Of a stretch of DNA of 40,505 nucleotides, positions 1-40,505 are shown piece after piece; position 1 is the stretch's first letter; each line of letters starts with the position of its first letter. The stretch spans positions 1 through 40,505 of the forward strand of contig JAKFWO010000012.1 in assembly GCA_021731815.1 (NCBI GenBank), in the 5' to 3' direction. The notes below the pieces were generated by a model. It was not told the origin of the DNA and did not search any database. It saw only the letters and a program-made list of their open reading frames with translations. The translations under genes were made by a program, and so were the position numbers. Origin of the DNA: Hyphomonadaceae bacterium (GTDB lineage Bacteria; Pseudomonadota; Alphaproteobacteria; Caulobacterales; Aquidulcibacteraceae).

Positions 1-412
1 CGCCATGACCATTCGCGCTCCCCGCGGAATGAACATAAGGCTGGTCCATGGAATCGACAGAGCCCGTGGGAAATTCGTCGTCCCCGTCCTCGCCATCGAT
101 ATCGGAATCGTCTTCGGCGCGCTCATCGTCCCCGGAAGACCCTCGCACCATTCCGTCATTGCGATCACGAAGGGCGGGGTTCACCCCCTGCGGCATGGAA
201 GCTGCGAGAATGCGGAAATAATGTTCCGCATGCTGAAGATAATTCTCGGCCATGACCCGATCGCCGCCCGAAGCCGAATCGCGTGCCAATTGCTGATATT
301 TTTCGTATATATGCTGCGCAGAACCACGAATTTTGATTTCAGGCCCCGACGATTCAAAGGCTCTGTTCGAATTATGAACGGGTTTGCGCCCCCGTCCGCG
401 TTGCCGCTTCAT
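1..412 (-). CDS. DUF4167 domain protein, 3' end cut by window edge
   Basis: The minus strand from the ATG at 412 encodes MKRQRGRGRKP followed by the DUF4167 signature: a basic N-terminus, then GPEIKIRGSAQHIYEKY and GGDRVMAENYLQHAEHYFRI, then an acidic low-complexity tail that runs off position 1. A TGA lies in frame directly upstream (416-418) and an AGGA stands about 8 nt before the ATG, so the start is well defined. The domain is common in Alphaproteobacteria just downstream of prmC and its function is not established; the RGRGRK start suggests nucleic-acid contact, which is inference. Here prmC lies upstream on the same strand but is separated by 557 bp that carry a tandem repeat array. 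The C-terminus is outside the window. Confidence 0.88.
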   Translation of the reverse strand, partial: MKRQRGRGRKPVHNSNRAFESSGPEIKIRGSAQHIYEKYQQLARDSASGGDRVMAENYLQHAEHYFRILAASMPQGVNPALRDRNDGMVRGSSGDDERAEDDSDIDGEDGDDEFPTGSVDSMDQPYVHSAGSANGHG

Positions 413-969
413 TGGTCATCCTGTTAGCGCGTTGTGCAACCGGTTCAAGCGTCCGCGCGCGCGCTTGCAAACCGTTTTGGCCGAACACCTGTGGTGTTTC
501 CGTCCGGATCAATCATCCCGCACAGCAAAGCAGGGAATTGTCGTAAATCTTCCGTGAAAGAGTATGACCGTCAGAACGGGTCTCCAAGGTACGGAACTTC
601 ACCACACCGGAACCCGGACATTGTGCGTCCCGGACATTGTGCGTCCCGGACATTGTGCGTCCCGGGCGTTGTGCGTCCCGGGCGTTGTAAGACCGGTGCG
701 TTGTAAGACCGGTGCGTTGTAAGACCAGTGCGTTGTAAGACCGGTGCGTTGTGCGTCCAGGGCCTGGCCCCGCAAGGCTCCCTTTCCGGGATTTGATCAT
801 CCTTGCCGGCAATGCCAGATCGCTGACGCCCGCTGCTTCCTGATCACATACGCCGGCTTTACGTCTTCCGACGCCACAAACAGCGAATCAGCCCAACAGC
901 TCAGTGATAAGGCCACCATAGCGAGTCACCCCGCAAAGGAAAAGAGCTTCGCTGCAAACTGCAAGGCCT
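413..969. other. Intergenic stretch between prmC and the DUF4167 gene
   Basis: There is no credible gene in these 557 bases. The main content is a 16-bp tandem array (620-763). Open frames that cross the array on either strand are repeat artefacts: the unit length is not a multiple of three, so the same repeat is read in all frames. The 5' untranslated region and promoter of the DUF4167 gene must lie in its left part, but no clear -35/-10 pair was recognised. Confidence 0.7.
620..763. repeat. Nine-unit, 16-bp tandem repeat array with two unit types
   Basis: Nine units of exactly 16 bp lie head to tail. Units 1-3 are cattgtgcgtcccgga or its ggg-ending variant, unit 4 is cgttgtgcgtcccggg, units 5-8 are cgttgtaagaccggtg (unit 7 has one substitution) and unit 9 returns to the gcgtcc type. 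The two unit types share the c(a/g)ttgt start and differ in the middle, so the array is a block of one type flanked by the other. It lies wholly between genes. It has no spacers and is therefore not a CRISPR. Its function is unknown; it may be a variable-number tandem repeat. Confidence 0.95.
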
Positions 970-1887
970 TCAGGAAATCCTGCGTCCCGCCAAAGCGCGC
1001 ACATGGCCCGCCAGATCCGGCCATGAGGCAAACAGAACCAGTTCGCCCCTCGATTCAAGGGTCCGGGTGACGGATTCCTGCATGCCGGCACCGATCTCCA
1101 CGATAAAATTACCTTTTTGACTCAACACCTTTGGAAGGTTTTGTGTAAGGCGGCGGTAGAAATCGAGACCGTCCGGCCCCCCATCGAGCGCGAGATGGGG
1201 TTCATGGTCGCGCACATCGGGAGCCAGCGTCGCGATCCCGGTGCGCGGAATATAGGGTGGATTGGAGATGACCAGATCGAAGCCCTGGGCAAGGTCATGG
1301 CCGAAATCGCCAACGCAAAAGCAGGCCCGCGCCGCCAGATCGCAGCGCCGTGCATTGGCCTGCGCTATCCCGAGTGCTGCCGGGCAAATATCCACGCCAA
1401 CACCCGTCGCATCTGGCCGCGCATGGAGCAAGGCGAGCAGAAGCGCGCCGCTTCCGGTACCGAGGTCGAGAATACGCGGGGCCGCGTGCTCCTTGAGCAG
1501 GGAAATTCCCGCATAGACCAGCGCTTCGCTGTCGGCGCGCGGAATCAGGGTCGCCGGGCTCACCATGAGATCAAGACCGAAAAACTCCGTTCGGCCCAGA
1601 ATATAGGCGACCGGCTCGAAGGCCTCGCGGCGGGCGGCGAATTCCCCGAGCCGCCGGACGTCGTTCCCGTCAAGTGGCCGATGGGGATCAGTGATGATGT
1701 CCAGCCGGGTTACACCGGTCGCTGCCTCAAGGAGGAGGCGCGCATCAAGGATGGGCGTTGCAATCCCGCGTTCTTCAAACCGCCGCCGCAGCGCCTTCCA
1801 GGCGGAGACCAGCGTCATTTCGCCCGCGCGCTCATCGGTCCAGGGATCGGGAAGCCCGTCTGCCACGCCTTCGGTCAGCCGGTTCAT
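970..1887 (-). CDS. prmC: Peptide chain release factor N5-glutamine methyltransferase
   Basis: PrmC methylates the glutamine of the GGQ motif in release factors RF1 and RF2, using S-adenosylmethionine. The 305-residue protein has the N-terminal helical substrate domain (about 25-110), the SAM-binding loop DLGTGSG (141-147) and the family's catalytic NPPY motif (209-212). It is directly downstream of its substrate gene prfA, and the two overlap by four bases (ATGA at 1884-1887), which indicates translational coupling and supports this start. The start adds about 23 residues ([10 protein letters not shown]...) before the second methionine at residue 24, so a shorter product is possible. The prfA-prmC pair is a standard arrangement. 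Confidence 0.95.
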
Positions 1888-2972
1888 GCCGGATCCTCGC
1901 CCAAAGCCGCCAGGCGTCCTGCCTGATCCTCGCGTATCAGGGCCTCGATCACCTGGTCGAGCGCCGGGCCTTCCATGACCTCCGGCAGATTATAAAGCGT
2001 GAGCCCGATCCGGTGATCGGTCACCCGGCCCTGGGGGAAATTATAGGTGCGTATGCGTTCGGAACGGTCGCCGCCGCCCACCTGCCCCTTGCGCTCGGCA
2101 GCGCGTGCCGCATCGCGCTTGTCGCGCTCAAGATCATAGAGGCGGGCGCGCATCACCTTCATCGCCTGGGCGCGGTTCTGGTGCTGGGATTTCTCCTGCG
2201 CGATCACGACAATGCCGGTCGGCAGATGGGTCATGCGCACGGCCGAATCGGTCTTGTTGACATGCTGGCCGCCGGCGCCCGAGGCGCGCATGGTATCGAT
2301 ACGAATATCCTTGTCATTGATCTCGACCTCGACCTCCTCGGGCTCGGGCAGCACGGCGACGGTGGCTGCCGAGGTATGGACGCGCCCGCCGGCCTCGGTC
2401 TCGGGCACACGCTGCACCCGGTGAACACCCGATTCGAATTTCAGCCGCGCAAAGACGCCTTCGCCCGACACTTCCGCTACAGCTTCCCGAATTCCGCCGA
2501 GATCACTGTCATTGACCCCGACCAGTTCGAACCGCCAGCCGCGGGCGGCGGCATAGCGGCCATACATGCGCAGGAGATCGCCCGCAAACAGGGCCGCTTC
2601 CTCGCCCCCCGTGCCGGCGCGGATCTCGAGCATCGCATTGGCATTGTCGTCCTTGTCCTTTGGCACCAGAGCAAGGCGCAATTGGGCCGAGATCCCTGCG
2701 ATCCGGGTCCGGGCATCCTGGCGTTCCTCGGCAGCCAGACCCTGCATCCCGGAATCGCCCACGGCTTCGGCAAACAGTGCTTCAGCCGATTCCGCGTCCC
2801 TCCGTGCGGCATCAAGCGCCCGCACCAATTGGGCGACGGCCGACAATTCGGCATGTTCGCGCGCCAGCCGGACGATTTCGGCCCCGTCAGCGGCGGCACC
2901 CATGCGGGCCTCGACCGCTTCAAAGCGATCGAGCACCAAAGCGAGGCGATGTTCCAGAGCGGGGGTCAACAT
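1884..2972 (-). CDS. prfA: Peptide chain release factor 1
   Basis: RF1 reads UAA and UAG stop codons and triggers peptide release on the ribosome. The 362-residue length is normal for the family. The peptidyl-hydrolysis motif GGQ is at 234-236 in [15 protein letters not shown]. The stop-codon-reading loop shows RVPETE (about 188-193), which fits the P-x-T tripeptide of RF1 and not the SPF of RF2. The N-terminus ([10 protein letters not shown]) is helical, as in the family. It is followed by prmC with a four-base overlap. Upstream (from 2973) there is almost 1 kb without a conserved gene, so the operon promoter should lie there. Confidence 0.97.
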
Positions 2973-3049
2973 GAGGCGTGCTCGATAAATCCGCTATCCC
3001 CGAAAAGCAAGCGCCCGAAACCGGTGTGTCCGAAAGCGCCAAGATCGCC

Positions 3050-3081
3050 GGGATGCCGGGATGCCGGGATGCGGGGATGCC
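3050..3081. repeat. 8-bp tandem repeat, four units
   Basis: Four adjacent copies of gggatgcc (the third is gggatgcg) lie about 80-110 bp upstream of the prfA start. They are intergenic. The unit is short enough to vary by replication slippage. Confidence 0.85.
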
Positions 3082-3226
3082 CGGAATGTGACAGCATCAC
3101 GACAATCGTGAAGAGTTTGGGGCCTCGAGCCAATTGCGAATCGTTGAACCTCATCTTACCCTTCACAGTGCGAAGGCGCTTTGCTGGACAAGACATATTC
3201 AGCGAAGCGATGTAGTCAGGAATTTA

Positions 3227-3463
3227 ATGTATTCGGTGAATACTGGTTCCCTGGTCGTGCCGATTTTCACCGGCGCGTGCGACTCATTCGAGGACCCGCG
3301 GGCGACCACACAGAAATGGGCCGCAGCCAACGATTACAAGACCGGCAACGCTTACAAGACCGGCAACGCCTACAAGACCGGCAACGCCTACAAGACCGGA
3401 CGGAATGGAATCCCGAACAGATTCCGGAACCAGCCCGGCCGAATACAGGAGGAAGCCCGATGA
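3227..3463 (+). CDS. Possible small protein with YKTGNA repeats
   Basis: A 78-residue frame starts at ATG 3227 with AGGA five bases upstream. It encodes MYSVNTGSLVVPIFTG, then three and a half copies of YKTGNA (from the 18-bp repeat at 3335-3400), and a basic end (RIQEEAR). Its stop TGA overlaps the ATG of the next small frame in an ATGA arrangement, a typical sign of coupled genes. The repeat unit is a multiple of three, so repeat-number changes would keep the frame. I recognise no family and there is no signal peptide. It could equally be chance around a non-coding repeat. Confidence 0.28.
   Translation: MYSVNTGSLVVPIFTGACDSFEDPRATTQKWAAANDYKTGNAYKTGNAYKTGNAYKTGRNGIPNRFRNQPGRIQEEAR
3335..3400. 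repeat. 18-bp tandem repeat, 3.7 units
   Basis: Three full copies of tacaagaccggcaacgcc (the first ends in t) and a 12-base partial copy follow one another. The core caagaccgg resembles the gtaagaccgg core of the 16-bp array at 620-763. The array lies between prfA and gltA, possibly inside a small gene (3227-3463). Confidence 0.92.
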
Positions 3464-3636
3464 TTATCCGATGGCTCACCCGCTTTTACGGAAGCTCAGG
3501 CGCGCCGCCCCATGACCGCGCGCCGACTTATGGACCGGGACCGGGGAATCGCCTTGTCCGGGGATCCTTGCCCCTCCTCGATGCGCAAGGCCGGACGCCC
3601 GCCCCGCGATTGATCCGCGAATATCTCGACCTCTGA
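3460..3636 (+). CDS. Possible 58-residue protein of unknown function
   Basis: The frame begins at ATG 3460, preceded by a near-perfect ribosome-binding site (aggagg, about seven bases upstream), the strongest one in this gene-poor stretch. The product (MIIRWLTRFYGSSG... ending IREYLDL) is basic and proline/glycine rich, with no membrane segment and no recognised family. The ATG overlaps the stop of the preceding small frame. The opposite strand is also open here but uses a GTG start without a clear ribosome-binding site. The call rests on the ribosome-binding site and the coupling only. Confidence 0.33.
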   Translation: MIIRWLTRFYGSSGAPPHDRAPTYGPGPGNRLVRGSLPLLDAQGRTPAPRLIREYLDL

Positions 3637-3817
3637 TTCCGGGCCCATTCCCCAGGCCATCCAGCCCAAAACGGCCATCTCGCCCGCTGTCATTTTGAAG
3701 CCCTGTTCCGCGAAACGAAGTTCTCGTGCAGTGCACCGCTTACGCAGGAAATCCTTGCGGGGTGCATTCTGGTTCGGGCTTTCCTGCCCGACGCGGGCAA
3801 GGGAGTTTTTACCCGAC

Positions 3818-3849
3818 ACAACGGGGTTCCACTACAACGGGGTTCCATT
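3818..3849. repeat. 16-bp direct repeat, two units
   Basis: Two adjacent copies of acaacggggttccact (the second ends in att) lie in the intergenic region downstream of gltA. The period equals that of the array at 620-763, but the sequence is unrelated. Confidence 0.85.
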
Positions 3850-3903
3850 GCCACCACTGTGAAGCCTCAACAATGTGTCGAGACTTGGCATCCGGCGCAT
3901 CCG

Positions 3904-3934
3904 CCCCGATCAAACCGGACCTGTTTGATCGGGG
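3904..3934 (-). terminator. Perfect 12-bp hairpin downstream of gltA
   Basis: The arm ccccgatcaaac (3904-3915) and the arm gtttgatcgggg (3923-3934) are perfect inverted repeats around a 7-base loop. The hairpin begins ten bases after the gltA stop codon, where a terminator is expected. No U-run follows on the minus strand, so it may act as an mRNA-stabilising end or as a terminator that needs other factors. Confidence 0.6.
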
Positions 3935-3943
3935 TCCGATGCG

Positions 3944-5245
3944 CTATCCCCGCGCGGCCAACGCGACGAAATCCCGCTTCGGTGCGCCCGTATAAAGCTG
4001 ACGCGGCCGGCCGATCTTCTGGGAGGGATCCTCCATCATCTCGGTCCATTGCGCGATCCAGCCCACCGTGCGAGCCAGCGCAAACAGCACCGTGAACATG
4101 GAGACCGGGAAGCCCATCGCCGCCAGCGTGATCCCGGAATAGAAATCGATATTGGGATAAAGCTTGCGCCGGACGAAATAATCGTCGCTGAGCGCAATGC
4201 GTTCGAGTTCGACCGCGACCTCGAACAAGGGATCGTCCCTGCGCCCCATCTGGCCCAGCACTTCATGACAGCTTTGCTGCATCACCCGGGCGCGGGGGTC
4301 GTAATTCTTGTAGACGCGATGTCCGAAGCCCATCAGCCGCCGTTCCTGCCGCTTCACGCCATCGATGAATTCGGGAATGCGATCGACCGTCCCGATCTCG
4401 CGCAGCATCGTGAGCGCGGCTTCATTGGCCCCGCCATGCGCCGGTCCCCACAGACAGGCAATGCCCGCCGCGATACAGGCAAAGGGATTGGCCCCCGAAG
4501 ATCCCGCCAGCCGCACGGTCGAGGTCGAAGCATTCTGCTCATGATCGGCATGGAGGATGAAGATGCGGTCCATGGCGCGCGCAAGCACCGGATTGGGGAC
4601 ATAATCTTCCGCCGGTACCGCAAAGCACATGCGCAGGAAATTCGCGGAATAATCCAGATCATTGCGCGGATAGACGAAGGGTTGCCCGATTGAATATTTA
4701 TAGGCCATGGCCGCAATGGTCGGCATCTTGGCAATCAGGCGATGGCTCGCGACCAGACGCTGATGGGGGTCATTGATGTCGGTCGAGTCGTGATAAAATG
4801 CCGACAGCGCGCCCACGACGCCGACCATAATCGCCATTGGATGGGCGTCGCGCCGGAAGCCGCGGAAGAAATTATGCAATTGCTCGTGCACCATAGTGTG
4901 CAGCGTGATGTCGCGCGCAAATTTGGCGCTTTGGGCGGCATTGGGCAATTCGCCATGCAGCAGCAGGAAGCAGGTTTCGAGGAAGTTGGAATGGTCGGCC
5001 AATTGCTCGATCGGATAGCCGCGATAAAGGAGGATGCCCTCATCTCCGTCGATAAAGGTGATGCGCGATTCGCAACTGGCAGTCGAAGTGAAGCCCGGAT
5101 CATAGGTGAAGGCCCCGGTTTCGGCGTAAAGCTTGCGGACATCGATGACATCGGGGCCGACCGAGCCGCCGAATACCGGCAAGTGAATTTCCCGTTCGCC
5201 CTGGATCAGGCGCACGGGGGGTTTCGCGGTGGCTGATGCGTCCAT
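3944..5245 (-). CDS. gltA: Citrate synthase
   Basis: It condenses oxaloacetate and acetyl-CoA to citrate, the entry step of the TCA cycle. The 433-residue product has the family's active-site elements: the [10 protein letters not shown] segment (231-240), His270 in GPAHGGANE, His309 in [14 protein letters not shown], and the C-terminal [13 protein letters not shown] with its preceding Asp. The length matches the hexameric bacterial type. The frame is open further upstream, but the start at 5245 ([10 protein letters not shown]) has AAGGAG at a good distance, and the earlier codons ([11 protein letters not shown]...) do not resemble the family. gltX lies 71 bp upstream on the same strand, so the two may be co-transcribed. 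A hairpin follows the gene. Confidence 0.97.
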
Positions 5246-5316
5246 ATCGCAGCTCCTTGGCAGAATTCCCTGCGCCCGATCGCGCCTGATTCCGTTGTTG
5301 GCACCGTTCTTAATCC

Positions 5317-6825
5317 TCACCCTTGGCCGGGGCAAGCCGGCGGGGCGCAGACGTGATCCAGAATCCGCGCGCGACTTTCATCGATTCCCAGCGCATAGAG
5401 CATTGCCGCAAGGTCCGGCGAGGCGATTCCCCCTGTCAGCGCGGCGCGTAAGGCCGGGCCGAAGGCACCAAAGCCGATTCCCTCCTGCGCCACAAATTCC
5501 TTGAGCCCGCGCTCGATCGCATCCATTCGCCACGCATCGGGGAATGTTTCGGGCGCTCCGAGAAATTCCACGTAGCGGCCGAGCCGCAATTGCGTCTCAG
5601 GATTTGCCAGCAATTCCCGCGCCTTGTCCGTCAGTGGCACGGGCCGTCTGAGAGCAAGAAACGCGGCCTGCGCCGCCAGTTCCCGCAAGGTCCGCGCGCG
5701 AAGCTTCAGGGACGGCATGGCTTTCACGAGCCCCGCGCGCAATCGGGGACGGTCGGCCGGGTCAACATTCTCCATGAAGCCGATTGCCAGATCGGCAAGC
5801 CGCGCATCATCGGCGGCCTTGAGATAATGGGCGTTCACCGCCCCGATCTTGTCGGCGTCGAGCCGTGCGGGCGAGCGCCCGATACCTTCCAGCGAGAACA
5901 GCTTCACCGCCTCTGCGCGGGTCAGGAATTCGTGATCCCCCTCCGCCCAGCCCAGCCGCAACAGATAATTGCCCATGGCCTCGGGCAGATAGCCCATGTC
6001 GCGCCATGCCTCCACCCCCAGCGCGCCATGCCGCTTGGACAGTTTCGCGCCATCTGCCCCGTGAATAAGCGGCACATGCGCATAGACCGGCCGGCTCCAG
6101 CCCATTCCGGTGATGATCTGCACCTGACGCCCGGCATTGGTCAGGTGATCGACGCCGCGAATGACATGGGTGACCCCCATGTCATGGTCATCGACCACCA
6201 CCGCGAGCATATAGGTTGGCGCGCCATCGCTGCGCAGCAAGACCATGTCGTCGAGTTCCGAATGCTCGAACACCACATCGCCCTGCACCTTGTCGGCGAT
6301 CCGTGTCTCGCCGCTTTCGGGCACGCGGAGCCGGATGACGAAAGGCGCACCGGTATCGGGCGGCGTGCCGCCATTGCGCCAGGGCGACCGGAAGGCCGCC
6401 ATAAACGGCTCCGCTTCCGCCCGCAGGGCCTGCGCCCGGGACCCGTCGCCGGCGAGATCGGCAGTCCTTGCGTCATCGAGCAAATCCCGCCCGCGCTGGC
6501 GGCGGAATTCCAGTTCCGCGGCCGGAACATAGCAGCGAAACGCCGCCCCCCGCGCCACCATTTCCAGCGCGATCTCGCGATGGCGTTCGGCGCGCGTGCT
6601 CTGGAACAGCGGCGGCGCATCGGAATCGAGCGCGAGCCAGCCCAGCCCGTCGAGGATGGCGTCCACCGCCGCTTGCGTCGAGCGCTCGCGGTCGGTGTCC
6701 TCGATGCGCAGCAGGAACTGCCCGCCATGCCGGCGCGCAAACAACCAGTTGAACAAGGCAGTTCGGGCACCGCCAATATGCAGAAATCCGGTCGGCGATG
6801 GCGCAAAACGGGTGACAATGTTCAT
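5317..6825 (-). CDS. gltX: Glutamate--tRNA ligase
   Basis: It charges tRNA-Glu with glutamate. The class I synthetase signatures are both present: [11 protein letters not shown] near the N-terminus (10-19) and KLSKR (261-265), with RIEDTDRER between them. The 502-residue length fits a bacterial GluRS, with an alpha-helical anticodon-binding region at the C-terminus. The start at ATG 6825 has AGGAACG upstream and gives [13 protein letters not shown]; a GTG seven codons earlier is less likely. Alphaproteobacteria often have two GltX paralogues, and I cannot tell from this window whether this one is fully discriminating. It is divergent from comEC. Confidence 0.96.
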
Positions 6826-7041
6826 TTTCGTTCCTGCGATTGCCACAAGGAAGCTCCCCTCTTCCGGCCAAGGCCGGCTTCGCGGGGGCGGGGTGGACGG
6901 GTGGATCCGGTCCCGGACTTATCACGCCGCTCCGATGTGGTAATGGTCTGATCTGTTGATGGCCAGCGGCAGCAAAGCAGGACGCGACCCGTTTTACGAA
7001 GATGCGCCCATCCCTTCGAATCTGACCAATAAACAGCGACC

Positions 7042-9060
7042 ATGCCATTATTTCCGTTCCCGACAGGTCACAGACCGACCAGCCCGGGAAGACCGAAATC
7101 GGGTCTGGCCACCGGGCGCGCGCTGTGGGTCGGGATCCTGCGCCACCAGCGCGGACGCTCGGGCAATTGGGTGCCGGTACTGTTCGGGCTGGGTGCCGCT
7201 GCCTTTTTCGCGGCACCGGATGCCATGCCCGGCTGGAAGCTGGCGATCATGGGTGCCGGTCTCTGCGCCGGACTCGCCATTTTCGCGGCCCGCAATTCCA
7301 CCCTTGCGCGCTGGCTCCCGCCGCTTTCGGCCCTGTTTCATTGCGGCTTCTGGTTCCTGCTGGGGCTGGGTCTGATCCTGTTGCGGGTGGAGGCGCTGAT
7401 GGCCCCAGCACCCCACATCGATGCCGCCCCCCGGACACTCCGCTTCCATGTGGTTGACGCGGCCCGCAATGCCCGCGGCTTCCGGGTGACTGCGCGGCTG
7501 GAAGCCCCCTTTCCCGGCCGGCCTTATGCCACGCTGAGCCTGTCGGCCAATAATATAGACCTCATCAGGCCGGGTGCGGCCCTGCGCTGTCGCGTCATCC
7601 TGCGGCCCCTTCGCGATCCCCGCCTGCCCGGCGATTTCGATGAGGCCCGTTTCGGCTTTTTCCGCGGCATCGGCGCGGCGGGCTTTGCACTCGGTCGCTG
7701 CTCGCCGGGGGGCTATGCGCCGCCCGAGGGCTTCGCCGCGCGGGTCGAAATCACGCTCGCAAAGATCAAGGGCGATCTTGCCCGGGCGGTGGCGGCGCGG
7801 ATCGGCGGGGCGGAGGGTGCCTTCGCCGCCGGTCTGCTGGTCGGCGATCGCTCTTTGCTCACGCATGAAGACGCCGAAATGTTCCGCGCCTCCGGGCTCG
7901 CCCATCTGCTCGCGGTGTCGGGCATGAATATGTGGCTGCTGGGCGGTGCCGTCATGTTCCTGTTGCGCTGGGGGATCGGCGGCTGGCCGATCCTCGCGCG
8001 CCATATTCCCGCGCAGAAAACGGCGGCCTTCGGCGCGCTTCTGGCCTGCACCGCCTATCTGGCGATCTGCGGCCCCTCGGCGGCCACGTTGCGGGCGTTT
8101 GTGATGGCGGCGATTGCGCTGATCGCCATCCTGATCGGCCGGCGGGCAATCTCCATGCGCGGCCTTGCGATCGCGGCTCTGATCGTGCTGTTCCTGCGCC
8201 CGGAATCGGCGATCGATCCCGGATTTCACATGTCCTTTGCGGCATCGGCAGCGCTCGTCGCGCTCTATGAAAGCCAATGGGCCCGCCGCCCGCAAGAGGC
8301 CGATCTGCCGCCAGGCTTTGCTGAAAGCGCGCTGCGCTTTGTGGCGCTCAGCTTCGGGGCGAGCCTCGTGGCCGGGGCCGCCACCGCACCCGCCGCCACC
8401 TATACTTTTCATCAGGCAGCAAGCTGGGGATTTTTCGCCAATATCGCGGCCGCGCCGATTCTGACCTTCATCATCACCCCCGCCGCATTGCTGAGCCTGC
8501 TGCTCAGCCCCTTCGGGCTCGAGGCTGCGCCTGTGGCCGTGCTGCGGGCCGGGCTCCATTCCATTCTCGCGGTCGGGCGGGCGGTGGCGTCCGCGCCGTT
8601 TGCCATTGCGCCGATCGGCGTGTTTCCGGGGCTGACCTTTCTGCTGCTGACGCTGTCGCTGTATTGGGCCTGTCTGTGGCGCGGCGGATTGCGTCTCGGC
8701 GCGCTGCCAATTGGCCTCGCCGCTCTGGTCTGGGCGCACAGCCATGCGCTGACCGGAATTTTCCGCGCCGATGGCGAAATCTATGCCCTGAGGACCGCCG
8801 ACGGCCCGCAAACCTTTGCTGGCCCGCGACACCGAAGGGCACTCGCCGATTATCGCGAGGCGCTCGGCCTGCCGCGAGATCTGCGCCCCTCGCCGGAACC
8901 GCACCCCGTTCCGGCCAGCATTTTTTCCGGACCGGAAGTGATCCTGATCGCGCGCGTTCCTGGTGGCGGGACGAGGCAAAGCGTCTACGCGCCGCCGCCG
9001 GGGCCGTGGCGACGCGTTTCTGCTGCGCAATCCGGCGGTTCTGCGCAGGAAGATTTTTGA
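7042..9060 (+). CDS. comEC: ComEC/Rec2-type DNA-uptake channel protein
   Basis: The 672-residue membrane protein resembles ComEC, which in competent bacteria carries single-stranded DNA across the inner membrane. It has N-terminal membrane segments, a soluble beta-rich part (about 125-230, DUF4131/OB-like), then the core marked by GLLVGDRSLLTHEDAEMF and FRASGLAHLLAVSGMNMW and about eight membrane helices. The C-terminus is a short basic tail and has no metallo-beta-lactamase-like nuclease domain, as is common in Alphaproteobacteria. The start is uncertain: no clear ribosome-binding site precedes ATG 7042, and later starts are possible. It is divergent from gltX. Its stop codon overlaps the -35 box of the downstream methionine operon. 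Confidence 0.9.
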   Translation: MPLFPFPTGHRPTSPGRPKSGLATGRALWVGILRHQRGRSGNWVPVLFGLGAAAFFAAPDAMPGWKLAIMGAGLCAGLAIFAARNSTLARWLPPLSALFHCGFWFLLGLGLILLRVEALMAPAPHIDAAPRTLRFHVVDAARNARGFRVTARLEAPFPGRPYATLSLSANNIDLIRPGAALRCRVILRPLRDPRLPGDFDEARFGFFRGIGAAGFALGRCSPGGYAPPEGFAARVEITLAKIKGDLARAVAARIGGAEGAFAAGLLVGDRSLLTHEDAEMFRASGLAHLLAVSGMNMWLLGGAVMFLLRWGIGGWPILARHIPAQKTAAFGALLACTAYLAICGPSAATLRAFVMAAIALIAILIGRRAISMRGLAIAALIVLFLRPESAIDPGFHMSFAASAALVALYESQWARRPQEADLPPGFAESALRFVALSFGASLVAGAATAPAATYTFHQAASWGFFANIAAAPILTFIITPAALLSLLLSPFGLEAAPVAVLRAGLHSILAVGRAVASAPFAIAPIGVFPGLTFLLLTLSLYWACLWRGGLRLGALPIGLAALVWAHSHALTGIFRADGEIYALRTADGPQTFAGPRHRRALADYREALGLPRDLRPSPEPHPVPASIFSGPEVILIARVPGGGTRQSVYAPPPGPWRRVSAAQSGGSAQEDF

Positions 9061-9084
9061 CATATAAAGATATCCGTATATCTT
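9057..9084 (+). promoter_or_regulatory. Promoter with overlapping palindromic operator for the methionine operon
   Basis: A consensus -35 TTGACA (9057-9062) is followed after 16 bases by TATCTT (9079-9084) as the -10. A perfect palindrome, aagatat-ccgt-atatctt (9067-9084), fills the spacer and covers the -10. Transcription would start about seven bases later, at the A of the start codon (9091), so the mRNA is probably leaderless; no Shine-Dalgarno sequence is present. A palindrome inside the promoter of an ArsR-family gene is the expected place for autorepression. The AAGATAT half-site resembles what I recall of SahR operators, but this was not verified. Confidence 0.7.
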
Positions 9085-9090
9085 GATGAC

Positions 9091-10053
9091 ATGGAGCGCA
9101 GCTTTGAAACCCTGATCGGCGTGCTGAAGGCGGCGGCGGAGCCCACCCGGCTACGTGCCCTCGCGCTGCTGCGCGGCGGGGAACTCAGCGTCGGGGAACT
9201 GACGCAAATCCTCGGCCTGTCCCAGCCGCGCCTGTCCCAGCACATGAAATTGCTGACTTTGGCAGGGCTGGTCGAGCGTTTGCCGGAAGGTGCCTGGGTA
9301 TTTTACCGCCTCGCGCCCGATGGTTCCACCCGCGCGATGGCCGAAACGATTTTCAGCTTTTTCCCGGAAAGCGATTCCATTCTGGCGCGCGATGAGGAGC
9401 GGCTTGCCGAAGCCCGTGCCCAACGCCGCGCCGCAGCGCAGGCCTATTTCGAACACGCCGCGGGGGAATGGGACCGCCTCCGTGCCGAATTCTATCCGGG
9501 CGTCGATATGGAAGAAGCGATCCGCGCGGCCGTCGGCCCCGGCCCCTTCGATTTCATGGTCGATCTGGGCACCGGCACCGGCAGGCTGCTCGAGGCCTTT
9601 GGCGACCGTGTCAAGGCGGCCGAGGGGATCGACCTCTCCCATCCCATGCTCCAGATCGCGCGCGCCAATCTCGAAGCGGCCGGCCTGTCCCGTTTGCGGG
9701 TGCGCAAGGGCGATATCCTCGATCTGCCGCTCGCCGATGAATGCGCGGACCTCGTGACCATGCAACAGGTGCTGCATTATCTCGACCAGCCCCAAAGGGC
9801 GGTGGCCGAGGCGCTGCGTATCGCCAAGCCGGGCGCGACCATCGCCATCGCCGATTTCGGCCGCCATGAATTCGAGGCCCTGCGCACCGAACACGCTCAT
9901 CGCCGGCTCGGCTTCAATGACGAGGAAATCGACAATTGGGCCCGGGCTGCGGGTGGCAGCAAGGTGACGCGCTGCCGGCTCGCCGAGCCTGCGGGGCAGT
10001 CGGGGGCACCGCCGGTGCTGATCTGGACCATTGTCAAGGCAGCGCGGCCATGA
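9091..10053 (+). CDS. ArsR-family regulator fused to a SAM-dependent methyltransferase
   Basis: The 320-residue protein has an ArsR winged helix (about 1-85; recognition region LGLSQPRLSQHMKLLTLAGLVE split over 41-63), a linker, and a class I methyltransferase domain (from about 115; SAM loop VDLGTGTG at 157-164, LHYLDQP further on). It lacks an ArsR metal-binding ELCVCDL motif (ELSVGEL instead), so it is unlikely to sense metal. This architecture next to metF and metH is known in Alphaproteobacteria, and SahR-type ArsR proteins sense S-adenosylhomocysteine. I infer that the domain senses SAM or SAH and represses this operon through the palindrome at 9067-9084. It overlaps metF by four bases (ATGA). 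Confidence 0.88.
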   Translation: MERSFETLIGVLKAAAEPTRLRALALLRGGELSVGELTQILGLSQPRLSQHMKLLTLAGLVERLPEGAWVFYRLAPDGSTRAMAETIFSFFPESDSILARDEERLAEARAQRRAAAQAYFEHAAGEWDRLRAEFYPGVDMEEAIRAAVGPGPFDFMVDLGTGTGRLLEAFGDRVKAAEGIDLSHPMLQIARANLEAAGLSRLRVRKGDILDLPLADECADLVTMQQVLHYLDQPQRAVAEALRIAKPGATIAIADFGRHEFEALRTEHAHRRLGFNDEEIDNWARAAGGSKVTRCRLAEPAGQSGAPPVLIWTIVKAARP

Positions 10054-10970
10054 GCACTCTTCCCCCCGCCCCCGACATTTCCATATCCTTCGAATTCTTT
10101 CCGCCGAAAAGCGAGGAAGCGGAGGCCCAATTATGGCGGACCATTGCTGCGCTCGAACCCTTTGCCCCGCGCTTTGTGTCGGTGACCTATGGGGCCGGCG
10201 GCTCGACCCGCGAACGCACCCACCGGACGCTGACGCGCATCAGGCAGGAAACCGGGCTCGAACCGGCCGCCCATCTCACCTGTATCGGGGCGGGGCGCGC
10301 GGAAATCCTCGACATTGCCGACCAATATTGGGCGAATGGCGTGCGCCACATCGTGGCCCTGCGCGGCGATCCTCCGGGTGGGCCGGGGGAAGATTTTGTG
10401 GGCGCGGCCGACGGCTTTGCCAATGCCACCGAACTCACAGCGGGACTATGCGCAGCACATCCGTTTGAAATCAGCGTCGCCTGCTATCCGGAGGGCCATC
10501 CCGAAAGCCCCTCGTTCGCCCATGACATCGCTGTGCTGAAGGCCAAGCAGGATGCGGGCGCGACGCGCGCCATCACCCAGTTCTTCTTTTCGATCGAGCC
10601 GGTTCTGCGCTTTGTCGATGCCGCGCGCCGGGCGGGGATTACCATCCCGATCGTGCCGGGCATCATGCTCCAGCCCAATTTCGCCGGGCTGTCGCGCATG
10701 GCGAAATTATGTGGTGCCACGATGCCCGACCAGATCGCGGCGGCGTTTCACGGGCTCGAGGCCGATCCTGAGGCGCGGATGCTGGTGGCCGCCACGATCG
10801 CGGCTGAAATCGCAGTCAAATTGCGCGCCGAAGGCTTTGCGGATTTCCATTTCTACACGCTCAACCGCCGGGAACTGGCGGCCGCGCTCTGCCGGTTGCT
10901 GGGCCGGCGCATGAAACCGACCGGGACGGCGGACGTCACAGCCAAACCTGCAACCCGGCAAACAGGATGA
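10050..10970 (+). CDS. metF: Methylenetetrahydrofolate reductase
   Basis: It reduces 5,10-methylene-THF to 5-methyl-THF, the methyl donor for MetH, with FAD as cofactor. The 306-residue product has the family markers FEFFPPKSEE near the N-terminus, SVTYGAGGSTR, HLTCIGAGR, LRGDPPGGP and ITQFFFSIEPVLRFV, and it is a single catalytic TIM barrel without the eukaryotic regulatory domain. The start at 10050 overlaps the stop of the ArsR-methyltransferase gene, and its own end overlaps the start of the next gene (10967), so all are translationally coupled. Earlier in-frame starts would lie inside the upstream gene and are unlikely. Confidence 0.96.
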   Translation: MSTLPPAPDISISFEFFPPKSEEAEAQLWRTIAALEPFAPRFVSVTYGAGGSTRERTHRTLTRIRQETGLEPAAHLTCIGAGRAEILDIADQYWANGVRHIVALRGDPPGGPGEDFVGAADGFANATELTAGLCAAHPFEISVACYPEGHPESPSFAHDIAVLKAKQDAGATRAITQFFFSIEPVLRFVDAARRAGITIPIVPGIMLQPNFAGLSRMAKLCGATMPDQIAAAFHGLEADPEARMLVAATIAAEIAVKLRAEGFADFHFYTLNRRELAAALCRLLGRRMKPTGTADVTAKPATRQTG

Positions 10971-12043
10971 AACCGATGACCGAAGGAATTGCGGAGCGAC
11001 TCGCTGCGATCGCTGCGTCGCGGATCCTGATCCTCGATGGCGGGTTCGGTACCGAATTGCAGCGCCTCGGGCTCGGGGAAGCCGATTACCGCAATGCCGA
11101 TCTCGCCGGGCATGAAGCGCCACTCAAGGGCAATCACGATATCCTTGCGCTGACCAGACCTGATGTCCTGCGCAATCTTCACGATTCCTATTTCGCGGCG
11201 GGTGCGGATTTTGCCAGCACCAATACGTTCAGCGCGACGGCAATCGCCCAGGCCGAATATGGCCTCGCCGGATCTGCGCCCCGCATCGCTCTGGAAGCTG
11301 CCCGCATCGCCCGGGAATCGGCCGATGAATGGAGCCGCAAAACACCCGCCCAGCCCCGCTTCGTCGCCGGCTCGATCGGCCCGCTCAACAAGACCCTGTC
11401 GCTGTCGCCCGATGTCAATGACCCGGCATTCCGCGCCGTGGATTTCGACGATGTCTACACGGCCTATGCCGAACAGATCCGCGCGCTGGCAGATGGCGGG
11501 GCGGATGTGCTGCTGCTGGAAACCGTGTTCGATACGCTCAATGCCAAGGCAGCGATCAAGGCCGCGCTCGATCTGTTCGAGGGCCCGCTCGATCCCATGC
11601 CGCTATGGATCTCCGGCACGATCACCGACCGCTCCGGGCGGACATTGTCGGGACAGACGGTCGAGGCCTTCTGGCATTCGATCCGCCATGCCGAACCCTT
11701 TGCCGTCGGGCTCAATTGCGCGCTCGGGGCCGATCTGATGCGGCCCTTCATCGTAGAACTGGCGCAAATCGCCGACACGCTGGTCTCGGCCTATCCCAAT
11801 GCCGGCCTGCCCAATTCCATGGGCGAATATGACGAGGGACCCGGCGAAACCTGTGCCCATCTCGCAAGCTGGGCCCGCGAAGGGCTCGTGAATATTCTGG
11901 GCGGATGTTGCGGCACGACTCCTCACCACATCGCCCATATCGCGAAGGCGGCAGCGCAGATCGCGCCACGCGAAATTCCCCGCAAGCCGGCGGCGCTGCG
12001 ACTTTCGGGCCTTGAGCCCTTTACCTCGCTTGCAGCCCTGTGA
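10967..12043 (+). CDS. metH: Methionine synthase, homocysteine-binding half (split MetH)
   Basis: This 358-residue protein is the homocysteine S-methyltransferase module of cobalamin-dependent methionine synthase. It shows [12 protein letters not shown] near the N-terminus, ADFASTNTF, and the zinc-binding [10 protein letters not shown] at the C-terminus; an upstream cysteine in VGLNCALG supplies the third zinc ligand. In many bacteria this is the first quarter of one large MetH; here it is a separate gene, followed after 51 bp by the folate/B12/activation part. The split form occurs in several alphaproteobacterial groups. It overlaps metF by four bases. A stand-alone homocysteine methyltransferase is possible in principle, but the next gene lacks this module, so the two must act together. 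Confidence 0.93.
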
Positions 12044-12094
12044 GCCTTGCTCTGCCTCCGTTCCGCCAATATCGCCTGTGAAAAAGCGCCCCGA

Positions 12095-14737
12095 ATGACA
12101 TTTGCGAATTTCATCAATATTGGCGAGCGGACCAATGTCACCGGCTCTGCCCGGTTTCGCAAGCTGATCGAGGCCGGCGATTATCCGGAAGCCTTGCGCA
12201 TCGCGCGCGCCCAGATCGAGGCCGGTGCCCAAATCATCGACGTCAATATGGATGAGGGTCTGCTCGATTCGACCAAAGCGATGACCACCTTCATGAAGCT
12301 GATCGCCAGCGAACCCGATATCGCGCGGGCGCCGATCATGATCGACAGCTCGAAATGGGAGGTGATCGAGGCCGGCCTGAAATGCGTGCAGGGCAAGGCC
12401 ATCGTCAATTCGATCTCGCTGAAGGAAGGCGAGGCGATCTTTCTCGAACAGGCGAAGGCCGTGCGCCGTTACGGGGCGGCCGCCGTAATCATGGCCTTTG
12501 ACGAACAGGGTCAGGCCGACAGCGTGGAGCGCAAATTCGACATCTGCGCGCGCGCCTTCCGCCTGCTGACCACCAAAGCGCGTTTCCCGGCCGAGGACAT
12601 CATCTTTGACCCGAACATCTTTGCGGTCGCGACCGGAATCGAGGAACATAATGACTACGCCCAGGCATTTTTCGAGGCCGTGCGGCTGATCAAGCATCAC
12701 TTGCCGGTGGCGCGGACCTCGGGCGGGGTGTCCAATGTCAGCTTCGCCTTTCGCGGCAACGAGCCGGTCCGCCGGGCCATGCATTCGGTCTTTCTTTACC
12801 ACGCCATTCGCGCCGGGCTCGATATGGGCATCGTCAATGCCGGCGATCTGCCGGTCTATGACGAGATCGATCCCGAATTGCGGCAATTGGCCGAGGACGT
12901 CATCCTCAACCGCGATCCGGGTGCCACCGAACGCCTTGTCGCTGCCGCACCCAAATTCAAGGGCCAGAAGCCCGCCGACAAGGCAGAGGATCATGTGTGG
13001 CGCGGCCTGCCGGTGGCCGATCGTCTCGCTTATGCCCTCGTCCACGGGCTCAATGAGTTTGTCGTGGCGGATACGGAGGAAGTGCGGCTCCTCGCGCGGT
13101 CCCCGCTCGATGTCATCGAAGGCCCGCTGATGGCGGGCATGAACAAGGTCGGCGACCTGTTTGGCGCGGGGAAAATGTTCCTGCCCCAGGTCGTCAAATC
13201 GGCGCGCGTCATGAAACAGGCGGTCGCCCATCTCATTCCCTTCATCGAAGCGGAAAAGGAAAAAAGCGGACTGGCGCAGTCATCGCGCGGCAAAATCGTG
13301 CTCGCCACCGTGAAGGGTGATGTCCATGACATCGGCAAAAACATTGTCGGCGTGGTGCTGCAATGCAATGGCTATGACATTATCGATCTCGGCGTGATGG
13401 TGCCGGGCGAGCGCATCCTCGAGGCCGCGCGCGAACATGGTGCCGACATGATCGGCCTGTCGGGTCTGATCACGCCAAGCCTTGACGAAATGGCCCAATT
13501 CGCCGCCGCCATGACCCGGGCGGGGCTCGATCTGCCGCTGCTGATCGGTGGGGCGACCACCTCGCGCACCCATACGGCGGTCCGGATCGAGCCGGCCTAT
13601 TCCGCAGGCCCCGTGATCCATGTGAATGATGCCTCGCGCGCGGTCGGCGTGGTCGGCGCGCTGATGAATCCCGCCGAGCGTGAAGGCTTCTGGCAGGCCG
13701 CGAAAACCGAATTGGCGGATGCGCGCGCGGCCTATGCCCGCGGCCGCGAGACCCGGACGCGACTACCACTGGCCGAAGCCCGCAAGCGCCGCTTCGTTCC
13801 GGACTGGCAGCGCCACCCGCCGGTGATTCCGGCGCGTCCCGGCGTGCATGCGATCGCGCCCTGGCCGCTCGCGGATCTCGTTCCCTGTATCGACTGGACT
13901 CCCTTTTTCTCCTCCTGGGATCTGGCGGGAGCCTATCCCGCCATTCTGACCGATGATGTGGTCGGCCCGGCCGCACGCACCTTGTTCGACGACGCCGGGG
14001 TCATGCTCGCCAAAATGATCGCCGAGGGCCAGATCGAGGCACGGGCGGTTTTCGGCTTCTGGCCGGCCGCTGCCGAGGGCGATGACATCGTGGTGTTTGC
14101 CGACGATACGCGCCGCACCGGGATTGGCCGGTTTCACACCTTGCGCCAGCAGATCGACAAGGCGGGACCCGCTTATGCGCTGGCCGATTTCGTCGCACCG
14201 CTGGCAAGTGGCATTGCCGATCATGTCGGCGGGTTTTGCGTGACGGCGGGCATTGGCGAGGATGCCCGATCCTCGGCACTCATCGCGGCCAATGACGATT
14301 ACGGCGCGATCCTCGGCAAGGCGCTGTGCGACCGGCTGGCGGAGGCTCTCGCCGAGCGTCTGCACCAAAGGGTGCGGCGCGAATTCTGGGGTCATGCGCC
14401 GGACGAGGCCCTGTCGCCATCCGACCTCATCGCGGGGAAATATCAGGGCATCCGCCCCGCACCCGGCTATCCCGCCCAGCCCGACCACACGGAAAAGGCG
14501 ACCCTGTTCCGCCTGCTGGACGCCGAAGCCCGGATCGGGGTGCAGCTGACCGAAAGCTTCGCCATGCACCCGGCGGCTTCGGTGTCGGGCCTCTACCTCG
14601 CCCATCCGGAATCGATTTATTTCGGCGTGGGGCGGATCGGGCGCGATCAGGTCACAGACTATGCGCAGCGCAAGGCCTGGCCGCCGGCGACCGCCGAGCA
14701 ATGGCTGCGCCCGATCCTCGCTTATGAGCCGGAATAA
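12095..14737 (+). CDS. metH: Methionine synthase, folate/B12/activation half (split MetH)
   Basis: The 880-residue protein has the remaining MetH modules in order: pterin-binding barrel ([18 protein letters not shown], 1 to about 260), the cobalamin cap (about 300-395), the Rossmann B12 domain with the cobalt ligand His411 in [12 protein letters not shown] and the SGL and GG(A)TTS loops, and the reactivation domain (about 560-880, ending with [18 protein letters not shown] and [11 protein letters not shown]). It transfers methyl from methyl-THF through cobalamin to homocysteine bound by the preceding protein. ATG 12095 is preferred; a TTG at 12047 would add 16 residues without family resemblance. 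No B12 riboswitch is seen ahead of it. The gene ends the operon. Confidence 0.94.
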
Positions 14738-14768
14738 GCCGGGCGAGCCTCCGGGGGAGTTTCGCGCG

Positions 14769-16922
14769 TCAGCGACCGGCAGTCGCCGGCTGGGGTCCCG
14801 ATGATGATGCTGCGGCAGCCGGCTCAGCAGGCACTTTGGCGGCAAGATGTTGGGCGAGAAAACGCTCGGTATGTTCGAGCAGCGCAATCCGCGTTTCCCC
14901 GATCGACAACCAATGGTCGTCTCCGTTCAGCTCGATCAGGGTAACGGGCTTGCCGGCCGCCTTGAGGCGTCGTTCCATCAGCCGCGATTGCTCGACATTG
15001 ACGACGGTGTCTTCCTTGCCATGAAGCAAAAGGATCGGTGCCCGTGCCGCATCCGCGTGCCGGGCGGGCGATATCGCCTTGATCCGGTCGGCATCGGCCG
15101 CCGGGTCACCAATCGACAATTTCCAGTAATCCACGGTCGAAGATTCTCTGCCGTTCCGCTCAACCGCCCGGGAAAGCATTCCCAGTGGATCGGAGACCCC
15201 GGCGATACTGATCGCGCAGGAATATAATTCGGGCGTCAGCGTGGCACCCGCCAGTGCGGCATAACCACCATAGCTCGCGCCCATGATACAAATGCGTTCC
15301 GGATCTGCGATGCCCGCGCGGATGAGCGCTTTCACCCCGTCCGTAACATCATTTTGCATTACGCCGCCCCATTCCCGCCAGCCAGCGCGTTCCCAGGTTC
15401 GGCCAAATCCCTTGGATCCCCGAAAATTCGGTTGCAAAACAGCATAGCCGCGCGAGGCCAGAAATTCAGCGATGAAATCGAACTCGAGATGATCGCGCGC
15501 TGCCGGACCACCATGCGGAAACACGACCATCGGAAGCTTCTTGCCGGGAACACCGGCGGGCAAGGTAAGATAAGCAGGGATTCCAACCTTGTCGCGCGCC
15601 TTGTACTTGATGGCCTGACGCTCACCCAACTCGATATTCATCAGTTCTGGATATTGAGAGGTAATGAAAATCAATTTCTGAGCGGTACGGTCATACAGAT
15701 AATAGGCCGGGACCCCATTATCCGCTTCACCCTCGACAAGAAATTTCGACTTTTCCTTATCCCAGGACACAAGTGAAAATGAAGCGCCATTAAAAAATTT
15801 TCCGATCACCTTCCGGGTTTCGATCAGGTCATTGTCGAAAAACACCTGTTTTTCCTCATCGGTGTTCAGCAATACGCCGACAATCGTGTGAGACGCTGGA
15901 TCAATTATTGCGCCAGAAAACTCCACCCCAGGTATTTCAAAACGCTTTTTTGGAGTAAGGTTTTTTCGATCATAGGTCAGCAAGGACGGAAAATCTGTAC
16001 CTTGCTCTGCTTCGACAGATACAAATTCCCCCGTTCCATCAATCAAACGCGAAAAGAAAGGATTTCCACCTGTGAGTCCTTGCCGTTTGATTGCAGAACG
16101 CCAATTAGATCCTTCCTTGACAAAGAATTCGAAGGTGTTGTTGGCATCGGATTCATCAACCCGCGCAACCACTTCGCCATTTTCATCAAGAACATATTCG
16201 CGCGTCTTGCTGTTTCCGTGGTGGCGAAGCACCATCCGGCCTGTCGTCAAATTCACATCATAAAGATTATACACTCTGGTGCTGGTTTCGACTTCAAAAG
16301 CAGCCATCGGAATCGTGCGCTCGGTCGACTTCAGGGTTTCGTCAATCCGTTTCGACCAAACTGTGAATGCTGTATTGAGCCAGGACGATTCAAAATCATG
16401 GCCAAGCATTACCTGATCTTTTCCATCCAACGAAACCGAAATGAACCGATAATATTCCCTCAAACCAGTTCGATTCGATGAATTGACTCCAATCTGACCT
16501 TTAAACGGATTAACTGCTTCGCTCATTTCAACCAGAACCCGATCATTCGCAGGAAACACCACCCTCCGAACCTTTCCTCCCTCTGGTCCCACTCTAACGC
16601 TACCAACCGGCTTCAGATCAGGGATGGACAGGAAAATGGCTCCCCGGTTCTCACCTGTGGCCATGATCAGCGCCACATGCTTGCCGTCGGGAGAGACCGC
16701 ACCACTGGAAACCATGGGAAGCTTGCCATAAACATTTGCGGGGAGTGGAGCCTTGCCGGAATTTTCTTCGGCAAGCGCCATTGGCACCAGGCCAGGCCCG
16801 AGGATAATCATCAGCGCAAGGCAGCCTGCGGCCGCCTTTCGCCAGACGCTCCGGTTTTCGCGTCGGAGGATTTCCCGCGCATTCACGGAAAACCCGGGAT
16901 TGGCTTGTGGTGTGCGTGCCAT
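14769..16922 (-). CDS. S9-family serine peptidase, exported or membrane-anchored
   Basis: The C-terminal alpha/beta-hydrolase domain has the S9 triad: Ser560 in GASYGGYA, Asp648 in HGKEDTVV and His680 in GDDHW. Ahead of it is a beta-propeller-like region of about 450 residues. The N-terminus (MARTPQANPG...) has a basic stretch and a hydrophobic segment (about 34-50) ending in a possible signal-peptidase site after MALA, so it acts in the periplasm or as a membrane anchor. A TTG start 25 codons earlier is possible. Such enzymes cleave short peptides (dipeptidyl- or acylaminoacyl-peptidase type). It lies 150 bp downstream of the GntR gene on the same strand; a role on muropeptide peptides is inference. 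The propeller part is visibly AT-richer (about 45% GC in sampled lines) than the catalytic part. Confidence 0.88.
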   Translation of the reverse strand: MARTPQANPGFSVNAREILRRENRSVWRKAAAGCLALMIILGPGLVPMALAEENSGKAPLPANVYGKLPMVSSGAVSPDGKHVALIMATGENRGAIFLSIPDLKPVGSVRVGPEGGKVRRVVFPANDRVLVEMSEAVNPFKGQIGVNSSNRTGLREYYRFISVSLDGKDQVMLGHDFESSWLNTAFTVWSKRIDETLKSTERTIPMAAFEVETSTRVYNLYDVNLTTGRMVLRHHGNSKTREYVLDENGEVVARVDESDANNTFEFFVKEGSNWRSAIKRQGLTGGNPFFSRLIDGTGEFVSVEAEQGTDFPSLLTYDRKNLTPKKRFEIPGVEFSGAIIDPASHTIVGVLLNTDEEKQVFFDNDLIETRKVIGKFFNGASFSLVSWDKEKSKFLVEGEADNGVPAYYLYDRTAQKLIFITSQYPELMNIELGERQAIKYKARDKVGIPAYLTLPAGVPGKKLPMVVFPHGGPAARDHLEFDFIAEFLASRGYAVLQPNFRGSKGFGRTWERAGWREWGGVMQNDVTDGVKALIRAGIADPERICIMGASYGGYAALAGATLTPELYSCAISIAGVSDPLGMLSRAVERNGRESSTVDYWKLSIGDPAADADRIKAISPARHADAARAPILLLHGKEDTVVNVEQSRLMERRLKAAGKPVTLIELNGDDHWLSIGETRIALLEHTERFLAQHLAAKVPAEPAAAASSSGPQPATAGR

Positions 16923-17072
16923 GAAATCCACCCATTGGCCGGATTCAAGGAGCGAGCAAATCCGCCCCTTTTCCAATGAAGGTACAGAATGCCTCAATCC
17001 CGATCGGATTCAAGCCATGCAACGCATTTGCCAAAATGAAGCTCCGTTGGTGAAGTCCGCAGCGGAACCCGC

Positions 17073-17819
17073 TCACAATCCCCCCGAAGCCCCACGCAAT
17101 TCACTCACAAATTCATAGCGCTCGCCACGATAGGCCGAGCGGGTGAGTTCAACCGGCCTGCCATCGGCGCGCCGTGTCAGGCGCTCGATGCGCAGAATTT
17201 CGTCGCCTTCCTTGACGCCCAACAGCTTCGCCTCATTGGGTCCCGCAAGGGCTGCCCGAATTTTCTGCCGGCCGCTGACCGGCCGATTGCCCAATTCCGC
17301 CAGCGCCTTGTAAAGCGAGTGCCCAAGGGCTCCGATTTCGGGCAGCATTTCGGCCGGAACCACCGCATTTTCGATGGCGAGCGGCTCGCCATCCGCCATG
17401 CGCACGCGGTTGAGCCGCAATACGCTTTCCTCCCCCTCCAGTTCGAGCAAGCGGGCTTCCTCCTCGCTCGCCACACCCTGCGTCTTCGACACCCATAAGG
17501 TGGTCGTTGTCTCGCCCCGCGCTTCGGCGTCCTCGCTGAAACCGGTGAGCCAGGAACCCGGGGCCTGAATACGCGGGGTGACATAGGTGCCCGAGCCCTG
17601 ACGGCGGGTCAGCATCCCCTCCTCGATCAGCAATTCGATCGCCTTGCGCACCGTCACGCGCGATGCCCCCATCAGGGTGCATAAATCGCGCTCCGAGGGC
17701 AGGGCCTCGCCCGCGACATTCTTGCCTTCGACGATTTGCGTCCGCAGGCTCTGGGCAAGCTGCATATAGATTGGCGAATGGCGATGGGCAGCCCGGGGCT
17801 TGTTGCGGGCCGAATTCAT
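17073..17819 (-). CDS. GntR/HutC-family regulator with UTRA sensor domain
   Basis: The 248-residue protein has a GntR winged helix (about 15-80; LPSERDLCTLMGASRVTVRK) and a UTRA ligand-binding domain (about 95-240; RLNRVRMADGEPLAIEN, then RRADGRPVELTRSAYRGERYEF at the end). HutC-type regulators typically sense sugars, sugar phosphates or histidine-derived ligands. Its start overlaps the stop of murQ by four bases, so it is made with the etherase and probably responds to MurNAc-6-phosphate or GlcNAc-6-phosphate. In enterobacteria the comparable regulator, MurR, is of the RpiR family, so this is a different regulator type for the same job (inference). A candidate operator lies at 23261-23277. 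Confidence 0.93.
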   Translation of the reverse strand: MNSARNKPRAAHRHSPIYMQLAQSLRTQIVEGKNVAGEALPSERDLCTLMGASRVTVRKAIELLIEEGMLTRRQGSGTYVTPRIQAPGSWLTGFSEDAEARGETTTTLWVSKTQGVASEEEARLLELEGEESVLRLNRVRMADGEPLAIENAVVPAEMLPEIGALGHSLYKALAELGNRPVSGRQKIRAALAGPNEAKLLGVKEGDEILRIERLTRRADGRPVELTRSAYRGERYEFVSELRGASGGL

Positions 17820-18724
17820 CGGGGCACCTCCCCATCTGCGTCGAGTGCCGCGTCGAGTGCCGCGCGGAGCGTGCCGCCATGGGCGGCCAGCCGCGCATTG
17901 GCTTCCGCCGGGCTCTTGCCCATGGCGACCAGCACCGCCGCCTTGATATTGCCATCCGTTTGCTCAAGCGCGCACCGGGCCACATCCTCGGGGCAGCCGG
18001 CCAACGAGGCCACCATGGCCTGCGCGCGCGCCAGCAATTTCTCGTTAGAAATCTGCATATCGACCATCAGCCCGCGATAGACGCGCCCGAGACGCAGCAT
18101 GATCGTGGTCGAGAGGATGTTCAGGATCGCCTTTTGCGCGGTTCCCGCCTTCATGCGGGTCGAGCCCGCGATGATCTCGCTGCCCGTCGCCGCGAGCAGC
18201 CCATATTCGGCCGCCGCCAGAATGGGAGCCCCGGGATTATTGGCCACCGCGATGGTCAGCGCGCCGGCCGCGCGCGCGGAATCGATCACCGCAAGCGTGA
18301 AGGGGGTACGCCCGCTGGCGGCGACGCCGATGACCACATCCCCATGCCCGACCTGTGCCTCGGCCACCGCCATTCGCGCGGCCGGCATGTCGTCTTCGGC
18401 CCCTTCCGCGCTGTGCGACAGGGCCGCGATCCCGCCCGCCAGCAGATGGACGAGGCGCGTATCCGGCCAGCCAAAAGTCGGGCCGAGCTCCACCCCGTCC
18501 TGAACCGCGACCCGGCCCGAGGTCCCGGCACCGGAATAAACGAGCCGCCCGCCCGCCGCGAGCCGCAATGCCGCCGCATCGGCCGCCGCCGCGATCGCCC
18601 CGGTGGTCGCCCGGACTGCGGCCAGTGCCGCCAGCTGCCCGTCAAGCATTGCCTCGACCGCCCTGATCGTCGGCCAGCGGTCGAGATCGACGAAATCGGG
18701 ATCATGATCTTCAGTCGTGGGCAT
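17816..18724 (-). CDS. murQ: N-acetylmuramic acid 6-phosphate etherase
   Basis: MurQ removes the lactyl ether from MurNAc-6-phosphate and gives GlcNAc-6-phosphate, a step in recycling or scavenging peptidoglycan. The 302-residue product has the SIS-domain signature VYSGAGTSGRVAVQDGVELGPTFG, the HSAEGAEDD segment with the catalytic glutamate, GVAASGRTPF, and GSTRMKAGTAQK, all typical of MurQ. The C-terminus has the UBA-like helical region. ATG 18724 is chosen, overlapping the symporter stop by 14 bases; a GTG at 18739 is also possible. No MurNAc kinase (AmgK or AnmK) and no MurP phosphotransferase is visible in the window, so the phosphorylating step must be encoded elsewhere. Confidence 0.95.
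   Translation of the reverse strand: MPTTEDHDPDFVDLDRWPTIRAVEAMLDGQLAALAAVRATTGAIAAAADAAALRLAAGGRLVYSGAGTSGRVAVQDGVELGPTFGWPDTRLVHLLAGGIAALSHSAEGAEDDMPAARMAVAEAQVGHGDVVIGVAASGRTPFTLAVIDSARAAGALTIAVANNPGAPILAAAEYGLLAATGSEIIAGSTRMKAGTAQKAILNILSTTIMLRLGRVYRGLMVDMQISNEKLLARAQAMVASLAGCPEDVARCALEQTDGNIKAAVLVAMGKSPAEANARLAAHGGTLRAALDAALDADGEVPR
17839..17862. repeat. 12-bp tandem duplication inside murQ
   Basis: Two perfect copies of cgtcgagtgccg lie near the 3' end of murQ and encode the repeated ALDA motif in RAALDAALDADG. The duplication is in frame and near the C-terminus, so it should be tolerated. Confidence 0.8.
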
Positions 18725-20315
18725 GGCCAAGGCTTTCACTGCGCGCAGGCTTCGTCTTTCCCAGCATACAGATCGCCATTGCGATTCCGGTACCGATGCA
18801 GAGTTGCCATGGAAACGCGATGCGCTTCAGCATGTCGGGCAGCCCCAATTGGTCGACGACAATGCCCTGAAAACACAGGATCACCAGGAAGCCCCCGATC
18901 AGCGCCGCAATCACCGAGGCCGATGACCCCCGCTTCGTGAACACCGCCGTCGCATACACGCCCAACAGCCCGGAATAGGCGAATGCCATGACGCCGAGCA
19001 CAAAATCCAGCAATGGCAGATTGCTGTATCGCTGCCAGTAATAGCACAGGATTGACATCGCAAACAACACAAACCCGATAAGCACCGTTGCGACACGTCC
19101 CGCCAGAACATAATGCGATTCCGCCCGCTTTGCCCGCCGATCCCTCAGCGGCCGGTAGAAATCATTGACGAGAACCGCCGACATCGAGATCAGCCCCGAA
19201 TTGATCGCCGCCGCCGCGATGACTCCCACGGTCACCAGACCACGCAGACCGGGCGGGATTTCACTCAGGATGAAATGCATGAAGACGGTGATCTTCTCGC
19301 CGGCGAAACTGGTCGCCACTTGCGCATCGTCGCGGGCCATCAGCTCGGGTCGCTCATAGAATACATGCAAAAGCGAGCCGATCATCAGGAAGATCACGAT
19401 GACCGGAATCGATGCCCAGACCGAGACAAGCAATGCCCGCGATCCGTCGCGCGCATTGTCACAGGCCAGAAGGCGCTGCGTCGTATCCTGATCGAGCCCG
19501 GAATTCCCGACATTGAGCAAGGTGATCCCGGTGACGATGGCCAGCAGCGAAAAGGTCTTTTCAAACCCGGGCGAGAAATCGAGGACCTGAAGCTTGTCCA
19601 CGGTTTCCCCGTTTGGGGTGGCTGCGGGCGAGAGCTGCAGGGCCCCGATGATCTCGGGGATGGAGGCCGGGATCTTCCCGAGCAGGAAGACCAGCACCAC
19701 GATCGCCGCCCCGACATAGAGGATGACCTGGACAAGATCGCTCCAGATCACCGCATTGAGCCCGCCCATGAAGGTGAAAGCGATCCCGAACACCAGCAGC
19801 ACCAGAGAGGCAATCACGAGGTGCCCGGGCTCGATATCGAGGAACAGCACCATGGAAACGGCGATGGCCGCGAGATAGAGCCGTGCTCCGCTGGCAAAGA
19901 CCCGTCCCACCAGATACATGGCCCCCGCCGCGCGGCGGGCCACCACATCATAGCGTTGCTCGAGCAGCTCATAGACCGTCGACGCCCCCATGGCATAAAA
20001 GCGCGGAATGAGCACCCGGGAGACGATGAGTGCGGCCAGCATCGCGCCGATCACCCCCGCCAGATAAGTGTAATTGCCCCGGAAACTGTTATCGGGCACG
20101 CCGAGAAAGGTCGCGGCCGATTGGGTGGTCGACAACACCGACACCGCCACAAGCCAGGTGGGTGCCCGGTGGCTGGCCAGAAAATAATCATCCGCCGTCC
20201 GGATCCGGCGTCGCGTGGCAAGAAACCCGGCCAGTGCCAGAATCGCCACATAGCCCGCAAGGATTGCCCAATCGAGCCCCGTGAAAACTGGCCCCGTGAA
20301 GACTGGCCCGGTCAA
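18711..20315 (-). CDS. Sodium:solute symporter, probably for amino sugars
   Basis: The 534-residue protein is an SSS-family (SLC5-like) transporter with about 13 membrane helices. Typical signs are the N-terminal DWAILAGYVAILALAGF followed by RRRIRTADDYFLASHRAPTW, ATFLGVPDNSFRGN, and the GLDQDTTQRLLAC segment found in SSS proteins. It overlaps murQ and follows the TonB receptor by 105 bp, so it most likely moves MurNAc, anhydro-MurNAc or a related sugar across the inner membrane; the substrate is inferred from neighbours. No ATG fits the N-terminus: the frame is open from an upstream TGA and offers only a TTG (20315), so start codon and length are uncertain. The first residues are encoded by a 15-bp duplication. 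Confidence 0.9.
   Translation of the reverse strand: MTGPVFTGPVFTGLDWAILAGYVAILALAGFLATRRRIRTADDYFLASHRAPTWLVAVSVLSTTQSAATFLGVPDNSFRGNYTYLAGVIGAMLAALIVSRVLIPRFYAMGASTVYELLEQRYDVVARRAAGAMYLVGRVFASGARLYLAAIAVSMVLFLDIEPGHLVIASLVLLVFGIAFTFMGGLNAVIWSDLVQVILYVGAAIVVLVFLLGKIPASIPEIIGALQLSPAATPNGETVDKLQVLDFSPGFEKTFSLLAIVTGITLLNVGNSGLDQDTTQRLLACDNARDGSRALLVSVWASIPVIVIFLMIGSLLHVFYERPELMARDDAQVATSFAGEKITVFMHFILSEIPPGLRGLVTVGVIAAAAINSGLISMSAVLVNDFYRPLRDRRAKRAESHYVLAGRVATVLIGFVLFAMSILCYYWQRYSNLPLLDFVLGVMAFAYSGLLGVYATAVFTKRGSSASVIAALIGGFLVILCFQGIVVDQLGLPDMLKRIAFPWQLCIGTGIAMAICMLGKTKPARSESLGHAHD
20277..20306. repeat. 15-bp tandem duplication at the symporter N-terminus
   Basis: Two copies of ccccgtgaaaactgg (one mismatch) lie head to tail and are followed by a partial third (cccggtc). 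They encode TGPVF-TGPVF-TG at the very start of the symporter, just before its first membrane helix. The length is a multiple of three, so the frame is preserved. Confidence 0.85.
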
Positions 20316-20420
20316 GGCAGCTTCGCCGATGCCGGAATCAGCGATGGGGGCTCCGAATGCACCTTTTTCCGTTCCCGATCCCGACTTTCGGAGCCATGCA
20401 TCGCCTGCACCTCTGCCGGA

Positions 20421-23195
20421 TCAGAATTTATACGCGGCACTGAAGCCGAAGCGCCGCCCGATCACGTCATAGGTGTTGGGGAATGTATTGAAGTTTTCCT
20501 GATTGGAGCCCGCGATCGGCGGTTGCTTGTCGGTGAGATTGTCGATGCCGACAGTGAGGCTGAGACCAAAATCGAGGTCATAGCTGGCCGCGATGTCGAT
20601 ATAATCCTGCGCCGACAACCGGCTGGTCGCAGCGACCGCCCCATTATTGCGGACCGTGCCGATGCGCTGCCAGCTGGCTTGCAGCGTCAGCGCGCCGACA
20701 TCCCACGCCCCCGAAATGAGGTGGCGATAATCGGCCTGGACATTGGAATCGATCGCGCACGCTGTTCCGAATGTGCCCGCGCAATCGATCACCGGCGTGA
20801 ACTGGCTGTTCTGGCGGGTCTGGCCGAACACGAAGCTGCCGGCATAACGAACGGTCAGGGCACCATGGCCGCCCAGTTCCAGCCGGTAGCGCGCTGAGAC
20901 GTCGAGCCCGTCCACCGTAAAGCGCGACACATTTCGGTCGGTAACGTCAGCCAGCGCGATCTGTCCATTGGCCCCGCGCGGAACCAGCGCGCAGAGCGGA
21001 TTGTCAGCCACGGGATTGGTCACATAACAATCACGCGCGGCCGCTTCGGGAAAGATCACGAACAGGCCGCCATCGATGTCAATGTCGAAATAATCGACCG
21101 AGACCGACAGACCCTTGAGGAAGCGCGGATTGAACACGGCACCGATCGTGTAGCTCGTCGCCTCTTCGGGCAGCAGATCGGGATTGCCGCCAAAGATGAA
21201 CAAGGCCGAACCGACATTGGTCACGAAGGGCGCGGACGGCGCGCCAAAGCGCGCGCATTGAGCCACATTGGCACCCGTGAGGGCCGGATTGCTGCACGGA
21301 TCGACCAGCACGCCGCTGGCCACCCGGGGCGCGAGCGCGATGCTGGCGATCGGGCCAAACAATTCCCCGACATTCGGCGAGCGGATCGAGGTCTGATAGC
21401 TGCCACGCAGGCGGAAATCATCGACGACGATCCAGTTTGCCCCGATCTTCCAGGACCCGGAATTGCCGGAGGTCGAGAAATCGGAAAAGCGGTATCCGCC
21501 CTCGATATCGAATTGCTGCACCAGCGGCAGGTTTGAGAGCACCGGTACGCGCCCTTCAACGAAGAATTCCTTCACATTGAAACCGCCAATGATCGAGGGG
21601 CGCGTGCCCTGCTCGAAGGTCTGGCCGGTCGCGACGAGGCCATCATTGTCCTCGCGCGCCTGTTCATTGCGATATTCGAAGCCGAGAACGAGTTCGATCG
21701 GCCCCGCCGGCAATTCGAAAATGCCCGCACTGGTGCCGTTGAGCGTGAACCCGGCTACCGTCTGTTCGCGCAACCGGTCGCGATTGACCGGAACCGTGAT
21801 GAAGCCCACCGCGGCGGCGCTGAGCGCATTGGGGCCAAACAGATTGGCCGGTGCGCAGGAATTGCTCGGGTCAACGCAGACCGGCTCGCCCGCGGCATTG
21901 ACCGTCGCATTGGCCGCCTGGAGGAGCCGCGCCGGCAGGCCATCGCCGCTGATGCGATTGCTTTCATCCGAACGCCCGTATTGGACATAGGCATCATAGC
22001 TGAGCGAGGGGAACAATTCCCCCCGAAAGCCGATCTGCCCCTGGGCATTGGTGCGGTTGGTATCACGGAGGGTCGGGCCGAATTCGGCAAAGGACCGCGC
22101 CACGCTGACCGTTGCTTCGCCGGTCGGGCCAAAGGTCAAGGCCGAGCGGATGGCGGGGGTCAAAAACGGGTTGTCGCTGCGGATCGTCGCATTAAAGGTG
22201 CGCTCGACCGGATCGAGCTGGCTGCTGACCTCGGTATTGGAAACATTGACCCGGCCATAGATCGTCGCGGCCGGAACGAGTTCATAATGGAACAATACCC
22301 CGCCATCGATTCGCCGCGCCGGCTGGATCAGCGAATTGATTCCCGAAAACTCGCTCAATTGCGGCGTGCGAGTAAAGGCCCCGGCATCGGTGAAGGAGAA
22401 GACCGACGCGCCCTGCGTAAAGGTGCCGCCGGCCGGCCGCACCCGCAGGATCCCGGCATCATTGCGCTCGGGCGAGGAAAAATCGCGCTCGCCGGCAAGG
22501 ATTTCCGACCGGTTGGTGTAGCCGAGATAGGCCGTGACATTGCCGCGATTGCCAATCTTGCCGCCGACAATGGCACTCGCATTATATTGGCGGCCATCGC
22601 CTTCGTCGGAAATCTCGACCCCGCCGCGCAATTCAACGCCTTCAAAATCGTCCTTGAGGGCGAAATTGACGACGCCGACCACGGCATCGGCCCCATAGAC
22701 AGTGCTGGCACCGCCGGTCAGCACTTCGACCCGCTCGATCAACCCGACCGGAATAGAACTCACATCCACCGAATTGCGGAAGCCAAAGGGCGCCCCACGC
22801 TTGCCATCAATGAGGACGAGGGTGCGGTTCTGCCCGAGCCCGCGCAGATCGAGGACCGAGGCACCGAAGGCATCATTGCCCGCACTTCCGCCACCGATCC
22901 CACCCGCTACCTGCGGCAGCGTACCGACAATTTCATCGACAAAGGTTGAGCGGTCGAGGGCAATCGCCTCGGCATCGAGGGTGACGACCGGGCTGATCGC
23001 ATTGACTTCCGCCCCGCGCAGGCGCGTGCCGACGACGACCACATCGCCCTCGTCCCCGGCCTGGTCTTCCGCCTGATCCGCAGCTTGCGCCCCTGTGGGC
23101 ACCTGCTGGGCGAATGCCGGCGTTGCGAGCAATACCCCGACAAGGACCAGACTTGCGGATCCGCAGAGCAATTTCCTCGAAAGATCGTCCCTCAT
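20421..23195 (-). CDS. TonB-dependent outer-membrane receptor, large sugar/oligomer type
   Basis: The 924-residue protein has a signal peptide (MRDDLSRKLLC...ATPAFAQ), an acidic linker with a TonB-box-like VVVVGTR, a plug domain (LDLRGLGQNRTLVLIDGKR, IERVEVLTGGASTVYGADAVVGVVN) and a C-terminal beta barrel ending in FGFSAAYKF, with a terminal aromatic residue as usual for the Bam machinery. The plug sequence is of the class often linked to sugars and peptides rather than iron. ATG 23195 has GGGGAG upstream; an ATG five codons earlier lacks one. It leads a same-strand run of symporter, murQ, GntR regulator and S9 peptidase, so I infer uptake of muropeptides or MurNAc-containing sugars. A promoter and operator candidate lie at 23233-23277. 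Confidence 0.94.
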   Translation of the reverse strand: MRDDLSRKLLCGSASLVLVGVLLATPAFAQQVPTGAQAADQAEDQAGDEGDVVVVGTRLRGAEVNAISPVVTLDAEAIALDRSTFVDEIVGTLPQVAGGIGGGSAGNDAFGASVLDLRGLGQNRTLVLIDGKRGAPFGFRNSVDVSSIPVGLIERVEVLTGGASTVYGADAVVGVVNFALKDDFEGVELRGGVEISDEGDGRQYNASAIVGGKIGNRGNVTAYLGYTNRSEILAGERDFSSPERNDAGILRVRPAGGTFTQGASVFSFTDAGAFTRTPQLSEFSGINSLIQPARRIDGGVLFHYELVPAATIYGRVNVSNTEVSSQLDPVERTFNATIRSDNPFLTPAIRSALTFGPTGEATVSVARSFAEFGPTLRDTNRTNAQGQIGFRGELFPSLSYDAYVQYGRSDESNRISGDGLPARLLQAANATVNAAGEPVCVDPSNSCAPANLFGPNALSAAAVGFITVPVNRDRLREQTVAGFTLNGTSAGIFELPAGPIELVLGFEYRNEQAREDNDGLVATGQTFEQGTRPSIIGGFNVKEFFVEGRVPVLSNLPLVQQFDIEGGYRFSDFSTSGNSGSWKIGANWIVVDDFRLRGSYQTSIRSPNVGELFGPIASIALAPRVASGVLVDPCSNPALTGANVAQCARFGAPSAPFVTNVGSALFIFGGNPDLLPEEATSYTIGAVFNPRFLKGLSVSVDYFDIDIDGGLFVIFPEAAARDCYVTNPVADNPLCALVPRGANGQIALADVTDRNVSRFTVDGLDVSARYRLELGGHGALTVRYAGSFVFGQTRQNSQFTPVIDCAGTFGTACAIDSNVQADYRHLISGAWDVGALTLQASWQRIGTVRNNGAVAATSRLSAQDYIDIAASYDLDFGLSLTVGIDNLTDKQPPIAGSNQENFNTFPNTYDVIGRRFGFSAAYKF

Positions 23196-23232
23196 GCCGT
23201 CACTCCCCATCCGGTTTTCTGATTGTCACGAA

Positions 23233-23277
23233 TTCGTAACCGATCCGATGGCGATTGACAATACCATTTAAATACCA
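23233..23277 (-). promoter_or_regulatory. Promoter and candidate GntR operator of the muramic-acid locus
   Basis: On the minus strand TTGTCA (23261-23256) and TACGAA (23238-23233) are separated by 17 bases and form a plausible sigma-70 promoter about 38 bp before the receptor ATG. Next to the -35 box the plus strand reads ATACCATTTAAATACCA (23261-23277): two ATACCA half-sites (TGGTAT on the minus strand) 11 bp apart, one helical turn. TGGTAT-like halves occur in operators of HutC/NagQ-type GntR regulators, though usually inverted rather than direct. Binding by the GntR protein of this locus is inference. Confidence 0.5.
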
Positions 23278-23281
23278 CTGA

Positions 23282-23620
23282 AGCGGATTCAGCATTGGGC
23301 GGGATTTCGAGCATCTTGCCCAATGTGGGCGCGACATAAAGCGCCAAGCTGGTCTGGCTCGTGGATTTCGCGGGTTCCGCGCGGCACCACGATCACCGCG
23401 ACCAATACCCGCGGCACGGAGAGGATTGTTTCGCCACGCGAGACGCGCTCGAACCGCTGATGCGGCGCGCCGCGCCTGACCGTCGAGGTTCGGAGTTCTC
23501 CCTGGCCTCAAGGACCTTATAAACATTCTCGATCGCAGGCGCGATTTTTACGATGCCCGGCAATTCTGTCATTCGCTGCACTCTGGTCCACAAACCCGGC
23601 TTGACCCTTATGTGCCGATC
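23282..23620 (-). pseudogene. Possible decayed coding remnant in three frames
   Basis: Reading the minus strand downward, one frame gives RVKPGLWTRVQRMTELPG...VYKVLEAREN (about 23620-23490). The next frame takes over with ELRTSTVRRG... and RGETILSVPRVLVAVIVV...EPDQLGAL (about 23507-23337), and a third continues with YVAPTLGKMLEIPPNAES (about 23336-23282). Each piece looks protein-like and they abut in order, as in a gene broken by two frameshifts. I recognise no family. Because three frames were searched by eye, chance is a real alternative. The piece runs into the promoter region of the TonB receptor. Confidence 0.25.
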
Positions 23621-23822
23621 GGCCAGATCGTTTGGGTTGACGGCGGCCGCAGGCTGGTCTGAGTGTGAGTTCTTGCGCGATGCACTTGCCGCAAGCATCC
23701 GGGTTCAATCGTCGTTCGCTCCCGCAACCGCAAGAAGCATGGGATTTGCGATTGACTATAGGCACTTGCGTCGCAGGATTGTGTATCGACCTCGTTGCAC
23801 GGTGCAGCGATTTGCGATCGGC

Positions 23823-24066
23823 TGATCGCCCGGCCGCAATATCCATTCCCGGGGACCGCCTTTTCACCGAAAGCCTGACATCCTCACGTAACGGTGCCGT
23901 CTATGCGGCCATTTACGGGATCGACGGCTATGGTTCGCGCACGATCTATCGCGTGTCGCCGGAAAGCGCTGTCGCCGAGGTCTGGATTCCGCCGGCAACC
24001 GCTAATTCTCCAGGCTATTCGGGTGTGTTCGCGGACGACAACACGAATATATTGTGGGCCTGCGTC
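23823..24066 (+). pseudogene. Fragment of an SMP-30/gluconolactonase-like beta-propeller gene
   Basis: About 80 codons encode a segment that resembles the first blades of SMP-30/gluconolactonase/LRE-like proteins: PAAISIPGDRLFTESLTSS, NGAVYAAIYG, TIYRVSPES, AEVWIPPA and GVFADDNTNILWACV. It has no believable start or signal peptide upstream. On the 3' side the similarity stops abruptly where transposase-like sequence begins (about 24087). It is most simply a gene truncated by insertion or deletion. The family call is from recognition of the motif pattern only. Confidence 0.5.
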
Positions 24067-24086
24067 CTTCCCGGGCGCATGCCGGG

Positions 24087-24503
24087 CCGGCCTCCCACGA
24101 CCGCGAAGCGTTGGCGGATCGACCGTCGAAGCCGGACCGCTTCTGGAATAAAATCCCGGACGCCGTCCAGGTTCAAATCGTTGAATTGGCGCTGGATGCG
24201 CCGGAGTTGAGCCCCCGCGACCTCGCGGTGCGCTTCACCGACGAGCAGCGCTAATTCGTCTCGGAATCCAGCGTCAATCGGCTTTTGAAGGCGCGCGGGC
24301 TTATCACCAGCCCCGCCCGTATCGTCGTCAAGGCCGCCGACGAATTCAAAGACAAGACCAATGCGCCGAACGAGATGTGGCAGACCGATTTCACCTGTCC
24401 CAAGATCATCGGCCGGGGTTGGTATTATCTGTCAACGATCCTGGACGATTATTCGCGCTTCATCATTGCGTGGCGCTTGTTGCCGACCATGTGCGCCGAT
24501 GAT
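24087..24503 (+). mobile_element. Transposase remnant (integrase-core type) with an internal stop
   Basis: The plus strand encodes part of an IS transposase: a helix-turn-helix region (RIVELALD-like, ELSPRDLAVRFTDEQR), then FVSESSVNRLLKARGLITSP and the start of the DDE integrase core, MWQTDFTCPKIIGRGWYYLSTILDDYSRFIIAWRL, which contains the first two expected acidic positions. A TAA at 24252-24254 interrupts the frame exactly where relatives have a tyrosine (RRYFVS-type sequence), and the frame continues without shift after it. Similarity ends near 24503, before the rest of the catalytic core. No inverted repeats or target duplication were found. The element is inactive and ancient or partial. 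Confidence 0.75.
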
Positions 24504-24616
24504 GGCGCGTTTGCGATCACCCATCATAACGGAGCGTCAGATCTCAACGACCCGGATAACAATGCGACCATGCAAGATGTCCGCATGCCGAACTTCAAAT
24601 TGGATTTTCCACATCT

Positions 24617-25999
24617 TTACTCGCGCCATGGCCAGACCGCTGCCCCTGAACCGAGTTTGGCAGCGGGCCGGGACCAGGCCATGGGTGCACCGCCAATGTC
24701 GGCAGGTGGCAACAAGCGTCGGGCTGCACCCCAATCGGTTCGCTCAACGGCTTCAGCGAAATCAAGATCTGCGGACGGTGCAAACGCGGCGATTGACGCA
24801 CTGGCTTTGTGATCGATCAGCAACTTTGCCGTTCGCGCCAGCGACAACCTTCCGGTCGTAGCGACTGCACCTGTCGATCGTGAGATCACCCCGCGCACGG
24901 CGGCGGCTGCAAGCAGATAGCCTGTGGCATGATCGAGGGCCTGAACGGGAAGTGAGACAGGGACGTCCGAATTGCGCCAATCCATACCCTCCGCCGCAAT
25001 CCCTGATGAAAACTGGACGAGGCTGTCAAAGCCCCGCCGTCGCTGCCACGGCCCATTATGGCCATAAGCATCGAGAGAAATGTCAATCAAACCAGGGCGA
25101 ATGGCCTGTCGCGTGCCGACGTCGAGGCCCATGGAATCGAGTGCGTCGCTGCGATAGCCATGAACCAGGATGTCCGCTTCGGCGAGCAATGCGCGCAAGG
25201 CATCGAGCCCGGATTGCGATTTCAAATCCAGTTTCGCGCAACGCTTGCCCAGTGTAACCTCTGGAACAACGCCGGGTTCATCCCAATACGGCGGATCGAT
25301 TCGCAGGACATCGGCTCCAAATCCAGCAAGGAAGCGCGTCGCGACAGGACCCGCGATAACGCGGGTGAGATCAAGCACCCGCAACCCCGAAAGCGGACGG
25401 GCTGGGTCTGACGTCCATTTGTGGTCTGATACCTGACCAGGACCATCCCAGATAATCAGCGGCTCGCCGGCAACTATTTTGCCTTGCGGATGTGACGCCC
25501 ATTCATCGATCGATCGCAACCGCGCTGCGCAGCCCCCGGCGGCAACAATCGCATCTTCAAGCGCATCGCCTCCCGATGATGCCACCACAGCGGCCACTGC
25601 TTCCCGGTTTGCCGCGCAGCCCAGTACCGAGAGCACCGCTGCGCGATGATGGGGGGCATTTGTATGGAGTTTGATCCAGCCATCGCACGCTTTGTAGTCG
25701 CCAGCAATGGTATCCCACGGGTTCGGCATGGCCCAGCCCTGCGGCCGGATCGACCAGCCGAACCAGAGCGACGCCAACCGGGATGATACGGAGGAAGGCG
25801 GAGCAGCGTTGTTCAAACCGATCAATTCGGAAATCGCAGACGCCGCCGCACCGATCGATGCGGCAGCCAGTTCTGTCACCGCAAAACAGGACGACAAATG
25901 ATCGTTCCCGGTAAAACTGATGCGTGATGCGGCACCCTCGGGCAGATCAAGCGCCGCCAAAATCTCCATGAGCATGGACCGGGTGACAGGGTCGGACAT
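24617..25999 (-). CDS. Family III CoA-transferase (CaiB/BaiF type)
   Basis: The 460-residue protein belongs to the family III CoA-transferases, which move CoA between acids by a mechanism using a conserved Asp. The central part LSGLRVLDLTRVIAGPVATRFLAGFGADVLRIDPP is the typical family start-of-domain sequence, followed by LGKRCAKLDLKSQSG and ADILVHGYRSDALDSMGLD. Unusually, about 200 residues precede it, which look like a partial second copy (MPNPWDTIAGDYKACDGWIKLH...), so the order is a circularly arranged or duplicated family form. The start ATG 25999 has a purine-rich AGAGAGAAAG upstream. No acyl-CoA partner gene is adjacent; its substrate is unknown. It stands alone beside a decayed IS region. 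Confidence 0.85.
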   Translation of the reverse strand: MSDPVTRSMLMEILAALDLPEGAASRISFTGNDHLSSCFAVTELAAASIGAAASAISELIGLNNAAPPSSVSSRLASLWFGWSIRPQGWAMPNPWDTIAGDYKACDGWIKLHTNAPHHRAAVLSVLGCAANREAVAAVVASSGGDALEDAIVAAGGCAARLRSIDEWASHPQGKIVAGEPLIIWDGPGQVSDHKWTSDPARPLSGLRVLDLTRVIAGPVATRFLAGFGADVLRIDPPYWDEPGVVPEVTLGKRCAKLDLKSQSGLDALRALLAEADILVHGYRSDALDSMGLDVGTRQAIRPGLIDISLDAYGHNGPWQRRRGFDSLVQFSSGIAAEGMDWRNSDVPVSLPVQALDHATGYLLAAAAVRGVISRSTGAVATTGRLSLARTAKLLIDHKASASIAAFAPSADLDFAEAVERTDWGAARRLLPPADIGGAPMAWSRPAAKLGSGAAVWPWRE

Positions 26000-26304
26000 A
26001 GCTTTCTCTCTCTTTGTCAGGTGAGCGAGTTTATTGGCCGATTGCCAATCAAATCAATCTTGATACACATAATCAATATCAATGGTTGGATTGAACGTGA
26101 CGCCGCGCTGGAGCGCCTGGCGGGCCGTTGAAAAACCCGCTCGCTTTTCCTCCCAATGGATGATTCACGCCTTTGGCGTGTTCGACGAGGGGCATGAGAT
26201 GCCTGGTTCGGATGAGCGACCAAACTTCCTTCTCCCCCCTCCCCCAACTCCGCCATTCAGGGCTTCGACGTCCGAAGGAGCGGTGCACACTGCCTTTCTC
26301 CAGT

Positions 26305-26319
26305 TGCAACTCATTCGCA
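26305..26319. promoter_or_regulatory. Fur-like site 1
   Basis: TGCAACTCATTCGCA keeps the TGnnAnTnATTnnCA core of the 15-bp Fur box (all nine core positions). It lies 51-65 bp upstream of the GTG start of the siderophore-type receptor, where an iron-dependent operator is expected. A second match to the same pattern follows at 26340. Confidence 0.5.
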
Positions 26320-26339
26320 AACTCACTAGAGCCTGCTTC

Positions 26340-26354
26340 TGCGAGTGATTTGCA
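26340..26354. promoter_or_regulatory. Fur-like site 2
   Basis: TGCGAGTGATTTGCA matches the same TGnnAnTnATTnnCA core as the site 35 bp upstream, including the outer TGC/GCA, and sits directly before the ribosome-binding site AAGAAGGAG (26354-26362). Two sites in one short leader make chance less likely. Confidence 0.5.
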
Positions 26355-26369
26355 AGAAGGAGCCGGCCA

Positions 26370-28583
26370 GTGTCAGCCAACAGCAGAACCGTGTCAGACC
26401 GCCACCCGTCCGTGGGAAACCGCGCGTATTGGCTCCTCGGCAGCGCTTTGCTCCTCTCGACGGGAATGGCACATGCACAGGGCGCGGTGGCCGCTTCCGA
26501 CCTCGCCGCAGAGGCGGATTCGCCCACCGAAACCGTGCTGGTCATCGGCCGGGCGCAGGGCTATCGCGCCATCACCAGCACGGGCACGACGCGCACGCCG
26601 ACCGCGATCGAGGACATTCCCCAGATCGTCACCATCATCACGCGCGAGCTGATCGAGGACGCGGCGATCAATTCCATCGCCGATGTCGCGCGCTTTACGC
26701 CGGGTGTCACCATCGGCCAGGGCGAGGGCAATCGCGACCAGATCACCCTGCGCGGCAACAACACCACTGCCAATTTCTTCATCGACGGCTATCGCGACGA
26801 TGTTCAATATTTCCGGCCGCTCTACAATATCGAGCGGGTGGAGGTCCTGCTCGGGGCCAATGCGCTGGCCTTCGGACGCGGCGGCGGCGGGGGCGTCATC
26901 AACCGGGTCACCAAATCGCCGGTTTTCGACCAATTCGTCTCGACACGACTGGCCGCTGACAGTTTTGGCGCATTTGCCGCCGAACTGGATGCCAATGGCC
27001 CGATTGGCGACCAGGCTGCGTTGCGGCTGAATGCCTTCTACGAAACCGCGCAGACACATCGCGATTTCTATGGGCTCGAGCGGTTTGGTTTCAACCCGAC
27101 CTTTGCGTTGCGGGTCACGGACAAAACGCGGATCGGGCTGTCTTATGAATATCTGCGCGACGACCGCACCACCGACCGCGGCATCCCTTCGCTAAACGGG
27201 CGACCGATCGGCGGTTTCCGCGATGTTTTGTTCGGAAAGCCGGATTTCAGCCGCTCCCTGTTCACGGGCAATGTCGCAAAGGCCACGATCGAGCATGATT
27301 TCACGCCCGACCTTACCCTGACCAGCGTGCTGGTCTATGGCGACTATGACAAGATCTATGCCAATCTGTTCCCGGCGACAGCCGTTACAACCACTGCGGC
27401 CGGCGTGCAGCAAGTGGGGATCGAGGCCTATATCGATCCCACAAAACGCCGGAATATCCTGTCACAAACCAATCTGGTGTGGCGGTTCGGAACCTTCGGG
27501 ATCGATCATCAGGTGTTGTTCGGCTTCGAGGCCGGAGACCAACTCACCACCAATCGCCGCTTCAACGGATTTTTCTCCGGCGTTCCGACCACCCAAAGCG
27601 GAAGACGGACACTCATCCCCCTCCCCGCCCCGGTTTCGGGTGCGCGCCTTGCCATCCCGACGCTCAGCTTCCCCGAAAGCGGACCCGCTTTTCTGGCCGG
27701 CAATGCCAATCGCGACGTGCGGACCGATGCCGATCTGATTTCCGGCTATGTGCAGGATCAGATTTCGCTGGGCGAGCGTTTCGAACTGATCCTGGGTGGG
27801 CGCTATGACCGTTTCGACCTCAGGGTCGACAATCTGTTCACGGGCCAGACCTTTGCCCGGGTGGACGATCTGTTTTCCCCGCGCGCCGGGCTGGTTTGGA
27901 AGCCGGTCAAGGCCCTGTCGCTGTATTCCTCCTTCAGCCGCAGTTTTCTGCCCCAGTCGGGCGATCAATTCCTGTCGCTCGATATCACCGCCGCTTCCCT
28001 CGAACCCGAGCGTTTCGACAATATCGAAGCGGGGGTCAAATGGTCGATCCGGCCGGAATTGCGGCTGAGCGCGGCGGTCTATCGCCTCAATCGCACCAAT
28101 ACGCGCGAACCGACCGGCACGGCCGGAATCATCGCGCTGACCGGTGCCCAGCGCAGCCGCGGCCTCGAATTGGGGCTCGAGGGGCAGATCCTGCCACATT
28201 GGAATATCTCGGCCGCTTATACGTTGCAGGAGGCAGAGATCACCGCGACCACCCTCGCCGCGCCGGCCGGGCGCCGATTGGGGCAGGTGCCGCGCCATAT
28301 TTTCAACGCCTGGAACCGTTATGATTTCTCGAAGCATTTCGGGGCGGGGATCGGAATTTTCCACCAGTCGCAATCCTTCGCCACCATCAGCAACACCACC
28401 ATCCTGCCGGATTTTACGCGCGCCGATCTCGGCCTGTTCTTCCGGTTGAACCCAAGGCTGGAAGGCCAGGTCAATATCGAGAACCTGTTCAACGGCACCT
28501 ATTTTCCCACCGCCCATACCGACAACAATATCTCGACGGGTGGCCCGCGCGCCGCCCGCTTCACGCTCAAGGCGGTTTTCTGA
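26370..28583 (+). CDS. TonB-dependent siderophore receptor
   Basis: The 737-residue protein has a signal peptide (ending in GMAHAQ), a TonB-box region (ETVLVIG), a plug with TRTPTAIEDIPQIVTIITRELI and NIERVEVLLGANALAFGRGGGGGVINRVTK, and a beta barrel ending in RAARFTLKAVF. The plug pattern (IEDIPQ, FIDGYRDDVQYFRPLYNIERVEVL) is that of ferric siderophore receptors of the FhuE/Fiu kind. The start is GTG 26370, seven bases after AAGAAGGAG. Two Fur-like sites precede it, in line with iron control. There is no siderophore biosynthesis gene or ABC transporter nearby, so it probably takes up foreign siderophores; the exact ligand cannot be told. Confidence 0.93.
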   Translation: MSANSRTVSDRHPSVGNRAYWLLGSALLLSTGMAHAQGAVAASDLAAEADSPTETVLVIGRAQGYRAITSTGTTRTPTAIEDIPQIVTIITRELIEDAAINSIADVARFTPGVTIGQGEGNRDQITLRGNNTTANFFIDGYRDDVQYFRPLYNIERVEVLLGANALAFGRGGGGGVINRVTKSPVFDQFVSTRLAADSFGAFAAELDANGPIGDQAALRLNAFYETAQTHRDFYGLERFGFNPTFALRVTDKTRIGLSYEYLRDDRTTDRGIPSLNGRPIGGFRDVLFGKPDFSRSLFTGNVAKATIEHDFTPDLTLTSVLVYGDYDKIYANLFPATAVTTTAAGVQQVGIEAYIDPTKRRNILSQTNLVWRFGTFGIDHQVLFGFEAGDQLTTNRRFNGFFSGVPTTQSGRRTLIPLPAPVSGARLAIPTLSFPESGPAFLAGNANRDVRTDADLISGYVQDQISLGERFELILGGRYDRFDLRVDNLFTGQTFARVDDLFSPRAGLVWKPVKALSLYSSFSRSFLPQSGDQFLSLDITAASLEPERFDNIEAGVKWSIRPELRLSAAVYRLNRTNTREPTGTAGIIALTGAQRSRGLELGLEGQILPHWNISAAYTLQEAEITATTLAAPAGRRLGQVPRHIFNAWNRYDFSKHFGAGIGIFHQSQSFATISNTTILPDFTRADLGLFFRLNPRLEGQVNIENLFNGTYFPTAHTDNNISTGGPRAARFTLKAVF

Positions 28584-28612
28584 GGCGCATCCGGCGAAAT
28601 CGCATCGGGACC

Positions 28613-28644
28613 ATATCGGGTCGGGGCAATATCGGGTCGGGGCA
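28613..28644. repeat. 16-bp direct repeat, two units
   Basis: Two perfect copies of atatcgggtcggggca lie head to tail between the siderophore receptor and the acyl-CoA dehydrogenase. They are flanked by a distant 7-bp inverted repeat (ggcgcat at 28584, atgcgcc at 28652), which could form a weak stem just after the receptor stop codon. Confidence 0.85.
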
Positions 28645-28790
28645 CGGGTGAATGCGCCGGGTGGGACAGTGGCGTGCGTTCCATTTCCCCGTGCGACGGG
28701 CTGGATTTGTCGGCCGGATCCGGGGTAGACCAGCAGGGATTATTTCATCCGCATGCAGGGTGCGCGGGCTGAAACCATACAGGAAATCCC

Positions 28791-29933
28791 ATGTCCCAAT
28801 TCGACCTTACCCCGGACCAGCGCGCGATTCAGGAATCCGCGCGGCGCTTCACCGCCCAATCCATCACGCCCTATGCCGCCCAGTGGGATGAGGCGCATTT
28901 CTTTCCGGCCGATGTGGTGCGCGCCGCCGCCGGTTTGGGATTTGCGTCGATCTATGTATCGGAGGAAGCGGGCGGTGCGGGGCTCGGGCGGCTCGAGGCC
29001 GCGCTCGTCATGGAAGCCATGGCCTATGGCTGCCCTTCGACCAGCGCCTTCATCTCCATCCACAATATGGCGTCCTGGATGATCGACCGCTTTGGATCGC
29101 CGGCGGTCAAGGCCAAATATCTGCCCCGTCTCACAGGCATGGAATGGATGGCGAGCTATTGCCTGACCGAACCGGGATCCGGCTCCGACGCCGCGAGCCT
29201 CGTCACCAAAGCCGTGGCGGATGGCAGCGATTACCGCATTTCCGGAGCCAAGGCTTTCATCTCGGGCGGCGGAACCAATGATCTCTATGTGGTCATGGCC
29301 CGCACGGGGGAAGCCGGCGCGCGCGGCATTTCCTGCTTCGCGGTCGAGAAGGACATGAAGGGCGTCAGTTTCGGAGCCAATGAGCGCAAAATGGGCTGGC
29401 GCTCACAGCCGACCTCGGCCGTGATGTTCGACGATGTCCGCGTGCCGGCCGAAAACCGCATCGGCGGCGCGGGCGAGGGCTTTCGCATCGCCATGTCGGG
29501 GCTGGATGGCGGGCGGCTCAATATCGGGGCCTGTTCGCTGGGCGGGGCGCAGCGCGCGCTCGATGAAACGCTGGCCTATACGAAGACCCGCAAGCAATTC
29601 GGCCAGGCGATCGCGGAATTCCAGAACACGCAATTCATGCTGGCCGATATGGCGACCGATCTCGAAGCCGCCCGGCAATTGCTCTATGTCGCCGCCGACA
29701 AGGTCAGCAATTATACACCCGACAAGACCAAATTCGCGGCCATGGCCAAAAGATTTGCCACCGATGCGGGCTCGGCGGTGGTGGACCGTGCCTTGCAGCT
29801 CCATGGTGGCTACGGCTATTTGCAGGATTACCCGATCGAGCGGTTGCTCCGCGACCTGCGCGTGCACCAGATCCTCGAAGGCACCAATCAGGTCATGCGC
29901 ATGATCATCGCCCGCGATCTGCTCAGGCAATAA
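28791..29933 (+). CDS. Acyl-CoA dehydrogenase, isobutyryl-CoA dehydrogenase-like
   Basis: This FAD-dependent flavoenzyme introduces an alpha,beta double bond in acyl-CoA. The 380-residue product has the family signatures YCLTEPGSGSDAASL, RISGAKAFISGGG, the C-terminal QLHGGYGYLQDYPIERLLRD, and the catalytic base Glu363 in LEGTNQVMR. The overall sequence resembles ACAD8-type isobutyryl-CoA dehydrogenases of valine breakdown (FISIHNMASWMIDRFG, KAFISGGGTNDLYVVMARTG). No other valine-pathway genes (mmsA, mmsB) are seen in the window, so short-branched-chain specificity is a family-based inference. The start has ACAGGAAA upstream. The gene seems to be transcribed alone. Confidence 0.9.
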   Translation: MSQFDLTPDQRAIQESARRFTAQSITPYAAQWDEAHFFPADVVRAAAGLGFASIYVSEEAGGAGLGRLEAALVMEAMAYGCPSTSAFISIHNMASWMIDRFGSPAVKAKYLPRLTGMEWMASYCLTEPGSGSDAASLVTKAVADGSDYRISGAKAFISGGGTNDLYVVMARTGEAGARGISCFAVEKDMKGVSFGANERKMGWRSQPTSAVMFDDVRVPAENRIGGAGEGFRIAMSGLDGGRLNIGACSLGGAQRALDETLAYTKTRKQFGQAIAEFQNTQFMLADMATDLEAARQLLYVAADKVSNYTPDKTKFAAMAKRFATDAGSAVVDRALQLHGGYGYLQDYPIERLLRDLRVHQILEGTNQVMRMIIARDLLRQ

Positions 29934-30115
29934 TGACCGCGGGCAAAAATCGATTGCAGGGAATTCCACGCCTGAAACTGCCCGAAGATTCATATGACTT
30001 TACAAAAGCAAGAAAAAAATCTGCTCGATTCATCAATTATTTTTCTTGACCTCCTCGCGGCGATGTACTGAGTTCATCCTGCTGTGGATTGCATTCTCAT
30101 GATGTGGGGTCATAG

Positions 30116-31216
30116 ATGCGCGAGCAATCAAACGAACAATTTCTCATTCTGATCGACACGAGCCCGCTGCGGCGGGCCGGGCTCACTGCGGTTCTGCGCG
30201 ACTGGAGCGCGCAGGAAGGGTTGACTATCGACGCCGCCGCCGACCCGGTGGCCGCGGCGAGTGGCGACGCCAATGTGTTTCGTGCCGCACTGGTCATTCT
30301 CAGCATTGGCGGGCTATCGCTGCTCGATGACGGGCCGATGAATATTCTGCGCACCCTCAAGGGCATGGCCGGCGATGCGCCGCTGGTGATCATCGCCGAT
30401 GTCTGCCACACGCCGGAAATCGTCGCGGCCTTCCGCTTCGGCGCTTCCGCCTATCTTCCGACGCTGATGGACCCGGCAATCATCGTCCCCGCGCTCACCT
30501 TTGTGCGGAAGGGGGGACAGGTGTTCCCGCCCAGCGCCCTGTTCGGCATGCCCGATTTCGAGGAGCCCTCGCCGCGCGAGGGCAGCCGTGCGAGCGATGT
30601 CGCGCTTTCCGCGAGGGTGCCGTCCACAGACAAGTCCGCCCCCGGAACCGACGCAGCCCCGCCCGTTCGCAAGGCACCGCGCAGCGACATGAACGGCCCC
30701 ACCTTTAATGAGGCCCGCCCTAACGACGCCCGCCATGATGAGGCTCTGGAAGCACCACTGACCGGGCGCCAGACCGAGGTTCTGGAATATCTCGGCCGCG
30801 GCCAGAGCAACAAGCATATCGCACGCGCGCTCGGAATGACGGAAGCAACCGTCAAGGTCCATGTCCGTCAGGTGATCCGCAAGCTCGGCGTGAGCAATCG
30901 TACCCAGGCCGCAGTGCTGGCCGGCAATGTGCGCCCCGGAACCAGGGCAAGGAAAGAAACGGGGGGGATGTTTGACAACCCGGTTCGAAATCTCGTTGAG
31001 ATCGAGCGCTTCCAGCGCAAGACCATCCGGGCCGCCGCCGAATCCGACGGAATCCTCGCCGATGACGCGCGCGACACCGAAACCGGAGAGACCCGCCCGC
31101 CTTCCCCGCGCAACGCGATTCCGATCCGGACCAGTGAATTTCCGGTCCTGCGTCCAATTGCTTCAGGGCAGAAGCCTGAACTCCACCGACGCGCGGAGGA
31201 GCCGATTTCGGCCTGA
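30116..31216 (+). CDS. LuxR-type regulator with a degenerate receiver domain
   Basis: The 366-residue protein begins with a receiver-like fold (about 8-140; FLILIDTSPLRRAGLTAVL), but the phosphoacceptor Asp is replaced by Ser63 (LVILSIGG), one of the acidic-pocket residues is missing (LIDTSP), and the conserved Lys is Thr (ASAYLPT). It should therefore not be controlled by phosphorylation. After a proline-rich linker (about 150-215) comes a normal LuxR helix-turn-helix (LTGRQTEVLEYLGRGQSN...TEATVKVHVRQVIRKLGVSNRTQA). Unusually, about 90 residues follow, so the DNA-binding domain is internal. The promoter region (29934-30115) is AT-rich. Target genes are unknown; no histidine kinase is adjacent. 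Confidence 0.88.
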   Translation: MREQSNEQFLILIDTSPLRRAGLTAVLRDWSAQEGLTIDAAADPVAAASGDANVFRAALVILSIGGLSLLDDGPMNILRTLKGMAGDAPLVIIADVCHTPEIVAAFRFGASAYLPTLMDPAIIVPALTFVRKGGQVFPPSALFGMPDFEEPSPREGSRASDVALSARVPSTDKSAPGTDAAPPVRKAPRSDMNGPTFNEARPNDARHDEALEAPLTGRQTEVLEYLGRGQSNKHIARALGMTEATVKVHVRQVIRKLGVSNRTQAAVLAGNVRPGTRARKETGGMFDNPVRNLVEIERFQRKTIRAAAESDGILADDARDTETGETRPPSPRNAIPIRTSEFPVLRPIASGQKPELHRRAEEPISA

Positions 31217-31579
31217 GCGCATCCACCCCCCCCCTCTGGATTTGTCATACCGGGTCCGCCATGCAGCTTGCCCGCGAATGGCCGCGCAAATCTCTGACAC
31301 GGCACATCTGACGGAACCATCATTTGCACGAGCCGGGTGGTCAAGGCCTTCCGCGCCGAACCGGGCCACGGCACCGGCCCCGGCCCGCTCGAAGCCGTGT
31401 GATGGATGGTGTGAGAGGCGGAGTGAGAGGCGGAGTGAGAGGCGGAGTGGGAGACCCTGTCACGGCCGGGATGTGACGGTACGCTTCGCCGCCCGACTTT
31501 CCGGACAGCAAAGCCTCATGGTTGACAGGCCCGGATAACCATGCCCGCGTGGTCCTGGATGGGCAACGAGGCCGGCGTC
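31217..31579. other. Intergenic stretch downstream of the LuxR-type gene
   Basis: It holds a run of nine C residues (31226-31234), ten bases after the stop, and a 12-bp tandem repeat (31411-31446). No gene is supported. Confidence 0.6.
31411..31446. repeat. 12-bp tandem repeat, three units
   Basis: Three perfect copies of gtgagaggcgga lie head to tail, followed by a diverged partial copy (gtgggaga). They are intergenic, about 130 bp upstream of the secreted-protein gene. Confidence 0.9.
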
Positions 31580-32698
31580 ATGAATCCTTTCAAAGTCCTT
31601 TTGGTTTTTCTGGCCGCGGTCACCTTGCCACCGGGCGCTGCCATGGCCAGGAATAATGCCCCGGCGATCACCAGCACCGTCAGTTCCCATAACCAAATGG
31701 CAAAGGCTTCAGTGCTGTTTGTCGGCTCCTGGCAAGGCAGGTCCCTTAAAGGATACGCGCTTGGCATTGTGTCCGGCCTCGAGGCCGGGGGGCACCATAC
31801 AATCCGCTTTGTTCCCCAAAAGGATGGATGGTTCAATCGAACAGGCCTCGTGTCCGATAATTCTTCATTCTATTTCCCTCGTGTGGACGGAAAACATTCG
31901 GCCTGTGAGATTGTAAGAACCGATATCAATTTGTCTTCGGAGCAAATCATCTTTTCGGGACCCGATGATTGCGGCCTTGTCGGCAGTCTGACGCATCAGG
32001 GCATCGACTATCTCCTGGTCACGCGCGTGCATGCGTCACATTTTCTTCGGGGCGTTCCAATTCCCTCCGACGTCTCCCTTGCGATGCTTGAGGTACAAGA
32101 AGGCGCGCGCGCCAGAATTGTATCGGACACGCACGGAATCTACGAGAACAGCGGCGGGATTCTGGTCGATCCAGTGCTTGGCGTGATCAAGGGGGCCAAT
32201 TCTCCGGGCAAGGGGGTAAACCCTGTGCCCGGCGCGTTCCTCGCCTGGCGGCGAGGCGATTTGGCCACAGGCAAGTTTGGCGTCTTTCCCGATTTTTCGT
32301 CGGCCTATGCTTATTTGGCGGGCGCAGCGACCAACCCGATTTCGGCCGCTTTTGTCACGGAAAATTACGCTCCCCGAACATCGGAAGCCGAGCAATCAAG
32401 GCTTCTGACGCCCCTTCCTGACAACGCCCCGGAAGTCTTTTTTCAGGCACGCGACGGAAAGAAATTCATCCCCGATTCCGGGCTTGTCCTTTGGCACCGT
32501 ACCGGAAAGGTCCGCACCGATTTCGGTGCCCATGACTTCCGTGGCAGCGCCGTGGTGACGCCCGCGAGATTGGAACAAGGCACTCTGATTCCTTATTATT
32601 ATTACGAATATCAGGGCACACTGCCCTTCACGCCGGTGCAGTCCGGAATGATCGATGCCGGAGATGTGCAGCGCTTCGCAACCAAAAGGGCGCGTTGA
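31580..32698 (+). CDS. Secreted protein of unknown function
   Basis: I do not recognise a family. The 372-residue product starts with a classical signal peptide (MNPFKVLLVFLAAVTLPPGAAMA, cleavage after AMA). The mature part has ASVLFVGSWQGRSLKGYALGIVSG, two cysteines (CEIVRTD and DDCGLVG) that could form a disulfide, a middle region rich in glycine and proline, and a C-terminal YYYYEYQGTLPF. An ATG 13 codons earlier (31541) is possible but would precede the signal peptide with a hydrophilic stretch. Parts of the gene are AT-richer than its neighbours. The 12-bp repeat lies upstream. Nothing in the neighbourhood indicates its role. Confidence 0.75.
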   Translation: MNPFKVLLVFLAAVTLPPGAAMARNNAPAITSTVSSHNQMAKASVLFVGSWQGRSLKGYALGIVSGLEAGGHHTIRFVPQKDGWFNRTGLVSDNSSFYFPRVDGKHSACEIVRTDINLSSEQIIFSGPDDCGLVGSLTHQGIDYLLVTRVHASHFLRGVPIPSDVSLAMLEVQEGARARIVSDTHGIYENSGGILVDPVLGVIKGANSPGKGVNPVPGAFLAWRRGDLATGKFGVFPDFSSAYAYLAGAATNPISAAFVTENYAPRTSEAEQSRLLTPLPDNAPEVFFQARDGKKFIPDSGLVLWHRTGKVRTDFGAHDFRGSAVVTPARLEQGTLIPYYYYEYQGTLPFTPVQSGMIDAGDVQRFATKRAR

Positions 32699-32751
32699 AT
32701 GCCCGGTCGGTGCAAGTGAAACTTCTGACATATTTCCCCGCAGTCTCATCG

Positions 32752-32837
32752 GGTGACTACAGCCACCGGGAAAGCACTGCGCCCTCCGTGCGGGCAACGG
32801 CTCACACCACCGCAGCCCGGGACTTTCGCGCAAGCGC
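32752..32837 (+). promoter_or_regulatory. Possible structured RNA leader of the MDR oxidoreductase gene
   Basis: The 198-bp gap before the oxidoreductase can fold compactly: ccggg (32766-32770) with cccgg (32816-32820), stacked after a six-base bulge on ctgcg (32777-32781) with cgcag (32811-32815), enclosing ccgt/acgg (32786-32789 and 32797-32800), then a small gcg/cgc hairpin (32828-32837). An alternative stem ggtg/cacc (32752-32755 and 32764-32767) overlaps the first arm, as in switching leaders. It matches no riboswitch class I know. It could also be a terminator for the preceding gene or chance in GC-rich DNA. Confidence 0.25.
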
Positions 32838-32896
32838 AAAATGAGGCGTAATGGTGCAGCCGCACTCCCGCCCGCCGCATAAAGGAAGAATATCCA

Positions 32897-33904
32897 ATGT
32901 CGCTCCAGAAATCCCGTGAAATCCACCTCCTGCGCCGGCCCGTGGGCATGCCTTCCGTGGAAGATTTCGAACTGGCCGCGATCGATCTTCCCCCGCTTGC
33001 CGAAGGCGAACTGCGCGTGCGCAATCAATGGCTGTCGGTCGATCCCTATATGCGTGGGCGCATGTATGAGCGCGAAAGCTATGTCCCGCCCTTTGCGCTG
33101 GGCCGGGCTATGGAAGGCGGTGCCATCGGCGTGGTGGAGGAAAGCCGGAATCCGGGCTTCACGCCGGGCCAGCATGTCCTGTCCATGCATGGCTGGCGCG
33201 AGGGCTTTATCAGCAACGGCATGGGGCTAACCCCGATCGATCCCGCCATCGCACCACCCCAGGCCTTTCTCGGCGCGCTGGGTATGCCGGGGCTGACCGC
33301 CTATGCCGGCCTGTTGCGCGTGGGGCAGCCGAAAGAAAGCGAGACTGTCTTCGTCTCCGCGGCGGCGGGCGCGGTTGGCTCGATCGTCGTTCAGATTGCA
33401 AAGGCCAAGGGCTGCAAGGTGGTGGGCAGCGCCGGCGACGACGACAAATGCGAATGGGTGCGCTCGCTCGGTGCCGATGCCATGATCAATTACAAGAAGG
33501 AGGCCAATCTCACCAAAGCCCTGGCCGCCGCCGCTCCGAAGGGGATCGACATTTATTTCGACAATGTGGGCGGCCCGCATCTTGAGGCCGCATTGCATGT
33601 CATCCGGCCCTTCGGGCGCATCCCGGTTTGCGGAATGATTTCGGGCTATAATGACACTGCGCCCGCGCCGGGGCCGGCCAATCTCATCATGGTCATCCCC
33701 AAACGCCTGCGGATCGAGGGTTTCATCGTCTCGGACCATTATGATCTCATGCCCGATTTCCTCCGCGACATGGGGGCCTGGATCGCGGCGGGCAAATTGA
33801 GCTGGCGTGAAACCGTCTTCGAGGGGATCGACAAAACTCCGGAGGCCTTTCTCAGCCTGTTTACGGGGGCCAATTCCGGCAAGATGCTGGTGAAGTTGAC
33901 CTGA
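32897..33904 (+). CDS. NADPH-dependent MDR-family reductase (CurA/double-bond reductase-like)
   Basis: The 335-residue protein is a zinc-free medium-chain dehydrogenase/reductase: SVDPYMRGRM near the N-terminus, GMPGLTAYAGLL, the NADPH-binding SAAAGAVGSIVVQIAKAKGCKVVGSAG, and DIYFDNVGGPHLEAAL are typical of the leukotriene-B4 12-hydroxydehydrogenase/curcumin reductase group, which reduces activated carbon-carbon double bonds. The substrate cannot be told. The ribosome-binding site AAGGAAG precedes the ATG. The gene is convergent with the TIR gene: as read, the TIR frame runs 44 bp into its 3' end, whereas the alternative TIR frame stops at 33916, just outside. Confidence 0.92.
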   Translation: MSLQKSREIHLLRRPVGMPSVEDFELAAIDLPPLAEGELRVRNQWLSVDPYMRGRMYERESYVPPFALGRAMEGGAIGVVEESRNPGFTPGQHVLSMHGWREGFISNGMGLTPIDPAIAPPQAFLGALGMPGLTAYAGLLRVGQPKESETVFVSAAAGAVGSIVVQIAKAKGCKVVGSAGDDDKCEWVRSLGADAMINYKKEANLTKALAAAAPKGIDIYFDNVGGPHLEAALHVIRPFGRIPVCGMISGYNDTAPAPGPANLIMVIPKRLRIEGFIVSDHYDLMPDFLRDMGAWIAAGKLSWRETVFEGIDKTPEAFLSLFTGANSGKMLVKLT

Positions 33905-34961
33905 TCTGGCGGGGCTCAGGGTATCGGCCCGCAGATTTCCACCTCCTGCAACTCGTGTCGTTCGAGCGCGCAGATCGCCTCGCCCGAGGCCTTGCATTCA
34001 ATCCCGCTGGCACCCCCCCGGCACCCCCTCCTGCGCCCGACCCGCATTCCCATGGCCCGGTCCCGGCGCGGGCGGCAATGAGGCGGAACAAATTGCCGGT
34101 CGCAGCAAATCCGCCACACAATCGCGCGGCATCGGCAGCGAGCGCGGCCTTGCGCGCTGCGTCATCTGCGGATGCTTTGACGATGACCGTAAGCGGCAGG
34201 CGACGCTCCGCCGGAATCCAGGATTCCCGCCTTTCCTGCCTTCGGGCGGCATAGAGATCGGCGGCGCGCGCCCGATAAACCCCGTCGGGAAAGGCACTGA
34301 CATGGGCGGCGAGCGCCGGACAGCTCCGTGGCGAGACCGCGGCCCAGGCCAGACGCTCGGCCCGTGTCGGCTGCCCGCCCAGACCCAGCGCCCCGCAGCC
34401 ATCGGCGATGACCGGTCGCGGCGGCAGTGAACAGATCTGCACCTGAATCGAATTGACATCGGCGGCGAAGGCGATCGCCCCGCTCGCCCCGAGCGCCGCC
34501 GCCCCGAGCCGCATCCGTTGCAGCGCCAGCCGCATCCGGCCCTGCATTTTCGGCGGTTCCGCCCCGTTAAGCCGCGCGTGCAGCAGAGCCACCAGATCCT
34601 CGAAGCGCGGATCACGCGGCGAGCCCCGCCAGCCCACGAGATCGAGCGCGTGCACCTCGCCAAATCCCAGCGGCGGGGTCGTGCGCGCCATCGTCACCGG
34701 CACCAGCGCCCCGCGCTTTAGCCCGTGGGCGGCCTCGTCGCGCACAAAACTGCCCTCGGGCCCGGTGCTGGCCGGCGTCCACAGCACCAGCACGAGCCGC
34801 GCGGCAGCCAGCGCCTCTGCAACCGCCTCCCGCCAGCTTTCGGCCGGCACCAGCGCCCGATCCCACCACACGGAAAAGCCGGCGCGCTCCAAAGCCTGCG
34901 CCAGCCGCGCGGCCTGGCGCACATCCCCGCTTTTATAGGAGAGGAAGAGATCATGGGTCAT
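33861..34961 (-). CDS. Membrane-anchored TIR-domain protein, C-terminus probably frameshifted
   Basis: The N-terminal 1-135 is a TIR domain: DLFLSYKSGDVRQAARLAQ, FSVWWDRALVPAESWREAV, LVLVLWTPAS, and VRDEAAHGLKRG with Glu76 at the place of the NAD-cleaving glutamate of bacterial TIRs. A hydrophobic segment (about 152-167) is followed by a domain with several cysteines and no family I recognise. At a run of seven G (plus-strand C run at 34013-34019) the frame continues as a basic, low-complexity tail that overlaps the convergent gene by 44 bp. One extra G would instead give a tail GIECKASGEAIC...EVEICGPIP that stops at 33916. It is coupled (ATGA) to the upstream TPR-like gene. Bacterial TIRs serve in defence or signalling; which applies here is open. 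Confidence 0.8.
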   Translation of the reverse strand: MTHDLFLSYKSGDVRQAARLAQALERAGFSVWWDRALVPAESWREAVAEALAAARLVLVLWTPASTGPEGSFVRDEAAHGLKRGALVPVTMARTTPPLGFGEVHALDLVGWRGSPRDPRFEDLVALLHARLNGAEPPKMQGRMRLALQRMRLGAAALGASGAIAFAADVNSIQVQICSLPPRPVIADGCGALGLGGQPTRAERLAWAAVSPRSCPALAAHVSAFPDGVYRARAADLYAARRQERRESWIPAERRLPLTVIVKASADDAARKAALAADAARLCGGFAATGNLFRLIAARAGTGPWECGSGAGGGAGGVPAGLNARPRARRSARSNDTSCRRWKSAGRYPEPRQIRSTSPASCRNWPP

Positions 34962-35311
34962 GGGGCGGCGAAGCGGGTGAGCAGAGCAAACAATTCATCC
35001 TCGGAAGCCGCCCATTGCCCGCGCGCTTTCATCTCTGTGGCCAGCGCCAGGGCCATGCGGAAATAGGCCTTGTCCTCGATCACCACCCCAATCTTGGCAA
35101 GGGATACCACGACATCACGCGCGGCCTCCGCATTCGTCCGGTCCTTTTCATAGAGCGCGCGGGCGAGCCCGAGGCCCTCCTCAAACACTGCCAGCGCGCC
35201 GGGAAGATCATTGCGGCGGAGGCGGATATCGCCCAATTCGTTCAAAGCGACGGTGCGCTCGCGGTCGTCACGCGCGACCGCAGCGGCCCGCCTGGCGGAT
35301 GTCGGCCGCAT
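34958..35311 (-). CDS. TPR-like protein, C-terminal part
   Basis: The 117-residue frame contains a tetratricopeptide-like helix pair (ERTVALNELGDIRLRRNDLPGALAVFEEGLGLARALYEKD) followed by a second (NAEAARDVVVSLAKIGVVIEDKAYFRMALALATEMKARG). It overlaps the end of the upstream signal-peptide gene by 44 bases in another frame. Removing one G near 35294 would fuse the two as ...AADIRQAAAVARDDRERTV..., so one broken gene is likely. A separate start is also possible: ATG 35311 has AAGGA a few bases upstream. It ends in an ATGA overlap with the TIR gene. In relatives, as I recall, similar TPR segments are joined to TIR domains in one protein. Confidence 0.65.
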   Translation of the reverse strand: MRPTSARRAAAVARDDRERTVALNELGDIRLRRNDLPGALAVFEEGLGLARALYEKDRTNAEAARDVVVSLAKIGVVIEDKAYFRMALALATEMKARGQWAASEDELFALLTRFAAP

Positions 35312-35552
35312 TTTCCTTTTTCAGCGCATCGACCACCGCCGCCATGTAATAGATGGCCGCGCTGACTTCGGCGGCGGCGTCGACCGACAGCGCCGGTCGC
35401 GCGACGGCCGTCCCCGTCTGGGCGAAGGCCGGCGGGCTGACGGCTCCCATCGCGAGTCCCGTCGCGACGACAAGCGCCAGCCCGGCCCCGATGGCCGTGG
35501 TCCCGGACCTTTTTTTCGTCAGGTTCCTCGGCTTCGATTTCTGTCCGGTCAC
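35268..35552 (-). CDS. Exported N-terminal part of the TPR-like protein
   Basis: From GTG 35552, with GGGAGGGG as ribosome-binding site, this frame encodes VTGQKSKPRNLTKKRSG, a hydrophobic segment (TTAIGAGLALVVATGLAMGAV) and a likely cleavage site after AFA, then a short mature part (ARPALSVDAAAEVSAAIYYMAAVVDALKKENAADIRQ). It then runs into a stop 44 bases past the start of the TPR frame. Read with one base less, the mature part joins the TPR segment, giving about 198 residues exported to the periplasm. An earlier GTG (35621) lacks a ribosome-binding site. It leads the TPR-TIR unit. Confidence 0.6.
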   Translation of the reverse strand: MTGQKSKPRNLTKKRSGTTAIGAGLALVVATGLAMGAVSPPAFAQTGTAVARPALSVDAAAEVSAAIYYMAAVVDALKKENAADIRQAGRCGRA

Positions 35553-35605
35553 GCGCCCCTCCCGGCCCGGTCGCACATTTGTCGATACTCTATATGTTTG
35601 AATCT

Positions 35606-35654
35606 GCGCATTTTCCGGCACGAAACCGCGACTACACCTTTGTTGAAAATGCGC
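35606..35654. promoter_or_regulatory. 10-bp perfect inverted repeat between divergent TPR/TIR and flgI genes
   Basis: GCGCATTTTC (35606-35615) and GAAAATGCGC (35645-35654) are perfect inverted repeats separated by 29 bases, about 55 bp upstream of the TPR gene start and 200 bp upstream of flgI. The arrangement suits two half-sites of a dimeric regulator or a long stem. No sigma-54 promoter with correct spacing was found here. Confidence 0.4.
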
Positions 35655-35855
35655 TACCGCTTGCGTTCCCCCGCCACCCGGCCGGAATGCAGCTCCGAGC
35701 CTCGCGCCGGATTACGGCGATTTTATGTTCCGCAGCGTCAAAAATACAGCGGCGCGCGCGAAGCATTTCCGCCGCGTTTACCATTCGGCAAAGTCTTGCG
35801 GCCACAGTGAATGCCAGAGTTCCGGCGGAAATTTCCGCCATGTTCCGGGCCCTTC

Positions 35856-37070
35856 ATGCGCAGCGTTTCCGACCGCCTTGCGGAATCCAGACCCGGTTCG
35901 GGGACTGGCCCTGCTCCCGATCCGCTGCGGGGGGAGCATGCGCGCGCCTTTTTTCTCGCACTGGCCGGAATCACGCTGGCGCTCGGGGCGGGAACGGGGC
36001 TGATGGTGCCGACGGCGTTTGCCTCCTCGCGCATCAAGGACATCGCCGATATCGAGGGTGTGCGCGAAAACCAATTGGTCGGCTACGGACTGGTCGTCGG
36101 TCTTCAGGGCACGGGCGACAGCCTGCGCAATGCGCCTTTCACCCGCCAGAGCCTCGAATCCATGCTCGAACGGCTCGGCGTCAATGTCCGCAATGCCGGG
36201 ATCAACACCGCCAATGTCGCAGCCGTTACGGTCACCGCCAATCTGCCGGCCTTTTCGAGCCAGGGCTCGCGCATCGATGTCACAGTGTCGGCGCTCGGCG
36301 ATTCCCGCAGTCTGCAAGGCGGCCAATTATTGGTGACGCCGCTGATCGGGGCCGATGGCCAGGTCTATGCCGTCGCCCAGGGGCCAGTGGCGATCGCCGG
36401 CTTTTCGGCCGGCGGGCGGACGGGATCCTCGGTCACACGCGGCGTGCCGACCAATGGCCGCATTCCGTCGGGCGCGCTGGTCGAGCGCGAAATCCGCTTC
36501 GATTTTGCCCGGATGACCAATCTCCGGCTGTCGCTGCGCAATCCGGACCTGACCACCGCCCAGCGCATGGCCTCGAAGATCAACGCCTTTATCGGATCCC
36601 CCGTCGCCGAGGCCGCCAATCCCGGTGCGGTGCGCGTGACGCCCCCGCCGGAATATCCGGGCGGAGTGGTGCGTCTGCTCAGCGATATCGAAAATCTCCA
36701 GGTCGAGCCCGACCAACAGGCCCGCATCGTCATCGATGAGGTGTCCGGCATCATCGTGCTGGGCGAGAATGTCCGGGTGTCGAGCGTCGCACTCGCCCAG
36801 GGCGCGCTGACCATCGCGGTGAGTGAATCGACCGGCGTCTCCCAGCCCAATCCGCTGGCGGCGGGGCAAACCGTTCCGGTCGCCGAAACCGCGATCGCGG
36901 TGGATGAGGGCCAGGGCGGCCTCGCGCTGCTCGGCCAGGGCGGGGGCGTACCGCTGCGCGAGATCGTATCAGGTCTCAATGCGCTGGGTGTGAGCCCGCG
37001 CGATCTGATCGCGATTCTTCAGGCGCTCAAGGCGGCGGGCGCACTCCAGGCTGAAATCGAGGCATTCTGA
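35856..37070 (+). CDS. flgI: Flagellar P-ring protein FlgI
   Basis: FlgI forms the periplasmic P ring around the flagellar rod. After a long N-terminal hydrophilic stretch and a signal-like hydrophobic segment (FFLALAGITLALGAGTGLMVP...AFA), the mature protein begins SRIKDIADIEGVRENQLVGYGLVVGLQGTGDS, the unmistakable FlgI start, and continues with TRQSLESMLERLGVNV and AAVTVTANLPAF. The C-terminus (LNALGVSPRDLIAILQALKAAGALQAEIEAF) is typical. The start is uncertain: ATG 35856 gives an unusually long leader of about 45 residues before the hydrophobic segment, and ATG 35811 gives an even longer one. It overlaps flgJ by one base. Confidence 0.95.
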   Translation: MRSVSDRLAESRPGSGTGPAPDPLRGEHARAFFLALAGITLALGAGTGLMVPTAFASSRIKDIADIEGVRENQLVGYGLVVGLQGTGDSLRNAPFTRQSLESMLERLGVNVRNAGINTANVAAVTVTANLPAFSSQGSRIDVTVSALGDSRSLQGGQLLVTPLIGADGQVYAVAQGPVAIAGFSAGGRTGSSVTRGVPTNGRIPSGALVEREIRFDFARMTNLRLSLRNPDLTTAQRMASKINAFIGSPVAEAANPGAVRVTPPPEYPGGVVRLLSDIENLQVEPDQQARIVIDEVSGIIVLGENVRVSSVALAQGALTIAVSESTGVSQPNPLAAGQTVPVAETAIAVDEGQGGLALLGQGGGVPLREIVSGLNALGVSPRDLIAILQALKAAGALQAEIEAF

Positions 37071-37453
37071 TGACCGATTCCGCGGGGATTTCGTCCAATT
37101 TCGGAGTTCAGCAAGGGCTCGACGCCCTGCGTGCGCGCAATGGGGCCGCGCCTGTGCTGAGCCGTGCCCAACTCGACGCCGCCCCTGCCGCTGCCCGCAA
37201 GGCCGCGCAGGAATTCGAGGCGCAATTCCTCTCCCAATATCTCGGCACCATCTTCGACACCGTCAAATCAGCCGAGGGGTTTGACGGCGGGGCCGGCGAA
37301 CAGGCCTTCAAGCCGTTTCTGGTCGATGAATATGCCAAGGCCTTTGCGGCACGGGGCGGAGTGGGCGTGGCGGATGCGGTCCTGCGCGAAATCCTGCGCT
37401 ACCAGGCGCCAGCGCCCACGGCGCCGGGCAATCCTGCGGAGCCCAACCCATGA
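37070..37453 (+). CDS. flgJ: Rod-binding protein, FlgJ N-terminal domain only
   Basis: The 127-residue protein corresponds to the rod-binding domain of FlgJ (EFEAQFLSQYLGTIFDTVKSAEGFDGGAGEQAFKPFLVDEYAKAFAARGG), which helps rod assembly in the periplasm. The muramidase domain of enterobacterial FlgJ is absent, as is usual in Alphaproteobacteria, so a separate lytic enzyme must open the peptidoglycan. It overlaps flgI by one base and the next gene by four, so the three are co-translated. Confidence 0.93.
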   Translation: MTDSAGISSNFGVQQGLDALRARNGAAPVLSRAQLDAAPAAARKAAQEFEAQFLSQYLGTIFDTVKSAEGFDGGAGEQAFKPFLVDEYAKAFAARGGVGVADAVLREILRYQAPAPTAPGNPAEPNP

Positions 37454-37929
37454 CCCAGACGCGTCCCGGCATTCCGGACCGGGCCGAGGCCGATGAACGG
37501 TTCTCAGACCTCATCACGCTGACCCAAAGATTGACCGCGGTGCTCACCGAGCGCCAGGAAGCCCTTCGCAGCAATAATCCGTTGGCCAATCCCGCGGCCC
37601 ATGACGACATGTTGAAACTCGCCAATCTCTACCGCGCCGAGATCCAGCGTGTGCGCGCCGATCGTACGCTGGTCGCCGCCGTCGATCCGAAATTGCGCCA
37701 GACGCTGAAATCCGCCACCCGGGCCTTTGAGGCCACGCTCGGACTCTATCTTCAGGGGCTCGACGCCATCAGTGCCGTGACCGAGGGCCTTGTGCGCGCG
37801 ATCGGCGAAGAAGTGGCCGCCGCCCGCGCCGGCCCGGCCGGCTATGGCCCGCGCGGCCGGACGGGGGCTGCCCACACGCCCGCCCGAACGAATGCCCAGG
37901 CCGCCATCGCGCTCAACCAGAAGGCCTGA
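37450..37929 (+). CDS. Small flagellar protein, FlgN/FlbY-like
   Basis: The 159-residue protein is mainly helical (FSDLITLTQRLTAVLTERQEALRSNNPL, MLKLANLYRAEIQRVRADRTL, LRQTLKSATRAFEATLGLYLQGLDAI), like FlgN-type export chaperones for hook-associated proteins. In Caulobacter a gene called flbY has a comparable place near flgI and flgJ. The name is suggested by position and helix pattern only. The tail is rich in Ala/Gly/Arg. It overlaps flgJ by four bases and is convergent with the large gene to the right. Confidence 0.65.
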   Translation: MTQTRPGIPDRAEADERFSDLITLTQRLTAVLTERQEALRSNNPLANPAAHDDMLKLANLYRAEIQRVRADRTLVAAVDPKLRQTLKSATRAFEATLGLYLQGLDAISAVTEGLVRAIGEEVAAARAGPAGYGPRGRTGAAHTPARTNAQAAIALNQKA

Positions 37930-37963
37930 GGGAGCGGGAACCGGCGTTCGGCCCATTCCGTTA

Positions 37964-40505
37964 TCATGTCGAGATCGAGAGCAGCGGATTGGCATTACCC
38001 CCGCCTGCATTCTGGCCAGCCTGCAACCGCGCGAGGCCCGCGCGCAGATTGGAGAGCTGGGCGTTGAGAAATTCCGGCACGCGTCCATTGGCATTGCGCG
38101 AATTGCTGGCCGCGGGGGGCGGTGCATTGACCTCGCGAAACGCATTGCGCACGGCACTCTGGGCGGCGACCAGCACATTCACCGCCCGCTGGGCGCTGGC
38201 GCGGTCGTCGAGAGTGAGCGCTTCATCGAGTGACAGCTCGAGAAAACGCGGGGTCGGAGCATTGCGGTCGGTCGCAGGCCGCGTCGGCTCGGCAAAAACG
38301 ATGCCCCCACGCAGCCCGAGCGCCTTGAGCAGATCCTCGCCAGCCGGCCCCGCCGACAAGGTCAATTGCCGCCCCGGACGCGGCTCGAATACCAGCCGCC
38401 GCCCGACAAGGGTGTCGCCGGAAACCCGGTCGACCTGCGCATCCCCGCTGGCCAGCGCATCACGCGCCTCAAGGGTCGCCCGGCGCAATTCTACCCGCCC
38501 CTCGAGCCGCAGCGCCTGATTGATGCGAAAAGCGAGGCTGGTCAGCGTATCATTGCTGCGCAAGGTGATGCGCTGCGGTGGCGCAGTTCCGATCTGGAGC
38601 GTGAAGGAATCGCCGGCCCGGGCTGAACTGCGATCGCTGATGCGATCCGAATCCACGAATTGCACCGGTCCCGCAGGCAGGCCGAGCCGGTTGAGCGCGG
38701 TTTCGCCCCCGGGGCTCAGCGTCAGTGTGCCACCATTATCGGCGAAGGACCCCGGAATGGTCGTCACGCCATTGATCGCGCCGCTCAGCGCATCGACCCG
38801 TGCCAGAAAGGGATTGCGCGGGCCATCGATATTCGCGCCACCAAACGCGGCGTCGCTCGTGCCGCTTACGAAAAGCTCGCCATTGCGGAGTGCGAGGCCC
38901 CCGACCCGTTCATTCCCCGCCGCCGCCGCGCTGAGCGATTGCGCAAATTGCAGCGTGAAACCATTGGCATCGGGCGCGAGGCGGGCGACGAAGCCATCCC
39001 GCGCGCCGCCGCGATCGCCGGCCAGCACGCCCCCGAGCCCGTTGGCACCAACATCGCCCGCGATCACCACATTGCCGGAATCGAGCGCGAGCCCGGCGAT
39101 CCGCCCGCCATCCAGCGCCCCGAGATCGATACGGCGTTCGGATCCATCGGCAACAGCGCCCGCAATTTCCTGCACGATGCCGCGGCCACCGGAATTGAGC
39201 GCCAGCGTGATGCGCCCTGCGTCGTCCACCACGAGGGAATCCACCCGATCATTGCCCGGGCCCGTCAATTGCCGCAGAAATTGTTGCTGGCCATTGGCAT
39301 CGAGCTGCTCGACAAAGGCTTCCCGACCATCGGCCGTCTGACCATCGACAAGACTTGAAGCGCTCTCCCCGCCCAGCACGATCCCGCCATCCGGGCCGAA
39401 TGCTACCGCAGTGTAAAAATTGTCGCCAGCGCGCGTCTGCTGGCGGGTGAAGATTTCGCGGCCGCTGGCATCGAAACGCGCCACAAAGCCGTCGAGACCA
39501 CTATTGCGCGGCACGGGCGTGAGCGGGTCGAGCCGCCCGCGCAACGCGCCCGCCACCGCCACATTTCCACTGGCATCGACCGCGAGCGAAAAGCCCTGCC
39601 CCGCCGCACCCGCCCCCAGAGTGCGGCTGAACAGGATCCTGCCCGTTGAATCGATGCGCTGGAGAATGACATCGCGATCGCCTTTGAGCGCCTCGCCGCT
39701 GACGCTGCCGCTGGCTTCCGAGATGACGAAGAGCGAACCATCCGGCCCGAGCGCACTGGCGCGTGGGGTGATGGTTCCATCCTGCGCCACGAGCGTGGTG
39801 AGCGCATTGGCCGTGGGTGTGCCCGAAAGCCCCTCGACCCGGCTGACCTGCGCACCGCCGCCGGCAAGGGGATTGACCAGGAAGGCTGCCGCCCCGGTGG
39901 CTGGCGCAGAAAAGGACACATTTTCGAGCGCAATCCCTTCGATCCGGAAGCCAAAGCGTCCCGAATCCACGATTCCATTCGCATTTTCCGGCCCAAGGGC
40001 CACCACCGCGATGCGGGTCACCGCGCCGGCGGCCTCGAATTGCCCATTGATATAGGCCGCCACCGAATCGAGGCTGCGTGGCCCGCTGATTTCCGACAGG
40101 TCGAAATCGACAGTGCTGACAGTTTCCCCCACCTGCACCCGCGCCGAAAAGGCCAGCGCACCCTGAAAGGCCGGCACTTCCGCGCTGGTGGAATTAACGG
40201 CGACCGGTGCGCCGACATAATCGAAGCCGCCATTGGCAAAGAAGCGATCGCTGCGTTGGGTGGGCTCGATCGCGCCAGACACCGCAATGACGTCGCGAAA
40301 TTCCAGCTCCTCCACCAAACTGCGCAATTGGGCGAGCTGCTGTTGAAACAATGTATTGGCGCGGGTCCGGAGGGTGGGCGGGATCTCGCTGCGCTCGCCG
40401 CGCACCGGATCGCGGGTGGCGGCCACTGCCAATGCGCGCAAACTGTCGATCGCGCGAAATGTGGCAAAGAAGCGGGCATCGTCAGGCCCGGGTGCCCGGG
40501 CCTGA
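37964..40505 (-). CDS. FlaEY-like flagellar protein, 5' end cut by window edge
   Basis: The frame is open on the minus strand to the right end of the window without a stop, so the N-terminus lies outside; the visible part is about 846 residues. It begins with helices (FFATFRAIDSLRALAVAA, QQLAQLRSLVEELEF), followed by a flagellar-hook-like region, a long run of SBBP-type beta-propeller repeats (GPDGSLFVISEA, DASGNVAVAGALRG, GPDGGIVLGGES, DDAGRITLALNSGG), then a hook-IN-motif region (SFTLQIGTAPPQRITLRSNDTLTSLAFRINQAL) and a helical C-terminus. This layout fits the FlaEY proteins of Caulobacter relatives, which affect flagellin and filament assembly. It lies 34 bp from the end of the convergent flagellar operon. 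Confidence 0.8.
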   Translation of the reverse strand, partial: QARAPGPDDARFFATFRAIDSLRALAVAATRDPVRGERSEIPPTLRTRANTLFQQQLAQLRSLVEELEFRDVIAVSGAIEPTQRSDRFFANGGFDYVGAPVAVNSTSAEVPAFQGALAFSARVQVGETVSTVDFDLSEISGPRSLDSVAAYINGQFEAAGAVTRIAVVALGPENANGIVDSGRFGFRIEGIALENVSFSAPATGAAAFLVNPLAGGGAQVSRVEGLSGTPTANALTTLVAQDGTITPRASALGPDGSLFVISEASGSVSGEALKGDRDVILQRIDSTGRILFSRTLGAGAAGQGFSLAVDASGNVAVAGALRGRLDPLTPVPRNSGLDGFVARFDASGREIFTRQQTRAGDNFYTAVAFGPDGGIVLGGESASSLVDGQTADGREAFVEQLDANGQQQFLRQLTGPGNDRVDSLVVDDAGRITLALNSGGRGIVQEIAGAVADGSERRIDLGALDGGRIAGLALDSGNVVIAGDVGANGLGGVLAGDRGGARDGFVARLAPDANGFTLQFAQSLSAAAAGNERVGGLALRNGELFVSGTSDAAFGGANIDGPRNPFLARVDALSGAINGVTTIPGSFADNGGTLTLSPGGETALNRLGLPAGPVQFVDSDRISDRSSARAGDSFTLQIGTAPPQRITLRSNDTLTSLAFRINQALRLEGRVELRRATLEARDALASGDAQVDRVSGDTLVGRRLVFEPRPGRQLTLSAGPAGEDLLKALGLRGGIVFAEPTRPATDRNAPTPRFLELSLDEALTLDDRASAQRAVNVLVAAQSAVRNAFREVNAPPPAASNSRNANGRVPEFLNAQLSNLRAGLARLQAGQNAGGGNANPLLSIST

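Follow-up and report, generated by a model that had tools for sequence, protein, structure and literature searches.

A probable NagQ-controlled operon for scavenging external muramic acid, with an altered symporter ion site, in a Hyphomonadaceae bacterium

The stretch of DNA considered here (hereafter the window) is the whole of contig C28, 40,505 bases long, from a 2.53-Mb draft genome that is 99.8% complete. Its minus strand carries five consecutive genes, encoding a TonB-dependent outer-membrane receptor, an inner-membrane symporter of the SSS family, MurQ, a GntR/UTRA regulator and an S9 peptidase (Table 1), in agreement with an earlier sequence-only reading of this DNA, whose single-strand layout, gene families and overlaps between symporter, murQ and regulator were all recovered. 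On the longest reading frames, the symporter gene and murQ share 29 nt (14 nt if murQ begins at the next ATG); murQ and the regulator gene share 4 nt, and 105 nt separate the receptor from the symporter. For the receptor, the ATG at 23195 was judged by eye to be a likelier start than position 23210. The S9 gene follows the regulator after 75 nt in its longest frame, which opens with TTG, or after 150 nt if counted from its first ATG. Scans for promoters and terminators gave no excess over shuffled sequences.

Table 1. Features of the operon and its neighbouring peptidase gene, in positions of the window.
Feature	Position	Strand	Basis
TonB-dependent outer-membrane receptor, operon gene 1	20421..23195 (longest frame to 23210)	-	PF00593/PF07715
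SSS-family inner-membrane symporter	18711..20315	-	PF00474
MurQ, predicted MurNAc-6-phosphate etherase	17816..18739	-	NF003915 and NF009222 models; glutamate motifs
NagQ-type GntR/UTRA regulator	17073..17819	-	PF00392 + PF07702
S9 peptidase	14769..16997	-	family match; Ser, Asp, His motifs
Predicted NagQ-type operator TGGTATT-N4-TGGTATT, ahead of the receptor gene	23260..23277	-	exact motif match
Symporter TM8 segment without two Na2-site residues	19194..19223	-	alignment with SiaT and 43 relatives; AlphaFold
Symporter Ser62 codon (SiaT Ala56, Na2 ligand position)	20130..20132	-	alignment

The murQ product is predicted to act as a MurNAc-6-phosphate etherase. In profile searches it scores 333 bits against NF003915 (cut-off 168) and 283 bits against NF009222 (cut-off 255), and it reaches 265 bits against TIGR00274, short of the cut-off of 302. 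Over its full length it can be aligned with two MurQ structures, 4s12 and 4lzj, as well as with 1nri, at E about 1e-61, and the glutamates of its DGVELGPTFG and AEGAEDD motifs fall in line with those of the MurQ structures, at positions that we take to be those of the two active-site glutamates of the enzyme. The nearest named proteins, among the best 80 of at least 592 MurQ relatives, include some from Sphingomonas and Nitrospirillum.

The genes for the neighbouring steps of the pathway are dispersed over other contigs. The sequence-only reading had suggested looking elsewhere in the genome for amgK, anmK, nagA and nagB, and family searches located all of them outside the operon contig: AnmK at C18:3262-4347 (470 bits against NF007141, above cut-off), NagB-II and NagA, encoded by neighbouring genes on C21 (321 bits for NagB-II, below its cut-off of 430; NagA above the TIGR00221 cut-off), and AmgK next to MurU on C41 (L106:11997-13956; 390 and 268 bits, below cut-offs of 500 and 370). 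An AmpG-family permease, above its model cut-off, is encoded on the nagBA contig, and a BadF-type sugar kinase on contig C24. No sugar kinase occurs among the open reading frames listed for window positions 10000-28000, and a search for a PTS EIIC permease gave 0 matches in this genome, the same search being positive in 7 of 14 control genomes. The MurNAc kinase that the earlier reading had placed outside the window, and whose absence from the genome it regarded as fatal to muramic-acid scavenging, thus has two candidates of predicted specificity: AnmK and the BadF-type kinase.

Which of the kinases can supply MurQ? AmgK makes the 1-phosphate, used by MurU, and the 6-phosphate can be yielded by AnmK or by BadF-type kinases of the MurK/NagK type. 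AmgK was thus rejected as the missing kinase, since its 1-phosphate product does not feed MurQ, and of the kinases put forward earlier AnmK stands, joined by a BadF-type candidate. As a separate observation, the AmgK-MurU route returning MurNAc to the wall coexists in this genome with the MurQ route. For the BadF-type kinase, the best model is that of GlcNAc kinase (224 bits, below the cut-off of 370), so that GlcNAc may be a substrate; its nearest solved structures are the putative GlcNAc kinase 1zc6, the hexokinase 2e2n and the MurNAc/GlcNAc kinase 8zo3. Passages of a paper on Tannerella MurK give bulky residues as a criterion that excludes MurNAc from a kinase (PMC10465942). Read on an alignment by the criteria in those passages, the lactyl pocket of the BadF-type kinase contains no bulky acidic residue, and a serine precedes its catalytic aspartate, which suggests that MurNAc could be accommodated. 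MurNAc-6-phosphate could then come from two sources: AnmK, acting on anhydro-MurNAc, and the BadF-type kinase.

Control by a GntR/UTRA (HutC-type) protein had been presented as a departure from the norm; its domains were confirmed, and the departure was not, as the regulator resembles the NagQ of many alphaproteobacteria. Its nearest solved relatives are YvoA (NagR) and DasR. NagQ is described, in the passages concerned, as the GlcNAc regulator of alpha-, beta- and some gammaproteobacteria, acting at tandem sites (PMC5343134), and its site as direct repeats of TGGTATT (PMC4494728). A direct repeat was first spotted by eye upstream of the receptor gene and then matched to this published motif: it reads TGGTATTTAAATGGTATT, with both repeats exact, and is the sole exact match in the 2.53-Mb genome. 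Domains, nearest structures and operator motif together make the regulator look like NagQ. A palindromic HutC-type operator, TGGTNTNNACCA, was also tried and had zero matches in the window.

Elsewhere in the genome, a site with one mismatch (C21:43531) ends 23 nt before the ATG of nagB, which is then followed by nagA, and three further sites have two mismatches. The site of the BadF-type kinase gene, at two mismatches, is on the opposite strand, 47 nt before a GTG start (134 nt before an ATG), and is the weakest of the three predicted operators. Up to two mismatches, the genome holds 5 matches of the motif and 4 of the backward pattern used as a control, so at this level the count by itself is uninformative and the case depends on where the sites lie. 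Near anmK (stretch L096) there is no site at up to 3 mismatches, and near ampG (stretch L097) there is none besides that of nagB. Of the shared operator that had been proposed as a check, nagBA provides a case and the kinase a weaker one, and the stretch around anmK none. On a wider scale, the motif is mildly enriched across 60 family genomes, at 33 matches to the control's 18, and outnumbers the backward control by 14 to 5 (up to two mismatches) at the murQ loci of the 80 best relatives out of at least 592. A further scan with other spacers, outside these counts, covered 19 selected promoter regions: the three Nitrospirillum receptor promoters among them had a 3-nt-spaced repeat with 2-3 mismatches, and in the remaining 16 no match had fewer than 3 mismatches. 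As a side observation, two stretches from another genus of the family (L159 and L160, from genomes G017 and G020) encode a GntR relative (40-44%) close to NagQ-like repeats, with no MurQ in the stretch; the relative in L159 adjoins nagB, and that in L160 lies near a kinase.

The arrangement is found again in another genus of the same family (genome G003), where one 20.8-kb contig carries the receptor (38%), symporter (55%), MurQ (59%) and regulator (60%) genes in the same order, followed after the regulator by nagB, anmK, a gene for a beta-N-acetylglucosaminidase (PF07555) and nagA. This genome has six sites at up to one mismatch against 0 for the control, four of them on the operon contig: 53 nt before the receptor, 36 before nagB, 19 before anmK (an exact match) and about 235 before nagA, as measured on the longest frames. 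The family as a whole does not share this arrangement: murQ occurs in 15 of 60 genomes, an SSS gene lies within 1.5 kb of it in one of the 15 family loci outside the window's own genome (L108, the locus of G003), and six other murQ stretches that were fetched (L124-L129) have no 4-nt-spaced site at up to 2 mismatches. In genus g2 (L162-L169), copies of the symporter 64-65% identical to that of the window occur away from murQ, with no reference gene within 1.5 kb.

Partial or complete versions recur at greater distance. The order receptor-symporter-MurQ-regulator is seen in three Nitrospirillum genomes (L014, L019 and L031), symporter-MurQ-regulator in a Rhizorhabdus MAG (L053, truncated by the end of its contig) and receptor-MurQ-regulator in a Caulobacteraceae MAG (L060). 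Clusters of symporter, kinase and MurQ occur in Rheinheimera (L072), Arsukibacterium (L078) and a gammaproteobacterial MAG (L077), and a kinase relative stands beside the symporter in L181-L183, L187 and L188. For the 80 best-matching MurQ relatives out of at least 592, neighbours up to 5 kb from MurQ were counted, in loci some of which stop at contig ends: a kinase relative in 45 (at any identity), NagA in 30, a regulator relative in 15 (six at only 33-37% identity), NagB-II in 13, AnmK in 10, the symporter (at least 40%) in 10 and the receptor (at least 35%) in 4. These counts exclude symporters below 40% (L044, L057 and L069), a TonB receptor below 35% (L016) and any match not longer than 150 columns.

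What does the symporter carry? A survey of 398 genomes of the order found SSS relatives (E up to 1e-80) in 30 of them, whereas 38 had MurQ (E up to 1e-30): both in 29, SSS only in 1 (G021), MurQ only in 9 and neither in 359, in a set of related genomes whose kinship inflates P values. Counted by genus, MurQ is present in 12 of 12 genera with the symporter against 3 of 47 others. That MurQ accompanies the symporter in all but one of 30 genomes makes muramic acid a likelier substrate for it than GlcNAc, and MurNAc or anhMurNAc is its probable cargo.

The closest solved structure in sequence is SiaT (5nv9, E 8.6e-40), and 5nv9 is likewise the best fold match of the AlphaFold model (TM 0.77/0.85), which has a LeuT-type fold. 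In the passages of the SiaT paper (PMC5931594), the Na2 site consists of Ala56, Leu59, Ala339, Ser342 and Ser343, and the changes Ser342Ala or Ser343Ala abolish transport. These positions were compared over 41 close rows, namely the window protein, 10 symporters from murQ loci (of the best 80 of at least 592) and 30 from other genomes, with SiaT, L044, L057 and L069 excluded. The window protein and 11 others (12 of 41) have a two-residue deletion in TM8 and no Ser/Thr pair at the positions of Ser342 and Ser343. Serine stands at the position of Ala56 in all 12 deletion rows and in L023, which has Ala342; the other 28 rows have alanine there, including three from Nitrospirillum, in which 342 is Gly and 343 is Thr. 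The Na3 residue Asp182, and also Ser60 and Thr63 (SiaT positions), are kept in 41 of 41. The sialic-acid arginine of SiaT, Arg135, was tried as a marker of acidic substrates and fails, the aligned residue being Ala in all 41 rows; arginines at SiaT positions 132 and 139, in TM3, are invariant in them and might be such a marker.

The deletion rows all fall on one side of a branch with support 96/93 (nine are from one genus, eight of them near-copies), so the TM8 deletion is probably a single inherited event. In AlphaFold models of the window protein and of its L029 relative, built from the same 14 sequences, TM8 is an unbroken helix (350-389) in L029 and is broken at 369-371 in the window protein (357-368 and 372-394, pLDDT 86-90); such a shifted helix could still form a sodium site. 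Tentatively, and with the balance leaning slightly against it, this clade may have lost the canonical Na2 site through the TM8 deletion and use a TM1 hydroxyl instead (Ala56 to Ser), the same substrate then being coupled to another ion (e.g. H+) or to a relocated sodium site. The deletion, together with serine for Ala56 in all 12 rows, makes "sodium symporter" an unsafe label for the window protein: of the uptake by TonB receptor and sodium symporter proposed earlier, passage of muramic acid through receptor and symporter holds up as a prediction, and the usual use of sodium is doubtful given the altered Na2 site. In open-licence PubMed Central full text, no paper describing an SSS clade that lacks the Na2 site was found. 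Related carriers with and without Na2 in one pathway would constitute a natural experiment on ion coupling.

Taken together, the receptor, symporter, MurQ and regulator genes quite probably form a NagQ-controlled operon for the scavenging of external muramic acid. Sequence shows directly that the genes are present, that operator-like sites precede some of them, that they cluster in certain relatives and that symporter and MurQ tend to occur together, and from this we infer the substrates of receptor and symporter, the specificity of the kinase, and repression by NagQ together with its effector. A fragment of cell wall bearing MurNAc would be imported across the outer membrane by the TonB receptor, and free MurNAc or 1,6-anhydro-MurNAc would be moved across the inner membrane by the symporter. 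In the cytoplasm, the BadF-type kinase (for MurNAc) or AnmK (for anhydro-MurNAc) would produce MurNAc-6-phosphate, which MurQ would split into GlcNAc-6-phosphate and D-lactate, and NagA and NagB-II would lead on to fructose-6-phosphate. NagQ would repress the operon, nagBA and probably the kinase gene, and be released when an amino-sugar phosphate accumulates. The central proposal of the sequence-only reading, muramic-acid scavenging through a TonB receptor, an SSS carrier and MurQ with the kinase elsewhere, is in this way strengthened by the pathway genes, the nag operator and the co-occurrence of symporter and MurQ.

Could the operon instead serve a general uptake of amino sugars (GlcNAc or chitin oligomers), with receptor and symporter carrying GlcNAc and MurQ recycling the cell's own wall? 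NagQ is known as a GlcNAc regulator in the passages of PMC5343134, Caulobacter has TonB receptors for GlcNAc according to those of PMC13046382, the operator is common to nagBA and the BadF-type kinase is nearest to a GlcNAc-kinase model. This reading is unlikely all the same: a GlcNAc carrier would be expected in genomes without MurQ too, whereas the symporter keeps to MurQ in 29 of 30; anmK carries a NagQ-type site in G003, and the symporter-kinase-MurQ clusters recur in Rheinheimera, Arsukibacterium and the gammaproteobacterial MAG. It also seems quite improbable that the locus is devoted to recycling of the cell's own wall, MurQ draining the MurNAc-6-phosphate derived through AmpG and AnmK, with receptor and symporter recapturing leaked fragments. 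The genome does hold AmpG and AnmK, anmK lies within 5 kb of murQ in 10 of the best 80 of at least 592 loci, and the anmK of G003 has a site; in the window's own genome, however, there is none to 3 mismatches around anmK and only that of nagB around ampG, a leading TonB receptor points to external uptake, and AmgK and MurU are also present to return MurNAc to the wall.

A different extension concerns the S9 peptidase, which had been suggested to be exported and to trim the peptide stems as part of the locus. A five-gene operon of this kind is very improbable, even though the S9 gene comes next on the same strand, has its Ser-Asp-His motifs in place and begins, by eye, like a signal peptide. 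Across the best 80 of at least 592 loci, some cut by contig ends, no S9 match longer than 150 columns lies 5 kb or less from murQ (0 of 80), nor does one occur in the G003 stretch; the gap of 75-150 nt also argues against it, and S9 enzymes cleave peptides of L-amino acids, whereas stem peptides hold D-residues. The comparisons gave no support to a place for the peptidase in the operon, and scavenging of external muramic acid by the four-gene operon is the reading retained.

How does such an operon compare with described systems? The MurR of E. coli is an RpiR-type regulator. Compared with the MurP-MurQ system of that bacterium (PMC5790795), the present genome gave no PTS EIIC permease and the operon has no RpiR regulator, and the chemistry of MurQ is shared. 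A closer likeness is the murT-murK-murQ cluster of Tannerella forsythia, where the passages of PMC5790795 describe an SSS carrier, MurQ and a sugar 6-kinase without PTS, and growth on MurNAc of an E. coli murP mutant given the SSS protein MurT and MurK. Uptake by an SSS carrier with MurQ, which the earlier reading took as a departure from the usual MurP/PTS supply, was thus already known, and the window symporter would be MurT-like by gene context. In contrast to Tannerella, the kinase of the present genome lies outside the operon, on contig C24, and is perhaps linked to it by the operator; the operon adds a TonB receptor and a NagQ-type regulator, and the Na2 site of the symporter is altered.

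With the NagQ regulons of alpha-, beta- and some gammaproteobacteria, the locus shares a GntR/HutC-type regulator, direct repeats of TGGTATT and control of nagA and nagB, but the core described in the passages of PMC5343134 and PMC4494728 consists of GlcNAc genes and a PTS carrier, and in the operon described here murQ is accompanied by genes for an SSS carrier and a TonB receptor, no PTS EIIC having been found in the genome. In mat bacteria, use of MurNAc was predicted from MurQ and the GlcNAc pathway (PMC5507952), much as MurQ and the Nag enzymes are used here; the passages concerned name no MurNAc carrier or regulator. Caulobacter crescentus likewise has an amino-sugar TonB receptor and a GntR regulator in its GlcNAc clusters, and AmpG, AnmK, AmgK and MurU in its MurU shunt, but it is without MurQ and uses a PTS permease, as described in the passages of PMC13046382. 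A search of open-licence PubMed Central full text found no paper on a TonB-SSS-MurQ operon under NagQ. The parts of the operon were already known, and its PTS-free NagQ-type arrangement is new relative to the open papers searched. It would tie MurQ to a NagQ-type regulon and offer a sequence-based rule for spotting PTS-free muramic-acid scavenging in environmental bacteria.

Upstream of the operon lies a fragment of a transposase integrase core (rve, PF00665; 24285-24812, plus strand), and the operon may stand at the edge of a mobile-element scar. A gene for a CoA transferase of the CaiB/BaiF type (PF02515) occupies 24617-25999 on the minus strand. On the other side, the plus-strand frames of 9936-14737 resemble, by eye, a methylenetetrahydrofolate reductase and a split methionine synthase, and the last of them ends convergent with the S9 gene.
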